NCBI RefSeq assembly: GCF_010983895.1
Contig: NZ_CP048836.1
Coordinates: forward strand, 1,736,001 to 1,800,000
Length of the DNA: 64,000 nucleotides
Direction: 5' to 3'
Source of the DNA: Nitrogeniibacter mangrovi
GTDB taxonomy: Bacteria > Pseudomonadota > Gammaproteobacteria > Burkholderiales > Rhodocyclaceae
Part shown: positions 1 through 64,000 of the stretch, piece after piece
How positions within the stretch are numbered: the first letter of the stretch is position 1
Layout: each line of letters opens with the position of its first letter
Program-made: the position numbers and the translations under genes
Notes under the pieces: generated by a model
The model's input: the letters and a program-made list of their open reading frames with translations, nothing else
Told to the model about the DNA's origin: nothing
Database searches by the model: none

Positions 1-486
1 GGCTTCGGCGGCGGCAGTGGCCTCGTCCAGCAGCGAGGCGTTGGCCAGTTCCATGCCGGTGAGGTCGATCACCATCTGCTGGTAGTTGAGCAGCGCCTCC
101 AGCCGACCCTGGGCGATCTCGGCCTGGTAGGGGGTGTAGGCGGTGTACCAGCCGGGGTTCTCCAGCACGTTGCGCAGGATGACGTTGGGCACGTGGGTGC
201 CGTAGTAGCCCATGCCGATCATGGACGACTTGACCACGTTCTTGTCCGCAATCGCCTTGAGTTTGCCCAGCGCCTCGTGCTCGGGCATGGGCTCGCCCAG
301 CGGCAGCGGCGCGCTCAGGCGGATGGCCGGCGGCACGGTCTGCTCGATGAGGGCGTCGAGCGAACTGGCGCCGAGCACGCTCAGCATGGCGGCGATGTCA
401 TCGGCGTCGGGGCCGATGTGGCGGCCGATGAAGGCGTCGCGTTGTTCGAGATCTGAGAGCGGAGCGGAGAACGGGGTGCTGGACAT
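1..486 (-). CDS. gcvP: Glycine dehydrogenase (decarboxylating), P protein, N-terminal part
   Basis: This is the N-terminal ~162 residues of the PLP-dependent P protein of the glycine cleavage system, cut by the left window edge. The protein starts [19 protein letters not shown] and carries family hallmarks: FIGRHIGP near residue 18, then [13 protein letters not shown] and [15 protein letters not shown]. The P protein decarboxylates glycine and passes the aminomethyl group to lipoylated GcvH. It is the last gene of the leftward gcvT-gcvH-gcvP set and is separated from gcvH by 354 bases of repeat-rich DNA. The PLP lysine lies in the missing C-terminal half, so completeness cannot be judged. Confidence 0.95.
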
Positions 487-544
487 GGGCTTCTCTGGGT
501 GTGTTCGTAGCGTGTTGCGCGTCGGGCGTTGATCGGGGTTTGAA

Positions 545-820
545 TTCCTTCCCCTTCAAGGGGGAGGTCAGGAGTGGGATGGGTTTTGGGCGCTCAGTCG
601 GCTGCATCCGTTTAACCCCATCCCCACCCCAACCCTCCCCTTGAACGGGAGGGAGTTCAAACCGCCGCCTTCACAAAACGTTCTTTCGCAGGCCGGATGA
701 CCTCGGTTCCTCCCCCTTCAAGGGGAGGTCAGGAGGGGGATGGGGTGGCGTTGCTCAAGCTGAGGCATCCGTCGAAACCCATCCCCACCCCAGCCCTCCC
801 CTTGAAGAGGAGGGGGGTGT
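545..820. repeat. Four alternating REP-like repeat units between gcvH and gcvP
   Basis: The 354-base gap between gcvP and gcvH holds four copies of a ~38-base element in alternating orientation, at about 548-582 (forward), 615-655 (inverted), 707-746 (forward) and 778-818 (inverted). The shared core is a CTCCCCTTCAAGGGGAG-like palindrome next to a tract reading GGTCAGGAGGGGGATGGGG. Adjacent inverted copies can fold as long hairpins, the layout of a BIME. No coding gene is supported here. Since gcvH and gcvP are co-directional, such hairpins could influence the gcvP part of the mRNA; that is inference. Confidence 0.7.
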
Positions 821-840
821 TGCCGCCGGGGCGTTCCGGA

Positions 841-1224
841 TCAGTCGGCGGCAGCGACTTCGGCGTAGGCGGCGGCGTCGAGCAGGCCGTCCACGTCGGC
901 GGCGCTGGCCGGCTTGATCTTGAACAGCCAGGCGCCATAGGCGTCTTCGTTGACCGACTCGGGGGCGTCCACGGCCGCTTCGTTGTTGGCGATGACCTCG
1001 CCGGCGACCGGCGCGTAGATGTCCGAGGCGGCCTTCACCGATTCGACCACGGCGCACTCTTCACCGGCGGCCACGGTGCGGCCGGCTTCGGGCAGCTCGA
1101 GGAAGACGATGTCGCCCAGCGCTTCCTGCGCGTGGTCGGTAATGCCGATGGTGAGCGTGCCGTCGTCCTCGGTGCGGACCCATTCGTGGGATTTGGTGTA
1201 CTTCAGTTCGGCGGGGGTGTTCAT
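841..1224 (-). CDS. gcvH: Glycine cleavage system H protein
   Basis: This 127-residue lipoyl carrier shuttles the aminomethyl group between the P, T and L proteins of glycine cleavage. The lipoylation motif ESVKAASD places the modified lysine at about K64. The N-terminus ([16 protein letters not shown]) is typical, and length matches the family (~125-130). A longer reading frame extends upstream, but the ATG at 1224 gives the conserved N-terminus. It sits 43 bases downstream of gcvT, so the two are probably co-transcribed and under the same glycine riboswitch. Confidence 0.97.
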
Positions 1225-1267
1225 GGGGGAATCTCCGATGAGTCTGGGGTGAGTGTCCGGATCAGGA

Positions 1268-2350
1268 TCAGACCAGGGCCTTGCCGTTGCGGGCAAAGGG
1301 CAACTTGACGGCACGCGCCTTGAGGCGTTTGCCACGAATTTCGACCTCCACCGCGTCGCCCACGGCCACGTCGAGCGGCACGCGGGCAAAGGCGATGGCC
1401 TTTTGCAGGGTGGGGGAGAAGCTGCCGCTGGTGGTCTCGCCCTCGCCATGGGCGGTGAACACCGGCTGGTGAGCGCGCAGCACGCCCTTGTCTTCGAGGA
1501 TGAGGCCGATCATGCGGGCGCTGGCCGGGTTGGCCTCGAGCGCGGCGCGGCCGATGAAGTCGCGTGCCTCGTCCTTGAAATCGACGGTCCAGGCCAGGCC
1601 GGCGTCGAGCGGCGAGGTGGCTTCGTCCATGTCCTGGCCGTAGAGGTTCATGCCGGCTTCGAGGCGCAGGGTGTCGCGCGCGCCGAGGCCGCAGGGCTTG
1701 ACGCCCGCGGCCAGCAGCTTGTGCCACAGGTCGGCGGCATCGGCGGCCGGCACGGTGATCTCGAAGCCGTCTTCGCCGGTGTAGCCGGTGCGGGCGATGA
1801 GCATGGCGCCCACTTCGGCCGCCTGGAACACCTTGAGCCCGGCGGTGGCCGACTCGCTGCCGGCGACGGCGGTCCAGGTGCGGGCGCGGGCGTTGGGGCC
1901 CTGCACGGCGATCATCGCCAGGTCGCGGCGCGCGTCCAGGGTGACGTTGGCGCCCAGGGTGGCGATCTGCTTGCGCATCCAGGCCACGTCCTTGTCGGCG
2001 GTGCCGGCATTGACGACGATGCGGTACTTGTCGGCGGCGAAGAAATAGACGATCAGGTCGTCGATGACGCCGCCGGTCTCGTTGAGCATGCAGCTGTAGA
2101 GCGCCTTGCCCGGTACCTGGAGCTTGGCCACGTCGTTGGCCAGCAGGGTGCGCAGGAAGGCGGTGGCGCCGTCGCCGCTCAGGTCCAGCGCGAGCATGTG
2201 GGAGACGTCGAACATGCCGGCGTCGCTGCGCACGGCGTGATGTTCCTCGATCTGGGAGCCGTAGTTGACCGGCATGTCCCAGCCGGCGAAATCGACCATG
2301 CGGGCGCCGGCCTCGATATGGGCGGCGTGAAGCGGGGTGTGCAGGGGCAT
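1268..2350 (-). CDS. gcvT: Glycine cleavage system T protein (aminomethyltransferase)
   Basis: A 360-residue tetrahydrofolate-dependent aminomethyltransferase that releases ammonia from the H-protein-bound intermediate and forms 5,10-methylene-THF. Family segments are visible: [20 protein letters not shown] near the N-terminus, [15 protein letters not shown] in the middle and [20 protein letters not shown]. Length matches the family (~360-370). It is the first gene of the leftward gcv operon, directly downstream of a tandem glycine riboswitch and its terminator, so expression should rise with glycine. Confidence 0.97.
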
Positions 2351-2389
2351 GCGGCTATCTCCGTGGAACGTCTCATCAGTTTAGGCAAC

Positions 2390-2423
2390 AAAAAAGGGAC
2401 GGCACCGCGCTGGGTGGCGTCCC
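2390..2423 (-). terminator. Riboswitch expression-platform terminator before gcvT
   Basis: Read on the minus strand, a GGGACG...CGTCCC stem with an inner CACC/GGTG extension is followed by six U residues (plus-strand A run 2390-2395). It lies between the second glycine aptamer and the gcvT start. This is a canonical intrinsic terminator; its 5' arm begins inside or next to the P1 region of aptamer 2, as expected for a switch that antiterminates when glycine binds. Confidence 0.85.
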
Positions 2424-2605
2424 CATCTGTCCCTTGTACCTGAGAGATTCCGCTCGGAGAGCGGGTGCCCCTTCGGTGGATGCGCAAGACCCGTCCCGGG
2501 CGCGCATCGCTCTCCAGATTTGCACTTCGTCGGCGGTCCTTTTGCCTGAGCGGTTCCGGGGGTTACGCCTTCGGCGGCTCCGTGAGGAGCTCTCTCCCGC
2601 GCGAC
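2424..2605 (-). ncRNA. Tandem glycine riboswitch
   Basis: Two consecutive glycine aptamers lie in the gcvT leader. Transcribed leftwards, aptamer 1 (about 2605-2522) contains the conserved CTCAGGCAAAAGGAC segment, and aptamer 2 (about 2521-2424) contains CTCAGGTACAAGGGACAG. Each has its hairpin arms (GCCGAAGGCG in the first, CACCGAAGGGG in the second). These are the signature elements of the gcvT motif. Glycine binding probably prevents the downstream terminator (2390-2423) and turns on gcvT-gcvH-gcvP. Confidence 0.93.
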
Positions 2606-2664
2606 GGCGCAACGGTACCAAAGGCGCCCCGGCGAGGCAACCGTTTGTTGATAAGATCGAGCCC

Positions 2665-3558
2665 ATGAAAAGCCCTCAATCACGCTATCTGGACGTGCGC
2701 GGCCTGCGCTATCACTGCACCTGCTGGGGGCGCCCGGGGGCGCCGCTGCTGCTCATGCTCCATGGCTGGGGCGATGCGGGTGGCAGCTTCGCCTTCGTGG
2801 CCGAGCGGCTGAAGCGCGACTGGTACGTGGTGGCGCCCGACTGGCGCGGTTTCGGCCGCAGCGAGCGGGCGCCCGGTGGGTACTGGTTTCCGGACTACTT
2901 CGGCGACCTGGAATGCCTCCTCGACCAGCTCGCGCCGGGGGCGATGGTGCCGCTGGTGGGCCATAGCCTGGGCGGCAACATCGCCCTCATGTACGCCGGC
3001 ATCCGCCCCGCGCGCATCACCTCGGTGGTGGCCATCGACGCCTTCGGGCTCGCCGACCGGGCGCCCGAGGAGGCGCCGGGCCGCTACGAGAAGTGGCTGC
3101 AGGAGCTGGCGCAGCCGGCCGCGCTGCGCGACTACGACAGCTTCGAGGCGCTGGCGCAGCGGCTGCAGAAGCAGAATCCGCGACTGGACGACGCCAAGGC
3201 GGCGTATCTGGCCCGGGTGCTGGGCGTGAGCGACGAGCGCGACCGGGTGCGGCTGGCGGCCGATCCGGCGCACCGCCGGGTCAATCCGGTGCTGTACCGG
3301 CGTGCCGAGGCCGAAGCCTGCTGGCGCCGCGTGAAGGCGCCGGTGATGTGGATCGAGCCGGAAGACCTGCGCCTGCGCGAGCAGTTGGGGCTGACGCCGG
3401 AGGTGGTGGAGGCCAACAAGGCCTGCTTCGCGGATTTTCGCGAGCGCTTCATTCCGGAGACTGGCCACAACCTGCATCACGACGCACCCGCCGAGGTGGC
3501 GCGCCTGATCGACGAATTCGCCATCGCCGGCGGCGGGGAGGTGGCCGATGCGGCCTGA
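2665..3558 (+). CDS. Alpha/beta hydrolase
   Basis: A 297-residue alpha/beta-hydrolase-fold enzyme of unknown substrate. The oxyanion-hole region LMLHGWGD, the strand-turn VAPDWRGFGRS, the nucleophile elbow GHSLGGN (Ser about residue 101) and a late TGHNLHHD with the catalytic histidine are visible. The frame is open further upstream into the divergent gcvT riboswitch region, but the ATG at 2665 gives a normal N-terminus. The stop overlaps the start of the PHP gene by 11 bases, suggesting co-expression. Similar pairs occur in Betaproteobacteria, but no reaction can be assigned. Confidence 0.9.
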   Translation: MKSPQSRYLDVRGLRYHCTCWGRPGAPLLLMLHGWGDAGGSFAFVAERLKRDWYVVAPDWRGFGRSERAPGGYWFPDYFGDLECLLDQLAPGAMVPLVGHSLGGNIALMYAGIRPARITSVVAIDAFGLADRAPEEAPGRYEKWLQELAQPAALRDYDSFEALAQRLQKQNPRLDDAKAAYLARVLGVSDERDRVRLAADPAHRRVNPVLYRRAEAEACWRRVKAPVMWIEPEDLRLREQLGLTPEVVEANKACFADFRERFIPETGHNLHHDAPAEVARLIDEFAIAGGGEVADAA

Positions 3559-4396
3559 GAACCCCGATCTGCACGCCCATTCGACCTGCTCCGACGGGCT
3601 GCTCACGCCCACCGAGCTGGTGGCGCGCGCGGTGGCCAACGGGGTCGACCTGCTCGCCCTCACCGATCATGACGAGACCGGCGGGCTGGCCGAGGCGCAG
3701 GCAGCGGCCGACGCGGCGGGCCTGGCCTTCGTGCCCGGCGTCGAGGTATCGGTGACCTGGGCGCAGGAGACGGTGCACATCGTCGGCCTGGGCATCGACC
3801 CGGCCAACACCACCTTGCTCGACGGCCTGGCCGAAGTGCGCAGCGGACGCCATGCGCGGGCCCGGCGCATGAGCGATGCGCTCGCCGAGATCGGCATCGC
3901 CAACGTGCTCGAAGGCGCGCTCAAGTATGCGGCCAACCCGGCGCTGGTGAGCCGGGCCCATTTCGCCCGCTACCTGGTCGAGATCGGCATCGCACCGCAT
4001 ACGGACGCCGTGTTCAAGCATTACCTCACGCGCGGCAAGCCCGGTTTCGTGGAGACCCAGTGGGCGCAGCTGGCCGACGCCATCGAGTGGATCCTGGCCG
4101 CCGGTGGCCTGCCGGTGGTGGCCCATCCGGGCCGCTACAAGTTCTCCGATGCGCAGTTCGACGCCCTGTTTGCCGCGTTCGCGGAGCTGGGCGGGGTGGG
4201 CGTCGAGGTGGTGTCGGGTTCCCAAGCCCCATCCAAAACAGGTAAATTCGCGCGCTATGCACGGCGATTCGGTCTGCTGGCCTCGCGCGCGTCGGATTTT
4301 CACGGCGACCGGGGCACGCGGGTCGACCTGGGCGGCTGCGCGCCGCTGCCACCGGACGTGAGCCCGGTGTGGGACCGCCTGACCGATTACTACTGA
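3548..4396 (+). CDS. PHP-domain phosphoesterase (RNase AM / YciV-like)
   Basis: A 282-residue PHP-domain metallophosphoesterase. Metal-binding residues show in DLHAHSTCSDG (H9, H11, D16) and ALTDHDETGG (D40, H41). A central VVAHPGRY and a late ASDFHGD complete the PHP histidine/aspartate set. Length and motifs match the YciV/RNase AM and nucleoside-3',5'-bisphosphate phosphatase group, which acts on pAp-type nucleotides or RNA 5' ends. The start overlaps the preceding hydrolase by 11 bases, and a YciO-like gene follows after 15 bases, a common betaproteobacterial order. Confidence 0.9.
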   Translation: MRPENPDLHAHSTCSDGLLTPTELVARAVANGVDLLALTDHDETGGLAEAQAAADAAGLAFVPGVEVSVTWAQETVHIVGLGIDPANTTLLDGLAEVRSGRHARARRMSDALAEIGIANVLEGALKYAANPALVSRAHFARYLVEIGIAPHTDAVFKHYLTRGKPGFVETQWAQLADAIEWILAAGGLPVVAHPGRYKFSDAQFDALFAAFAELGGVGVEVVSGSQAPSKTGKFARYARRFGLLASRASDFHGDRGTRVDLGGCAPLPPDVSPVWDRLTDYY

Positions 4397-4411
4397 TACC
4401 CGCGAGCGCCC

Positions 4412-5038
4412 ATGGCCCAGTTCTTTTCCGTCCATCCCGAGCATCCGCAGCCGCGTCTGATGCGCCAGGCCGCGGAGATCATGCGCGACGGCGGGCTGGT
4501 GGCGTTCCCCACCGATTCGGCCTACGCGCTGGGCGGCCACCTGGGCGACGCGGCGCTGCTCGAGCGCATCCGCCGCATCCGCGATGTGGACCAGCGCCAT
4601 CATTTCACGCTGATGTGTCGCGATCTTTCGGAAATCGGCACTTACGCCCGTGTGGACAACAAGCAGTACCGCCTGCTCAAGGCCACCACGCCGGGGCCCT
4701 ACACCTTCATCCTGGAAGGGACCAAGGAACTGCCGCGCCGCCTGCTGCATCCCAAGCGCAAGACCATCGGCCTGCGCATTCCGGAGCATCCGGTGGTCTC
4801 GGCACTGCTCGAAGAACTGCAGGAGCCCATCCTCACCTCGACGCTGATCCTGCCCGACGAGGAGGCGCCGCTGACCGATCCGGAAGACATCCGCGACCGG
4901 CTCGGCAAGCTGGTCGATCTGGTGATCGACGGTGGCCCCTGCCCCGGCGAGGCGACTTCGGTGATCGACCTGACCAGCGGCACGCCGGAGCTGGTGCGGG
5001 CGGGCAAGGGCGACCTGGAGCCGTTCGGGCTGGAATGA
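4412..5038 (+). CDS. L-threonylcarbamoyladenylate synthase family protein (YciO-like)
   Basis: A 208-residue protein of the Sua5/YciO/YrdC fold. FPTDSAYALGGHLGD near residue 35 is the nucleotide-binding entry, followed by KRKTIGLRIPEHPV, the dsRNA-binding-type surface of the family. It lacks the C-terminal Sua5 domain. YciO proteins resemble TsaC, which makes threonylcarbamoyl-AMP for the t6A37 tRNA modification, but they usually cannot be shown to replace TsaC, so the exact role is open. It lies 15 bases after the PHP gene and 49 bases before the site-2 protease. Confidence 0.9.
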   Translation: MAQFFSVHPEHPQPRLMRQAAEIMRDGGLVAFPTDSAYALGGHLGDAALLERIRRIRDVDQRHHFTLMCRDLSEIGTYARVDNKQYRLLKATTPGPYTFILEGTKELPRRLLHPKRKTIGLRIPEHPVVSALLEELQEPILTSTLILPDEEAPLTDPEDIRDRLGKLVDLVIDGGPCPGEATSVIDLTSGTPELVRAGKGDLEPFGLE

Positions 5039-5087
5039 GCGCTGCCGGGGGCTCTGTTAGAATGCCGGCTTTTCGAGCCGCGAGTTC

Positions 5088-5747
5088 ATGGAAGATCTGA
5101 TATCCACGGTGGCGATCTGGGCGCTGCCCGTGTTGCTGGCCATCACGCTGCACGAGGCGGCGCATGGCTATGTGGCGCGGCATTTCGGCGACCCCACCGC
5201 GGACATGCTCGGGCGCATCACCCTCAATCCGCTCAAGCACATCGACCCGGTGGGTACGGTGCTGGTGCCGGGGATGATCCTCGCCATCGGCGCGCTCACC
5301 GGCGGCACCGGCTTTCTGTTCGGCTGGGCCAAGCCGGTGCCGGTGGACTTCTCCCGCCTGCGCAACCCCAAGAAGGACATGTTCTGGGTGGCGGCGGCCG
5401 GCCCGGCGGCCAATCTGCTCATGACCTTCATGTGGGCGGCACTGCTCAAGCTGGCCATCGTGATGCCCGACAACGGCTACCGGCTGGCGCTGGCGAGCAT
5501 GGCCGACGCCGGCATCACCATCAACCTGATCCTGATGGTGCTCAACCTGCTGCCGATTCCGCCGCTGGACGGCGGCCGGATTGCGGTGAGTCTGCTGCCC
5601 ATGCCACAGGCAGCCGCCTGGGCCCGGATCGAGCCCTATGGCTTCCCGATCCTGATCATCCTCCTGATGACCGGCGTGCTGGGCCAAGTTCTTGGCCCGC
5701 TGATCGGGTTTTTAAGTTACTTTCTTTCACTCGTTTTCGGATTCTGA
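5088..5747 (+). CDS. Site-2 protease family (M50) membrane zinc metalloprotease
   Basis: A 219-residue polytopic membrane protein of peptidase family M50. The zinc motif HEAAHG falls at residues 22-27 inside the first hydrophobic segment, and the third ligand is in PPLDGGR (D161). Several hydrophobic helices follow and the chain ends in a hydrophobic stretch. It is shorter than RseP and has no PDZ domain, so it belongs to the minimal YwhC-like subgroup with unknown substrates. The trpS start follows after 8 bases, and the same order M50-trpS-scpA is frequent in Betaproteobacteria. Confidence 0.93.
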   Translation: MEDLISTVAIWALPVLLAITLHEAAHGYVARHFGDPTADMLGRITLNPLKHIDPVGTVLVPGMILAIGALTGGTGFLFGWAKPVPVDFSRLRNPKKDMFWVAAAGPAANLLMTFMWAALLKLAIVMPDNGYRLALASMADAGITINLILMVLNLLPIPPLDGGRIAVSLLPMPQAAAWARIEPYGFPILIILLMTGVLGQVLGPLIGFLSYFLSLVFGF

Positions 5748-5755
5748 ATAGTCAC

Positions 5756-6958
5756 ATGTACGCAGAACGCGTTCTCTCCGGCATGCGGCCGACCGGTCGC
5801 CTCCATCTGGGTCACTACCACGGCGTCTTGAAGAACTGGGTCAAGCTGCAGGCGGAGTACCCCTGCCTGTTCTTCGTCGCCGACTGGCACGCGCTGACCA
5901 CCAACTACGACAGCCCGCTGGTGATCGGCGAGAGCGTATGGGACATGGTGATCGACTGGCTCGCCGCCGGGGTGGACCCTGCGCAGGCGACCATCTTCAT
6001 CCAGTCGCGGGTGCCCGAGCATGCCGAACTGCATCTGCTGCTGTCGATGATGTGTCCGCTGGGCTGGCTGGAACGGGTGCCCACCTACAAGGACCAGCAG
6101 GAGAAGCTCACCGACAAGGATCTGTCCACCTACGGCTTCCTCGGCTATCCGCTGCTGCAGTCGGCCGACATCCTGATCTACCGCGCCGACAAGGTGCCGG
6201 TGGGCGAGGACCAGGTGCCGCACGTGGAATTGACCCGCGAGGTCGCGCGCCGCTTCAACCACCTCTATGGCCGCGAGCCCGGCTTCGAGGACAAGGCGAA
6301 GGAGGCGGTCAAGAAGCTCGGCCGCAAGCGCGCCAAGCTGTACGAAGAGTCGCGCACCCGCTACCAGCAGAACGGCGAGGACGGTGCGCTGGACCAGGGC
6401 AAGGCGCTCATCGACGACTCCCAGAGCCTCTCCCACGGCGATCGCGAGCGGCTGTTCGGCTATCTGGAAGGCAGCGGCAAGATGATCCTCGCCGAGCCGG
6501 GGGCGCTGCTCACCGAAGCGGCCCGCATGCCGGGACTGGACGGGCAGAAGATGTCCAAGAGCTACGGCAACACCATCTTCCTGCGCGAAGACAGCGAGTC
6601 GGTGGCGAAAAAGATCCGCACCATGCAGACCGACCCGGCCCGTGTCCGGCTCACCGATCCGGGCGATCCGGACAAGTGCCCGGTGTGGCAGTTCCACCTC
6701 ATCTATTCGGACGACGAGACCCGGCAGTGGGCCGACAAGGGCTGCCGCAGCGCCGGTATCGGCTGCCTGGAGTGCAAGCAGCCGGTGCTCGACGCGATCC
6801 AGAAAGAGCAGGACCGCATGCGCGAGCGTGCCCAGCCCTATCTGGACGACCCGACCCTGGTGCGCAGCATCGTCGCCGACGGCTGCGAACGCGCCCGCAA
6901 GCTCGCGCAGGAGACCATGCGCGATGTGCGCGAGGCGATGGGTCTGGACTACAGCTGA
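5756..6958 (+). CDS. trpS: Tryptophan-tRNA ligase
   Basis: A 400-residue class I aminoacyl-tRNA synthetase charging tRNA-Trp. Signatures are the HIGH-type motif HLGH (residues 17-20) and KMSKS (265-269). A four-cysteine set C308, C330, C337, C340 (spacing x21, x6, x2) resembles the C-x22-C-x6-C-x2-C [4Fe-4S] site described in Thermotoga TrpRS. A lysine-rich insert (about residues 180-250) precedes KMSKS. A longer reading frame runs upstream through the protease gene, but the ATG at 5756 gives the conserved N-terminus. Confidence 0.96.
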   Translation: MYAERVLSGMRPTGRLHLGHYHGVLKNWVKLQAEYPCLFFVADWHALTTNYDSPLVIGESVWDMVIDWLAAGVDPAQATIFIQSRVPEHAELHLLLSMMCPLGWLERVPTYKDQQEKLTDKDLSTYGFLGYPLLQSADILIYRADKVPVGEDQVPHVELTREVARRFNHLYGREPGFEDKAKEAVKKLGRKRAKLYEESRTRYQQNGEDGALDQGKALIDDSQSLSHGDRERLFGYLEGSGKMILAEPGALLTEAARMPGLDGQKMSKSYGNTIFLREDSESVAKKIRTMQTDPARVRLTDPGDPDKCPVWQFHLIYSDDETRQWADKGCRSAGIGCLECKQPVLDAIQKEQDRMRERAQPYLDDPTLVRSIVADGCERARKLAQETMRDVREAMGLDYS

Positions 6959-6979
6959 GGGCCGCCGGCCCGGGCGCGC

Positions 6980-7834
6980 ATGAGCGAGACGGCGGTCCCG
7001 ATGTCCACCCCCGAGCTGCCGCTCGCGCCCGTCGAGACGCCGGCGCAGATCGCGGCGGTGGCGCGCCTGTACGGCGAGCCCATGCTGGCGTTCCCGACCG
7101 ACCTGTACATCCCGCCCGATGCACTGGAAGTCATCCTCGACGCCTTCGAGGGGCCGCTGGATCTGCTGCTCTACCTGATCCGCAAGGCCAACGTGAACAT
7201 CCTCGACATTCCCATGGCGCCCCTCACGGCGCAGTATCTGGAATACGTCGAGGCGATGCGCCAGCACAACCTGGAACTGGCGGCCGAATACCTGCTCATG
7301 GCGGCCATGCTGCTCGAGATCAAGTCGCGCATGCTGTTGCCTCGCCCCCCGAAGGCCATGGAGGAAGAGGAAGATCCGCGTGCAGAACTGGTACGACGCC
7401 TGTTAGACTACGAACAGATGAAGCTGGCTGCGGCCAAGCTCGATGCCATCCCCCGCGTCGATCGTGATTTCGAATGGGTGGGGGTGTTTGTGGCGGAGAA
7501 GGTCATCGAACGGCTCCCCGAAGTCAGCCTCCATGACCTTCAGTTGGCCTGGTTGAGGATAGTGCGCCAGGCACGATTGACCCAGCATCACCAGATCAGG
7601 AAGGAAGCCCTCTCGGTGCGCGAGCACATGAGCCGGATCCTGCGTACCCTTCAGGGCGGCAGCTACGTGGTGTTCGACACCCTGTTCGAGCCGGCCGAAG
7701 GCGCGCCGCATCTGGTGGTCAGTTTTCTGGCGGTGCTCGAACTGGTGAAGGAAAAGCTGGTGCATGTGACGCAGAACACGGCATTTGCACCCATTTACGT
7801 CAAGCTGAACGATGCAGGAACCGAGCACGCCTGA
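6980..7834 (+). CDS. scpA: Segregation and condensation protein A
   Basis: A 284-residue kleisin subunit bridging the Smc head domains, acting with ScpB in chromosome condensation and segregation. The family core starts at [19 protein letters not shown] (about residue 54) and includes [19 protein letters not shown]; a C-terminal winged-helix-like segment follows. The N-terminal ~45 residues are a variable extension, so the internal ATG at 7001 is an alternative start. It follows trpS by 21 bases and overlaps scpB by 23 bases, indicating coupled translation. Confidence 0.93.
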
Positions 7835-8417
7835 GGCGTACAAGCAGATCCTGGAGGCGGCGCTGCTCAGCGCGAGCGTGCCGCGGCCGGTTGCGGTGCT
7901 GCGGCGCCTGTTCGCCGAGGATCCCGGGCCCGAGATGGTCCGCAAGCTGCTCGACGAACTGCGCGAGGAATGGCAGGGGCGCAGCGTGGAACTGGTGCAG
8001 ACGGCCGGTGGCTGGCGCTTCCAGACCCGGGCCGAGCTGCAGGTGTTTCTCGACCGGTTGAAGGACGAGAAGCCGCCGAAGTATTCGCGTGCCGTGCTCG
8101 AGACGCTGGCGATCATCGCGTATCGCCAGCCCGTGACGCGAGGTGACATCGAGGAGATCCGTGGGGTCACGGTCTCGACGAATGTCATCAAGACGCTGGA
8201 GAGTCGTGGCTGGATCGACGTGGTCGGTCACCGCGACACGCCGGGACGACCGGCCTTGTTGGCGACGACCCGTCGTTTTCTCGACGAGCTGGGTCTGCGC
8301 AGCCTGACCGAGCTGCCGCCACTGACTGAAATTGAAAGGATCATGGACCTTGTCGAACTCCCCGAATCCGACAGCACCGACGCGGCGTCCGCGACGGCGC
8401 AAACCTCAGAACACTGA
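7812..8417 (+). CDS. scpB: Segregation and condensation protein B
   Basis: A 201-residue ScpB with two winged-helix modules. The family core [23 protein letters not shown] lies about residues 97-119, followed by [19 protein letters not shown]. It dimerises and stabilises the Smc-ScpA complex. It overlaps scpA by 23 bases at its start and the rluB frame by 86 bases at its end. The last ~20 residues are low-complexity Ser/Thr/Ala/Asp. Confidence 0.94.
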
Positions 8418-9585
8418 CGCGGCCGCCAGCGCCGACACGCCCGTGTCGAACGGCGCCGAGGGCGAAGCGCCCGGCCGGCGTCGCCGTGGCGGTGCGCGGC
8501 GCAAGAACGGCGAGGGTGCCGCTCCGGGCGGTACGCCAGCCAGCGCGCCCGCGGGGCAGGAGGCGTCCCAGGGCAAGGGGCGCTCGAAGAATCGGAAGAA
8601 CGCCCGTAAGGGCAACGGCAGTGCCCGCCCGAACGGAAACGGGAATGGAGGCCATCAGCCCAATGGCAATGTTGCGCCCCGCAGCGGTGGCCAGAAGGCC
8701 GCCGCCAAGGGAGGCAAGCCCAAGGCCGGGCCGAAGAACGGCGGGCAGAAGGGCGGTGGGCGCAACGTGCCCGACGCTTTCGCGGTGCCCGAACGGCTCA
8801 ACAAGGCCCTGGCCGCCATCGGCGTTGCCTCGCGGCGTGACATCGAGGAGATGATCATCGCCGGGCGCATCTCGGTGAACGAGATGCCGGCGGGCATCGG
8901 CCAGAAGGTGACCCCGACCGATCGTGTGCGTGTCAACGGCAAGCTCGTGCAACTGCGCTTCGAGAAGAAAGTGCCTCGCGTGCTGATCTATCACAAGCCG
9001 GAAGGCGAGATCGTCTCGCGGGACGATCCGGAAGGCCGCACGTCCGTTTTCGAAGGGCTGCCGAAGCTGCGTCACGGCCGCTGGATCTCGGTGGGGCGTC
9101 TCGATTTCAATACCTCGGGCCTGCTCCTGTTTACCGACGACGGCGCTCTCGCCAACCGTCTCATGCACCCGCGTTACGAAATGGAGCGTGAGTACGCGGT
9201 GCGCATCCTCGGCGAACTGACCGAAGAACAGATCAAGCAGCTGACGACCGGTGTGGAGTTGTCGGATGGCGTGGCGAAGTTCATGAGCCTGGAAGACCGC
9301 GGGGGCGAGGGGGCCAATCACTGGTATCACGTCATCCTCGCCGAAGGGCGCAACCGCGAAGTGCGCCGCATGTTCGAGGCCATGGAGCTGACCGTCAGCC
9401 GTCTGATGCGTGTGCGCTACGGCCCCGTGTTGCTGCCCAGCCGCGTCAAGCGCGGCCAGTTCGAGGACCTGGACGAAGCCCTGGTGTGCCAGCTGGCCGG
9501 CATCGAGCCGCCCCAGGGGGGGCAGGGCGATGCCCAGGGGCGCAAGCGTCAGCCGCGAAGCAAATCGAGAAAAACCCGCCGGTGA
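8332..9585 (+). CDS. rluB: 23S rRNA pseudouridine(2605) synthase RluB
   Basis: A pseudouridine synthase of the RsuA/RluB/E/F group. Residues ~1-140 are a Gly/Lys/Arg/Asn-rich disordered tail; an S4 RNA-binding domain follows ([22 protein letters not shown]) and then the catalytic domain with [12 protein letters not shown], where the Asp is the nucleophile. A C-terminal basic tail closes the protein. The start is uncertain: the TTG at 8332 gives 417 residues and overlaps scpB; an in-frame GTG at 8443 is an alternative. RluB modifies U2605 of 23S rRNA. Confidence 0.9.
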
Positions 9586-9586
9586 A

Positions 9587-9615
9587 TTGATTGGCGGACA
9601 ACGAATGGTTATAAT
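9587..9615 (+). promoter_or_regulatory. Sigma-70 promoter of the rimP-nusA-infB operon
   Basis: A -35 element TTGATT (9587-9592) and a perfect -10 TATAAT (9610-9615) are separated by 17 bases, just after the rluB stop and ~100 bases before rimP. Spacing and -10 are consensus, which makes this the likely main promoter of the rimP-nusA-infB-rbfA-truB unit. Confidence 0.8.
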
Positions 9616-9675
9616 TCAACGGTTTTTGGTGGCCCGCCGGCCACCGAACACCGATTTCCAGTCGAAAACTTCGGG

Positions 9676-9704
9676 AATGGGCGTGAGCCCATTTTTTTAT
9701 TTTT
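9676..9704 (+). terminator. Leader hairpin with U run (attenuator candidate) upstream of rimP
   Basis: A 7-bp stem AATGGGC/GCCCATT with a GTGA loop (9676-9693) overlaps a run of seven T residues (9692-9698), and four more T's follow after a short gap. It sits within the leader, after the promoter and 12 bases before the rimP start. It has the form of an intrinsic terminator, so it may attenuate the operon. Because the operon encodes NusA, feedback through termination is plausible but inferred. Confidence 0.65.
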
Positions 9705-9715
9705 GGGCGTAACAA

Positions 9716-10150
9716 ATGGATCTGCACGGTCTGGTCGAACAGGTGGTCAGCGGGTTGGGCTTCGAATTGGTGGACTTCGATACGTCCCCCAAATCGCGGC
9801 TGCTGCGCGTGTTCATCGACATCGAGCGCGGCATCACGGTGGATGACTGTGCTGCGGTCAGCAACCAGCTGACCCGGGTCTTCGAGGTCGAGAACGTCGA
9901 TTACGATCGCCTCGAAGTGTCCTCGCCCGGCCTCGATCGCCCGCTCAAGAAGCCAGCCGATTTCGAGCGCTTCGCGGGCGAGACGATCCAGTTGCGTACC
10001 CATCTGCCCATCAACGACGGAAATCAGCGGAATTTTTCGGGGGTGCTGAAAGGCTTCAAGGACGGTAAGGTGTTGCTCGCGCTGGCGCAGGGCGACATCG
10101 AGATTCCGTTCGAAGAGGTTGAAAAGGCACGCCTGGTCCCCCAATTTTGA
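9716..10150 (+). CDS. rimP: Ribosome maturation factor RimP
   Basis: A 144-residue two-domain protein needed for 30S subunit maturation. Recognisable features are GFELVDFDTSPKSRLLRVFID near the N-terminus, VDDCAAVSNQL, and the signature YDRLEVSSPGLDRPL. Length is slightly below E. coli RimP (~150). It is the first gene of the rimP-nusA-infB operon, 24 bases before nusA. Confidence 0.96.
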   Translation: MDLHGLVEQVVSGLGFELVDFDTSPKSRLLRVFIDIERGITVDDCAAVSNQLTRVFEVENVDYDRLEVSSPGLDRPLKKPADFERFAGETIQLRTHLPINDGNQRNFSGVLKGFKDGKVLLALAQGDIEIPFEEVEKARLVPQF

Positions 10151-10174
10151 GCTTCGGTCTGGAGGTTTGAACCA

Positions 10175-11647
10175 ATGAGCCGCGAAATCCTGCTGCTTGT
10201 CGATGCGCTGGCGCGTGAAAAAAACGTGGAAAAGGATATCGTTTTTGCCGCGCTCGAGTCGGCGCTCGCCTCGGCGACCAAGAAGCGTATCCACGACGAT
10301 GCCGATGTGCGCGTGTCCATCGACCGCGAGACCGGCGACTACGAGTCGTTCCGTCGCTGGCTGGTGCTGCCCGACGCTGAAGTCGAGAACGACGAGGCCC
10401 AGATGGGCATCATCGATGCGCGTGAAGAGGTGGCCGACATCGAGGTGGGTGAATACATCGAGGAAGCCCTCGAACCCATCGATTTCGGCCGTATCGGCGC
10501 CCAGGCTGCGAAGCAGGTGATCCTGCAGAAGATCCGTGACGCCGAGCGCGAACAGGTGCTCAACGACTTTCTCGACCGCAAGGAATTCCTCGTCTCCGGC
10601 AGCATCAAGCGCATGGAGCGGGGCAACGCCATCATCGAGGTGGGGCGTCTCGAGGCGGTGCTGCCGCGCGACCAGATGATCCAGAAGGAAAACCTGCGCG
10701 TGGGCGACCGCGTCAAGGCCTACTTGCTGCGCATCGACCGCAATGCCCGCGGCCCGCAGCTGATCCTGTCGCGCACGGCGCCCGAGTTCCTGGCCAAGCT
10801 GTTCGAGCTCGAAGTGCCCGAGATCGAGGACGGTCTGCTGGAGATCAAGGCCTGCGCCCGCGATCCGGGTCTGCGTGCCAAGATCGCCGTGCAGGCGCAC
10901 GATCAGCGCATCGACCCGATCGGCACCTGCGTCGGTCTGCGGGGCTCCCGCGTGACCGCGGTGCGCAACGAGATCAGCGGCGAGCAGATCGACATTATCG
11001 TGTGGTCGCCGGATCCGGCCGAGTTCGTGATCGCGGCGCTGCAGCCGGCGGAAGTCACCTCCATCGTGGTCGATGAGGAAACCCACGCCATGGACGTGGT
11101 GGTCGACGAGAACAATCTGGCCATCGCGATCGGCCGGAGCGGCCAGAACGTGAAGCTCGCCTCCGAGCTGACGGGTTGGTCCATCAACCTGATGAGCGAG
11201 CAGGAGTCGGCGGAGCGGGCCGATGAAGAGCGCAGCGAACTGCGCAACCTGTTCATGGAACGCCTGGATGTCGACGAGGAAGTCGCCGACATCCTCATCG
11301 ACGAAGGCTTCACGTCGATGGAAGAGATTGCTTACGTGCCCTTGTCCGAAATGCTCGAGATCGAGGCTTTCGACGAGGACACGGTCAACGAGCTGAGAAA
11401 TCGTGCGCGTAACGTGCTGCTCACCGAAGCCATCGTGACCGAAGAGCAGCTGGAGAAAGTGGCGGACGACCTGATCGGCCTGGAAGGGATGGAGAAGGAG
11501 CTGGCAGCCCAGCTGGCGACTCACGGCATCCACACCCGGGACGATCTGGCCGATCTGGCCACGGATGAGTTGGTGGAAATGACCGGTATCGAAGAAGCGA
11601 AAGCGGTCGAGTTGATTACCGAGGCTCGCGCGCACTGGTTCGAGTAA
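10175..11647 (+). CDS. nusA: Transcription termination/antitermination protein NusA
   Basis: A 490-residue RNA-polymerase-binding factor controlling pausing, termination and antitermination. The N-terminal domain (1-~130) is followed by an S1 domain (from about residue 135), two KH domains ([14 protein letters not shown] near 250, [12 protein letters not shown] near 318) and two acidic C-terminal helical repeats (~365-490), the long proteobacterial architecture. Length equals the E. coli type (495). A clear SD (GGAGG) precedes the ATG. infB follows after 14 bases. Confidence 0.97.
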
Positions 11648-11661
11648 GACGGGGGGATTTA

Positions 11662-14436
11662 ATGGAACAAATGAGCGTCACCCAATTTGCCGGCGAGCTG
11701 AAAATGCCGGCAGCCGCGCTGCTCGATCAGTTGAAGAAGGCTGGTGTTGAGATCAGTGGGGCGGACGATACGCTGACGGAACAGGACAAGGCCAAGCTGC
11801 TCGAGTACCTGCGTCGCGCCCATGGCGACGACAAACCGAAATCGAAGATCACGCTGACGCGCAAGCAGACCAGCGAGATCAAGGCGACCGACTCGACCGG
11901 GCGGGCACGGACCGTGCAGGTCCAGGTGCGCAAGAAGCGCGTGTTCGTCAAGCGCGACGAATTGCTCGCCGAGGCCGATGCCGCCCGCGAAGCGCTCGAC
12001 GCGGAGCAGGCCGAGATGGTCGAGGCGCCGGTCGAGGAGGCTGTGTCGGCACCGGCGGCCGAAGTGCCGGCCGAGCCGGTACTCGAGGCGCAACCCGAGC
12101 CGGTGGTCGAGCCGGAACCTGTCGTCGAGCCGGAACCCGAACCCGAACCCGAGGTGACGGCCGAGGTCGCGTCCGAACCCGAAGCGGTGGAAGAAGCCGA
12201 CGAGGTGGTCGAAGAGGCCGAAGTCGAGAGCGAGGCCGGCGCCGAGGCGCCGGCGCCCAAGAAGCGGGTGCGTCGCGTTCAGATCAGCGAGTTGCTCAAT
12301 CCGGAAGAGATCAAGGCGCGCGAGGACGAGTCGCGTCGCCATGCCGAACTGCTGGCCCGTCAGGCCGCGGACCGCAAGGTGCGCGAAGAGCGCGAAGCGG
12401 CGGTCCGGGCGGCGGCGGAGCGTGCCAAGGCCGAGGCGGAGCGCGCCAAGGCCGAGCCGGGCGACGCCGCCAAGGGCGCGCACACCCTGCACAAACCGCG
12501 CAAGGAAGAAGGCCGAAAGGACGAACGCCGTGCGGACGACAGCAGCAAGCGGCGGACCCTCAAGACCCGCGGCGGCGATACCGGTGGCGATTGGCGTGGC
12601 GGCAAGCGTGGTGGTCGCAACCAGCGTCACCAGCGCGAAGCGCAGAACACCAACACCTTCAAAGCCCCGATCGATCCGGTGGTGCACGAGGTGCATGTGC
12701 CCGAGACCATCACCGTGGCCGATCTGGCCCACAAGATGGCCATCAAGGCGACCGAGGTCATCAAGGCGCTCATGAAGATGGGCTCCATGGTCACGATCAA
12801 CCAGGTGCTGGACCAGGAAACGGCGATGATCATCGTCGAGGAAATGGGCCACAAGGCCTTCGCCGCCAAGCTGGACGATCCGGACGCCTTCCTCGAGGAC
12901 CAGGAAGACACCTCGGATGTGCCCGAGAAGCCCCGCGCGCCGGTGGTGACCGTGATGGGTCACGTCGACCACGGCAAGACCTCGCTGCTCGATTACATCC
13001 GGGCGGCAAAGGTGGCTTCCGGCGAGGCCGGCGGCATTACCCAGCACATCGGTGCCTATCACGTCGAGACCGAGAAAGGCATGATCACCTTCCTCGACAC
13101 CCCGGGTCACGAGGCCTTCACGGCCATGCGTGCGCGCGGTGCCAAGGCCACGGATATCGTGGTGCTGGTGGTGGCCGCGGACGACGGCGTCATGCCGCAG
13201 ACCCGTGAGGCCATCCACCACGCACAGGCGGCAGGTGTGCCGCTGGTGGTGGCGGTCAACAAGATCGACAAGGAAGCGGCCAACCCCGAACGCGTCAAGC
13301 AGGAACTGGTGGCCGAGGGGGTCGTGCCGGAAGAATACGGTGGCGAGGCGATGTTCGTCCCCGTCTCGGCCAAGACCGGCCAGGGCATCGACGATCTGCT
13401 CGACGGTATCCTGCTGCAGGCCGAGGTGCTGGAGCTCAAGTCCCAATACGAGACCCCGGCCAAGGGCCTGATCGTGGAAGCCCGCCTCGACAAGGGGCGT
13501 GGTGCGGTGGCGACCCTGCTGGTGCAGTCCGGCACCCTGCGCAAGGGCGACGTGCTGCTGGTCGGCGCGACCTTCGGGCGCGTGCGTGCCATGCTGGACG
13601 AGAACGGCAACCCGATCGAGGAGGCCGGTCCGTCCATCCCGGTGGAGATCCTCGGTCTGTCGGATGTGCCGGCGGCCGGTGACGAAGCCATCGTGCTGGC
13701 CGACGAGCGCAAGGCGCGCGAGATCGCCCTGTTCCGTCAGGGCAAGTTCCGCGACGTCAAGCTGGCCAAACAGCAGGCCGCCAAGCTCGAGAGCATGTTC
13801 GAGCAGATGTCCGAGGGCGAAACCAAGACCCTGCCGCTCATCATCAAGGCGGACGTCCAGGGTTCCCAGGAAGCACTCGTGCATGCGCTGCAGAAACTGT
13901 CCACGGATGAGGTCCGGGTCAATGTCATCCACGCGGCCGTGGGCGGCATCACGGAATCGGACATCAACCTGGCGCAGGCGTCCGGTGCCGTCGTGATCGG
14001 GTTCAACACCCGGGCCGATGCCGGCGCCCGGCGTCTGTCCGAGACCTTCGGTATCGACATTCGCTACTACAACATCATCTACGACGCTGTCGATGAGGTG
14101 AAGAACGCCCTGTCCGGCATGCTGGCGCCGGAGAAGCGCGAGGAAATCATCGGTCTGGTCGAGATCCGTCAGGTCTTCACCGTCTCGAAGGTGGGCTCGA
14201 TCGCGGGTTGTTATGTCCTCGAAGGTCACGTCAAGCGCGACTCCAAGGTGCGTCTGCTGCGCGACAACGTGGTGGTGCACACCGGCGATCTCGATTCGCT
14301 CAAGCGCTTCAAGGACGATGTGAAGGAAGTGAAGTCCGGTTTCGAGTGCGGTCTGACCCTGAAGAACTACAACGACATTCAGGAAGGCGACCAGCTGGAA
14401 ATCTTCGAAGTGCGCGAAGTGGCCCGGAGCCTGTAA
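11662..14436 (+). CDS. infB: Translation initiation factor IF-2
   Basis: A 924-residue GTPase that places initiator tRNA on the 30S subunit. The N-terminal IF2N motif ([21 protein letters not shown]) is followed by a long charged region rich in Glu/Pro/Ala repeats and then Arg/Lys (to ~330), a second IF2N-like module ([16 protein letters not shown]), and the G domain with GHVDHGKT (433-440), DTPGHE (479-484) and NKID (533-536). C-terminal domains 2-4 are complete. The E-P-E-P-rich stretch at 12060-12200 is low-complexity but in frame. Confidence 0.98.
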
Positions 14437-14448
14437 GGACCGATCGGT

Positions 14449-14835
14449 ATGCCACGCGACTTTTCACGCGCACAACGGGTCGGAGAGCAGATTCGGCGGG
14501 AGTTGGCCGAACTGCTCCGACTCGAGGTCAAGGACCCGCGCGTCGGCTTCATCACCCTCACGGATGTCGAGGTCAGCGCGGACTTCGCCCATGCGAAGGT
14601 GTTCTTCACCAGCATGACCGGCCAGGAGGGGCTCGACGAGATCCTCGTCGGGTTGCGACGCGCCTCGGGTTTCCTGCGGCGCGAGCTGGGGCGGCGGATC
14701 CGCATCCACCAGACCCCCGAACTGCACTGGCATTACGATGCCTCGGTCGAGCGGGGCATGGCCCTGTCCTCGCTGATCGACAAGGCGGTCGAGGAAGACC
14801 GTGCCCGCAGCGGCGACGAGGACGAGCAGGACTGA
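14449..14835 (+). CDS. rbfA: 30S ribosome-binding factor RbfA
   Basis: A 128-residue KH-fold protein needed for 16S rRNA 5'-end processing and cold adaptation. It begins MPRDFSRAQRVGEQIRRELAEL and holds the signature DPRVGFITLTDVEVSADFAHAKVF, then LRRELGRRIRIHQTPELHWHYD. It follows infB by 12 bases and precedes truB by 4 bases in the conserved operon order. Confidence 0.97.
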   Translation: MPRDFSRAQRVGEQIRRELAELLRLEVKDPRVGFITLTDVEVSADFAHAKVFFTSMTGQEGLDEILVGLRRASGFLRRELGRRIRIHQTPELHWHYDASVERGMALSSLIDKAVEEDRARSGDEDEQD

Positions 14836-14839
14836 TCGG

Positions 14840-15796
14840 GTGTCGTCAGATTCAAGATGTTCGCTGCCCTCCGGGGCGGCCCGGCAGGCGAGTGCTCGCG
14901 CCAGGCCACTGAAGGAACGTGTCGACGGCGTGTTGCTGCTCGACAAACCGGTGGGCATCAGCTCCAACGCCGCCCTGCAGCGTGCGCGCCGTGCGCTCGG
15001 TGCCGCCAAGGCCGGCCATACCGGTACCCTGGATCCGCTCGCCTCCGGCCTGCTGCCGCTGGCGTTCGGCGAGTCCACCAAGTTTTCCCAGAGCCTGCTC
15101 GACGCGGATAAGGCCTACGAGGCTGTCGTTTGCCTCGGTGTCTCCACGACCACGGGCGACGCGGAAGGCGAAGTGCTCGCACGCGCGCCGGTAGAGGCCA
15201 GCTTCGCTGACGTCGAGGACGCCGCCGCGGGTTTCCGCGGCGAGATCGAGCAGCTGCCGCCGATGTACTCCGCGCTCAAGCATGCCGGCCGGCCATTGTA
15301 CGAATACGCACGCGAGGGCATCGACATCGAGCGCAAGCGGCGCCGCGTCACCATCTACGATCTGGTCTGCGCGCCGATTGACGCCACCCATTTCCGGATG
15401 ACAGTGCGCTGCAGCAAGGGCACCTACGTGCGGACCCTGGGCGAGGACATCGGTCACGCCCTGGGGTGCGGCGCCCACCTGAGCGCGCTGCGCCGTACGG
15501 CGATCGGCGCTTTCTGCATCGACGAGGCGATCGGGCTCGACGTGGTCGAAGCGGCCGGGCTTGACGCTCGGGCGCATCTGCTCCCGGTCGATGCCCTGAT
15601 CGGTGAGTTGCCACGCCTCGACTTGAACGACGATGACGCGCGCCGTCTGCTCCACGGGCAGTCGACCGAGCTCGCGCAGGTGGCCGCGGGCCGATACCGG
15701 CTCTACGCCGATGATCGCTTCCTCGGGCTCGGGGAAGTGGATGGCGCCGGGGTACTGAGCTCGTGCCGTCTCGTGAGCACGCTGGTGCAAAGCTGA
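14840..15796 (+). CDS. truB: tRNA pseudouridine(55) synthase TruB
   Basis: A 318-residue enzyme converting U55 to pseudouridine in the T loop of tRNAs. The catalytic motif [15 protein letters not shown] contains the nucleophile D65; [13 protein letters not shown] and a C-terminal PUA-like region ([12 protein letters not shown]...[11 protein letters not shown]) follow. The GTG at 14840, 4 bases after the rbfA stop, is the most likely start; the open frame extends further upstream inside rbfA. The first ~35 residues are variable and basic. Confidence 0.93.
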
Positions 15797-15826
15797 AACC
15801 GTACCTCATCAAACCACGCAACGCGC

Positions 15827-15855
15827 TTGAGTTTGCCATGCGACATCGGTATACT
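15827..15855 (+). promoter_or_regulatory. Sigma-70 promoter of rpsO
   Basis: A -35 TTGAGT (15827-15832) and a -10 TATACT (15850-15855) with a 17-base spacer lie 46 bases upstream of the rpsO ATG, in the truB-rpsO gap. Both boxes are close to consensus, so rpsO has its own strong promoter besides any read-through from truB. Confidence 0.8.
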
Positions 15856-15900
15856 CACGCGTTTTCCGAAGTACCGAATTTAACCAAGAGTAAATAGTAA

Positions 15901-16170
15901 ATGGCTCTCGATACCGCACAAAAAGCGCAGATCGTTGGTGACTACCAGCGCGCGCAGGGCGATACCGGCTCCCCTGAAGTTCAGGTGGCGCTGTTGACGG
16001 CCCGCATCAACGGCCTGACCGATCATTTCAAGGCCAACGCAAAAGATCACCACTCCCGCCGCGGGCTGCTGAAAATGGTCAGCCAGCGTCGCAAGCTGCT
16101 CGACTACCTGAAGCGGACCAACGCTGACAGCTACCGCACCCTGATCGAGCGTCTCGGTCTGCGCAAGTAA
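15901..16170 (+). CDS. rpsO: 30S ribosomal protein S15
   Basis: An 89-residue primary 16S rRNA-binding protein, exactly the family length. Conserved segments are [42 protein letters not shown] and [12 protein letters not shown] at the C-terminus. It lies between truB and pnp as in most Proteobacteria and has its own promoter. Confidence 0.98.
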
Positions 16171-16224
16171 TACGGATGGGCGACATGGCGACTGCGACAG
16201 CAGCGTCTGTGACCCGTCACGCCC

Positions 16225-16259
16225 AAGCCGGTGTGTGCCCCAAGGCCACGCCGGCTTTT
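16225..16259 (+). terminator. rpsO-pnp intergenic hairpin with short U run
   Basis: An AAGCCGG (16225-16231) / CCGGCTT (16251-16257) stem encloses ~19 bases and ends in four T's. It resembles the partial terminator found between rpsO and pnp in other Proteobacteria. A second possible hairpin (GGCGG near 16298 with GCCGCC near 16314) sits just upstream of pnp and could be the site of RNase III / PNPase autoregulation known in E. coli; the latter is inference. Confidence 0.6.
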
Positions 16260-16344
16260 CGCATTTCCCGATTTCAATCCCTAAGACTGAAAGATCCGGC
16301 GGTTATTGTGTGAGCCGCCTCAATTGACCAAAAAGGACAATCCC

Positions 16345-18447
<2,103 letters not shown>

Positions 18448-18462
18448 TTGCAGCCCGGGCAC

Positions 18463-18492
18463 AAAAAAGAGGCACCTTCGGGTGCCTCTTTT
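18463..18492. terminator. Bidirectional terminator between pnp and dksA
   Basis: A perfect stem AAAAGAGGCACC / GGTGCCTCTTTT with a TTCG tetraloop has an A run before and a T run after it, so it can end transcription of both pnp (rightwards) and dksA (leftwards), which converge here. Confidence 0.9.
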
Positions 18493-18535
18493 CGTTGGCG
18501 CGCCGGCTTGGCGACGCGTGGGGCGGGGCGGACGC

Positions 18536-18961
18536 TTACTTGGCGACCTGACGCTCGCGCATTTCCTCGAGGGTCTTGCAGTCGATGCACAGGGTGGCGG
18601 TCGGGCGCGCTTCGAGTCGCTTCAGGCCGATCTCGACGCCACAGCTGTCGCAGAAGCCGTATTCACCCGAGTTGATGCGCCCCAGGGCTTCGTCGATCTT
18701 CTTGATCAGCTTGCGCTCGCGGTCGCGGTTACGCAGTTCGAGCGCGATGTCGGACTCCTGGCTCGCGCGGTCGTTCGGATCGGCGAACACCGTGGCCTCG
18801 TCCTGCATGGTGTGCACCGTCCGCTCGATATCGTCCATGAGCTCGAGCTTGAGCGAGGACAGAATCTCGCGGAAATGGTCCAGCTGCTTCTCGCTCATGT
18901 ACTCTTCGCCCTTGGCGGGAACATAGGCGGGAAACTGCTTGTGCAGAGTGTCGTCAGCCAT
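18536..18961 (-). CDS. dksA: RNA polymerase-binding transcription factor DksA
   Basis: A 141-residue coiled-coil zinc-finger protein that enters the RNA polymerase secondary channel and acts with (p)ppGpp. The coiled-coil tip has the DxxDxA-type segment ADPNDRASQESD, and the C-terminal zinc finger CDSCG...CIDC shows all four cysteines. Length is slightly below E. coli DksA (151). It is divergent from the tRNA cluster and convergent with pnp. Confidence 0.96.
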   Translation of the reverse strand: MADDTLHKQFPAYVPAKGEEYMSEKQLDHFREILSSLKLELMDDIERTVHTMQDEATVFADPNDRASQESDIALELRNRDRERKLIKKIDEALGRINSGEYGFCDSCGVEIGLKRLEARPTATLCIDCKTLEEMRERQVAK

Positions 18962-19065
18962 GCTTTGTGATTCCGAGTAGGTGAAGGCGATTTAATAGCA
19001 GAAAGCGCCATATGCCGCAAGTCGCGGGGCTTCTACGGCGTTTTTGCGGCGGCGTTCGAATGCGT

Positions 19066-19094
19066 TTGACGCTCTGAAAGTGAATGTGTAGAAT
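19066..19094 (+). promoter_or_regulatory. Sigma-70 promoter of the tRNA cluster
   Basis: A -35 TTGACG (19066-19071) and a -10 TAGAAT (19089-19094) with a 17-base spacer end 11 bases before the tRNA-Pro 5' end. A GC-rich stretch TCTGCGCC follows the -10, like the discriminator of stringently controlled stable-RNA promoters. Confidence 0.85.
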
Positions 19095-19105
19095 CTGCGC
19101 CTTCT

Positions 19106-19182
19106 CGGGGTGTAGCGCAGTCCGGTAGCGCGCTTGCTTTGGGAGCAAGATGTCGGGGGTTCGAATCCCTCCACCCCGACCA
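19106..19182 (+). tRNA. tRNA-Pro (TGG)
   Basis: A 77-base cloverleaf with acceptor CGGGGTG/CACCCCG, discriminator A, encoded CCA, anticodon stem CTTGC/GCAAG with loop TTTGGGA (anticodon TGG), and T loop TTCGAAT. The first base C1 is typical of bacterial tRNA-Pro. Confidence 0.96.
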
Positions 19183-19208
19183 GCTCACCCCGATTGCCCG
19201 AGCGGAAT

Positions 19209-19285
19209 CTGCCCGTAGCTCAATTGGATAGAGCACCGGCCTTCTAAGCCGGGGGTTGCAGGTTCGATCCCTGCCGGGCAGGCCA
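19209..19285 (+). tRNA. tRNA-Arg (TCT)
   Basis: A 77-base cloverleaf with acceptor CTGCCCG/CGGGCAG, discriminator G, encoded CCA, anticodon stem CCGGC/GCCGG with loop CTTCTAA (anticodon TCT), D stem GCTC/GAGC and T arm GCAGG/CCTGC. It lies 26 bases after tRNA-Pro. Confidence 0.95.
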
Positions 19286-19327
19286 AAGGTTTGTTGAATG
19301 TGGCGCAAGCGGCATTCCCAGAACGGC

Positions 19328-19404
19328 GGCGGCATTAGCTCAGTTGGTAGAGCATTGGATTGTGATTCCAAGGGTCACCGGTTCGAAACCGGTATGTCGC
19401 CCCA
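19328..19404 (+). tRNA. tRNA-His (GTG)
   Basis: A cloverleaf with acceptor GCGGCAT/ATGTCGC (one G-T pair), extra G at -1 opposite discriminator C (the histidine identity pair), encoded CCA and anticodon loop TTGTGAT (anticodon GTG). It is the last tRNA before the terminator. Confidence 0.96.
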
Positions 19405-19414
19405 AGCAACAAGG

Positions 19415-19447
19415 AACGCCCTGAAGCATGTGCTTCAGGGCGTTTTT
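19415..19447 (+). terminator. Intrinsic terminator of the tRNA cluster
   Basis: A 14-bp perfect stem AACGCCCTGAAGCA / TGCTTCAGGGCGTT with a 2-base loop is followed by a T run, 10 bases after tRNA-His. It also separates the tRNA unit from the convergent isomerase gene. Confidence 0.9.
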
Positions 19448-19452
19448 CTTGG

Positions 19453-20046
19453 TCAGTCCCTGAGCGCCTCCTCGACGAAATCCAGCCGGTCCTGGCCCCA
19501 GAAGAGTTGTTCGCCGATCACGCAGGTCGGTACACCGAAGACACCCGCCTCGATGGCCTGTTTTGTGTTGTCGGCCAATATGGTGTCGAATCGGGCGTCC
19601 TTGGCCTGATCGAGGAGCAGGGCCGGCAGGCCCTCCGCGGCGAGGATCTCGCCCAGCACCGCCTCGTCCGCCAGATTGTGGTTCTGTACCCAGATCGCGG
19701 CGCCGAAGGCTTCGGCCAGCGCCAGTGCGTCATGGCCGGCTTCCTCGGCGGCCAGCACCGTGCCGACGGCGCGGCGTTCGTCGACCGGAAAGAAGCTCGG
19801 TTCCGGGTTGAGCGGCACCCCCAGGCGCCGTGCCCAGCGCGCCAGCTCCTGAAGCCGGTAAGCGCGCCGTTGCGCGGAGCGCTTGGCGAGCGGGAGGCCG
19901 CCCGTCGCCTCCAGCAACGGCCCCATCTGGACCGGTTTCAGACTGATCTGAGCGCCGGTGCGGTGCAGGATGTCGGGGAGCTGGGTGGCGGCAAGAAAGC
20001 TCCACGGCGAGTTGAGGATGAAGTAGTAGTCGAACGCCTTGCTCAT
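19453..20046 (-). CDS. 2-hydroxychromene-2-carboxylate isomerase-like DsbA-family protein
   Basis: A 197-residue thioredoxin-fold protein of the HCCA isomerase / GST-kappa group. The N-terminus FDYYFILNSPWSFLAATQL has the SPWSF form (Ser instead of the DsbA CxxC), and a late FGVPTCVIGEQLFWGQDRLDF carries the cis-Pro loop VPT. HCCA isomerases act in naphthalene-type aromatic degradation with glutathione, but many relatives have unknown substrates, and no naphthalene genes are nearby. It is the last clear core-type gene before the injection-system block. Confidence 0.88.
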   Translation of the reverse strand: MSKAFDYYFILNSPWSFLAATQLPDILHRTGAQISLKPVQMGPLLEATGGLPLAKRSAQRRAYRLQELARWARRLGVPLNPEPSFFPVDERRAVGTVLAAEEAGHDALALAEAFGAAIWVQNHNLADEAVLGEILAAEGLPALLLDQAKDARFDTILADNTKQAIEAGVFGVPTCVIGEQLFWGQDRLDFVEEALRD

Positions 20047-20120
20047 GATGTCTCCTCCGGCGGGCCTGCCTTCAGCGTAGCAGTTCGGGCGCGTCGCCGC
20101 ATCGTAGGGTCGATGGCGTG

Positions 20121-20627
20121 TCAGCGCCCTTTGGCGCCGCCTTTCAGATCCGCCGAGGCCTGTTTGATCATGGCGGCCAGGGCGGAGCGTCGCGCTTCGA
20201 GCCGCTTGGTGTCGGCCGCCCAGGTCTTGGCGGCGGCGTCGACGGCCTGTTGCAGTCCGGGCGCGTTGGCCAGGGCGGCTTTGATCTGGCGGTCCTTGGC
20301 CAGGGCGGTCTGGGTCTTCAGATCGGCCTGGGCCTGTTCGATCCGGGTGGTCAGCCGGGCGTCGGCTGCGGCCAGCGCATCGCCAATGGCGTCGGCGATC
20401 TGGGCGTCGGGGTTTTCCAGGCTGCGGTTGGTCTTGGGGCGCAGTTCCGGCAGATCGGGGACGCGCACGATGGCCCCTTCGGGCACGGTGCGCAGGTCGG
20501 CCAGCTGCGGGTTGGCCTTGAGGATGGCGGCGGCTGCGGTCTCGCGCTGTTTGGGGGTGAGGCGGACGTACATCTTGTCCGCGATGTCGGCGACGGTCTT
20601 TTCGCCGCGGAAGGTGGCAATGGGCAT
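20121..20627 (-). CDS. LysM-like protein at the end of the eCIS operon
   Basis: A 168-residue protein. The first ~60 residues (TVADIADKMYVRLTPKQRETAAAAILKANPQL, then VPEGAIVRVPDLPELRP) look like a LysM or tail-protein-X type fold; the remainder is an Ala/Lys/Gln-rich helical, probably coiled-coil region ending in GGAKGR. It follows the large beta-helix gene by 10 bases and is the last gene of the leftward operon. A structural or connector role is inferred from position. Confidence 0.75.
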   Translation of the reverse strand: MPIATFRGEKTVADIADKMYVRLTPKQRETAAAAILKANPQLADLRTVPEGAIVRVPDLPELRPKTNRSLENPDAQIADAIGDALAAADARLTTRIEQAQADLKTQTALAKDRQIKAALANAPGLQQAVDAAAKTWAADTKRLEARRSALAAMIKQASADLKGGAKGR

Positions 20628-20637
20628 GGCGCTCTCC

Positions 20638-23600
20638 TCAGGTGCCGATGATGTTGGTGAGCAGCGGGTCCGCCGGCACGGGCGCGCCGCCGGGCACGCG
20701 GATGTTGCCGGTGCTGGTGTTGCCCATGACGATGGCCCGCTGCTGGCCCGGATGCAGGTGCAGGGTGTCGGCGTCGCCCGGCGCGATGAGACGGTTGTTG
20801 CTCGCGGTGAGCGTGCGGGCGGCGAACTGACCGATGAGCGGCGCCTTGCCGCCGCCGCTCATCTCGCAGGCATTGTCGGCGAACAGCAGGTGGTCCACGT
20901 TGGCGCATTCGCCCAGGCGCTCGCCCAGCAGTTCGCCGCGCAGCCGGTTGCCGCGGATGGACAGGTCCGGCCGGGCGACCGGCAGGGCGACCAGACGGTT
21001 GAGCGTGAGCAGGTAGCTCGTCTCGGCCGCTTCGAACGCCGTGGCGAAGCCCAGATGCGCCACCCCGCCCAGCGCCGGCCGGGTGATGCGGATCGCCTGC
21101 CAGTCGGCGGGGACGAGGTTCTGGCCCGCGTCGGCGCGACGGTCCACCTGGTTGTCGTCGATGGCCAGGCGGTCGAAGGGCGGGCGCACCCGGATCGCGG
21201 TGACCGGGCCGGCGCTGCGATCCGGGCCGATGCCGAACAGCCGGTTGCCGTCGACGCTCAGTGCATCGACCCCCACCGCGCGGATCGCATCCACCGCCGG
21301 TGCGGCGGTGGCGTTGCGGGCCACCCGGCCCAGGGTGTTGCCGCGCACGTCGCCGCGTTGCACCCGGGTGAGTTGGATGGCGGCATAGGCGTCGTTGCCG
21401 CCGGTCACCGCCTGGCCGATATCGAGGCATTGGTTGGAGGACAGGGTGAGCGTCGCGATGGAGGCGGCCTCGCTCATCACGAACACCCCCAGGCCGATGG
21501 CGTCGATCTGGTTGTCCTGGATCAGCGCGCTGCCCACCGCCTGGGTCTGGCGGATGGCGTTGCCCTGCAGGTTGCGCAGGCGGTTGGCGCGGATGCGCAC
21601 GGTGTCGATGGCTACCGGGTCGAGGCCTTCGACCAGGGCGATGCCGTCGCCGCTGCGCTCGCCCAGCCCGGCGATCTCGTTGCCTTCGATGGTGAGCCCG
21701 TCCACCCCCGCCTGGATACCGTCGCCGGTGGTGTAGAGGGTGTTGTCGCGGATGTCGAAGGCCGAGCCGGGTAGCACCGCGCCGGTGGCGACGATGGCGC
21801 TGCGGTTGCCGTTGAGCATGAGGTTGCCGCCCACCTGCGTGGTGCCGTAGTGCAGGCTGGTGTCGCCGAAATGCACCGCGCTCTGGCTGCAGAAGAACAG
21901 GTTGCGCCGTATCCGCAGCTCGCCGGTGAGGGTGTAGTTCGCCCCCTCGGTGGCCAGGGCGCCGATGCCCCGTTCGGCCACGATGGCGCAGTCGCTCACG
22001 CTCACGCCGAGTACGCTCCCCGACAGGCCGATGCCGAGGCTGGTGCCGTCGCCCACCGCGAAACCGAGCACGTTGATGTGCTCGCAGCGCAGATCCACGG
22101 TGGTGCGCGCGGCGATCATGGGGGTGAAGCCCGAATTGCTGCCCGAGCCGATCAGGGTCAGGTTCTGCAGAGCGATGCCGCTGGTATCGGCGATGTCGAC
22201 GAGCCCGCCGGTCTGGCGGGCCTGGAGGATGGTCGCCCAGCCCTGGCCACGGATGCGCAGGGAGCGGCCGTCGTGGATGTTGAGGGGGGTGTCGATGGCG
22301 TAGCTGCCGATGCCCAGGCAGACGGTGCCGCCGCTGTCCTTGATGCCGTCGATGGCCTGCTGGAGGGTGTGGGTGCCGTTGTTGTGGTCCTCGGCGCTCA
22401 CGCACACGGTGCAGTCGCAGCCGCCGCCGTCGGCGATCGGCGGCCACAGGGTGCGGCAGTCGGTCTCGCCGTCGGGCAGGTCGACCACGGCCAGGCGGGC
22501 GTAGTGGTGGTGGATACCCAGCGGCGGCGCCGCATCGAGGATCTCCACGCTGGCATCGGTGGTGCGCGCGGCAACCACCCAGTAGTCACCGCTGTGAAAC
22601 GCGCCGTTCGCCTCCGCCAGAGTGAATTCCACCACGATGCCGTCCTCGAGGAACAGGCGGGTGCCGGCGGGGGGAATCTCGATCTCGCCGGTGGCGCCGA
22701 GGGCATTGAGGTCGGCCACCACGGTGCCGTCTTCCTGGTGGATCTCGCCCGCCTGATCCCAGCGGCGCACGCGGGTGTTGCGCAGCGCGTCGGTGGCGTC
22801 CTGGCCGTCGGTGGGGAACAGGCCTGCCGTCAGCGGTGCTTCGAAGGTAAGCGTGCGCGCGACCGGGTCGACGCCCTGGCTGGGGCTGATCCGGCGCAGC
22901 TCGCCGGGCTGCCCGTGCAGTTCGCGCCAGTCGTCGGTCACCTCCACCCAGTCGCCGGCATGGAAGCTCAGCACCTCGTCACGGCCGATGCTCTCGACGG
23001 TGATGGTGGTGCGGGCGCTGTCGATGTGGGTGACGCGGGAGGCCACGCTGGCGTTGTCGCGCGACCACTTGAAGGTGGCCGTGCCGAGCGCGCCGCCGGT
23101 ATGCACCTCGACCCGGTAGAGCTGGTTTTCCAGGCCCCGATAACCGGCCGCCGGGGCGATCCGGCACGGGTCCGGCTCGAAGCTCGGGGTGGCGGTGCCG
23201 GTGCTCAGGCGGGCGGCCGAGGGGGCGGTGGCGGCCTGCCAGCCGGGGATGTCCGCGTCCGCAGTGGCGCAGCTGATGTCGCCCACGTCCTCGAGCAGCT
23301 TGACCTGCCACACGGTCTGCAAGCGGCCGGTGCTGTCCACGCCGACGGCCGGTTCGACCAGCGCCGGGTCTTCCACCGCGGTGATGTCCCGCTGCCACAC
23401 GTCCACATAGACCAGATGGCGGCCACTCTGAGGCACGGCGGGGGGATCGGGAAGATAGGGCTGGGCGGTGTAGTCGAGCGCGGTGGTGCCCGCCAGCTCG
23501 GCCAGGGTCGGGTCCCAGGCATCGGGCGCGCCGCCGTGGTTTTCGGCCAGCAGCCCGTCCACGTACATGCGCCCGGGGCCGATGGTGAGCGCCCCGCCGG

Positions 23601-23805
23601 CCGCGTCGATGTGGAAGCCGTCCGGGGTGGTGCGCGGCACCACGCTGCCATTGAAGGTGTCCACCGTGCCGGCCTGGATGCGCCGGGCCAGTTGGGCCAC
23701 CCATTCGTTCCAGTCGGCGTCCAGCTGGACCCGGCCCTGCTGCATGACGACGCCGAGAAAGTCCCGGCGGGCGTCGAAGCGGATGCGGCTCAGATCGAAA
23801 CTCAT
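20638..23805 (-). CDS. DUF6519-type / right-handed beta-helix protein, putative fibre or baseplate appendage
   Basis: A 1055-residue protein. The N-terminal ~450 residues start MSFDLSRIRFDARRDFLGV and QQGRVQLDADWNEW, matching the DUF6519-type module found in contractile-injection clusters. From ~470 onwards short repeating segments (DCAIVAERGIGALA, IRDNTLYTTGDGIQ, IEGNEIAGLG, IRGNRLRGELL) give the turn pattern of a right-handed parallel beta-helix, as in tail spikes and pectate lyases. It could be a receptor-binding fibre; no enzymatic residues can be assigned. It lies 16 bases from the tail-I-like gene upstream in the operon. Confidence 0.8.
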   Translation of the reverse strand: MSFDLSRIRFDARRDFLGVVMQQGRVQLDADWNEWVAQLARRIQAGTVDTFNGSVVPRTTPDGFHIDAAGGALTIGPGRMYVDGLLAENHGGAPDAWDPTLAELAGTTALDYTAQPYLPDPPAVPQSGRHLVYVDVWQRDITAVEDPALVEPAVGVDSTGRLQTVWQVKLLEDVGDISCATADADIPGWQAATAPSAARLSTGTATPSFEPDPCRIAPAAGYRGLENQLYRVEVHTGGALGTATFKWSRDNASVASRVTHIDSARTTITVESIGRDEVLSFHAGDWVEVTDDWRELHGQPGELRRISPSQGVDPVARTLTFEAPLTAGLFPTDGQDATDALRNTRVRRWDQAGEIHQEDGTVVADLNALGATGEIEIPPAGTRLFLEDGIVVEFTLAEANGAFHSGDYWVVAARTTDASVEILDAAPPLGIHHHYARLAVVDLPDGETDCRTLWPPIADGGGCDCTVCVSAEDHNNGTHTLQQAIDGIKDSGGTVCLGIGSYAIDTPLNIHDGRSLRIRGQGWATILQARQTGGLVDIADTSGIALQNLTLIGSGSNSGFTPMIAARTTVDLRCEHINVLGFAVGDGTSLGIGLSGSVLGVSVSDCAIVAERGIGALATEGANYTLTGELRIRRNLFFCSQSAVHFGDTSLHYGTTQVGGNLMLNGNRSAIVATGAVLPGSAFDIRDNTLYTTGDGIQAGVDGLTIEGNEIAGLGERSGDGIALVEGLDPVAIDTVRIRANRLRNLQGNAIRQTQAVGSALIQDNQIDAIGLGVFVMSEAASIATLTLSSNQCLDIGQAVTGGNDAYAAIQLTRVQRGDVRGNTLGRVARNATAAPAVDAIRAVGVDALSVDGNRLFGIGPDRSAGPVTAIRVRPPFDRLAIDDNQVDRRADAGQNLVPADWQAIRITRPALGGVAHLGFATAFEAAETSYLLTLNRLVALPVARPDLSIRGNRLRGELLGERLGECANVDHLLFADNACEMSGGGKAPLIGQFAARTLTASNNRLIAPGDADTLHLHPGQQRAIVMGNTSTGNIRVPGGAPVPADPLLTNIIGT

Positions 23806-23821
23806 GATGCGGACTCCTCCC

Positions 23822-25918
23822 TTACGATTCGTAGAAAATGCCGGCGTGCAGGCCCACCCGCAGGTATTCGGCGAGGCGGATGTTCAGGTTGGTTTCGCGC
23901 TGCGCACCGTGCAGCTGATGAAAGACGCCCATCTCGCTCTCGTCGTCGGCCCCGCGCAGGATCGGCGCCGGGGTGCTGCCGGCCAGTTGGCCGTAGGCCG
24001 GCGTGCCGTAGCGCAGGGACGAAAAATGCGGGGCGATCCGGCCTGCCGTGGCGGCCGAGTCGGGCTGGCAGCGATGCCGGGCCGGGACGATGGAGGCGAA
24101 CGGCAGCCACGAGAAACGCACGCAGCCGACCTGCTTGCGCCGCGTGCGCACCGGCGCCGTCCAGCTGTCGCCGGCGGCCAGCGCCGCCAGCAGAATGCTG
24201 TTGGAGACCAGCTCGAACTGGGTCGCATGGATCTTGCCGACGACCGTGCTGGCCACCACCGACAGCGTGCCGCCGGGCGCGTCGCCATCGGCCGCGGCGA
24301 AGGCGGGCAGGGTGGTGTCATTGGCATCGACGAGACTGTCGCCGATGCGCATGGCGGCATGTGTGTGGACCCGCAGCGCACCGGTGATGCAGGCGTCCAC
24401 GCTGGCTTCGACGCCGGCAATGTCGATGAGCACGCTGACCGCGCCCGGCTGGGTCGGCGCGCCGTCGGCCGTCAGGCGGCGGCCCGGCACCAGGGTGCAG
24501 TGGATCAGATCGAGGCGGCCGAGCGCGTTGGTGCCGGTGTCGGGCACTTCGAGCCCGGCGCCGGTGATCAGCAGGCCGTTGAGCGTGCATGCGCTGTTGG
24601 CGGCGCCGGTGACGCTGAGGCCGCCGAGGTCGAGCACCGGGCGATGGCCGTTGGCCGCGCGGATCTCCACATGGCCGTCGGCCGCCACCGTGATGTCCAG
24701 GGTCTCGGTGTAGCGGTCGTTGTCGCGGATCTCGACCACCCCGTCGCCGGCGATGGCGCCGAGGGCGCTGGTGATGTCGGCGAACTCCGCCGCGCTCGGG
24801 TCGGCGGCGCTGACGGTGACCACGGTGGTGCTGTCTTCCGGCGTGGGCAGGGCATCGCCGCGCTCGTATTCGCCGCCGCCGATGTCCGCCGCAAAGCCTT
24901 CGTGCCAGGTCACCCGGACTTCGGCCGGATCGGCGGCGTCGGCGGGCAGGGCGATGCGGCCCAGCGCCGGGTCGATGGCGTAGGTGCCGTCGGCCGGGGG
25001 CGTGTGCGCCCAGCTGCCGCCGTCGTCGCCCAGATGGCACACGCGGATGGCGCTGCGCTCGATCTCGACGCCGTCCACCCACAGCACCAGGCTCGGATGG
25101 GCGTTGTCGATGGGCTCGCCGGCGCCGGGGCGGGCCGCGTAGTAGCGCGGCAGGCGTTCGTCCAGGCGGCGGCGCGACAGGGGCAGGGGCACGTTGTCCG
25201 GTTCGGCCAGGTGGGTGATGTCGTCTTCGGCCTGCGGGCAGTTGTACAGCGGCAGGTCATGCCCCAGCGGGCTGAAGCGGTAGCGGCGCGGCCCGTCGCG
25301 CAGGGCCGGGGCGAAGGTGCGCGAGTACGCCTGGATGCGCCACAGGTGCAGGCCGATGTTGGGAATGTTGTGCCGGCCCCGGCGCGATTCGATGCGGCGC
25401 ACATCGACGCTGCGGTTGGCCGACTCGAAGGCGGTGCCGATCCATTCGAGCGCGGCGCCCTGGCGCAGGTCGGGGCTGTGATGGTTGAAGCGCCGGACGT
25501 GGTTCATGTACTGCGTGGTGCACAGGCGCTGGAAGTACTCGACCGCGCGGGCGTCCCAGTCGGTGACGTCGCGGGCCAGCTGTTCGAGCACCAGGGCCGT
25601 GCCCTTGCGCCGGCGCAGGGCGATGGTGTGGGCCACCTCGGCGCGGGGGCTGGCAATGCGCGGGCTGACGCTGTGCAGGCTGCGATAGCCGATCAGGTCG
25701 CCGATGTAGGGCACCACCCAGTCGGCACAGGTCTCGATGAACAGATCGTCGTAGCACTGGGCGAGACTCTCCTCGGCGATCTCGATCTGCTCGGCGAGCA
25801 CCGCCATGAGCGCTTCGAGCGGGCCGCGTTCGAGCCCCTGCGCCTGCGCCAGCTCGGCATCGCGGATGCGGTGGATGGCCGGCAGCAGTTCGAACAGGTC
25901 GCGGGCGTTGTCTTTCAT
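23822..25918 (-). CDS. Phage tail protein I-like / beta-helix baseplate protein
   Basis: A 698-residue protein. Residues ~1-90 (DLFELLPAIHRIRDAELAQ, EIAEESLAQCYDDLFIETCADWVVPYIGDLIGY) resemble the P2 gpI-type tail protein domain that joins fibres to the baseplate. A long middle section follows, and residues ~370-560 contain beta-helix-like repeats (VEIRDNDRYTETLDIT, VLDLGGLSVTGAANS). The start ATG overlaps the stop of the upstream baseplate gene (ATGA). In eCIS loci this position is normally the wedge/fibre connector. Confidence 0.78.
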   Translation of the reverse strand: MKDNARDLFELLPAIHRIRDAELAQAQGLERGPLEALMAVLAEQIEIAEESLAQCYDDLFIETCADWVVPYIGDLIGYRSLHSVSPRIASPRAEVAHTIALRRRKGTALVLEQLARDVTDWDARAVEYFQRLCTTQYMNHVRRFNHHSPDLRQGAALEWIGTAFESANRSVDVRRIESRRGRHNIPNIGLHLWRIQAYSRTFAPALRDGPRRYRFSPLGHDLPLYNCPQAEDDITHLAEPDNVPLPLSRRRLDERLPRYYAARPGAGEPIDNAHPSLVLWVDGVEIERSAIRVCHLGDDGGSWAHTPPADGTYAIDPALGRIALPADAADPAEVRVTWHEGFAADIGGGEYERGDALPTPEDSTTVVTVSAADPSAAEFADITSALGAIAGDGVVEIRDNDRYTETLDITVAADGHVEIRAANGHRPVLDLGGLSVTGAANSACTLNGLLITGAGLEVPDTGTNALGRLDLIHCTLVPGRRLTADGAPTQPGAVSVLIDIAGVEASVDACITGALRVHTHAAMRIGDSLVDANDTTLPAFAAADGDAPGGTLSVVASTVVGKIHATQFELVSNSILLAALAAGDSWTAPVRTRRKQVGCVRFSWLPFASIVPARHRCQPDSAATAGRIAPHFSSLRYGTPAYGQLAGSTPAPILRGADDESEMGVFHQLHGAQRETNLNIRLAEYLRVGLHAGIFYES

Positions 25919-28900
25919 GGCATGAGCTCCAGCGCGATGCCTGGCTCGGCCAGGGTGAGCAGCTCGGCCGCGGCGGGCAGCGCGGTGAGCGAGGCGACCG
26001 GCAGCGCGGCGAACAGGCGGGCATTCGGTTCGGCGGGTGTGCCGCTGCGATACAGCTGGCTCACATGCGCCGCCACCACGCCGTCCACCGCCTGCGCCAC
26101 GGCGGCCACTTCGTCGATGGACACGGTCTGGCCGAAGGCGCGGCGGGCGAAGCCGAAATGGGCGTTCAGTGCCGCCTCGATTGCCGCGAGCACCGTTTCC
26201 TGCGCATGGGCCGGGTCCACCTTCACCGCGATGCGGGTGCGGAAGCGGGCATCGATGTAATTCGCCAGCCGGATCGGCACCAGTGGGTCGCCGTACTCGG
26301 TGAGCGCGTCGAGCAGATGGGTGTAGGTGGCGCTCGTCGTCGGCACCGGGGCGCCATCGACGCCGGCGATGGTGATGAACACGCCGCGCGCCGGGCCGGC
26401 CGGAATCCACAGCGCGTGCGCCTTGTCGATGCCGGCGAAGGCGCGGGCGAAGTCGGCGTAGTCGGTGATGGATACCGCGCGATCGAGGGTGAGCACCGTC
26501 AGCGGCGCGTTGTCGCGCGCCTTGTCCAGGGTCTCGGCGTCCTCGCCGCCAGTGGCGGCCTCGGGGTTGAGCACCTCGCTCACCCCCAGCGGGCGGCTGA
26601 GCAGGGTGGTGAGCTTGCCGGCGGCCACGTTGCCCGCCACGCCCAGGCCCTTGCGGTAGCGGGCGCGCACGTTGCTGCTGCCGCCGGGCAGGCGCGCACC
26701 CTCGACGCCGTCGCCGAAGCGGACGGTGGTGATCGCCGCGTCGTCCTGGGCGGTGTCGAAGACATGGGCGTGCGCCGCGGCGTCGTACAGGGTGTCGGCC
26801 TCCTCCCAGCGGATGTCGCCGACCCGAACCGCCAGCGTGGACGCACGGCCGCTGGGGGTGGCGGCGCTCACGTAGGTGAGCGGGGCCTGGGCGAGCCGGA
26901 AGTGCTGGTTCGCCCGGCTGCCGTCCCCGTCGCCGAGAATGGCCTCCACCGTCTCGCCATGGGTGGCCGGCGCCACGTTGGCATTGACCGTGGTGCCCAG
27001 GCGCACATAGACGTGGCGCGTGGCCTCGGCCAGCTGCACCGTGGTGCGGTCGCGGGTGTGGGTGATGGCATCGAGGCCCTTGGCGATGAACGCGATCTCG
27101 CGCACGGTCTCGTCGTCCTCATGGGCGGCCTCCAGCGCGATGTCGTCGCCATGCAGCGTGGCGGTGCCGACGGCGCCGTCGCGGTCGCGCAGCTTCAGGC
27201 GCAGGCGCAACGCCCCGTTGCCGATCGCGGCGACGAAGTCCTCCGGCGCGAGGGTGTAGGGGGTGTAGAACACCAGAATCTTGGGACCGAGCGGTTTCAG
27301 CGTGAACGCGGTGCTCGGGCCCGGGCCGATACGGCCGGCGAGCCTCAGGCTGATGGGTTGATAGCGCAGGAGGCCGAAGATCAGCGGTGCCGGCACCAGT
27401 TTGACCGGCGCTTCGACGAGTTCCAGGGTGTCGCCGCCGGTGAGGGTGCGGGTGCTGCCGTCGTCGCCCTGCCAGTTCAGCGCCACGACGCCGCGTGCGA
27501 GGCGGATGCGCTGGCGCGTGCCGCTCAGGGCGATGGCCTGGCCGGGGGCGAGCCCGTCCACCGGGTGATCGAGCGCCAGGGTCTGGCCGTAGACCGGCGC
27601 CGCCAGCGGCTCGCGGGCCAGCGCGAGCGCGTCGCTCTGCACATGGACCGCCAGGGTGCGCGGCGCGTGTTCGAATTCGCCCGGCAGGCGCCCGCCGGGC
27701 AACTCGCCGCTGAGCTTGAGGCGCGTGGTCTGGCCCGCGAGCAGGTATTCGGCGCGGCTGGCCACGCCGGCCTCGACGATGCGATACAGCTCCACCGAAT
27801 GCGGCACCGAGAGCAACGCCCAGCCCTCGGCGATCACCTTGTCGTCCACCGGCATGATGTCGATGGTGTCGGGGCTGCGCACGAGCGGCTGACGCTTGCC
27901 GGTGACGGCGACGAAGTTGCCCATCAGGGCCGCGTCCACCTGGGTGATGATGGCCTGGTAGGCGCTGAGCGCGCCATGACGCGGGGCGTTGGCGAGCGCC
28001 TCGGCGTTATCGGCCATCGCCATCAGCGGCGTGCCGATCTCGACCGCGGATTGCAGGTTTGCCGGCAGCATGGCTTCGATCTGCGTCAGCGCCGCGTCGC
28101 TGGCCAGGGCGGCAGGTGGCGTGCCGCCCGCGCGCGTCACCCCCACACCGGCGAAATGGCGCGCGATGGCGGCCAGCGCCTCGGGCGTTTCGGGGGCCAG
28201 GCCGGCGGGCAACTGTTGGGCCAGCATCACCGCGGTGCCCACCAGGGCCGCCACGTCCGCCGCTGCCGCCGCGCCCAGGGTGGCCTCGGCGGCCAGGCGG
28301 GTGCGCGCGGTCACCGCCGAGGCGTCGTCGCCGAGGGACTGCAGGGCGTCGGCCGGGTTGAGCACGCCGGCGGCGTCGGCCACCGTGGAGGGCGCGTTGA
28401 AGACCATGTCTCCGGCCGCGCCGGCGACGGCGCCGGGCAGGTTGGCGGCCAGGTCGCCGATGACCTCGGTCATGGGGCGATCGCCCGTGTCCTGCACCGC
28501 GCCGAGCATGGTGTGCACCCGCTGGGTGACTTCGTTGGCCGCCAGTTGCGCCACATCGGCCATGGCCCGGGCGCTGTCCGAGGCGAGGCTGAAGGCATGG
28601 CTGGCCAGATCGTGGCCGGCCATGACCACGCCGGTGCCGGCCAGGGCGGCCTGCTGCATGGCCTGGGCGGCGGCCGTCTGCGCCGCGCTGGTGGCGGCCT
28701 GGGCGACCTGCGCCAGGGTCGGCGTCATGAGCTGACTGACGATGACCCCGCTGCCGCCGCGCCGCTCCGGATAGACCGGCGCCAGGGCGCTGAAGTCGGG
28801 CCATTCGGCGGCGTCGTACTCGCTCTGGGCATCGCCGGGGGCATCGACGCCCAGGTAGCCGAGCTTGGCCTCCTTGCCGAGCACCTTCCAATCGGGCGCG

Positions 28901-29745
28901 TTGGCGCCGAACACCGCGGTGCGCTTGCGGAAGGTGTAGAGGCGCACCGCCGTGTCGGCGGGCAGCACGAAGGGCTTGGTGTGCCCGAGGCCGGTCTGCC
29001 AGGCGACGCGGGTGAGCTTGCGCGTGGTGTCGATGTCGATGCGTGCGATGGTGCGCACGTCCCAGCGTTCGTCCTGGGGGTCGGCCTCGTGCGCGGCGCC
29101 GACGATGAGGAGCAGATCACCCACCGCCAGGCCGGCATCGGTGCCGTCCAGCCACAGGCTCGTGTCGCCGAAAGCGGGGATGCGCGCCACGCTCTGCTGC
29201 ACGGGGATGGCGTTCCACTCGGCACGGGCCGGCACCGCCTCGACGGTCTCGAAGGTCTGCGCCTGTTCGTCCTGGCCGGGCACGCTCTGCACCTTGGTGC
29301 CGACCGGCAGCACGATCGGATCGAGGGCGACGCCGGGCACGCTCTTGAGGGTGAACGCCAGGTGGGTGGCCGCGGCGACGCCCGGCGCCGGCCGGTAGCC
29401 GATGAGGCGGGCCATGTCGATCACCGAGCGGCGCTCGGTGGCGGTGCGCAGGTAGTGCTCCTGGGTGTAGCGCTCGGTGTAGAAGGCGAGGATGTCGAGG
29501 GTGCTGGCTAGGGCGTCGGCGATGGCGAGGCTGAAGTCGCTGGCGTCGCGGGTGCCGAGCGCGGCCAGGGCCGGGGTGTCGGTGCTCGACAGGCGGGCGC
29601 GCATGCTCTCGAGGAAGTCGCCATGGCGACCGACCCGGTAGGCGATCTGGTCGAGCCCGGGCGGGTTGCTCACAGGCGCCGGGGTGCTGGCGTCGATGCC
29701 GGCGCAGCATCCGCAGTCGGATCGGGCGCGGGAGGAGCTCATCAT
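25915..29745 (-). CDS. Large baseplate J-like protein with an alanine-rich insertion
   Basis: A 1276-residue baseplate protein. The N-terminus (GLDQIAYRVGRHGDFLESM, then YTERYTQEHYLRTATERRSV, IGYRPAPGVAA) and C-terminus (VSITDYADFARAFAGIDKAHALW, FGQTVSIDEVAAVAQAVDG) match the two-part baseplate J / gp6 wedge family. Between ~335 and ~600 sits a long Ala-rich, predicted helical stretch (AQAATSAAQTAAAQAMQQAA and similar) unlike the flanking beta-rich parts. An N-terminal Cys cluster (CGCC) is present. Starts and ends are ATGA overlaps. A wedge role in the eCIS baseplate is inferred. Confidence 0.8.
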   Translation of the reverse strand: MMSSSRARSDCGCCAGIDASTPAPVSNPPGLDQIAYRVGRHGDFLESMRARLSSTDTPALAALGTRDASDFSLAIADALASTLDILAFYTERYTQEHYLRTATERRSVIDMARLIGYRPAPGVAAATHLAFTLKSVPGVALDPIVLPVGTKVQSVPGQDEQAQTFETVEAVPARAEWNAIPVQQSVARIPAFGDTSLWLDGTDAGLAVGDLLLIVGAAHEADPQDERWDVRTIARIDIDTTRKLTRVAWQTGLGHTKPFVLPADTAVRLYTFRKRTAVFGANAPDWKVLGKEAKLGYLGVDAPGDAQSEYDAAEWPDFSALAPVYPERRGGSGVIVSQLMTPTLAQVAQAATSAAQTAAAQAMQQAALAGTGVVMAGHDLASHAFSLASDSARAMADVAQLAANEVTQRVHTMLGAVQDTGDRPMTEVIGDLAANLPGAVAGAAGDMVFNAPSTVADAAGVLNPADALQSLGDDASAVTARTRLAAEATLGAAAAADVAALVGTAVMLAQQLPAGLAPETPEALAAIARHFAGVGVTRAGGTPPAALASDAALTQIEAMLPANLQSAVEIGTPLMAMADNAEALANAPRHGALSAYQAIITQVDAALMGNFVAVTGKRQPLVRSPDTIDIMPVDDKVIAEGWALLSVPHSVELYRIVEAGVASRAEYLLAGQTTRLKLSGELPGGRLPGEFEHAPRTLAVHVQSDALALAREPLAAPVYGQTLALDHPVDGLAPGQAIALSGTRQRIRLARGVVALNWQGDDGSTRTLTGGDTLELVEAPVKLVPAPLIFGLLRYQPISLRLAGRIGPGPSTAFTLKPLGPKILVFYTPYTLAPEDFVAAIGNGALRLRLKLRDRDGAVGTATLHGDDIALEAAHEDDETVREIAFIAKGLDAITHTRDRTTVQLAEATRHVYVRLGTTVNANVAPATHGETVEAILGDGDGSRANQHFRLAQAPLTYVSAATPSGRASTLAVRVGDIRWEEADTLYDAAAHAHVFDTAQDDAAITTVRFGDGVEGARLPGGSSNVRARYRKGLGVAGNVAAGKLTTLLSRPLGVSEVLNPEAATGGEDAETLDKARDNAPLTVLTLDRAVSITDYADFARAFAGIDKAHALWIPAGPARGVFITIAGVDGAPVPTTSATYTHLLDALTEYGDPLVPIRLANYIDARFRTRIAVKVDPAHAQETVLAAIEAALNAHFGFARRAFGQTVSIDEVAAVAQAVDGVVAAHVSQLYRSGTPAEPNARLFAALPVASLTALPAAAELLTLAEPGIALELMP

Positions 29746-32351
29746 TTGCCTCCGTGCAGGTTCAGGCGCAGCACGCCGTGCTCGGGGAAGTTCGGATCGT
29801 TGTCGAGGCGGGCGATCTCCAGCCGCGCCAGGGGCAGGAAGCCCTGCGCCAGCGGCACCGGATCGTCCTGCCCCTGGCGCTGGAACACGGTCACCTGCAC
29901 CGAGTCGACCCCGGCCACGGTGCGGGCGGCGGCGTAGAGCGGGCTCAGGAACACGGTCTGGCCGAAGCTGAAGTTGTCCGCATGGAACAGGCCGCGGGTG
30001 CCGTCGGCGCGGATCCGGCTGCCGAGCACGTCGAGCAGGCCCTGGCGCACGTCGCTGCGGAAATAGGCGGGGCTCACGCACACCTCCAGTTCGATTTCCA
30101 GCGATACGTACTGCGGATCGTTCACCGCCAGGTCGTGGCCGGCCATGCGGTAGCGATCCAGGTGGGTGACCACGGTGTCGGCGAACTCGGGCGTGACCGG
30201 CGCGCCGCCGTCGCGGTCGACGGTGGTGAACACCGTGTGCCAGCTGCCGGTCCAGCGCAGGCGGGCGGCGGCCCGCTGCACGCCGTCGAGCCGCTCGGTG
30301 ACTGCGGCGTAGTCGGCCGGCGTGACCGCGCGCTCCTGCACGCGGAAGGCGTGGGGCGCCCGGCGGCGTACCTGGGCGGCGGTTTCCGGCGCGGTGCCGC
30401 CGGTGGCCGGCAGGGGGTTGCGCACCGCGTCGATCTGGCCGAGGGCGGTCAGCGCATGGGCGATGCTGTCGGCGCCCACGTTGCCCTCCGGCCCGTTGCC
30501 GACCCGGTAGTCGGCCTCGAACACGGTGCCCGCGTCGGGCCGCTGGCCGAGCACATCGTCGCCGAAGCGCAGGGCGGCGGTGCCGTCGGCTTCGGTCTCG
30601 AGCACGAAGTGGCGATCGGTGGCGTGGCTGGAGAGCAGGTCGCGGGCCGCGGTCCAGGGCGCTTCGGAGGCAGCGTTGAGGGTGACCACGGGCACCGCGT
30701 CGGCGGTGCGCCAGCGCAGCGCGGCGTGGGCTGGGGCGGTGGCGTCGAAGGCGACCCGCTCGCTACGCGTCACGCCGTCTTCCACCGTGTGCCGCAGCAC
30801 CGTGCCCTGGTGGGTGACCGGGCCCTCGGCGAGCGTCGGCGCAAAGCGCGGCGGCAGCGGTTCCGGCGCGCGGCGCTGGCAGCTGTCGGTGCCGGTGGCC
30901 GGGTAGTGCAGGCGCGCCGCCGGCACCTCGCCGAGCGCCTCGCCGACGCGGGTTTCACCATGGTCCACCAACAGGTTATTGCCCAGCGCGATGCTCACGT
31001 TTTCGATCAGCAGGCTGCCGTGGGCTTCGTCGGTCTCGGCGGACAGGCACAGCGGGAAGGGCAGCGCGTCGTCGTCATGCCAGGCGATTTCGGTGATCGG
31101 GTGTACGGTGCCGTCGTCCGGGTCGGGCAGCGGATCGACCAGGGGTTCGGGCGGTGCGCCTTCACTCTCGGGCGGCATGAACGCGCGCACGCCGGTGAGC
31201 CGCACCGGGTGGCGATGGGCGGGGTCGGCGTCGCCGGGCTCGCCGGTGCGCGGCCCGAGCACTTCCTCGAAGATGAGCACGTCGCCGATGGCCAGCTCCG
31301 GCCAGTGGCCGCGCAGGGTGGCGGCGGTGGCACCCCGCGGCAGGCAGCACTTGTTGTCGCCCCAGGTGTAGACATCGAAGCGGTTGTGCTCGGCGCGCAG
31401 GGTGAGGCCGTGCATGGGTTCGAACACCAGCGCGCGGGCCTGGCGGGCGGCGCGCTCGGCCGCCGAGGCGGGCGTGATCACCGCCGGCAGTGTGGGCACG
31501 CGGGTGAGGAAGCGGATGTCGGCGGGCAGGTCGAAGGCCGGGCCGGAGACGTCCACATGCAGCCAGCCGCGGGCATTGCAGCCCTCGTGCATGCGGTAGT
31601 CCACCAGCAAGGCATGGCGGCGCAGGCTGGTGCGCTTGCGCGCGGTGTGCAGATAGGCCTCGGTGGTGATGGCGTCGAGCTGGTAGTGCTTGAGGTCGCC
31701 CACATAGGCGATCAGCTCGCCCAGGGTGGTGGCCAGGTCGGCCGGGCTGCGATCGCGCCAACCGGGCATCTGCTGGCTGAGGCGATCCATGATCAGCCGC
31801 CGCAGGCTGGCGTAGTCGCGCGCGAGGTAGTTCAGGTCGGGGGCGGGGGGCGGCTCGGTGGGGCAGTCGTGCACCGGCGCGCAGTCGAAGTCGCTGGGGC
31901 ATTCGACCTTGAAGCGGAAGTCCACCGCCGACAGGCGCGGGTCGAAGTCGGCCAGCGGCGCGTCGTTGTCCGGCCCCCGGCTCAGGCGCAGGCGGTAGGT
32001 GGAGAAGTCGCCCGTCGCGTCGGTGCGCACCAGCAGCACGTTGGCCGCATCCGGCAGCGCGGTGTAGAAGTCGCGCTCGGCATTGGGCAGGGGGGCGGGC
32101 GGGGCGTCGGCGGGGGCGACCCAGTCGATGCCGATGTGGCGGATGCGCTCGCCGCCGGTGATGGCGACGTTGGCGTCGGTGATGTCGCCGGGCACCGGCT
32201 TGAGCAGGCGCACCAGCAGGGTCTGCTGGCGTGGCGCGGTGGGCGGGGCGTCCAGGTCCAGCACCTCGAGCCAGTCGATGCCGTTGAGCGTCGCGTCGGC
32301 ATCGACCGCGGCGCGGCGGTTCTCCTCGCAGCAGGTATAGCGGGCGGTCAT
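29742..32351 (-). CDS. Baseplate assembly protein (gp6/J-like wedge)
   Basis: An 869-residue baseplate protein. Segments LNYLARDYASLRRLIMDRLSQ, DLATTLGELIAYVGDLKHYQLD and TEAYLHTARKRTSLRRHALL are the J-like N-terminal features; the C-terminal third (RVQERAVTPADYAAVTERLDGV, FGQTVFLSPLYAAARTVAGVDSV) matches the family too. Cys pairs near the N-terminus (YTCCEEN) and in the middle are present. It likely forms the wedge with the 1276-residue paralogue. Both ends overlap neighbours by ATGA. The ATG at 32351 is chosen over an upstream extension. Confidence 0.85.
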   Translation of the reverse strand: MTARYTCCEENRRAAVDADATLNGIDWLEVLDLDAPPTAPRQQTLLVRLLKPVPGDITDANVAITGGERIRHIGIDWVAPADAPPAPLPNAERDFYTALPDAANVLLVRTDATGDFSTYRLRLSRGPDNDAPLADFDPRLSAVDFRFKVECPSDFDCAPVHDCPTEPPPAPDLNYLARDYASLRRLIMDRLSQQMPGWRDRSPADLATTLGELIAYVGDLKHYQLDAITTEAYLHTARKRTSLRRHALLVDYRMHEGCNARGWLHVDVSGPAFDLPADIRFLTRVPTLPAVITPASAAERAARQARALVFEPMHGLTLRAEHNRFDVYTWGDNKCCLPRGATAATLRGHWPELAIGDVLIFEEVLGPRTGEPGDADPAHRHPVRLTGVRAFMPPESEGAPPEPLVDPLPDPDDGTVHPITEIAWHDDDALPFPLCLSAETDEAHGSLLIENVSIALGNNLLVDHGETRVGEALGEVPAARLHYPATGTDSCQRRAPEPLPPRFAPTLAEGPVTHQGTVLRHTVEDGVTRSERVAFDATAPAHAALRWRTADAVPVVTLNAASEAPWTAARDLLSSHATDRHFVLETEADGTAALRFGDDVLGQRPDAGTVFEADYRVGNGPEGNVGADSIAHALTALGQIDAVRNPLPATGGTAPETAAQVRRRAPHAFRVQERAVTPADYAAVTERLDGVQRAAARLRWTGSWHTVFTTVDRDGGAPVTPEFADTVVTHLDRYRMAGHDLAVNDPQYVSLEIELEVCVSPAYFRSDVRQGLLDVLGSRIRADGTRGLFHADNFSFGQTVFLSPLYAAARTVAGVDSVQVTVFQRQGQDDPVPLAQGFLPLARLEIARLDNDPNFPEHGVLRLNLHGGK

Positions 32352-32716
32352 GCGCCACCTCCTTGTACGAAGGTGTCGGTCTGGCGGGTGTCGCTGCGGC
32401 GGATGCGGTAGGTGACCGCTACCGACAGGCGCGCTTCGACCGCCTCGACCTGCACCGCTTCGACGGTGATCAGATCGGCCAGCCATTGCTGCAGTGCGCT
32501 CTGGACGAGGAACTGGGTGGTCGCCGCCAGCTCCGGGCTGTTGGGCGCGAACACCAGCTCGCGCAGGCCGCTGCCGAACTCGGGCCGCATCACCCGTTCG
32601 CCCGGCGCGGTGAACAACACCTGCTCGATGAGCCCGCGGATCCAGGTGGCCTCGTCGGCCTCGCGGGTGCGGCCGCGGCCGTCGAACTGGTAGGGGAAGT
32701 GCACACGTGTGGTCAT
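32348..32716 (-). CDS. Baseplate protein gp25/gpW family
   Basis: A 122-residue protein of the T4 gp25 / P2 gpW lysozyme-like baseplate family, which starts sheath polymerisation. The core WIRGLIEQVLFTAPGERVMRPEFGSGLRELVF contains the EFGSGL signature of the group. It lies between the PAAR-like tip gene (2 bases away) and the J-like wedge gene (ATGA overlap), the conserved eCIS order. Confidence 0.93.
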   Translation of the reverse strand: MTTRVHFPYQFDGRGRTREADEATWIRGLIEQVLFTAPGERVMRPEFGSGLRELVFAPNSPELAATTQFLVQSALQQWLADLITVEAVQVEAVEARLSVAVTYRIRRSDTRQTDTFVQGGGA

Positions 32717-32718
32717 GG

Positions 32719-33039
32719 TCAACTCCCGATCGCCCGGGTCTGCGCCTGCACCGGCACCATGGGCGTGCCGTTGGGCGTGCACACCGACTGGCTGTCCATG
32801 AGCACCAGGGGCTGGCCGTTGGAGAAGAGGCGGGTGGCGGCGACGATCCATTGCCCGGTGACGCAGGGCAGGGGATTGGTGCCGGTGGTGAACGGGCAGC
32901 CCGCGATCACGTAGGGGCCGCTCAGGGTCACCGTCGGCTGGCCGCTCACCAGCACGCGCGGATTGGGCACCGTGGGCGTGGCCGTGCCGCCGTGGGTGCA
33001 TAGCACGGTGGCGCCGACATGGAGGAGCGGGCCGGGCAT
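32719..33039 (-). CDS. PAAR-like tip protein (DUF4280-like)
   Basis: A 106-residue protein resembling PAAR-like spike-tip proteins. PGPLLHVGATVLCTHGGTATP, VSGQPTVTLSGPYVIAGCPFT and VCTPNGTPMVPV show the glycine-turn strands and three or four Cys residues expected for a metal-binding sharp tip. The ATG at 33039 is preferred; a TTG two codons upstream is possible. It is the last gene before a 250-base repeat-containing gap, which separates it from the gpV spike gene. Confidence 0.85.
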   Translation of the reverse strand: MPGPLLHVGATVLCTHGGTATPTVPNPRVLVSGQPTVTLSGPYVIAGCPFTTGTNPLPCVTGQWIVAATRLFSNGQPLVLMDSQSVCTPNGTPMVPVQAQTRAIGS

Positions 33040-33298
33040 TTTCAAGGGCCCCCACGCTCACTGCGTTCGCTGCCCCCCGAGGGGGCCGCGTCCGCCCTTG
33101 GGGCGGCCCTGCGGGCGGACGGTCCGGAACGAAGCGGTTGACCGGATAAGCGCAGCGCCATCCGGTGGGTAAGGCCCACGTCGGCATGACGCGGTGTTTC
33201 GTCTGGAGCTATCAGCGGCGCCGAGCGGTGTTGGAATGGCGGATGGCGCCTGCGGCTTATCCGCCCTACGCCGTCTGCGAGGGGATCGACAGGCGTAT
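33040..33298. repeat. Repeat-rich gap: GC-rich repeat copy and a REP/BIME-like inverted pair
   Basis: This gap inside the eCIS operon has no supported gene. At 33049-33110 lies an inverted, diverged copy of the 65-base GC-rich repeat seen at 46541-46605 and 46618-46682. Two REP-like palindromic units follow: GGATAAGCGCAGCGCCATCC near 33143 and its inverted form GGATGGCGCCTGCGGCTTATCC near 33241. Strong hairpins are likely in the mRNA between the spike and tip genes. Confidence 0.75.
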
Positions 33299-33811
33299 TC
33301 ATATGACCGTGAATGCTCCGTTGTTGATGTCCACCGCCGGCCCCACCAGCGTGATCATCGCGCCCTTGCCGTTCTGGATGTAGATCCCGGTGTCATTGAC
33401 GATGATCGAGGCGCCGGTGGCGCTCTTGATCATGATGCCGCCGGTGGGGCCGGGCAGGTCGGAGATGGTGAGGCCGTTCTGCAGGATGGTCTGGAAGGTC
33501 ATGGCCTGCACGCCGGGCGGGGTGGCGCGGGCCAGCGCCGGCACGTCGGCGGCGCTGCCATAGAAGCAGCCCACCCAGATGGGTTTTTCCGGGTCCCCCT
33601 GCTCGAACTCCACCCACACCCCGGAGCCGATCTCGGGCAGGGCGAACACGCCGTTCTGGATGCCGGCCACCGGCACGCAGGGCATGGCCCAATTGACCAT
33701 GCCGAGGCCGGCCACGTCGAGCACCTGGACCTGGATGCGCCCCTGTTGCAGCGGGTCGATGTTGTTGATCACCAGCCCGCGGTACTTGCCGTAGAAGGTC
33801 TGATTGCTCAT
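33299..33811 (-). CDS. Phage baseplate assembly protein V (spike)
   Basis: A 170-residue gpV-type spike protein. The OB-fold region (FYGKYRGLVINNIDPLQQGRIQV, then ALPEIGSGVWVEFEQGDPEKPIWVGCFYG) is followed by a short beta-strand tail (GGIMIKSATGASIIVNDTGI) that would form the trimeric needle. It corresponds to the gp5-like part of the central spike, here separate from the gpD-like hub. It overlaps the hub gene by 4 bases. Confidence 0.93.
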   Translation of the reverse strand: MSNQTFYGKYRGLVINNIDPLQQGRIQVQVLDVAGLGMVNWAMPCVPVAGIQNGVFALPEIGSGVWVEFEQGDPEKPIWVGCFYGSAADVPALARATPPGVQAMTFQTILQNGLTISDLPGPTGGIMIKSATGASIIVNDTGIYIQNGKGAMITLVGPAVDINNGAFTVI

Positions 33812-34947
33812 ACAGGCACCGTCGGCGTGATCGACACGAGGCCGTTGCGTGTCAGGTTGAAGCTTTGCCGGAACTTGCCGCGGCCGATGGTGCTGGTGAC
33901 GCTGCTCACGTAGTAGAGCCCGTCGTAGGCCACGCCCGCGCCGCGCACGCCCACCAGGCGCCGGGCCTTGAGCATGCGGCCGTAGCGCAGCACGTCGAGC
34001 GCGCCGCTGGCGGTCACCGCGTCCTGCGATTTTTTCGCCTCGTTGAGCCCCTTGGAGATGGCCTGCATGGGGTTGTCGCTGGCGGTGTCCTTCATCATCC
34101 TGATGTTGGCCAGCGGCGTGGGGATGAGGCCCAGCGGCGGTTGCAGGGGGTTGAGGTCGGGAATCGGGATCGGGATCGGCGCGCGGGTCAGCGGGTTCTG
34201 GATGAAGACGATCGGCAGCACGCCCTTGGTGGGGTCGAAGCTGAAGTTGAGCGACTCCACGTTGGTGAACGCGTCCATGTCGATGTTGAGCGCCGGCTGC
34301 GGCGGGCCGACCTTGATCTCGGGGCCGAAGTAGGCGACGTTGGTCATCGGCGCCGGGCCGGGCTCGATGTAGAACACATAGCCCACCTGCTCGGCCATCT
34401 GGCGGATGTAGGCCAGATCCGTGCCTTGCTGCGCGGGGACGCGCTCGACCGGGATGGGCACGTCGGGAAACAGCGCCGGGATGGGCAGCGGCACGATGCC
34501 GAAGGCGGCGTACTTGGCGCAGATCAGCGCCACCCGGGCCGAGATCGGCATGGCCGGGTAGGGCGTGCCGGAAAAGTCGAGCAGGTCCATCACCTTGGTC
34601 AGATCCTCGCCGGTGATGGTGATGCTGCCCGGCTGACCCTGCTGCCCGGCCTGCACTTCCACGTTCGTCATCACCCCGTCGAACACCGGCTCGGGCTTGC
34701 CTGCCAGGGTGACGATGAGCACCACCCGCAGCGGTGGTGTGCCGGCGCTGGTGTTGTTGCCGGCGGCGATGAGGAAAATGGTGTTGAGCTCGGACTTGCG
34801 GGTCACCTTGAAGCGCAGCTGAAAGCCGCTCACCGATCCGGCGGCGGTGGTGACCGTGGCCTCCTCGAGGGCGTCGATCATCATCGCCGGCACCGGGATC
34901 GGCGCGATCGGGCCGATCAGCAGGCTCAGGTGGACCGCGCTACTCAT
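33808..34947 (-). CDS. Baseplate hub protein, phage late control gene D-like (gp27-like)
   Basis: A 379-residue hub protein resembling gpD / gp27. ITITGEDLTKVMDLLDFSG, AQQGTDLAYIRQMAEQVGYVFYIEPGP and RMLKARRLVGVRGAGVAYDGLYYVSSVTST fit the family fold. It is rich in Pro/Ile segments (PIPIPIPDLNPLQPP). It would form the trimeric adaptor between tube and spike. It overlaps the gpV gene (4 bases) and the LysM gene (8 bases). Confidence 0.9.
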   Translation of the reverse strand: MSSAVHLSLLIGPIAPIPVPAMMIDALEEATVTTAAGSVSGFQLRFKVTRKSELNTIFLIAAGNNTSAGTPPLRVVLIVTLAGKPEPVFDGVMTNVEVQAGQQGQPGSITITGEDLTKVMDLLDFSGTPYPAMPISARVALICAKYAAFGIVPLPIPALFPDVPIPVERVPAQQGTDLAYIRQMAEQVGYVFYIEPGPAPMTNVAYFGPEIKVGPPQPALNIDMDAFTNVESLNFSFDPTKGVLPIVFIQNPLTRAPIPIPIPDLNPLQPPLGLIPTPLANIRMMKDTASDNPMQAISKGLNEAKKSQDAVTASGALDVLRYGRMLKARRLVGVRGAGVAYDGLYYVSSVTSTIGRGKFRQSFNLTRNGLVSITPTVPV

Positions 34948-35302
34948 CGAGGCCTCCGGGTACGCCCTCGGGCAACGTGATGCGCACCGTCTCGCCCACC
35001 GTGTCGGTCAGCTCCTCGGGGCGGATCACGCCGTTGCCGTCGCACAGGCGCCAGAATTGCTGCGGGTCGCCCAGGTATCGGGCCGCCAGGTTGTCCACCC
35101 GGTCGCCGGCCTCGACGCGATGTTCCTGTTGGGTGCCGAAATTTTCGGTCGGCGGAATGAAGCGGCGGCGCACGAAGCTGAGCTGCGTGCCGTCCGGCCG
35201 CGTCCACTGGGCGATGTCCAGCCCGTGGTAGCGGCTGTCCGGTCCGAAGGCCGGGGCGGTGAGCGCGTTGGCCTGCATGAAGGCCTTGATCGGATCGGTC
35301 AT
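34940..35302 (-). CDS. LysM-domain tail protein
   Basis: A 120-residue protein with an N-terminal ~60-residue eCIS-specific part and a C-terminal LysM-like module: HRVEAGDRVDNLAARYLGDPQQFWRLCDGN, then GETVRITLP. LysM proteins at this position act as connectors between tube initiator and hub. Its ATG overlaps the stop of a 26-residue mini-ORF, and its end overlaps the hub gene. Confidence 0.88.
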   Translation of the reverse strand: MTDPIKAFMQANALTAPAFGPDSRYHGLDIAQWTRPDGTQLSFVRRRFIPPTENFGTQQEHRVEAGDRVDNLAARYLGDPQQFWRLCDGNGVIRPEELTDTVGETVRITLPEGVPGGLDE

Positions 35303-35379
35303 TGGAGCGCCCTCGTGCCATGCGCGGTCCCTCCGAGCGGGACTTCGCGTTTTGCCGGTCGGTCGTGCACAGCGCTCAT
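35299..35379 (-). CDS. 26-codon mini-ORF linking two eCIS genes
   Basis: A 26-residue reading frame (MSAVHDRPAKREVPLGGTAH...) whose ATG overlaps the stop of the tube-initiator-like gene (ATGA) and whose TGA overlaps the ATG of the LysM gene (ATGA). This double overlap matches the coupling seen at most junctions of the operon, so it may be translated to carry ribosomes across. No function is assigned; it could be a coincidence of a short spacer. Confidence 0.4.
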   Translation of the reverse strand: MSAVHDRPAKREVPLGGTAHGTRALQ

Positions 35380-36032
35380 GGCAGCCCTCCGATACCCAGC
35401 GCGTCGAAGCCGAAGCTCGCCGCCTTGCCGGCCAGCTTCTCGCGCGATTGCAGATAGGCCATGAACAGCCCGCCGCCCTTGTGATCGAAGCCCAGATCGT
35501 CGATGGACAGGCTGCGCAGGCTCAGATTGACCTTGGCGTTGATCGGGTTGAGCGCGGTGTCGAAGGCCTCCTCGGTGACCGAGAACTCGGTGACCCGCAC
35601 CGGCACGATGCGCCCGGCGCCCCATACGAAGATCGGCAGGGCCGACTCCATGGGGGCGACCTCCAGGGTGCCGGCGTTGGCCAGCGCCTTGCGCGAGAGC
35701 AGGGCCTCGGCGCTGGGATTGACCAGCGCCTCGAGCACCGCCAGCTGCGGGGCGATGCCGGCCGCCACCACGGTGGCGTGCTGGTCGGGGAATTCCAGCT
35801 GGTCGGCCGCGTCGATGTCGGCTTCGAGGCGGAAGGTCTCCACCGCCGGGCCCTTGAGTCGCAGCGCCTCGGAGCGGTCCGCGCCTTCGCCCGCACCCTG
35901 CACCTGCAGCGAGCGGGTGAGCTTTTCCGGGTTGTACTGCAGCGCGATCACGCGCAGCACCCGGGCGTTGTCCGGATCGACCAGCACCAGGCCGGCCTTG
36001 ATGATGCGGGGCGCGCGGGGAAAGGAAGACAT
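35376..36032 (-). CDS. CIS tube-initiator-like protein
   Basis: A 218-residue protein. The N-terminus FPRAPRIIKAGLVLVDPDN then VIALQYNPEKLTRSLQVQG matches the contractile-injection-system tube-associated family that caps the hub and starts tube assembly (Afp7-like). The remainder is mixed alpha/beta and ends QSREKLAGKAASFGFDALGIGGLP. It sits between the DUF4157 gene (8-base gap) and the mini-ORF/LysM pair. Confidence 0.85.
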   Translation of the reverse strand: MSSFPRAPRIIKAGLVLVDPDNARVLRVIALQYNPEKLTRSLQVQGAGEGADRSEALRLKGPAVETFRLEADIDAADQLEFPDQHATVVAAGIAPQLAVLEALVNPSAEALLSRKALANAGTLEVAPMESALPIFVWGAGRIVPVRVTEFSVTEEAFDTALNPINAKVNLSLRSLSIDDLGFDHKGGGLFMAYLQSREKLAGKAASFGFDALGIGGLP

Positions 36033-36040
36033 GGGCGCTC

Positions 36041-37558
36041 CTAGAAGTGGAACTTCAGGCTGCCGCCGACATAGCTCGACGGGGGTTGATCGGTCGGCCC
36101 CGGCGGGGTGTCCGGGGTGGTCAGCGGGCCCTGGGCGCCGAACTCGGCCGAGAACACCGGTACCTCGCGGCACGGCGCGCCGACCCGTTCGATCTCCGAA
36201 TGCAGGTGGGCGATGGCCGAGACCACGTCGGCATAGCGCATGTGCGGCGCGAAGGTCCGCGACAGCTCGCTGGCGTCCGGATCGGGGGCGGGCGGGTTCT
36301 GCACCGCGCGGATCGCGTCGCGCAGCTGGTTGCCGGCCGAGCTCAGCGCCGCGCGCGCCGCCGCCGGGCTCACCGCCTGGCAGGTGGTGCGGGTGGTCTG
36401 CACCGTGAGCCCGGCCGAGCCGCGCCCCTCGGTGGTGATGCCGGCGCGCGCGATGATGCGCACATGGGGCACTGCGTTGATGGTGGCGGTGAAGGAGAAC
36501 TCGCTGGGGCTGGCATTGAGCGCGAACACTACCCGGCGTGCGCCGCGGAACGGCACCGGCAGCTGGATCGCCACCGAGGCGGGCAGGTCGATGGTGAAGG
36601 CCGCCGGGCCGAGGCTGAAGTGGATCGTGGTCGAGGGCAGCGACAATCCACCACCGCTGCCACTGCCGCTGCCGGCCGACGGTGCGGGCGCGGCACGCGG
36701 GCCGGCCGGCGCCCGGCGCGGTCCGGGTGCCGGTGGCGCCACGCGGCGGCCGAAGTTCGGTGTCAGGCACGGGTTGCCGCCCACCAGGGACGTGATCGGG
36801 ATGCCCGGGTGACAGGCGCGCCAGGCCTGCAGCAGCCGCGCCCGGGTGACCACCGCCGGGGCGCGCACGCTGAGGCGGCACAGGGCGCCCATGTCGCAGC
36901 TGGCTTCGGCGGTGCTCGCCTCGAAGGTGGCGTCGTCGCTGGCGGGCGCGTCCGGGTCCGGATCGCGACTGAGGCGTCGCCCGCCGCCGGACTGCTGCAC
37001 CACATGGGCGAGTTCATGGGCCAGCAGCTCACGGCCGGTGCGGGTGTCCGGCGCGTAGCGTCCGCGGGCGAACACCACATGGGTGCCCACGGTGTAGGCA
37101 TGGGCCGCCACCTCGCGGGCCGAGGCGGCGGCCTGCGCGTCGTCATGGATGCGCACCCGGGCGAAATCGTGGCCGAAACGGGATTCGAAGAAACGCCGCG
37201 TGGGCGCGGGCAGCGGCGTGCCGTGGCCACCCAGGGTGGTGTGCACGCTGGCCGGGGCCGTGGCCCCGGCACCGCCGGGGGTCGCCCGCCGACGCAGCTG
37301 CCCGGGGTGCGCCGGCGTTGGCGTCGCGGCGTCGCCGCCAAGCACCCGTGCCGCCGTGCGATCCGCATCGCGTTCGAGCGCATCGTCGGCAGGCCCGATG
37401 CGCAGCCCGGCGCTGGCCCCGAGGGCGTGCTTGCGCTGGCAGGCCTCGCACTCGCCATGGGTGCCGGCGCTGCCCCCGCAGGCACAGCGCCGCTGCAGCA
37501 CCGGCGATGCGGCGCAGTCGGTCGTGCTCGGGACGAAGGGCGTGGCCTGGCGAGTCAT
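36041..37558 (-). CDS. DUF4157 (eCIS core) protein, cargo candidate 3
   Basis: A 505-residue protein. A zinc-ribbon-like N-terminus (C25, C27, C37, C40 in RRCACGG...ECEACQRK) precedes the DUF4157 domain (~60-190), with RRFFESRFGHDFARVRIH and the metal-binding HELAHVVQQ (181-189). After a Pro/Gly/Ala/Ser linker, residues ~285-505 form a different, beta-rich region ending SYVGGSLKFHF, with alternating hydrophobic residues and a terminal Phe. DUF4157 proteins mark eCIS loci and are often exported or loaded cargo; its target is unknown. Confidence 0.85.
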   Translation of the reverse strand: MTRQATPFVPSTTDCAASPVLQRRCACGGSAGTHGECEACQRKHALGASAGLRIGPADDALERDADRTAARVLGGDAATPTPAHPGQLRRRATPGGAGATAPASVHTTLGGHGTPLPAPTRRFFESRFGHDFARVRIHDDAQAAASAREVAAHAYTVGTHVVFARGRYAPDTRTGRELLAHELAHVVQQSGGGRRLSRDPDPDAPASDDATFEASTAEASCDMGALCRLSVRAPAVVTRARLLQAWRACHPGIPITSLVGGNPCLTPNFGRRVAPPAPGPRRAPAGPRAAPAPSAGSGSGSGGGLSLPSTTIHFSLGPAAFTIDLPASVAIQLPVPFRGARRVVFALNASPSEFSFTATINAVPHVRIIARAGITTEGRGSAGLTVQTTRTTCQAVSPAAARAALSSAGNQLRDAIRAVQNPPAPDPDASELSRTFAPHMRYADVVSAIAHLHSEIERVGAPCREVPVFSAEFGAQGPLTTPDTPPGPTDQPPSSYVGGSLKFHF

Positions 37559-38334
37559 CGGCGGCGCCCCCGACCGCCCCGGCGGCGGCCGACCGGGATG
37601 TTGACCCGCGCCAGCCCGGCGGCGATGTCGGCTTCCCAGCGGGCCTGGGCGGCGGCGATGCAGCCGTGGCGGGTCTGGGCGTCGTAGCGGCGCTGCTGCT
37701 GGCTCAGGACGCGCCGCGCGCTGCGCAGCAACTGGGCGAAGTTCGGCGCCGCCGCGAGCATCCCGTTGGCCTTGCGCGCCATGGCGCAGCTGAGGTTGAA
37801 GTGGCCCTGTTCGTGGCGCAGCAGGCGGCCGGACTCGGCGACGCGGGTGTCGTGGCAGTCGCGAGCGACGATGGTGGCGCACTGGGCGCGCGAGTGCGCC
37901 TGGTCGCCCCGCGCCTGGGCGCCGGCCGGGCAGCCCCGGGGCGCGCCGGCGCTCATGCCGAAGCTGCCGCCGGCCCGTCCGGCCCGCGCCTCGCGATCGA
38001 AGAAGGCCTGGCACTGGCCGACGATCCGGTGGCAGCCGTTGTGCGCGGCGTTGCCCGCGTTGGCGAACTCGGGCTTGACCCACGAGCGGCCGGGAATGAA
38101 GAAGGCCTGCACGCCGCGGGTCTGCGGCTGGGTGTAGGGGGCGCAGCGGGCCAGGGCGGTGTTGATGGCGCGCTCGCGCAGGTCGGAGGCGGTCATGGCG
38201 CCGAAGCGGCTGCGACGCGGCGCGGCGCCGCTGAAATCCGCCCAGGTGAGGGCGCGCACCGGATCGCATTCGACCGGATCGGGCGGCGTGGTGGCGATGC
38301 AGGCGCGCTCGGCCTCGAGCGCGTCGCGATCCAT
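37555..38334 (-). CDS. DUF922-like metalloprotease module (3' part of frameshifted DUF4157 gene)
   Basis: Reading alone from the ATG at 38334 gives 259 residues; the same frame stays open upstream to the C run at 38461-38466 and gives a natural-looking linker (EPPVEETETPQAEAAGGHGG). Sequence hallmarks are ALTWADFSGAAPRRS and RLLRHEQGHFNLSCAMARKAN, with HEQGH at 174-178. This is the HExxH form and context of DUF922-type predicted zinc proteases. It is most simply the C-terminal half of a ~520-residue gene whose N-terminal half is 38193-39119. It overlaps the next DUF4157 gene by ATGA. Confidence 0.75.
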   Translation of the reverse strand: MDRDALEAERACIATTPPDPVECDPVRALTWADFSGAAPRRSRFGAMTASDLRERAINTALARCAPYTQPQTRGVQAFFIPGRSWVKPEFANAGNAAHNGCHRIVGQCQAFFDREARAGRAGGSFGMSAGAPRGCPAGAQARGDQAHSRAQCATIVARDCHDTRVAESGRLLRHEQGHFNLSCAMARKANGMLAAAPNFAQLLRSARRVLSQQQRRYDAQTRHGCIAAAQARWEADIAAGLARVNIPVGRRRGGRGRRR

Positions 38335-39119
38335 CCCGTGGGGGAGCGGTGCGCCTTCGATCGATGAATCGATCGGGGGCGGATAGAGCGCGCTGGCGGG
38401 GCCGCCATGACCGCCCGCGGCCTCGGCCTGCGGTGTTTCGGTCTCCTCGACCGGCGGCTCGGGGGGCGCATGGCCTCGTCCTCCGGCGGGTTGGCGCGCA
38501 CTTCGAGCTCGGGGGCGATGGCGCTGCGTTGCAAGGTACCGGTCTGCTGCACCACATGGGCCAGTTCATGCGCGAGCAGCGCCTGGCCGGCGGGGGTGGC
38601 GGGCGCGTAGCGGCCCTGGTTGAACACCACCTGGTGGCCCACCGTGTAGGCGTGGGCGGCCACGTCGCGGGCCGAGGCGGCGGCCGCGGCGTCGTGATGC
38701 ACCCGGACATGGCCGAAGTCGTGGCCGAAGCGGGTCTCGAAGAAGTGGCGGGTGGCGGCAGGCAGCGGCTCGCCGGAGGCGCGCAGGGTCGTGGTGACGC
38801 TGGCGGGCACGGGCCGGGCCGTCACCGTGCCCGCCGGGCGACGGCTCAGGCGCCCGGCGGCGTTGGTGAGCGCTACTCCGCCTTCGGGACGGCCGAGTAC
38901 GTGGTCGGCGGCGCGGTCGGCTTCCCGCTCCAGCGGATCGTTGCCGGCGCCGACCACGAGGCGGGCCTGCAGGCCGAGGGCGTCCTTGCGGCGGCAGGCC
39001 TCGCACTCGCCGTCCATGCCGGCCGAACCCCCGCAGGCACACTTGCGCTGCAGCGGTGCCACGTGCCAGGTGGCCTCCGCTGTCGCGCGGGTCGATGGGC
39101 CTTGCATGGATGCGGTCAT
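38193..39119 (-). CDS. DUF4157 (eCIS core) protein, cargo candidate 2, 5' part of frameshifted gene
   Basis: As read, 308 residues, of which the first ~220 are meaningful. A zinc-ribbon-like segment (C27, C29, C39, C42: RKCACGG...ECEACRRK) is followed by DUF4157 with HFFETRFGHDFGHVRVH and HELAHVVQQ (184-192). After residue ~218 the frame turns into Arg/Pro/Ser-rich nonsense-like sequence (PPSRRSRRPKHRRPRPR), whereas the other frame continues naturally into the DUF922 module. The unshifted 5' part is nearly parallel to the 505-residue neighbour in length and motif spacing. Confidence 0.75.
   Translation of the reverse strand: MTASMQGPSTRATAEATWHVAPLQRKCACGGSAGMDGECEACRRKDALGLQARLVVGAGNDPLEREADRAADHVLGRPEGGVALTNAAGRLSRRPAGTVTARPVPASVTTTLRASGEPLPAATRHFFETRFGHDFGHVRVHHDAAAAASARDVAAHAYTVGHQVVFNQGRYAPATPAGQALLAHELAHVVQQTGTLQRSAIAPELEVRANPPEDEAMRPPSRRSRRPKHRRPRPRAVMAAPPARSIRPRSIHRSKAHRSPTGWIATRSRPSAPASPPRRPIRSNAIRCAPSPGRISAAPRRVAAASAP
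38461..38466 (-). other. Frameshift site in a six-base C run (G run on the plus strand)
   Basis: The coding strand reads ATG CGC CCC CCG in frame A (38193-39119). One extra C, or a -1 slip on C CCC CCG, would continue as the DUF922 frame (37555). Homopolymer length error, a real inactivating or phase-variable mutation, or programmed slippage would all fit. Confidence 0.7.
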
Positions 39120-39162
39120 TGTCACTTGTGACTCCTGCTCAAAACAGCGCCGTCGAACCGGT

Positions 39163-40953
39163 CTAGGGGTTCGGGTGGCGGATCTTCCAGTGGCCCTCGC
39201 TGCCGTCGTCATCCTTCCAGCTGCCGAAGAGCGTGCCCGGCACGCCCGCAGTGCGGGTCGGGATGAAGGTCAGGGTGGCGTCGCCCCGCACGTCGCGTTC
39301 GCCGATGGTTTCCTTGGTTCTCAGCACCAGGGTCGAGCCGCGCACGACGCCGATGGCCGAGCCTTGCACCGTCGCGCCGCTGGACAGGGCGTAGCTGTAG
39401 GCGAAGGTGACCACGGCGGCAAACGGGTCCGCGGTCTCGTCGCTCATGTCGAAGTCCTGCACCCGCATGGCGCCGTCGATGGCCTGCTCCTTGCCGGAGG
39501 CGAAGATGATGCGGCCCTTCCAGCTGCCCGTGCCGGCCGAATCGAGGAAGGCGAGGAACTCGCGCCCGATCCGGTCTTCGTTGCGCTTGCGGAACGAGGA
39601 TTCGGCCTTGCCGACCACTAGCGGCACCGCGCCGGGAATGGTGGCCAGCTGGTTGAGGAAGCCGTCGTCCAGCACCTTGATGCAGCCGCTGGACACCGGA
39701 TCGGGCGCGACGCCGCCATGGAGGTAGAAACCGAAGCGCTGGACCTTGTCGCCCTTGCTTTCGTCCGGATTGACGTCCAGCGTGCCGCCGCCGCCGGGGC
39801 GGGTGATCTTGATGCGCAGGCTGCCCCAGCAGGTCTGGTTCTCCGGCCGGGTGACCGGTTGCGTCCCTTTCTTGATCGGGCGCACGTCGCCACACGCGAG
39901 GCCGACGCTCTGGCTGGCGTCGAGGTCGCGGTTCGAGACCGCCGGATTGATCTCGAAGCTGCCGTCGGGGATGGGCCCGTTGGCCTGCCGCGAAGTGGCC
40001 GCCTTGAGCATCGTCAGCGCTTCGAGCCGCTCGGCATGCGACATGTCGGCGCGGAAGTAGGCGTCGATCTCGGCCTTGGTGGTGAGGGTCCGGCCCTGCG
40101 CCTGGGCCAGGCCGACGATGAACTCCTCGACCGCCTCGAGCGATTCGATCGAGTATTTGCCCGAGACCGCGCTCGTGCTCGCGCAACTGCCGTCCGCGTG
40201 CTGCGCGCGCAGGCGGCCGCCGTCGAACTGCAGACGCGTCACCTGGGCCGGATCCAGCGGGGCTTCGCAAGCGGCGTCCGCGTCGGCGCCCGACCCGGTG
40301 TCGGGCGCGGGGGTGGCCGGCGCGCGCTGGACCAGCGCCGGGGCGCCCGACTGCTGGACCACGTGGGCCAGCTCGTGCGCCAGCAGGCGCCGGCCCGCGC
40401 GGGTGCCCGGCGCATAGTGGCCCGCGGCGAAGGCGAGGTCGTGGCCGACCGTGTAGGCACGGGCGTCGATGGCATGCGCAGAGGCGGCCGCCCGGGCGTC
40501 GGCATGGACGCGCACCTTGCTGAAGTCGTGACCGAAGCGCGGCTCGAAGAAAGCGCGCGTGGCCTGATCGAGCGGCTGCCCGGAGGCTTGCACGGTGTCG
40601 TGCACGATGGCCGGGGCGTGGTTCTGGACGCGGTGTTCGCCGCGTCGCGCGCGCAGGACGGCGCCCGACCGGAGCGCCCGGTGGCCATGGACATCGGTGT
40701 GCGTGCCCGACGACCGATGCATCGGCCGGCCGGGCGTGCGCAGAATCTGGCCGGCGATCCGGTCGGCCTCGCGTTCCAGCGGATCGTCGGCGGCACCGAT
40801 GGACAGCACACCGCAGGGGCCGGCGACAGGGTCGAGCCGAGTGTTTTCGCCGTCGCGGTGGGCCTCCGGCGCCGGATGGCCGCGGGCGGGCGCGGCGGAC
40901 GGATGGCCGGTCTGGGGCACTGCGGTGACGGCCCGGGTGGCGCGGGTGCTCAT
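39163..40953 (-). CDS. DUF4157 (eCIS core) protein with L,D-transpeptidase-like motif, cargo candidate 1
   Basis: A 596-residue protein. DUF4157 lies at ~55-205 with AFFEPRFGHDFSKVRVH and HELAHVVQQ (193-201), but the N-terminal zinc-ribbon Cys set of its two relatives is absent. A middle helical region (230-330) follows. Residues ~370-430 contain FYLHGGVAPDPVSSGCIKV (H412, S422, G423, C424), the H...SxGC arrangement of L,D-transpeptidase-like enzymes that attack peptidoglycan. The last ~120 residues look like a beta-sandwich ending DGSEGHWKIRHPNP. Function as a cell-wall-targeting cargo is inferred. Confidence 0.82.
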   Translation of the reverse strand: MSTRATRAVTAVPQTGHPSAAPARGHPAPEAHRDGENTRLDPVAGPCGVLSIGAADDPLEREADRIAGQILRTPGRPMHRSSGTHTDVHGHRALRSGAVLRARRGEHRVQNHAPAIVHDTVQASGQPLDQATRAFFEPRFGHDFSKVRVHADARAAASAHAIDARAYTVGHDLAFAAGHYAPGTRAGRRLLAHELAHVVQQSGAPALVQRAPATPAPDTGSGADADAACEAPLDPAQVTRLQFDGGRLRAQHADGSCASTSAVSGKYSIESLEAVEEFIVGLAQAQGRTLTTKAEIDAYFRADMSHAERLEALTMLKAATSRQANGPIPDGSFEINPAVSNRDLDASQSVGLACGDVRPIKKGTQPVTRPENQTCWGSLRIKITRPGGGGTLDVNPDESKGDKVQRFGFYLHGGVAPDPVSSGCIKVLDDGFLNQLATIPGAVPLVVGKAESSFRKRNEDRIGREFLAFLDSAGTGSWKGRIIFASGKEQAIDGAMRVQDFDMSDETADPFAAVVTFAYSYALSSGATVQGSAIGVVRGSTLVLRTKETIGERDVRGDATLTFIPTRTAGVPGTLFGSWKDDDGSEGHWKIRHPNP

Positions 40954-41191
40954 CGTGCCAGCCCCCGCAGGATGGGGCCGGCCAGCGCACCGCCCAGGGA
41001 CCGGCCTGCCGTGGTGCCGGTGTGCACGCGGCCGGCGTCTACCCGGCGCGTGTCCGTGCCCAGCGTGTTGGCCGCGGCGGGGTCGGCGAGCCGGCGCGCG
41101 AGCTCGGCGCGGACACCGGCGGCGACCGCGTCCGCGTCGCGGCGATCGATGCCCTGGAGCACCAGCGCGTCGATGTGGATGACGATCCGGG

Positions 41192-41195
<4 letters not shown>
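40950..41195 (-). CDS. Small conserved-type eCIS protein
   Basis: An 81-residue protein (from the ATG at 41195; a GTG two codons upstream is possible). It starts MTRIVIHIDALVLQGIDRRDADAVAAGVRAEL, a hydrophobic strand followed by a helix, and ends in a Gly/Ala/Arg-rich tail (GRSLGGALAGPILRGLAR). It sits between the AAA+ ATPase gene and the first DUF4157 gene with ATGA overlaps at both ends. I do not recognise a family; similar small proteins often lie next to DUF4157 genes, so a chaperone or loading role is possible but unproven. Confidence 0.7.
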
Positions 41196-43092
<1,897 letters not shown>

Positions 43093-43096
<4 letters not shown>

Positions 43097-44409
43097 GAGA
43101 AGGTCACCCGCAGGTCGAAGAACACCGGGGGCTCGGCGCTGCGGTCGACGATGGGGCTGTCGACGCCGTCGATGCGCAGCCGCAGCACCGGCGACGCGCC
43201 GGCGGGCACGTCGCGGGCGATGAAAGCGAGCGACGTGGTGGGCGCCACGAAGGGCTCGGGCAGCAGTTCGGTGGTGCCCATGAGCAGCGAGACCGTCTGC
43301 CCCGGGCGCAGGGCCGGGGTGAATTGCACCGTGAATTGCGCGTCCCCGTTGCCGTCGCGCGGCACCGGGGCGGCCGGCAGGGTGGTGATGTCGGGGGCGA
43401 TGACGGCAGCGAGCCGGTTGCTGGTCCGGGGGTTGAGCTCGTCCGGCATGACCAGGCGCACGCGGATGTCGTAGACCCCGACCGGGAAGTCGGCGGCGCT
43501 GGCGGCCGGCACGGTGAAGTCCAGGTGATCGGCGGCGCTGCTGCCGGTCGCGGCGAGCGTCTCGTCGATGTCGAAGCGGTCATTGCGCAGCCGCACGCTG
43601 CGGTTGGTGCCGTCCAGGTGATGACCGTTCAGACGCACATTCCCGCCCAGGCGGATCACCGGCTGGCGGCCGTCGGGTTCGACCGATTCGAGGGTCGGCA
43701 GGGGCGGCACCATGGACGGCGAGACCACCACGCCGCGCTCGCGCCCGGTGACCGGGTTGCGCTCGCCGCGCGAGAGCACCGGCAGGCTCGGGCGGGTGCT
43801 CTCGCGCGCCTCGATCAACACCACCGAGACCTGGTAGGCGGCGCTCGGGCGAAAGTGCGACTGGGTGGCGGTCCACAGCTTGGAGAGCTCCTCGCTGCCG
43901 AGGAACTGCGGCGTGATCTTGAGCGTTTCCACCTGGTCGGCGAGGCCGCAGTCGGCCAGCGCGCGCAGGCTGGCGGGCAGGTCGGTGCCCACGTCGGGCG
44001 AGGGGTTGAGTGCGGTGCGGATCATCTCGCGGGTGAGCACCGGGTATTCGTGCATCAACTGCATGGCGTAGCCGAGCAGGATTTCCCGGTGCAGGGGCTC
44101 GCTGCCGTAGGCGCTGATGAGGTAGTGCAGGTCGAGGGCCAGGGGCGCGTTGGTGAGCCGGTGGCGGCCTGAACCGTCGCGTGCGGGCAGGGCGTCGTTG
44201 CGCCAGCCGGTGTTGGGGCTGACCTGGTACAGGAAGATGTTCAGCTGCGTCGATTCGGTGCCCTCGGCGGGGATGACTCGGTCGGGCGCCAGCGTGCTCA
44301 CGGTGACGGTGCTGCCGGTCACGGCCGAGACGTCGTGATTCACCACGCCTTCGTTGAGGCGGTCGCGCAGCACGGCGGTGACGCCGGCGATGGCCAGGGC
44401 GGTGCTCAT
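43093..44409 (-). CDS. DUF4255 / Pvc16-type tail terminator protein
   Basis: A 438-residue protein. The N-terminal ~190 residues (ALAIAGVTAVLRDRLNEG, ESTQLNIFLYQVSPNTGWRND, LHYLISAYGSEPLHREILLGYAMQLMHE) are the DUF4255 domain of Afp16/Pvc16-like cap proteins that end tube and sheath growth. Residues ~230-438 add beta-sandwich, IPT-like segments (PVIRLGGNVRLNGHHLDGTNRSVRL). Afp16 is shorter, so the C-terminal part is an extension. It overlaps the ATPase gene by ATGA. Confidence 0.9.
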
Positions 44410-45176
44410 GTGCCCCCCCGTCGGCGTCGGGCCAGGTAGTCGTCCAGCGACATGGGCGCCTGGCCGCGCTTGGGCCGGGCCTTGGGCGCGGCCGCCTCCT
44501 GGACGGCGGTGACCTCGATGCGGCCGATGTGGACATGCACCTCGTTGGGCTCGGCAGGCGGCTCGGCGGCCTGGCGGTTCGGCGTTGACGGTGGCGAGGG
44601 ACGGGTGCGGGCCTGTCGTCGGGGCAGGAGCGGTGCCGGCCCGGTGTCGCGCCGGGCCGACGCGGGATCGACGGCGTTGCCGGCGCGACGGCTTTCGCTT
44701 GCGCTGACGGCGGGCGACGGGACGTCATTTGTGCCCGCGATCGCCTGTGCGCGGGTCGGCGCTGAGTCTTGCGTGGCCACCAGCGGCGAGGGCGTCGGCC
44801 ACTCGGCAGACGTGTCGGCAGGAGTCGCCGGCGCCGCAAGCTCACCTGGCGTCGCCGCGTAGGGTGCCTCGGGTGGCGCCGTGTGCAGGATGCGCTCGGG
44901 TGCGCGCCGCGTCGTGGCGATGGGCTGCGGCACGGCCGTCGGGTCGGGCGTCACCGGGCGGTCCGGCGACGCCGGCGATGGCGCGGCAAGGTCGGCTGGT
45001 CTGGTGTACGACATCGTGGTCGGCGCCCCGGCGGTCGAGGCGTTCGTGGGCGCCGCATCGGACCCGGCCTCGGCGAAGGCCGGCAAGGCCTGGTAGGGCA
45101 GCGCGGCCATCGGCCGCACCCGGCACGGGGCCAGACCCTGCGACTGCGCGGCGAGGCGGCGGAACAGGGTGCTCAT
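44406..45176 (-). CDS. Pro/Ala-rich disordered eCIS protein with conserved-looking C-terminal motif
   Basis: A 256-residue protein, mostly low complexity (Pro, Ala, Thr, Ser, Arg) and probably disordered from ~30 to ~210. The end is ordered-looking: VHVHIGRIEVTAVQE followed by a basic stretch and SLDDYLARRRRGGT. Such a short beta-strand motif plus SLDDYLxRR tail suggests a docking peptide for a partner. It lies between the zinc-ribbon protein and the tail terminator with ATGA overlaps. I do not assign a family. Confidence 0.75.
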   Translation of the reverse strand: MSTLFRRLAAQSQGLAPCRVRPMAALPYQALPAFAEAGSDAAPTNASTAGAPTTMSYTRPADLAAPSPASPDRPVTPDPTAVPQPIATTRRAPERILHTAPPEAPYAATPGELAAPATPADTSAEWPTPSPLVATQDSAPTRAQAIAGTNDVPSPAVSASESRRAGNAVDPASARRDTGPAPLLPRRQARTRPSPPSTPNRQAAEPPAEPNEVHVHIGRIEVTAVQEAAAPKARPKRGQAPMSLDDYLARRRRGGT

Positions 45177-45874
45177 GGACTCACCCGCTCCAGATAGGCG
45201 GCCCGGCGGGTGTCGCTCAGCGCCAGGATCTCGCCCTCGCTCCAGCCGTAGGCACCGGCGAGGGTGTGCACGTCGTCGAGCAGCGCCTGGGTGTGCCGAT
45301 CCAGTTCGTCCCAGAGATAGGCGGCGATATCGAGGCTGGCCGACACCGGGGCACCGCAGGCCGGGCAGGACAGGGCCAGGCTCAGGTCGGCCCAGGGGTC
45401 GGCGGCGTCGATGGCCTCGCCCGCCGCATCGAGCAGGTCGGCCATGGACGCCGGGTCGTCCGCCGGGTCCAGGAGGCATGCATGCAGCAGGCGCTGTGCG
45501 GCGTCCTCTGCATCGTCCGCGTCCAGCGCCAGGAGCAGATGCCGGCTCGTGGGAAGCGTGAGCCGCAGGTCGCCGATGCGGATCTCGTCCACCGGCGTTT
45601 CCGGTCGCGGCGGCAGCATGGACGAGGCGAGCTCGAACTCCATGCGTTCGCCGCAGGCGGGGCAGTCCGCCCACGAGGGCAGCGGACTGCCGAAGCAGGC
45701 TTCGCGCAGGGCCATGATGGCGGCGTTGCGCACGCCGAGGGGGGCGTCGGCCAGGGTGTCCGGGTCGCGCGCCGGCTCGGCCAGGGCGAACAGCAGCAGC
45801 GCCCGGTCGATGGGGTGACGGCGAACGCCGGACTCCCAGATCGCGAGCAGACGCGCCGGGCTGAGGGCGAGCAT
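45173..45874 (-). CDS. Zinc-ribbon baseplate-associated protein (T4-like base plate family)
   Basis: A 233-residue protein with two CPACG zinc-ribbon knuckles (WADCPACGERM near 70 and ALSCPACGAPV near 170) separated by ~100 residues, an acidic helical middle (ALDADDAEDAAQRLLHACLL) and a C-terminal SEGEILALSDTRRAAYLERV. This pattern matches T4-like base plate proteins in phage-tail-like clusters that sit after the tube gene. It is 5 bases from the tube gene. Confidence 0.78.
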   Translation of the reverse strand: MLALSPARLLAIWESGVRRHPIDRALLLFALAEPARDPDTLADAPLGVRNAAIMALREACFGSPLPSWADCPACGERMEFELASSMLPPRPETPVDEIRIGDLRLTLPTSRHLLLALDADDAEDAAQRLLHACLLDPADDPASMADLLDAAGEAIDAADPWADLSLALSCPACGAPVSASLDIAAYLWDELDRHTQALLDDVHTLAGAYGWSEGEILALSDTRRAAYLERVSP

Positions 45875-45879
45875 GACGG

Positions 45880-46404
45880 TCAGGCCGGTTCGGTGTAGCT
45901 CGGTTCGGACGGCTCGGTGACGTCGTAGTCGCGCTCCCAGCCCTCGTTCTCGAGCTTGATGGTCTGGATCGCCACGGCGTTGGCGTTGGCGTCGAGCTCG
46001 GGCAGGGCCTGATACTCCGACACCCAGCAGCGGAACACCTTGTAGGCGATGGCCAGCTGGCCGGCCTCGTTGTAGACCTCGATGATGAGGTCCTTGCGGA
46101 AGTCCTTGAGCGAGACCTCCGCCCCCAGGCCGGAACCGAAATTCCACACCTTGTTGGCCCACTGCTCGAACTCCACGTCGTGGGTGACGCCGCGCTCCAG
46201 CGTGATGGCCTCGAACTTGGTGCGCCCGGGGGACTTGCGGGTCATGGACGGGTCGCCGCCCTCGCGATGCTCGACCAGCTCGGTGCTGCGCTTGAGCGCC
46301 CCGACCTTGCTGACGCCGGCCACATAGCGGCCATCCCACTTCACCCGGAATTTGAAGTTCTTGTAAGGATCGAAGCGGTGGGTGTTGACGCTGAACTGTG
46401 CCAT
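45880..46404 (-). CDS. Contractile tail tube protein (gp19 family)
   Basis: A 174-residue inner tube protein. It begins MAQFSVNTHRFDPYKNFKFRVKWDGRYVAGVSKVG, with RKSPGRTKFEAITLERGVTHDVEFEQWANKVW in the middle and QTIKLENEGWERDYDV near the end, all typical of the gp19/Hcp-like tube fold of Afp- and PVC-like systems. A GAGGAG SD precedes the ATG. Only one tube gene is present. It is separated from the sheath gene by 287 bases containing large repeats. Confidence 0.95.
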   Translation of the reverse strand: MAQFSVNTHRFDPYKNFKFRVKWDGRYVAGVSKVGALKRSTELVEHREGGDPSMTRKSPGRTKFEAITLERGVTHDVEFEQWANKVWNFGSGLGAEVSLKDFRKDLIIEVYNEAGQLAIAYKVFRCWVSEYQALPELDANANAVAIQTIKLENEGWERDYDVTEPSEPSYTEPA

Positions 46405-46691
46405 GGGGGTGTCTCCTCAATCTCGGTGTTCCAGTAGGGTGGGCTTCAGCGTGCCAACACCCTGTCGCGACATCGCTGGCGGGTTGAAACCCGCCCTACG
46501 GCCATCGATCGGCCGGGTATCGAGCCAAGGGCCGCCCGCCCGCCGGGCCGCCCCAAGGGCGGGCGCAGCCCCCTCGGGGGGCAGGGAGCGAAGCGAGCGT
46601 GGGGGCTGTCCACTCTCCGCCGGGCCGCCCCAAGGGCGGGCGCAGCCCCCTCGGGGGGCAGGGAGCGAAGCGAGCGTGGGGGTCGTCAACC
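46405..46691. repeat. Tandem 65-base GC-rich repeats and a palindrome between sheath and tube
   Basis: The 287-base gap holds no supported gene. It contains a palindrome GGCGGGTT GA AACCCGCC (46478-46495) and two identical 65-base direct repeats at 46541-46605 and 46618-46682 (period 77). Each contains CGCCCCAAGGGCGGGCG and CCCCCTCGGGGGG palindromes and ends GAAGCGAGCGTGGGGG. A diverged inverted copy lies at 33049-33110. These will form very stable hairpins in the mRNA directly after the sheath gene. Confidence 0.85.
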
Positions 46692-48287
46692 TCATGCTTC
46701 AATCTGTCCCGCCATCTGCTGCAGCTTGATGACCACGAATTCGGCCGGCTTGAGCGGTGCGAAGCCGACGACGATGTTCACCACGCCGCGGTCGATGTCG
46801 TTCTGGGTGGTGGTTTCGCGATCGCATTTGACGAAGTAGGCGTCCTTGGCGCTGCTGCCCTGGAAGGCGCCCTGGCGGAACAGGGTCTGCATGAAGGCGC
46901 CGATGTTGAGGCGGATCTGCGCCCACAGCGGTTCGTCGTTGGGCTCGAACACGACCCACTGGGTGCCGCGAAACAGGCTCTCCTCGAGGAACAGGGCGAG
47001 CCGGCGCACCGGCACGTATTTCCATTCGGAGGCGAGCAGGTCGGCGCCGGCGAGCGTGCGCGAGCCCCACACCAGATGACCGGCCACCGGGAAGCTGCGC
47101 AGGCAGTTGAGGCCGACCGGGTTGAGGGTGCCGTTCTGGGCGTCGGTCATGGTGTAGGTGAGCCCCTGCACACCGGAGAACGAGGCGGCCAGGCCGGCCG
47201 GGGCTTTCCATACGCCGCGCTGCACGTCGGTGCGGGCGATGATGCCGGCGATGGCGCCGCAGGGGGCGAAGCTGGCGAGGCGGTTTTCCGACAGCGGGTC
47301 GGGCATGCGCAGGCGCGGGAAGTAGGCCATGGCGTTGATCGCGTCGTCGTTGCCGATGGTGCCGCGCAGCGCGTTGACGCCGGTCTCGGCGTCGGCGATG
47401 GCGGTGCTGGGGCTTGCGGTCCATGCCGCGGGCGGATCGACGATCACCATGGCGCGGCGGTCCTGGCAGTAGCTGGCGGCGGCAGCCCAGGTGGCCGGAT
47501 CCACGTCGGGCCAGCTGGCACCGGCGCCGCCCGGCGGGGTGTCGGAGTCCACGCCCAGCGGCGGGATGCACAGCAGGTTGAACAGGTCGGCGTCGTCGAG
47601 GGCGAAGATGCCGGTACGCGCGTTGGCGTCGCCCGTCACCTGCGTGTCGATCACCGGGCTGCCGTCGCCCGGGGTGCCGCCCGCGGCGACAGTGCCGTCG
47701 GTCGGGCTGGCGTCGGTCGGGCCGCTGGTGCGCACATTCACCAGCGCGGACTGCTCGTTGAGCACCGTGTCCACGAAGCGCTGACTGGCCGGGTCGGCGG
47801 AGACGTTGCGGAACATCTCCGAGGCGATCACGGTGGTGCCGCCGGGCTGGTCGAGCTCCTCGATGAGCAGGTTGAACAGCAGCGCGTCGGTGGTGTCGCG
47901 GGTGTCGTGGTCCACCGTGGCCTGCAGCGCCGCGCCCCAGGCGCCGGGGCTGGCCGCTTCGAGTTCCAGCGGGGTGCTGCTGGTCGCGAGGCTGATGGTG
48001 GCGGTGTCGGTGGCGACGGTGCCGTTGAACACGCGCACGATCAGCGCATCGCTGCCGCCGTGGCGGAAGAAGTGATTGACCGCCTGACTGAGCGGGGACG
48101 GCTGCCACAGGCCGCCGAAGATGCGGGTGAACTCGGCGAAGCTCTGGACCCGGACGGGGGTGTCCACCGGCCCGCGCAGGGTGCGGCCGATGAAGGCGGT
48201 GATGGAGGTGGCGACCCCCGTGATGGTGCGGACGCCGCTGGGAATCTCTTCGATGTAGACGCCAGGATAGGTCAGGGCGGATGGCAT
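46692..48287 (-). CDS. Contractile tail sheath protein
   Basis: A 531-residue sheath protein. The N-terminus (ALTYPGVYIEEIPSGVRTITGVATSITAFIGRT) is the universal sheath start; SQAVNHFFRHGGSDALIVRV follows, and the C-terminal handshake domain is seen in GSRTLAGADLLASEWKYVPVRRLALFLEESL, FEPNDEPLWAQIRLNIGAFM and ENEIA-like closing strands (FVVIKLQQMAGQ). Only one sheath paralogue exists, unlike Afp/PVC with three. It is the first gene of the leftward eCIS operon, with a GAGGAG SD; the ATG at 48287 gives the conserved N-terminus. Confidence 0.96.
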   Translation of the reverse strand: MPSALTYPGVYIEEIPSGVRTITGVATSITAFIGRTLRGPVDTPVRVQSFAEFTRIFGGLWQPSPLSQAVNHFFRHGGSDALIVRVFNGTVATDTATISLATSSTPLELEAASPGAWGAALQATVDHDTRDTTDALLFNLLIEELDQPGGTTVIASEMFRNVSADPASQRFVDTVLNEQSALVNVRTSGPTDASPTDGTVAAGGTPGDGSPVIDTQVTGDANARTGIFALDDADLFNLLCIPPLGVDSDTPPGGAGASWPDVDPATWAAAASYCQDRRAMVIVDPPAAWTASPSTAIADAETGVNALRGTIGNDDAINAMAYFPRLRMPDPLSENRLASFAPCGAIAGIIARTDVQRGVWKAPAGLAASFSGVQGLTYTMTDAQNGTLNPVGLNCLRSFPVAGHLVWGSRTLAGADLLASEWKYVPVRRLALFLEESLFRGTQWVVFEPNDEPLWAQIRLNIGAFMQTLFRQGAFQGSSAKDAYFVKCDRETTTQNDIDRGVVNIVVGFAPLKPAEFVVIKLQQMAGQIEA

Positions 48288-48821
48288 GGCATTGGCTCCT
48301 CGTTCCCAAATCGGCCGGCGAGGCGCCTGAACGACGGCTATGCGGGCCGGCATCGCAAAATAGGCGGCCGTCGCGACAGGGGGCGATAGCCGGGTGCAAC
48401 GATCAACGGCTCGAGCATTCACTGGTGGGGCGGCCACCGCGCGAGGCGGCGCTCGATGAGCTTTCTGTGGCGTGCCATGCGTTCGTTGGCGTATCGGCCA
48501 GGGAGGCTGTCGGGCGCGTTTTCAGCCTAGGAAGGATGCCATCCGGATTCAACCGGGATATGCGCGAGAGCGGCATGTGCCGGATGCCTCGGGCCGCGTG
48601 GGCCCGGCCGATCGATGCCATGGGCATGGCCTGCGAACGTCAGGGGTCGCGGGTGGAGGTCATTGATTTTTCAGCGACTGTCGTCCGGCACGAGAGCGCA
48701 TGACGGCTTTGGGTACCCGAAACGGGTGATGGCGTTCCGGCCCTGTCGATCGCCGGAAATATTGCAACAGGATGTGTTGCGCGTACGAACGGTCGGTGTA
48801 TTCCGCGGCGCTTTCGTGGCC
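48288..48821. other. 534-base intergenic region upstream of the eCIS sheath gene
   Basis: This gap lies between the sheath start and the 3' end of the sigma-54 regulator gene, both leftward. It must carry the eCIS promoter unless the operon is read through from the regulator. No convincing sigma-70 -35/-10 pair, sigma-54 site, RNA gene or conserved coding frame was found; only the SD GAGGAG near 48297 is clear. No terminator is visible after the regulator gene either. Confidence 0.5.
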
Positions 48822-50504
<1,683 letters not shown>

Positions 50505-50663
50505 CGTGTTGTCTCCTCGTGGGCGCGGCTTGTGTGGGGCTGTGCCGCGTCTCCTCTTATATCACCGAAGTCGTAGCGTCCTCCGTGTGATCGCGCAGGG
50601 CGGGAGTGCGGTGATGTCGTGTGCACGTGCACGATGCGCACGCGTCGATTTCTGAGTATGTTA

Positions 50664-50681
50664 ATTAATCTCGAGATTAAT
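50664..50681. promoter_or_regulatory. 18-bp palindrome containing TCTCGAGA, operator candidate of the ferredoxin gene
   Basis: A perfect palindrome ATTAATCTCGAGATTAAT lies in the dmpR-ferredoxin intergenic region, 16 bases before the ferredoxin ATG. Its core TCTCGAGA is shared with sites at 51304, 56149 and 59724 in the same cluster. A second perfect palindrome, GTGCACGTGCAC, lies at 50621-50632. A binding site for the GntR-family regulator encoded at 58865 is proposed. Confidence 0.6.
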
Positions 50682-50697
50682 GTCAGGTGCTTCGCGC

Positions 50698-51078
50698 ATG
50701 AATCAAGCGGTCGTCCGTCACACCATCCATCTGGTCAACACCGGTGACACCTTCACCTGCCGGCCGGACGTGGACGTCTTGCGCGCCATGGAGCAGCTGA
50801 ACTTCAAGGGCATCCCGGTCGGCTGCCGTGGCGGTGGCTGCGGGGTGTGCAAGGTGCATGTGGTCAGCGGCGAGTACCAGACCCGCAAGATGAGCCGCAG
50901 TTACGTGAGTGCCGAAGAAGAGGCGGCGGGAACGGTGCTCGCCTGCCGGCTCTATCCGCGGGGCGACCTCGAGCTCGAGGTCGTGGGCGGGATGCGCAAG
51001 TGCCTGACGCGCAAGCTGCCACGCGCCGCGGCCGGCGCCGCGTCCTGCCTGGCCGATCTGGGGCGTGCGCCCCCCTGA
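50698..51078 (+). CDS. dmpQ: Plant-type [2Fe-2S] ferredoxin (DmpQ/XylT-like)
   Basis: A 126-residue [2Fe-2S] ferredoxin with the ligand set CRGGGCGVC (C43, C48, C51) and C83. XylT/DmpQ-type ferredoxins reactivate catechol 2,3-dioxygenase by reducing its oxidised iron. The C-terminal ~35 residues (KLPRAAAGAASCLADLGRAPP) are an extension. The ATG at 50698 is preferred because the ATG at 50680 lies inside the operator-like palindrome and lacks an SD. It is transcribed apart from the dioxygenases, between the regulator and the hydroxylase operon, and ends in its own terminator. Confidence 0.88.
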   Translation: MNQAVVRHTIHLVNTGDTFTCRPDVDVLRAMEQLNFKGIPVGCRGGGCGVCKVHVVSGEYQTRKMSRSYVSAEEEAAGTVLACRLYPRGDLELEVVGGMRKCLTRKLPRAAAGAASCLADLGRAPP

Positions 51079-51148
51079 TCCATTGGATTCAAGCATCGCT
51101 CCAGGACGGAGCGAAAGTCGTTTCACCTCCGACACGGCTTGATCTTGC

Positions 51149-51175
51149 AGACCCGGCTTCGGCCGGGTCTTTTTT
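51149..51175 (+). terminator. Intrinsic terminator after the ferredoxin gene
   Basis: Stem AGACCCGGC/GCCGGGTCT with a TTCG loop is followed directly by a T run. It isolates the ferredoxin transcript from the phenol hydroxylase control region. Confidence 0.92.
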
Positions 51176-51229
51176 CGTTCGGGTGCCTGAAAACGCACGC
51201 AAGTCATTGTTGCAGTGCAGAAAATCAAG

Positions 51230-51274
51230 TTGATCAAATGATCAAGCGAAAACGCCATTTGATCATTTGATCAA
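51230..51274. promoter_or_regulatory. Two XylR/DmpR-type upstream activating sequences
   Basis: UAS1 TTGATCAAATGATCAA (51230-51245) and UAS2 TTGATCATTTGATCAA (51259-51274) are near-perfect copies of the known XylR/DmpR-type inverted repeat TTGATCAATTGATCAA. Their centres are 29 bases apart and about 100-130 bases upstream of the sigma-54 promoter, as in other members of this regulator family. They are expected to bind the adjacent DmpR-like protein. Confidence 0.9.
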
Positions 51275-51303
51275 CTCATAAAGCCATTCTTGGTTTGCCA
51301 GAA

Positions 51304-51311
51304 TCTCGAGA
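51304..51311. promoter_or_regulatory. TCTCGAGA operator candidate between UAS and sigma-54 promoter
   Basis: The octamer palindrome recurs here, between UAS2 (ends 51274) and the -24 element (51353), where the DNA must loop. Binding by a second regulator such as the cluster's GntR protein could modulate DmpR-driven activation. This is inference from position. Confidence 0.5.
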
Positions 51312-51352
51312 AACTCACTGAAAAGCCGCAATTGACGGGCCTTCCGGGAAGC

Positions 51353-51368
51353 TGGCACGCGACTTGAG
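51353..51368 (+). promoter_or_regulatory. Sigma-54 (-24/-12) promoter of the phenol hydroxylase operon
   Basis: TGGCACGCGACTTGAG matches the consensus TGGCAC-N5-TTGC with a one-base difference at the -12 GC. It lies 44 bases before the dmpK ATG and downstream of the two UAS. Transcription should begin near 51379, which excludes the upstream TTG frame extension of dmpK. Confidence 0.8.
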
Positions 51369-51411
51369 TGAGTCCCTGTACCGGGCCGCAAGCGGCTCAT
51401 CAAATGGAGAC

Positions 51412-51687
51412 ATGCCCGTGGCGAGCGAGACACCCCGAGTGGACGTGACACGCAAGTTCGTCCGGCTGGTCGAGCGGCGCGACGACGGCCTGGTCGAGTT
51501 CGAGTTTTCGATCGGCCTGCCCGAGCTCTACGTCGAGATGCTGTTGCCGGCGGATGCGTACGAGGCGTTCTGCGAGACCAACAAGGTCGAATTTCTCGAG
51601 GGGCCGCGCCCGCTCGAGGACACCGGCGCCGACTGGGAGTGGCGCCTGCGCAACGCCGCGCAGGAACGATTCAGATCCACCGACTGA
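51412..51687 (+). CDS. dmpK: Phenol hydroxylase assembly protein DmpK
   Basis: A 91-residue small protein of the DmpK/PhhK family, needed for assembly of active phenol hydroxylase, probably for iron insertion. Features are VTRKFVRLVERRDDGLVEFEFSIG and EMLLPADAYEAFCETNKVEFL. The ATG at 51412 has an SD (GGAGA) and falls downstream of the predicted sigma-54 start site; it is the first gene of dmpKLMNOP. Confidence 0.92.
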   Translation: MPVASETPRVDVTRKFVRLVERRDDGLVEFEFSIGLPELYVEMLLPADAYEAFCETNKVEFLEGPRPLEDTGADWEWRLRNAAQERFRSTD

Positions 51688-51732
51688 AGACGACGCGGTC
51701 GGACATCAAGGACATACCAAGGAGGAGACACC

Positions 51733-52725
51733 ATGCAGATGGACCTGCGAACGGTTTCGATTCAACCGTTGCGTCACACCTACAGCAATATCGCGCGCCG
51801 CTTCGGCGACAAGCCGGCCTCGCGTTACCAGGAGGGTACCTACGACCTCCAGGCGACGGCCAATTTCCAGTACCGCCCCACCTGGGACCCGGATCACGAG
51901 ATCTTCGATCCGGCACGCACCCGCATCAAGATGGAAGACTGGTACGCCTTCAAGGATCCGCGCCAGTTCTACTACGGCGCCTACACCCTGGCGCGTGCCA
52001 AGCAGCAGGATGCGGCCGAGGCCAACCTGAGCTTCGTCGAATCCCACAACCTGGTCGGCACCCTCGGCGACGAGTTGCGTGACCGTGCCCTGCGTCTGCT
52101 GCTGCCGCTGCGTCACGTGGCCTGGGGCGGCAACCTCAACAACGCCTCGGTGTGTGCCTACGGCTATGGCACGGCCTTCACCCAGCCGTTCATCTACTAC
52201 GCCATGGACCAGCTCGCGGTGGCTCAGTACCTGACCCGGGTCGGCCTGCTGCTCGGCGACGAGACGTCGCTGGAGTCGGCCAAGGAGGCGTGGATGAGTG
52301 CGGACGTGTGGCAGGGCCTGCGCCGCTACGTGGAAGACACCTTCGTGCTGAAGGATCCGTACGAGCTGTTCGTGGCCCAGGACGTGGCGCTGGACGGGCT
52401 GCTGTACCCGATGGTGTTCGACGCGATCGTCGGCGGCGTGTTCGCCGCCCAGGGCGGTACGCCCATCGCGCTGGCGACCCAGTTCATGACCGACTGGTTC
52501 GGCGAGACCAAGCGCTGGGCCGACGCCACCATCAAGACCGCCGCCAGCGAGTCGCCCGAGAACAAGGCCCTGGTCGAGCAGTGGGTGACCCACTGGCGCG
52601 ACCGCGCGGCTGCCGCGCTGCGCCCCGTGGCCCAGATCGCCGTGGCCGAAGGCGCGGACGAGCTCATCGCCGAGCAGGTCGAGCAGTTCAACGCACGCAT
52701 GGCGAAAGCCGGCATCAAGGTCTGA
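51733..52725 (+). CDS. dmpL: Phenol hydroxylase, beta subunit (oxygenase small component)
   Basis: A 330-residue ferritin-like beta subunit of the multicomponent phenol hydroxylase. It pairs with DmpN in the (alpha-beta-gamma)2 oxygenase. Conserved segments are QPLRHTYSNIARRFGDKPASRYQEGTYD, ARTRIKMEDWYAFKDPRQFYYGAY and LTRVGLLLGDETSLESAKEAW. Diiron ligands are not expected in this subunit. An AGGAGG SD precedes the ATG. Confidence 0.95.
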   Translation: MQMDLRTVSIQPLRHTYSNIARRFGDKPASRYQEGTYDLQATANFQYRPTWDPDHEIFDPARTRIKMEDWYAFKDPRQFYYGAYTLARAKQQDAAEANLSFVESHNLVGTLGDELRDRALRLLLPLRHVAWGGNLNNASVCAYGYGTAFTQPFIYYAMDQLAVAQYLTRVGLLLGDETSLESAKEAWMSADVWQGLRRYVEDTFVLKDPYELFVAQDVALDGLLYPMVFDAIVGGVFAAQGGTPIALATQFMTDWFGETKRWADATIKTAASESPENKALVEQWVTHWRDRAAAALRPVAQIAVAEGADELIAEQVEQFNARMAKAGIKV

Positions 52726-52737
52726 GGAGTCGAAACC

Positions 52738-53007
52738 ATGTCGACCGTATTCATCGCCCTGCAGGCGAACGAGGAAACCCGCCCGATCATCGAGGCCATC
52801 GCCGCCGACAACCCGAACGCGAAGATCGATCACCAGCCCGCGATGGTGAAGATCGATGCCGAGAACTCGCTGGTGGTGCGCCGCGAGACCATCGAGGAGC
52901 TGATCGGCCGCGACTTCGACCTGCAGGAACTGCAGATCAACCTGATCACGCTCTCCGGTCATGTAGACGAGACCGACGACGAGCTGACCCTGCACTGGAA
53001 CGCGTAA
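52738..53007 (+). CDS. dmpM: Phenol hydroxylase, regulatory/effector protein
   Basis: An 89-residue cofactorless effector protein that binds the hydroxylase and activates turnover (MmoB/DmpM family). It shows VFIALQANEETRPIIEAI, AMVKIDAENSLVVRRETIEE and LITLSGHVDETDDELTLHW. Length equals the DmpM family. It lies between the beta and alpha subunit genes. Confidence 0.95.
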   Translation: MSTVFIALQANEETRPIIEAIAADNPNAKIDHQPAMVKIDAENSLVVRRETIEELIGRDFDLQELQINLITLSGHVDETDDELTLHWNA

Positions 53008-53026
53008 GCGCCAAGGAGTAGATCAA

Positions 53027-54583
53027 ATGGACATGAAAGCGACGTCCGGCAAGAAGCTGGGCCTGAAGGAAAAGTACCGCCAGATGACTCGTGGCCTGGA
53101 GTGGGAGCCGTCCTATCAGAAGAAGGACGACATCTATCCGTTCATGGAATACGAGGGCATCAAGATCCATGACTGGGACAAGTGGGAAGACCCCTTCCGC
53201 CTGACCATGGACTCGTACTGGAAATACCAGGCCGAGAAGGAGCGCAAGCTCTACGCCATCATCGACGCCTACGCCCAGAACAACGGCCACCTGAACGTCA
53301 CCGACGCGCGTTACCTCAACGCCATCAAGCTGTTCCTCACCGGCATCAGCCCGCTGGAGTACATGGCCCATCGCGGTTTTGCGATGGCCGGGCGCGCCTT
53401 CCCGGGCGCCGGCCCGCGGGTGGCCTGCCTGATGCAGTCCCTCGACGAGATCCGCCATGCGCAGACGCAGATCCATGCGCTGTCGAACTACAACAAGTAC
53501 TACAACGGCTTCCACGACTTCTCGCACATGCTGCAGCGGGTCTGGTATCTGTCGGTGCCGCGCTCCTTCTTCGACGACGCCGTCACCGCCGGGCCGTTCG
53601 AGTTCATGGTCGCCATCGGCTTCTCGTTCGAGTACGTGCTCACCAACCTGCTGTTCGTGCCCTTCGTCTCGGGCGCGGCCTACAACGGCGACATGGGCAC
53701 CATGACCTTCGGCTTCTCGGCGCAGTCGGACGAAGCCCGCCACATGACCCTGGGGCTGGAGATCATCAAGTTCATCCTCGAGCAGGACCCGGACAACGTG
53801 CCCATCGTCCAGCGCTGGATCGACAAGTGGACCTGGCGCGGCTATCGCGTGCTGACCCTGGTCGGGATGATGATGGACTACATGCTGCCCAAGCGGATCA
53901 TGAGCTGGAAGGAAGCCTGGGAGGTGTACTTCGAGCAGAACGGCGGCGCGCTGTTCAAGGATCTGGCCCGCTACGGCATCCGTCCGCCCAAGTGGCTCGA
54001 CCAGATCGCCTTCGACAAGGACCACATCTCCCACCAGGCCTGGGGCACCTTCTACCAGTATGGCGCCGCGGCGGACTTCCACACCTGGTCGCCCACCGAT
54101 GACGAGCTGGACTGGCTGTCCAAGAAGTATCCGGAGAGCTTCGACAAATACTACCGGCCGCGCCTGGAGTATCTGCGCGAGCAGGCTGAGCAGGGCAACC
54201 GCTTCTACAACACCACGCTGCCGCAGCTGTGCCAGGTGTGCCAGATCCCGATGGTGTTCACCGAGCCGGGTGACCCGACCAAGACCTGCTACCGCGAGGT
54301 GGACTACCAGGGCGAGAAGTTCCACTTCTGCTCCGACGGCTGCAAGCACATCTTCGAGGACGAGCCGGAGAAGTACAAGCAGGCGTGGCTGCCGGTGCAG
54401 CAGATCTACCAGGGCAACTGCTTCCCCGAGGGCACCGACCCGACGGTGGAGGGCTTCGAGCCGCTGGCCAAGGTGCTCGAGTACTACCACATCAATTTCG
54501 GCCGCGACAACCTGGACTTCGACGGCTCGGAAGACCAGAAGAACTTCGCCACCTGGCGTGGCATGGCGACCACCAACGAATAA
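53027..54583 (+). CDS. dmpN: Phenol hydroxylase, alpha subunit (diiron oxygenase)
   Basis: A 518-residue catalytic subunit with a carboxylate-bridged diiron centre that inserts oxygen into phenol to give catechol. Both E-x-x-H motifs are present: DEIRHAQ (after AGPRVACLMQSL) and DEARHM. The C-terminus has a Cys-rich YHS-like zinc segment (CQVCQIPMVF, FCSDGCKHIFEDEPEKY). Length agrees with DmpN (~517). The most upstream ATG is used. Confidence 0.97.
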   Translation: MDMKATSGKKLGLKEKYRQMTRGLEWEPSYQKKDDIYPFMEYEGIKIHDWDKWEDPFRLTMDSYWKYQAEKERKLYAIIDAYAQNNGHLNVTDARYLNAIKLFLTGISPLEYMAHRGFAMAGRAFPGAGPRVACLMQSLDEIRHAQTQIHALSNYNKYYNGFHDFSHMLQRVWYLSVPRSFFDDAVTAGPFEFMVAIGFSFEYVLTNLLFVPFVSGAAYNGDMGTMTFGFSAQSDEARHMTLGLEIIKFILEQDPDNVPIVQRWIDKWTWRGYRVLTLVGMMMDYMLPKRIMSWKEAWEVYFEQNGGALFKDLARYGIRPPKWLDQIAFDKDHISHQAWGTFYQYGAAADFHTWSPTDDELDWLSKKYPESFDKYYRPRLEYLREQAEQGNRFYNTTLPQLCQVCQIPMVFTEPGDPTKTCYREVDYQGEKFHFCSDGCKHIFEDEPEKYKQAWLPVQQIYQGNCFPEGTDPTVEGFEPLAKVLEYYHINFGRDNLDFDGSEDQKNFATWRGMATTNE

Positions 54584-54584
54584 G

Positions 54585-54611
54585 GCGTGACGGGGCGTGC
54601 GCGTCACGCCC
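54585..54611 (+). other. Intergenic hairpin between dmpN and dmpO
   Basis: GGCGTGAC ... GTCACGCC can form an 8-bp stem around a GC-rich loop just after the dmpN stop. No U run follows, so it is more likely an mRNA-stability or processing hairpin than a terminator. Confidence 0.5.
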
Positions 54612-54641
54612 CGCGCGTCTCGACGATACAAGGAGACATCC

Positions 54642-55001
54642 ATGGCCGTTGCTGCCGTCAAGGAATACACGTTCGAGTCCGCCGACCGGCTCGAGAACTT
54701 TCATGGCAACCAGCTGCTGTTCGTGGGCTGGGAAGACCACCTCTTGTTCTGCGCCCCGTTTGCGCTGGCGATGCCGCCGACCACCCTGTTCGGCGATCTG
54801 GTCGGGAAGATGCTGCCCGGTGCGTTCGGCTATCACCCCGACTTCGCGAAGATCGACTGGAACACCGTCGAGTGGTTCAAGTCGGGCGAGCCCTGGCAGC
54901 CGCAGATGGACGCGTCGCTGGCCGACAACGGCCTCGGGCACAAGGCGGTCATCCGCTTCCGCACCCCGGGCCTGACCGGCATCAAGGGGTCCTGCAGCTG
55001 A
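54642..55001 (+). CDS. dmpO: Phenol hydroxylase, gamma subunit
   Basis: A 119-residue small subunit of the oxygenase. Features are VKEYTFESADRLENFHGNQLLFVGWEDHLLFCAPFA and PGAFGYHPDFAKIDWNTVEW, then a C-terminal GHKAVIRFRTPGLTGIKGSCS. Length matches DmpO (119). An AAGGAG SD lies upstream. Confidence 0.95.
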   Translation: MAVAAVKEYTFESADRLENFHGNQLLFVGWEDHLLFCAPFALAMPPTTLFGDLVGKMLPGAFGYHPDFAKIDWNTVEWFKSGEPWQPQMDASLADNGLGHKAVIRFRTPGLTGIKGSCS

Positions 55002-55089
55002 ATCACCACCACACACGCTCCGCCGCGCCATGCACGCGGCGGACGATGCGGCGGGCGCGCAGCTGCGCCCGCCCCGGGAGAGAGGACAC

Positions 55090-56145
55090 ATGAGCTACGA
55101 ACTGACCATCGAACCGCTCGGCACCACGATCGAGGTCGAGGACGATCAGACCATTCTCGATGCGGCGCTGCGCGCCGGCATCTGGCTGCCGCACGCCTGC
55201 TGTCACGGCCTGTGCGCCACCTGCAAGGTCGATGTGCTCGAAGGCGAGGTGGACCACGGCGAGGCTTCCAGCTTCGCGCTCATGGATTTCGAGCGGGACG
55301 AGGGCAAGACCCTGGCCTGCTGTGCGCGCCTGGAAAGCGACGTGACCATCGAGGCCGACATCGAAGAGGACCCGGACGCCGAATCCATTCCGGTGAAGGA
55401 TTTTCCCGGCACCGTGTCGCGCATCGAGCCGCTCACGCCCACCATCAAGGGCATCTTCATCGAGCTCGACGAACCCATCCATTTCCAGGCCGGGCAGTAC
55501 ATCAATCTGCAACTGCCCAAGGACATCGGCTCGCGCGCGTTCTCGCTGGCCAATGCGCCGGGACAGGGCAGGGAAGTGGAGCTGAACGTGCGCATCGTCG
55601 TCGGCGGGGCCGGCACCACCTGGCTGCACGAATCGCTCCAGGCGGGCGATCGCATCACCCTGTCCGGGCCGTACGGGCGCTTCTTCGTGCGCAAGTCGGC
55701 CGAGGCGCCGATGATCTTCATGGCGGGCGGTTCGGGCCTGTCCAGCCCGCGCAGCATGATTCTCGACCTGCTCGCCGAGGGCAGTACCCTGCCGATCACC
55801 CTGGTGTACGGCCAGCGTTCGCGCGAGGAGCTCTACTACCACGACGAATTCCTCGCCCTGGCCGAGGCGCACGAGAACTTCACCTACGTGCCGGCGCTCT
55901 CGGACGAGCCGGCCGGCTCGGACTGGACCGGCTTTCGCGGCTACGTGCACGAGGCCGCGGTCGCGCACTTCGACAACGACTTCCGCGGCCACAAGGCCTA
56001 CCTGTGCGGCCCGCCGCTGATGATCGATGCCTGTATCGGCGCGCTCATGCAGGGGCGCCTGTTCGAGAACGACATCTTCACCGAGCGTTTCATTTCCGCG
56101 GCCGATGCGCAGCAGGTGCGCAGCCCGCTGTTCAAACGGATTTAA
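55090..56145 (+). CDS. dmpP: Phenol hydroxylase NADH-ferredoxin reductase component
   Basis: A 351-residue electron-transfer protein. An N-terminal plant-type [2Fe-2S] ferredoxin (C37, C42, C45 in ACCHGLCATCKV, plus the later TLACCARL) is followed by an FAD domain (RAFSLANAP) and an NAD(P)H domain (GGSGLSSPRSM, AYLCGPPLMIDA). It passes electrons from NADH to the diiron oxygenase. The ATG at 55090 gives the family N-terminus; a 20-codon upstream extension is unlikely. Confidence 0.96.
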   Translation: MSYELTIEPLGTTIEVEDDQTILDAALRAGIWLPHACCHGLCATCKVDVLEGEVDHGEASSFALMDFERDEGKTLACCARLESDVTIEADIEEDPDAESIPVKDFPGTVSRIEPLTPTIKGIFIELDEPIHFQAGQYINLQLPKDIGSRAFSLANAPGQGREVELNVRIVVGGAGTTWLHESLQAGDRITLSGPYGRFFVRKSAEAPMIFMAGGSGLSSPRSMILDLLAEGSTLPITLVYGQRSREELYYHDEFLALAEAHENFTYVPALSDEPAGSDWTGFRGYVHEAAVAHFDNDFRGHKAYLCGPPLMIDACIGALMQGRLFENDIFTERFISAADAQQVRSPLFKRI

Positions 56146-56148
56146 AAA

Positions 56149-56192
56149 TCTCGAGAAAAAACGTTGACGTCGAGAAAGTAGCCAAATATCTT
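56149..56192 (+). promoter_or_regulatory. Sigma-70 promoter with TCTCGAGA/GTCGAGA operator, upstream of catechol 2,3-dioxygenase 1
   Basis: TCTCGAGA (56149-56156), 7 bases, then TTGACGTCGAGA (56164-56175) in which TTGACG forms a -35; a -10-like TATCTT follows at 56187-56192 after 17 bases. The same octamer, spacing and -35/operator fusion recur at 59724-59767. A regulator bound at both half-sites would cover the -35 region, suggesting repression. Confidence 0.7.
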
Positions 56193-56263
56193 TAACCCCA
56201 CGACAGAAACCGCCGACGCCTGCGAATGAAGTTCGCATGACGTACGGCAGGAGGAGACTCAAG

Positions 56264-57190
56264 ATGGCAATTACAGGTGTACTGCGTCCCGGCCACGTGC
56301 GGCTGCGGGTGCTCGATCTGGACGAAGGCGTCCGCCACTACCGCGATGTGCTCGGCCTGCAGGAGATGGGCCGGGACGATCAGGGCCGCGTCTACTTCAA
56401 AGCCTGGGACGAGCGTGACCACAACTCGCTGGTGCTGCGCGAGGCCGACGAGGCGGGCATGGACGCGATGGCGTTCAAGGTGTCCGACAAGGCCACGCTG
56501 GACAAGCTGGAGGCCGACATCCAGGCCTTCGGCCTGAGCACCGAGCGCATTCCCGCCGGCGAGATGCTCGAGACCGGCGAGCGCGTGATCTTCCAGGCGC
56601 CCACGGGCCACTTCTTCGAGCTCTACGCCGAGAAGACGGATGTGGGCAACGGCATGCCCTACGTGAACCCGGAGGTCTGGGTGCAGGACCAGAAGGGCAT
56701 CAACCCGGTGCGCTACGACCACTGCCTGCTGTACGGGCCGAACATCGACCAGGTGGAGAAGCTGTTCACCGAGGTGCTGGGCTTCTACACCACCGAGAAC
56801 GTGCTCATGGAGGACGGCAACAGCAACCTGGCGGTGTTCATGTCCTGCTCCAACAAGGCGCACGACATCGCCTTCGTGATGCATCCGGAGCCGGGCAAGC
56901 TGCACCACCTGTCCTTCCTGCTCGACAGCTGGGAAGGGGTGCTCAAGGCGGCCGACATCATGTCCATGAACCGGGTGTCGATCGACATCGGGCCGACGCG
57001 TCACGGCATCACCCGCGGCACCACGATCTATGCCTTCGATCCGTCGGGCAACCGCTTCGAGACCTTCGCCGGCGGCTACCAGACCTACCCGGACAACCAC
57101 CGGATCACCTGGACCTTCGATCAGGTCGGCCCGGCGATCTTCTATCACGACCGGCAGCTCAACGAGCGTTTCCTGTCGGTGGTGAGCTAA
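56264..57190 (+). CDS. dmpB: Catechol 2,3-dioxygenase, copy 1
   Basis: A 308-residue extradiol dioxygenase that cleaves catechol to 2-hydroxymuconic semialdehyde. Fe(II) ligands are present: H153 (YDHCLLYG), H215 (KLHHLSF) and E266 (NRFETF). Two beta-alpha-beta modules of the vicinal oxygen chelate fold are visible. The ATG at 56264 has an AGGAGGA SD. It closely resembles copy 2, 182 bases downstream. Promoter and operator lie directly upstream. Confidence 0.95.
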   Translation: MAITGVLRPGHVRLRVLDLDEGVRHYRDVLGLQEMGRDDQGRVYFKAWDERDHNSLVLREADEAGMDAMAFKVSDKATLDKLEADIQAFGLSTERIPAGEMLETGERVIFQAPTGHFFELYAEKTDVGNGMPYVNPEVWVQDQKGINPVRYDHCLLYGPNIDQVEKLFTEVLGFYTTENVLMEDGNSNLAVFMSCSNKAHDIAFVMHPEPGKLHHLSFLLDSWEGVLKAADIMSMNRVSIDIGPTRHGITRGTTIYAFDPSGNRFETFAGGYQTYPDNHRITWTFDQVGPAIFYHDRQLNERFLSVVS

Positions 57191-57199
57191 GCAGCGAAC

Positions 57200-57233
57200 G
57201 GGGCCGTCGCCCGACGGCCCCGCAACGGTTTTT
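57200..57233 (+). terminator. Hairpin with U run between the two dioxygenase genes
   Basis: A 9-bp stem GGGGCCGTC/GACGGCCCC (57200-57221) with a GCCC loop is followed 7 bases later by five T's. The U run is not immediately adjacent, so it may be a weak or partial terminator between the two paralogues. Confidence 0.5.
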
Positions 57234-57372
57234 CTTCCCACAGAGAGAGATCTCCGCACCGGCTGTTCGGCGCGGAAAACCACCCCGGACACAGGCGCCG
57301 CATCCGGGCGGCGACCACAGAACCATACCGGGCGAGCCCCTGACCGGAAGGGGGTTGAGGAAGGAGACCACC

Positions 57373-58299
57373 ATGGCAGTGACTGGCGTATTGCGCCCCG
57401 GCCATTTTCAGATGCGCGTGCTCGACCTGCAGCAGAGCGTCGATTTCTACACCAAGGTGATGGGTTTGATCGAAACCGGCCGCGACGGACAGGGCCGCGT
57501 GTATTTCAAGACCCAGGACGAGCGCGACCACAACAGCTTCATCATCCGCGAGGCCGAAGAGGCCGGTGTCGATTTCGTCGGCTTCAAGGTCCAGGACAAG
57601 GCGACCCTGGCGAAGCTCGACGCCGACCTGCGTGCCTACGGCCTGCACACCGAGCACATCGCCGCCGGCGAGATGCTCGAGACCGGCGAGCGGATCCGCT
57701 TCACGCTCCCGACCGGCCACGACATCGAGCTGTACGCGGAAAAGACCGACGTGGGCAACGGCATGCCCTATGTGAACCCGGAAGTGTTCGTGCCCGACGG
57801 CAAGGGCATCAACCCGGTGCGTTTCGACCACTGCCTGCTGTACGGGCCGGACATCGAAAAGGCGCAGAAGATCTTCGAGGACGTGCTCGGCTTCTACCTC
57901 GTCGAGCATGTGCTCATGGAAGACGGCAAGACCGATCTGGCCATCTGGCTGTCGTGCTCCAACAAGGCCCACGACATCGCCTTCGTGCGCCACCCGGAGC
58001 CGGGCAAGCTGCACCATGTCGCCTTCTTCCTGGAGAGCTGGGAGGGGGTGCTCAAGGCGGCCGACATCATGTCCATGAACCGGGTGTCGATCGACATCGG
58101 GCCGACCCGCCACGGCATCACCCGCGGCACCACGATCTATGCCTTCGATCCGTCGGGCAACCGCTTCGAAACCTTCTGCGGCGGCTACCAGACCTATCCG
58201 GACAACCAGCCCATCACCTGGACCTTCGACAACGTCGGCGCCGGGATCTTCTATCACGACCGCAAGCTCAACGAGCGCTTCCTGACGGTCGTGAGCTGA
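57373..58299 (+). CDS. dmpB: Catechol 2,3-dioxygenase, copy 2
   Basis: A 308-residue paralogue of the preceding dioxygenase, with equal length and no gaps by eye. Metal ligands H153 (FDHCLLYG), H215 and E266 are conserved. Residues ~222-268 are almost identical in both copies, at DNA level as well, while the N-terminal domains differ more (for example FQMRVLDLQQSVDFY against VRLRVLDLDEGVRHY). Different substrate preference for substituted catechols is possible. An AAGGAG SD precedes the ATG at 57373. Confidence 0.94.
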   Translation: MAVTGVLRPGHFQMRVLDLQQSVDFYTKVMGLIETGRDGQGRVYFKTQDERDHNSFIIREAEEAGVDFVGFKVQDKATLAKLDADLRAYGLHTEHIAAGEMLETGERIRFTLPTGHDIELYAEKTDVGNGMPYVNPEVFVPDGKGINPVRFDHCLLYGPDIEKAQKIFEDVLGFYLVEHVLMEDGKTDLAIWLSCSNKAHDIAFVRHPEPGKLHHVAFFLESWEGVLKAADIMSMNRVSIDIGPTRHGITRGTTIYAFDPSGNRFETFCGGYQTYPDNQPITWTFDNVGAGIFYHDRKLNERFLTVVS

Positions 58300-58319
58300 A
58301 ACGTCTCACCCGGCCGGGG

Positions 58320-58868
58320 TCACTGACTCCGGTCGGGGTGCAGAAAGGGCTTGAGCCAGCGCACCAGCCGCGGCATGACCACGTAGGTCATGGTGATCAC
58401 GATCAGCGCCGTGAGCAGCGCCGTGCGCGGCAGGAAGGGCAGCGCCGCCAGATGGGGCGCCACGAACCACAGAAAGAGCGACACCGTGGGGAAGATGCCC
58501 AGCCAGGTCACGAGCGTCATGCGCGCCCGCGACGGTGGTTGGGTCACCGGCAGGGGCGGTGGGACGAACCACGCCTCGAGCCCCGAGAGCAGGTGATATT
58601 CCGGCGGCCCTTCGGTCAGCGGCGCCATGGCCTCGTGCCAGCGCACGCGTTCGTCGGAGGCATCCCAGCGCGCCAGATCCGGCTCGGAGGCGAACTTCAT
58701 CGTCACCCGGTGCTCGTCACCGGGCTTGAGCGGGGGGACGAGGTCCGCCCCGAGAAATCCCGGAAACCCGCTCGCGGCCTGAAACATGCCGCGCAGCACG
58801 GCCTCGTAGGCATCCACGCACCCGGCGCGCGCGCGGCGATGGGCCACGCGAACGACCGGTGTGCTCAT
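58320..58868 (-). CDS. ABM-domain protein with C-terminal transmembrane helices
   Basis: A 182-residue protein. The first ~100 residues form an antibiotic-biosynthesis-monooxygenase (ABM) type ferredoxin-like fold (VVRVAHRRARAGCVDAYEAVLRGM, FPGFLGADLVPP, RVTMKFASEPDLARW). Two hydrophobic helices follow (MTLVTWLGIFPTVSLFLWFV and LLTALIVITMTYVVMPRLV), placing it in the membrane. It overlaps the gntR stop by 4 bases, so it is probably co-transcribed with that regulator. It could be a monooxygenase-like or signalling membrane protein; the substrate is unknown. Confidence 0.85.
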   Translation of the reverse strand: MSTPVVRVAHRRARAGCVDAYEAVLRGMFQAASGFPGFLGADLVPPLKPGDEHRVTMKFASEPDLARWDASDERVRWHEAMAPLTEGPPEYHLLSGLEAWFVPPPLPVTQPPSRARMTLVTWLGIFPTVSLFLWFVAPHLAALPFLPRTALLTALIVITMTYVVMPRLVRWLKPFLHPDRSQ

Positions 58869-59638
58869 TGCGCTCCCGAGGTGCGGGGGCGCGGCCGGGT
58901 CACCCGCTCGACGCTGGCGGCCGGCTCGAGGATCTCGCGTGGCAGCTTACGGATGCCATCGAGGGTACGGATGATGTGCTCGGTCAACACCGCGCAGGCG
59001 CGGTCCGCGTCGCGCGCCACGGCCGCATCGCACAGCTTGGCGTGCTCGGCGTGGACGTCGCGGGGAATCCGGCTGTTGTACAGGGAAATGCGCCGATAGC
59101 GTTCCGACTGCCGGTACAGCAGCTTCTGGAAGTGGGCGATCCAGCGCGAAGGGCAGGCGCTGATCAGCACCTCGTGAAAGGCCTTGTTGCGCGCCTCCCA
59201 CTCCTCGCGCGAGGAGTCCAGATCCTCCGCCAGCCGTTCCTCGGCCCGCGACAGGCGGTGGAAGGCGCCGAGCACGGCCGCCTCCCATTCGTCGGTGCCG
59301 CGGTTGATGGACTGGCGCAGCGCCTCGCATTCGATCAGCACGCGGGTGCGTGTGATGTCCTCGAAATCCGACAGGGAGATGGGTGCCACATTGAAGCCGC
59401 GCTGCCCCTGTGCCACCACCAGGGCGTCGGTCATCAGCAGCTGCAGGGCTTCGCGCAGCGTGCCCGCGCCCACGTCGTAGTGCGCCTTGAGGTGCTCGAC
59501 GCGCAGCTTCTCGCCCGGCTTCAGCTTGCCCTCGATGATGTCCCGCCGCAGCTGGTGGTAGGCCCCCTCGACCAGGGTCTTGGGCACCTCGTCCAGTACG
59601 GAATCCTTCTCTCGCTTTTTCGTCGCGGTGTCGCTCAT
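58865..59638 (-). CDS. GntR-family transcriptional regulator (FCD domain)
   Basis: A 257-residue repressor-type regulator. The GntR winged HTH (~20-85) reads AYHQLRRDIIEGKLKPGEKLRVEHLKAHYDVGAGTLREALQLLM; the FCD effector domain follows (LSDFEDITRTRVLIECEALRQSI, AFHEVLISACPSRWIAHFQKLLYRQSERYR, and a late HIIRTLDG). The start ATG at 59638 is preceded by AAGGA. It is divergent from the GlcG-like/dmpCDEF unit, and TCTCGAGA operators lie in the shared gap, so autoregulation and control of the meta-pathway are likely. The inducer is unknown. Confidence 0.93.
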   Translation of the reverse strand: MSDTATKKREKDSVLDEVPKTLVEGAYHQLRRDIIEGKLKPGEKLRVEHLKAHYDVGAGTLREALQLLMTDALVVAQGQRGFNVAPISLSDFEDITRTRVLIECEALRQSINRGTDEWEAAVLGAFHRLSRAEERLAEDLDSSREEWEARNKAFHEVLISACPSRWIAHFQKLLYRQSERYRRISLYNSRIPRDVHAEHAKLCDAAVARDADRACAVLTEHIIRTLDGIRKLPREILEPAASVERVTRPRPRTSGAQ

Positions 59639-59723
59639 GGCGATCCTTCTCGTCTTGGGGCGCTCCTCGCACCCGGATAGCACAGATTGTAATCACACCT
59701 GATCGTTTGGGGAAAGTAAAAAA

Positions 59724-59767
59724 TCTCGAGAAAAAGTGTTGACGTCGAGAAAAAGCGAAATTATTGT
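59724..59767 (+). promoter_or_regulatory. Sigma-70 promoter with TCTCGAGA/GTCGAGA operator of the lower meta-pathway
   Basis: TCTCGAGA (59724-59731), 7 bases, then TTGACGTCGAGA (59739-59750) with TTGACG as -35, and a -10-like TATTGT at 59762-59767 after 17 bases. This matches the layout at 56149-56192 base for base in the conserved parts. It drives the GlcG-like gene and dmpCDEF; the divergent gntR start is 86 bases away. Confidence 0.75.
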
Positions 59768-59798
59768 GTTTCCCCAAGGAGACAAGAGGGCAACGCCC

Positions 59799-60251
59799 AT
59801 GAACATGAACAGGTCCGAACCTGACGTGGTGGCCCAAGCCGTGATCGGCTGCGACGCCGCCGCCCGTGCCACCGCAGCCGCCGTGTCCAAGGCGCGCGAG
59901 CTGGGGGTGCGCATCAACGTGGCCGTGTGCGACAGCGCCGGCAACCTGGCGGCCTTCCTGCGCATGCCCGGTGCGTTCGTTCAATCCATCGATATCGCCA
60001 TCGACAAGGCCTACACCGCCGCCGGATTCGGGTTTCCGACCGGCGCATGGATGCAGGCGGTCGAGGGCAACGAAGGCATGAAGCTGGGTTTTTCGGCCCG
60101 GCCCCGCCTCGTGGTTTTCGGTGGTGGTCTCCCCATTCGTATCGACGACCAACTGGTCGGTGGTGTCGGCGTGTCCGGCGCCTCCGAAGCGCAGGACGAG
60201 GAATGCGCCCGGGCCGCTCTGGCGGTCCTGGGGGCTGCGGACGACAACTAG
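59799..60251 (+). CDS. GlcG/HbpS-like heme-binding-type protein
   Basis: A 150-residue protein of the GlcG/HbpS family, seen in AGVRINVAVCDSAGNLAAFLRM-like segment (ELGVRINVAVCDSAGNL), QSIDIAIDKAYTAAGFGFPTG, FGGGLPIRID and VGGVGVSGASEAQDEECARAAL. Members occur in glycolate and meta-cleavage operons; their role there is not settled (small-molecule or heme binding is suggested). It is the first gene after the operator-controlled promoter and 27 bases before dmpC. A second ATG two codons downstream is possible. Confidence 0.88.
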   Translation: MNMNRSEPDVVAQAVIGCDAAARATAAAVSKARELGVRINVAVCDSAGNLAAFLRMPGAFVQSIDIAIDKAYTAAGFGFPTGAWMQAVEGNEGMKLGFSARPRLVVFGGGLPIRIDDQLVGGVGVSGASEAQDEECARAALAVLGAADDN

Positions 60252-60278
60252 CACTCGCGGGAACAGGAACAGAACGGC

Positions 60279-61733
60279 ATGAAAGACATTCTCAATTTCA
60301 TCAACGGCGAATTCGTCGCCACGGCGAAGCAGTTCGACGACCGCTCGCCGCTCGACAACAGCGTCATCGCGCGCGTTCATGAAGCCGGCAAGGCGGAGGT
60401 CGACTCCGCCGTGGCCGCCGCCAAGGCGGCGCTGAGCGGCCCGTGGGGCAAGATGAGCATCGCCGAGCGCGTCGAGATCCTCTACAAGGTCGCCGACGGC
60501 ATCAACGCCCGCTTCGACGAGTTCCTCGCCGCCGAGTGCGCCGACACCGGCAAGCCGATGAGCCTGGCGCGCCACATCGACATCCCGCGCGGCGCGGCCA
60601 ACTTCAAGATCTTCGCCGACGTCATCAAGAACGTGCCCACCGAGTTCTTCGAAATGGCCACGCCCGATGGCCGCGGCGCGCTCAACTACGCCGTGCGTCG
60701 CCCGGTCGGCGTGGTCGGCGTGATCTGCCCGTGGAACCTGCCGCTGCTGCTCATGACCTGGAAGGTCGGCCCGGCGCTGGCGTGCGGCAACGCGGTGGTG
60801 GTCAAGCCCTCCGAGGAGACCCCGCACACGGCGGCTCTGCTCGGTGAGGTGATGAACGCCGCCGGGGTGCCCAAGGGTGTCTACAACGTGGTGCACGGCT
60901 TCGGTCCGGGCTCGGCGGGCGAATTCGTGACCACCCACCCGGATGTGAATGCGATCACCTTCACCGGCGAGACCCGCACCGGCGAGGCGATCATGAAGGC
61001 CGCCTCCACCGGCGCCCGTCCGGTGTCGCTGGAGATGGGCGGCAAGAACCCGGCGGTCGTGTTCGCCGATTGCGACTTCGACGCCGCCATCGAAGGCACC
61101 ATGCGCTCCGTGTTCGCCAACTGCGGTCAGGTGTGCCTGGGCACCGAGCGGGTGTATGTCGAGCGCCCGATCTTCGACAAGTTCGTTGCCGCGCTCAAGC
61201 AGGGAGCCGAAGGCCTCAAGCTGGGCCGCCCGGAAGAGGCCGACACCAACCTCGGCCCGCTGATCTCCAAGGAGCACCAGCAGAAAGTGCTGGGCTACTA
61301 CGAGAAGGCCAAGGCGCTGGGCGCCACCGTGGTCACCGGCGGCGGCGTGCCCGACATGCCCGGCGCCATGGCCGAGGGTGCCTGGGTGCAGCCGACCATC
61401 TGGACCGGCCTGGACGACGACTCGGCCATCGCCCGCGAAGAGATCTTCGGCCCGTGCACGCTGATCCAGCCCTTCGATACCGAAGAGGAGATCGTGCGTC
61501 GCGCCAACGATACCAACTACGGCCTGGCCGCCTCGGTGTGGACCAAGGATCTGGCCCGCGCACACCGCGTCGCCGGTGAGCTGGAAGTGGGGCTGGTGTG
61601 GGTCAACAGCTGGTTCCTGCGCGACCTGCGCACCCCGTTCGGCGGGGCCAAGCAGTCCGGCATCGGCCGCGAGGGCGGGGTGCATTCGCTCGAGTTCTAC
61701 ACCGAACTCAAGAACATCTGCGTGAAGCTGTGA
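60279..61733 (+). CDS. dmpC: 2-hydroxymuconic semialdehyde dehydrogenase
   Basis: A 484-residue NAD-dependent aldehyde dehydrogenase oxidising 2-hydroxymuconic semialdehyde to 2-hydroxymuconate (oxalocrotonate branch). It has the ALDH core: VVGVICPWNLPLLLMTWKVG, FTGETRTGEAIM, EMGGKNP with the general-base Glu, and NCGQVCLGTERVYV with the catalytic Cys, then EIFGPCTLI. Start at the ATG with AACAGGAACAGAACGGC upstream. It is followed by dmpD after 8 bases. Confidence 0.95.
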   Translation: MKDILNFINGEFVATAKQFDDRSPLDNSVIARVHEAGKAEVDSAVAAAKAALSGPWGKMSIAERVEILYKVADGINARFDEFLAAECADTGKPMSLARHIDIPRGAANFKIFADVIKNVPTEFFEMATPDGRGALNYAVRRPVGVVGVICPWNLPLLLMTWKVGPALACGNAVVVKPSEETPHTAALLGEVMNAAGVPKGVYNVVHGFGPGSAGEFVTTHPDVNAITFTGETRTGEAIMKAASTGARPVSLEMGGKNPAVVFADCDFDAAIEGTMRSVFANCGQVCLGTERVYVERPIFDKFVAALKQGAEGLKLGRPEEADTNLGPLISKEHQQKVLGYYEKAKALGATVVTGGGVPDMPGAMAEGAWVQPTIWTGLDDDSAIAREEIFGPCTLIQPFDTEEEIVRRANDTNYGLAASVWTKDLARAHRVAGELEVGLVWVNSWFLRDLRTPFGGAKQSGIGREGGVHSLEFYTELKNICVKL

Positions 61734-61741
61734 GCGAAGCC

Positions 61742-62581
61742 ATGAGCGCCACCAGCCCCGAAATCGGCCAGACCATCGTCGCCGCTGGTCTCGAGACCAA
61801 CGTGCACGATCTGGGCAGCGGCCATCCGGTGCTGCTGATCCACGGCTCGGGGCCCGGCGTCACGGCGTGGGCCAACTGGCGCCTGGTGATGCCGGCGCTG
61901 GCCGAGCAGGCGCGGGTGATCGCGCCGGATATGGCCGGCTTCGGCTACTCGGCGCGGCCGGCCGGGTTCGATTACTCGATGGACAACTGGGTGAAGCAGG
62001 CCGTGGGCGTGCTCGATGCCCTGGGCATCGAGCAGACCGACCTGGTGGGCAACTCCTTCGGCGGCGCGTTGGCGCTGGCGCTGACCATCCGCCACCCGCA
62101 GCGGGTGCGCCGACTGGTGCTCATGGGCAGCGTCGGCGTGCCCTTCGAGATCACGCCCGCGCTCGACGCGGTGTGGGGCTACACGCCCAGCTTCGAGGCC
62201 ATGCGCACGATGATGGACCTGTTCGCCTGGGACCGTTCCCTGGTCACCGACGAGCTGGCCCGGCTGCGCTACGAGGCGAGCATCCGCCCGGGCTTCCAGG
62301 AGAGCTTCTCCGCCATGTTCCCGGCCCCGCGCCAGCGCTGGGTCGATGCCATGGCCAGCCCCGAGGCCGACATCCGCGCCATCGAGCACGAGACCCTGAT
62401 CATCCACGGTCGCGACGACCAGGTGATTCCGCTCGCCACCTCGTTGACGCTGCACCAGCTCATTTCCCGCTCGCAACTGCACGTGTTCGGCCGTTGCGGC
62501 CACTGGACCCAGATCGAGCACGCCGCGCGCTTTGCGCGGCTGGTCGGCGATTTTCTGGCCGAGGCGAAGGCCTCGCACTGA
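61742..62581 (+). CDS. dmpD: 2-hydroxymuconic semialdehyde hydrolase
   Basis: A 279-residue C-C bond hydrolase of the alpha/beta fold, cleaving ring-fission products to 2-hydroxypenta-2,4-dienoate. HGSGPGVTAWANWR is the oxyanion motif, GNSFGG the nucleophile elbow, HGRDDQVIP holds the Asp and FGRCGHWTQIEH the His. The frame is open upstream inside dmpC, but the ATG at 61742 fits. A TCTCGAGA octamer occurs within its coding start (61789-61796). Confidence 0.94.
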   Translation: MSATSPEIGQTIVAAGLETNVHDLGSGHPVLLIHGSGPGVTAWANWRLVMPALAEQARVIAPDMAGFGYSARPAGFDYSMDNWVKQAVGVLDALGIEQTDLVGNSFGGALALALTIRHPQRVRRLVLMGSVGVPFEITPALDAVWGYTPSFEAMRTMMDLFAWDRSLVTDELARLRYEASIRPGFQESFSAMFPAPRQRWVDAMASPEADIRAIEHETLIIHGRDDQVIPLATSLTLHQLISRSQLHVFGRCGHWTQIEHAARFARLVGDFLAEAKASH

Positions 62582-62590
62582 GAGACGGAC

Positions 62591-63373
62591 ATGGATCAGA
62601 ACCTCATCAACCAACTCGGTGACGAGCTCTACACCGCCCTGGTCAAGGGCGAGGTGCTCGAGCCGCTCACCAACCGGCACGCCGACATCACCATCGAGGA
62701 CGCCTACGCGATCCAGCAGCGCATGCTGTCGCGCCGGATCGAGGCGGGCGAGGCGGTCATCGGCAAGAAGATCGGCGTCACCTCCAAGGCGGTGCAGAAC
62801 ATGCTCGGCGTGCATCAGCCGGACTTCGGCTGGCTCACCGACGGCATGGTCTACAACGAGGGCGAGGCGATCCCCATCGACACCCTGATCCAGCCCAAGG
62901 CGGAGGGCGAGATCGCCTTCGTGCTCAAGGAGGACATCCAGGGGCCGGGCGTGACCGCGGCCGACGTGCTGCGCGCGACCGAAGGGGTGATGGCCTGCTT
63001 CGAGATCGTCGATTCGCGCATCCGCGACTGGAAGATCCGCATTCAGGACACCGTGGCCGACAACGCCTCCTGCGGCGTGTTCGTGCTCGGTTCCACCCTG
63101 GTCGATCCGCGTGAAGTGGATCTGGTGACCTGCGGCATGGTGCTGGAGAAGAACGGCGAGGTCGCCGTCACCGGCGCCGGCGCCGCCACACTCAGCTCCC
63201 CGGTCAACGCCGTCGTCTGGCTCATCAACATGCTCGGCTCCCTCGGCATCGGCCTCAAGGCCGGCGAGGTGGTGCTCTCGGGCGCGCTCGGCGCGATGGT
63301 GCCGGTGGCCGCGGGCGACAGCCTGCGCGTGTCCATCGGCGATGTGGGCGGCTGCTCGGTGCGGTTCGTCTGA
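62591..63373 (+). CDS. dmpE: 2-oxopent-4-enoate hydratase
   Basis: A 260-residue enzyme of the fumarylacetoacetase-like MhpD/DmpE group that hydrates 2-hydroxypenta-2,4-dienoate to 4-hydroxy-2-oxovalerate. Characteristic segments are VIGKKIGVTSKAVQNMLGV, PDFGWLTDGMV, KAEGEIAFVLKEDI with metal-binding Glu residues, and EIVDSRIRDWKI. It follows dmpD by 9 bases and precedes dmpF by 100 bases of non-coding DNA. Confidence 0.95.
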   Translation: MDQNLINQLGDELYTALVKGEVLEPLTNRHADITIEDAYAIQQRMLSRRIEAGEAVIGKKIGVTSKAVQNMLGVHQPDFGWLTDGMVYNEGEAIPIDTLIQPKAEGEIAFVLKEDIQGPGVTAADVLRATEGVMACFEIVDSRIRDWKIRIQDTVADNASCGVFVLGSTLVDPREVDLVTCGMVLEKNGEVAVTGAGAATLSSPVNAVVWLINMLGSLGIGLKAGEVVLSGALGAMVPVAAGDSLRVSIGDVGGCSVRFV

Positions 63374-63473
63374 TGGTTTACGGCAGCGTGCCTCACCCCC
63401 GGTCCCCTCTCCGACCCGTGCGCGCGGCCTTTTCTTATTCGCATGACGCTGAAATTCTGACAGGACGCAAGTG

Positions 63474-64000
63474 ATGGACAAGATCAAGTGTGCGCTGATC
63501 GGCCCCGGCAACATCGGCACCGATCTGCTCTACAAGCTGCAAAGGAGCCCGGTGCTCGAGCCGGTGTGGATGGTCGGCATCGACCCGGAATCGGAAGGGC
63601 TCAAGCGGGCTGCCGAGATGGGCCTGAAGACCACCGCCGAGGGCGTGGACGGCCTGCTGCCGCATGTGCAGGCCGACGGCGTGCAGATCGCCTTCGACGC
63701 CACCTCCGCCTACGTGCATGCCGAAAACAGCCGCAAGCTCAATGCACTGGGCGTGATGATGATCGACCTCACGCCCGCGGCCATCGGCCCCTACTGCGTG
63801 CCCCCGGTGAATCTGAAAGAGCACGTGGGCAAGAAAGAGATGAACGTGAACATGGTCACCTGCGGTGGCCAGGCCACCATCCCCATGGTCGCCGCGGTCT
63901 CGCGCGTGCAGCCGGTGGCCTATGGCGAGATCGTCGCCACCGTCGGCTCCAAGTCGGTCGGTCCGGGCACGCGCAAGAACATCGACGAATTCACCCGCAC
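63474..64000 (+). CDS. dmpF: Acetaldehyde dehydrogenase (acetylating), N-terminal part
   Basis: The first ~175 residues of the acylating acetaldehyde dehydrogenase that converts acetaldehyde and CoA to acetyl-CoA, channelled from the DmpG aldolase. It has the NAD-binding [31 protein letters not shown] and, near the end, [17 protein letters not shown] with the catalytic Cys. The right window edge truncates it; dmpG, dmpH and dmpI presumably follow outside. Confidence 0.95.

What the first reader, a model, noticed from the sequence alone, without database searches (positions are those of the whole stretch)
36041..40953. Three tandem DUF4157 proteins with a shared head and three unrelated C-terminal modules
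All three have the GHDF...RVH and HELAHVVQQ core but then diverge: an L,D-transpeptidase-like module, a DUF922-like protease module and a beta-rich module ending in Phe. This is a polymorphic-toxin-like layout: one loading or processing head, variable payload. Two share a C-x-C/C-x2-C ribbon near the N-terminus; the third lacks it.
Basis: partly seen in the sequence, partly recalled or inferred. Interest (0 to 1): 0.75.

Follow-up and report, generated by a model that had tools for sequence, protein, structure and literature searches.

The report
Swappable cargo genes in injection cluster
Three neighbouring genes in a bacterial phage-tail-like injection gene cluster share one front part and carry three different back parts; they look like interchangeable cargo of a kind already known, one of the three has a broken reading frame here, and related bacteria show fronts and backs being exchanged.

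Summary
[quoted passage not shown] Their C-terminal parts show no sequence similarity. Corrections: the middle gene is not one reading frame (head and DUF922 module are in different frames, the switch lying between about 38475 and 38430), although six congeners and one other genus keep it in a single frame. The third head reads RVRIH, not RVRVH. The L,D-transpeptidase label is weak (Tlde1, 16.8 bits, cut-off 30.1).
Nine syntenic loci show a cargo bay between conserved AAA-ATPase and tube/hub genes. Slot 1's payload was found in no other genome searched. Slot 3's payload is shared by relatives, but rides on a different head here and on none in another genus. One head clade carries four payloads.
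This fits the published picture of DUF4157 cargo with variable C-termini (AlgoCIS Cgo1/Cgo2; EAT6). So: a new member of a known kind. Toxicity, loading and slot 3's fold remain untested; both structure predictions failed.

The parts
39163..40953 (-). Slot 1: DUF4157 protein, 596 aa; ribbonless head (eCIS_core at residues 127-204), then a Tlde1/L,D-transpeptidase-like module (HGG...SSGC at residues 412-424) and a C-terminal extension of unknown fold
   Evidence: Pfam eCIS_core 8.6e-32; Tlde1_dom E 0.0095, below cut-off; motif position. Payload found in 1 of 249 family genomes and 1 of 321 class genomes, its own each time.
38193..39119 (-). Slot 2 head: ribbon plus DUF4157 head; the reading frame leaves the conserved sequence at about 38475 and ends out of frame
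   Evidence: Pfam eCIS_core 5.7e-31; frame switch by separate tblastn matches.
37555..38334 (-). Slot 2 payload: DUF922 module with HEQGH, in a different reading frame from its head (the frame is open from 38565)
   Evidence: Pfam DUF922 5.6e-06, 27.0 bits; 72-74% identical to five congeners from 38430 (38415 in one) down.
36041..37558 (-). Slot 3: ribbon plus DUF4157 head, then a lineage-specific payload with six cysteines shared by the eight aligned copies, ending GGSLKFHF
   Evidence: Pfam eCIS_core 5.3e-33; payload 65-68% identical to six congeners and L076, alignment; head falls in the clade of slot-2 heads.
40950..41195 (-). Small conserved ORF (81 aa) at the upstream edge of the cargo bay; its stop overlaps slot 1's start
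   Evidence: A similar ORF at the start of the bay in 7 of the 8 other syntenic loci (all but G714 by a motif search); no Pfam hit.
41192..43096 (-). AAA ATPase, upstream flank of the cargo bay (Pvc15/Afp15-like; name recalled)
   Evidence: Pfam AAA 1.2e-25, WHD 1.3e-11; 64-68% identical in 8 syntenic loci.
35376..36032 (-). CIS tube/tube-initiator-like protein, downstream flank of the cargo bay
   Evidence: CIS_tube 0.003, below cut-off; 76-86% identical in 10 relative stretches.
33808..34947 (-). Putative spike hub (Afp8-like by position; name recalled)
   Evidence: No Pfam hit; 82-85% identical in 10 of 13 relative stretches.
33299..33811 (-). Spike protein, Phage_base_V
   Evidence: Pfam 9.5e-21.
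46692..48437 (-). Sheath
   Evidence: Phage_sheath_1C 7.8e-10, Phage_sheath_1 1.4e-07, on 46692-48377.
45880..46404 (-). Tail tube, gp19-like
   Evidence: Phage_T4_gp19 3.4e-45.
43093..44409 (-). Pvc16-like protein
   Evidence: Pvc16_N 6.7e-49.
29742..32363 (-). Baseplate_J protein
   Evidence: Pfam 1.3e-11.

Best explanation
The three genes are cargo (effector) genes of an eCIS. They sit in a cargo bay between the AAA ATPase and the tube-initiator/hub genes. The shared DUF4157 head, with its optional cysteine ribbon, most likely docks each protein on the spike/tube complex or hands it to the AAA ATPase for loading into the tube lumen; the C-terminal module is the payload released on contraction. 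Slot 1's payload is probably a peptidoglycan-modifying L,D-transpeptidase/carboxypeptidase, slot 2's a DUF922 metalloprotease (function inferred from HExxH), and slot 3's a cysteine-rich module of unknown activity. Heads and payloads are exchanged between genes, with a junction just after HELAHVVQQ. As sequenced, slot 2 cannot make its full head-payload protein. Shown here: operon context, head homology, payload diversity, a head change on slot 3's payload, the frame break. Inferred: loading, injection, enzymatic activities, antibacterial target.
For: Heads and operon genes by Pfam. Both flanks are conserved (AAA 64-68%, tube-initiator-like 76-86%) while the bay contents differ among nine syntenic loci: LDT-like / DUF922 / slot-3 module (window); HEAIHH module / DUF922 / slot-3 module (five congeners complete, a sixth, G110, across two contigs); DUF922 / HEVLH module / small ORF / headless slot-3 module (G768); HEVLH module / small ORF / slot-3 module (L076); one unrelated HETGH cargo only (G145). 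A 12-row head clade (97/95) carries four payload types and holds the window's slot-3 head, whereas congeners' slot-3 heads form their own clade (100/100). No room for immunity genes: 43 nt, a 4-nt overlap and 8 nt. Published precedent, passages read: two AlgoCIS DUF4157 proteins with different C-termini fill the tube lumen; EAT6, a DUF4157 protein with a predicted L,D-transpeptidase, inhibits E. coli; a Streptomyces DUF4157 protein binds an adjacent cargo protein.
Against: No particle, loading or toxicity data. The LDT assignment is sub-threshold, and BLASTP and hhalign of the module against a true YkuD payload (L089) gave nothing usable. 'Zincin' for three relatives' modules rests on HExxH alone: two had no Pfam hit, the third (G145) a sub-threshold M90 match. 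Slot 3's payload is conserved in 8 of 10 genus genomes (one only partly), which would also fit an accessory structural role; against that, G145 lacks it with the flanking genes present. The origin of slot 1's head is unresolved in the tree. Published results against a simple toxin-by-protease picture: AlgoCIS Cgo1 inhibited growth independently of its HExxH motifs, and the passage says none of the tested bacterial strains were sensitive to the particles. NCBIfam and PHROGs gave no hit for the cargo proteins. Structure predictions uninformative.
Confidence: 0.74

Rival explanations
1. Slot 3's payload is not a toxin but a lineage-specific accessory or structural protein (adaptor, plug or chaperone) that works beside the tube initiator, with the DUF4157 head only as an optional addition.
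For: It is the last DUF4157-type cargo gene before the tube/hub genes in the window and in the relatives that have it whole; 66-96% identical to G060's copy; it persists without a head in G768, with its own start and a purine-rich stretch before it. Narrow spread: a profile search of the fetched loci (L035-L070, L076-L154, L172-L178) found it only in this lineage and L076.
Against: G145 has the same flanking genes (AAA 66%, tube-like 78%, hub 83% identical) but no slot 3, so it is dispensable there. In G060, G710, G711 and G768 a subtilase gene lies between it and the tube gene.
Confidence: 0.3
2. The frame break in slot 2 is a sequencing or assembly error and all three genes are intact in the organism.
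For: Both sides of the break keep the codon-position pattern of intact slot 3 (third-position differences 0.36-0.48, first and second 0.15-0.26) and 63-74% identity to five congeners, so no decay is visible; seven relatives read it in one frame.
Against: No reads are available; a recent true mutation would look the same. The genome is a single contig, 99.99% complete.
Confidence: 0.5
3. Slot 2 is a real split: head and DUF922 protein are made separately, the DUF922 module starting inside the gene and loaded in trans.
For: The DUF922 frame is open from 38565 with an ATG at 38334; the slot-3 module is naturally headless in G768; the literature suggests DUF4157 may act in trans (passage).
Against: All seven relatives compared have one frame; no start-site evidence.
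Confidence: 0.1
4. The genes belong to some other toxin delivery route (T6SS or contact-dependent polymorphic toxins) and are in the eCIS operon by chance.
For: DUF4157 is sometimes present in T6SS effectors (passage); the G145 payload matches a T6SS Tse3 N-terminal domain (34.9 bits, cut-off 27.2).
Against: All three are inside one operon of sheath, tube, spike, baseplate, AAA and Pvc16-like genes, and the bay's position is kept in 8 other loci. I did not search the genome for a T6SS.
Confidence: 0.03

Closest known systems
AlgoCIS cargo proteins Cgo1 and Cgo2 (PMC8894135; passages read)
   Same: DUF4157 proteins in one eCIS cluster with a similar disordered N-terminus, a common DUF4157 domain and different C-termini; one C-terminus is a predicted metalloprotease
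   Different: Two genes, not three; no sequence comparison made here; shown experimentally to fill the tube lumen, which is not shown here
EAT6 of Parafilimonas terrae, an eCIS-associated toxin (PMC8213781; table passage read)
   Same: DUF4157 within the protein and a predicted L,D-transpeptidase
   Different: Toxic to E. coli by test; no sequence comparison was made here, and the window's module has only a sub-threshold Tlde1 match
Tlde1a, T6SS effector (PMC9638812; passages read)
   Same: Weak profile match over residues 394-431 holding the His and Cys of the catalytic motif
   Different: No adjacent immunity gene here; Ser in place of the His before Gly-Cys (in Tlde1a, changing that His kept D-amino-acid exchange but weakened the other activities); eCIS rather than T6SS context
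DUF4157 protein Sle2 with cargo Sle1 of a Streptomyces CIS (PMC13277306; passages read)
   Same: DUF4157 protein beside a cargo gene in a CIS cluster
   Different: There the DUF4157 protein is a separate partner that binds the cargo; here the head is fused to the payload, except in G768 slot 3
L089, Nitrosomonadales bacterium FeB_15: DUF4157 plus YkuD
   Same: DUF4157 head with an L,D-transpeptidase domain (YkuD 5.9e-10)
   Different: True YkuD with SHGC; not alignable to the window's module

Membership tests
eCIS DUF4157 (eCIS_core) cargo/effector proteins | PF13699 domain above its cut-off | tested here: met
   107-117.5 bits against 22 for all three
eCIS DUF4157 (eCIS_core) cargo/effector proteins | Encoded in an eCIS operon | tested here: met
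   Sheath, tube, Pvc16, AAA, spike, gp25, Baseplate_J by Pfam
eCIS DUF4157 (eCIS_core) cargo/effector proteins | Variable C-terminal payload on a common head | tested here: met
   in the survey 173 of 176 C-termini were clustered and fall into 95 BLAST clusters, 74 of them singletons
eCIS DUF4157 (eCIS_core) cargo/effector proteins | Present in the particle lumen and lost on contraction | not testable with these tools
   Needs purified particles
Tlde1 / L,D-transpeptidase effectors (slot 1) | Profile match above cut-off | tested here: not met
   Tlde1_dom 16.8 bits, cut-off 30.1; no YkuD match listed
Tlde1 / L,D-transpeptidase effectors (slot 1) | Catalytic motif H...(S/T)HGC | tested here: inconclusive
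   First His and the Cys present, second His is Ser (motif from passages)
Tlde1 / L,D-transpeptidase effectors (slot 1) | L,D-transpeptidase fold | tested here: inconclusive
   Model pLDDT 40.2, not usable
Tlde1 / L,D-transpeptidase effectors (slot 1) | Adjacent immunity gene | tested here: not met
   Only 43 nt to the next gene; upstream is a small conserved ORF and the AAA gene. The small ORF was not tested for an immunity role
DUF922 (slot 2 payload) | Profile match at or above cut-off | tested here: met
   27.0 bits, cut-off 27; G060's copy 26.3, just below
DUF922 (slot 2 payload) | HExxH zinc motif | tested here: met
   HEQGH in the window, seven lineage copies, L116 and L105
Polymorphic toxins with cognate immunity genes | Immunity gene after each toxin | tested here: not met
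   No room between the genes

The most novel reading that the evidence does not exclude
Head and payload assort independently in this cargo bay: the same slot-3 payload occurs with a ribbon head (window), with ribbonless heads (congeners, Comamonadaceae) and with no head at all beside two headed neighbours (G768). If the headless form is still loaded, the DUF4157 head acts in trans or is not needed for loading, which would make this lineage a natural experiment on what the head does.
Probability: 0.25. Interest if true: 0.6.

Novelty: new member of a known kind. Interest (0 to 1): 0.36.

Why it matters
The role of the DUF4157 head is called elusive or still to be studied in the passages read. 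A closely related set of loci in which one payload is found with two head types and with none gives ready-made material for testing whether the head loads, processes or protects. The rest confirms a known layout in one more lineage.

Tried and rejected
Structure prediction of the slot-3 payload (two-row alignment, pLDDT 47.6) and of the slot-1 payload (single sequence, pLDDT 40.2): too poor to use. A Foldseek search with the slot-3 model gave no match at E <= 0.001 (best 0.12), and nothing is read from it.

PDB sequence searches with slot 1, the DUF922 piece and slot 3: 0 matches each at E <= 1. Viral contigs: no relative of the slot-1 payload or of the DUF922 piece. Plasmids: no match for the slot-3 and slot-1 payloads. 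NCBIfam (E <= 1) and PHROGs (E <= 0.01): nothing for the cargo proteins.

Weak matches of the slot-3 payload outside the lineage (E 7e-5 to 8e-4, in 3 of 321 class genomes and 2 of 297 family genomes) were looked at and set aside as proline-rich, short or chance. The DUF922 search over 250 order genomes found only itself and one weak match with a stop inside; it listed no congener, although six have the module, so that sample says little about spread.

Terminal Phe of slot 3 as an outer-membrane barrel signal (recalled idea): 15 of 175 closed C-termini end in Phe; not pursued. A shared G-W...G-W tail was seen in 2 of 176.

A first Pfam scan of the small ORF used an off-frame reference (protein 7) and is void; it was repeated in frame.

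Dropped before counts: of 176 heads, three were left out of the C-terminal clustering: the window's slot 2, one open-ended and one short. Heads were collected with an HExxH-type pattern, so heads without it were not counted; 4 of 79 loci gave none. The tree holds 60 heads from the named loci (the first 60 long enough, of 131 without L076), 27 lineage heads and 31 others.
Full report
What is there. The window lies at 1736001-1800000 of a 4.24 Mb single-contig genome; the organism was not identified. On the minus strand an eCIS operon runs from the sheath (46692-48437), tube (45880-46404), Pvc16-like (43093-44409) and AAA ATPase (41192-43096) genes to the tube-initiator-like (35376-36032), tail-X/LysM-like (34940-35302, weak match), hub-like (33808-34947, by position), spike (33299-33811), gp25 (32348-32839) and Baseplate_J (29742-32363) genes. 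Afp/Pvc names by position are recalled. Between the AAA and tube-initiator-like genes lie three genes with DUF4157 (Pfam: eCIS_core) heads, the only three matches in the genome; 0 of 14 control genomes have any.

Anatomy. Slot 1 (39163-40953) has a head without the cysteine ribbon, then a module with a sub-threshold Tlde1 match (16.8 bits, cut-off 30.1) and an HGG...SSGC motif at residues 412-424. Slot 2 has a ribbon and head in one frame (38193-39119) and a DUF922 module with HEQGH in another (37555-38334). Slot 3 (36041-37558) has a ribbon, a head and a payload of about 310 residues ending GGSLKFHF, with six cysteines shared by the eight aligned copies. Neighbouring genes touch: 43 nt, a 4-nt overlap and 8 nt, leaving no room for immunity genes.

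The broken frame. Seven relatives (six congeners, one other genus) have slot 2 in one frame. Against the window their proteins match in two frames, the head to 38475 (38472 with G710, 38496 with G110) and the payload from 38430 (lower with G710, G110 and G768). Codon-position differences from five congeners on both sides look like those of intact slot 3, so the break is recent or an error. I kept the pieces apart.

The cargo bay in relatives. In the genus 8 of 10 genomes have the head family, as do 34 of 150 family genomes. I compared nine syntenic loci, the window included. The flanks are conserved: AAA 64-68%, tube-initiator-like 76-86%, hub-like 82-85%. The contents are not. Five congeners (G060, G710, G711, G714, G715) have an HEAIHH module, DUF922 and the slot-3 module; G110 has the same modules on two contigs. 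G768, from another genus, has DUF922, an HEVLH module, a small ORF and a slot-3 module without any head. L076 (Comamonadaceae bacterium G21597-S1) has the HEVLH module, a small ORF and slot 3. G145, a congener, has one DUF4157 gene with an unrelated HETGH module and no slot 3. The HEAIHH and HEVLH modules have no Pfam hit; calling them zincins rests on the motif. G060, G710, G711 and G768 also carry a subtilase with a P-domain before the tube gene.

Module exchange. The window's slot-1 payload was found in no other genome searched: 1 of 249 family and 1 of 321 class genomes, both times its own, and in none of the other compared loci. Slot 3's payload is orthologous (65-68% to congeners and L076), found at strong E-values in 9 of 297 family genomes, its own included (two further weak matches set aside). 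Its head is not: 46% identity to G060's slot-3 head (113 columns) against 55-56% to slot-2 heads. In a 118-row tree the window's slot-3 head falls in a 12-row clade with slot-2 heads (97/95), and congeners' slot-3 heads form a 7-row clade (100/100). That 12-row clade carries DUF922, the HEVLH module, the G145 module and the slot-3 module. Limits: 117 columns, bootstrap not settled, and slot 1's head unresolved. Gene conversion from the slot-2 head would leave the same trace. In G768 the slot-3 protein begins with its own start and a relic of the linker; the only head motifs in the forward frames of that bay are those of its two neighbours.

Wider survey. In 79 named loci, 133 heads were found in 75; 51 have the ribbon. 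In the 43 heads of the window and the family loci 8 have it. Together 173 of 176 C-termini were clustered and fall into 95 BLAST clusters, 74 of them singletons. One (L089, Nitrosomonadales) has a true YkuD domain. DUF922 relatives occur in L116 and L105, the former with a sub-threshold DUF922 match and the latter with none.

Mechanism. Shown: operon context, shared heads, unrelated payloads, head change, frame break. From the literature, passages read: AlgoCIS DUF4157 proteins with different C-termini fill the tube, one lost and one reduced on contraction (PMC8894135); DUF4157 is a signature of eCIS toxins, its function called elusive, and an in-trans chaperone role is suggested (PMC11297309); 12 eCIS-associated toxins inhibit E. 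coli, many without immunity genes, EAT6 being a DUF4157 protein with a predicted L,D-transpeptidase (PMC8213781). Inferred: the three proteins are loaded into the tube through the head, and their payloads act in the target. A peptidoglycan enzyme and no immunity genes would fit an antibacterial particle made just before lysis, an idea given in that paper, but the enzyme label is weak.

Against this reading. No experiment. Slot 3 is more conserved than slot 1 and may be an accessory part; its absence from G145 argues otherwise. In AlgoCIS, Cgo1's growth inhibition did not need its HExxH motifs, and the passage says none of the tested bacterial strains were sensitive to the particles. Structure predictions failed, and the fold search gave nothing.

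Verdict. Real and well placed, but the layout is published. New here are the particular payload set, the frame break, and the record of one payload changing or losing its head. One full-text search for DUF4157 with effector, modular and recombination listed 7 papers; I read passages of three of them and saw only the listing of the rest, and saw no report of such a head change, which is a weak basis for saying it is not in print.

Noticed in passing
window 40950-41195: Small ORF (81 aa) between the AAA gene and the first cargo gene, with a similar ORF at the same place in 7 other loci; no Pfam family.
   Followed up: partly
window 48822-54583: A XylR/MobR-type sigma-54 activator next to a ferredoxin-like gene and two phenol hydroxylase-family genes: probably an aromatic degrader.
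   Followed up: no
window 20638-23805 and 23822-26410: Large eCIS-side proteins: one with DUF6519 and a weak beta-helix match, and an 862-residue ORF without any Pfam or PHROGs match.
   Followed up: no
L176 (G768) 4590-7200; L035 12434-15064; L172 2721-5345; L173 2475-5105: A subtilase with P-domain and a Lys/Ala-rich tail occupies an extra place in the cargo bay of four relatives, without a DUF4157 head.
   Followed up: partly
L045 3064-4665: DUF4157 protein in family genome G035 whose C-terminus looks by eye like a papain-fold (NlpC-like) enzyme; Pfam finds only the eCIS_core head.
   Followed up: partly
L178 6306-7250 (G710) and L140 9584-11581: DUF4157 heads followed by an OmpA-like domain (just below cut-off in G710, above it in L140).
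   Followed up: no
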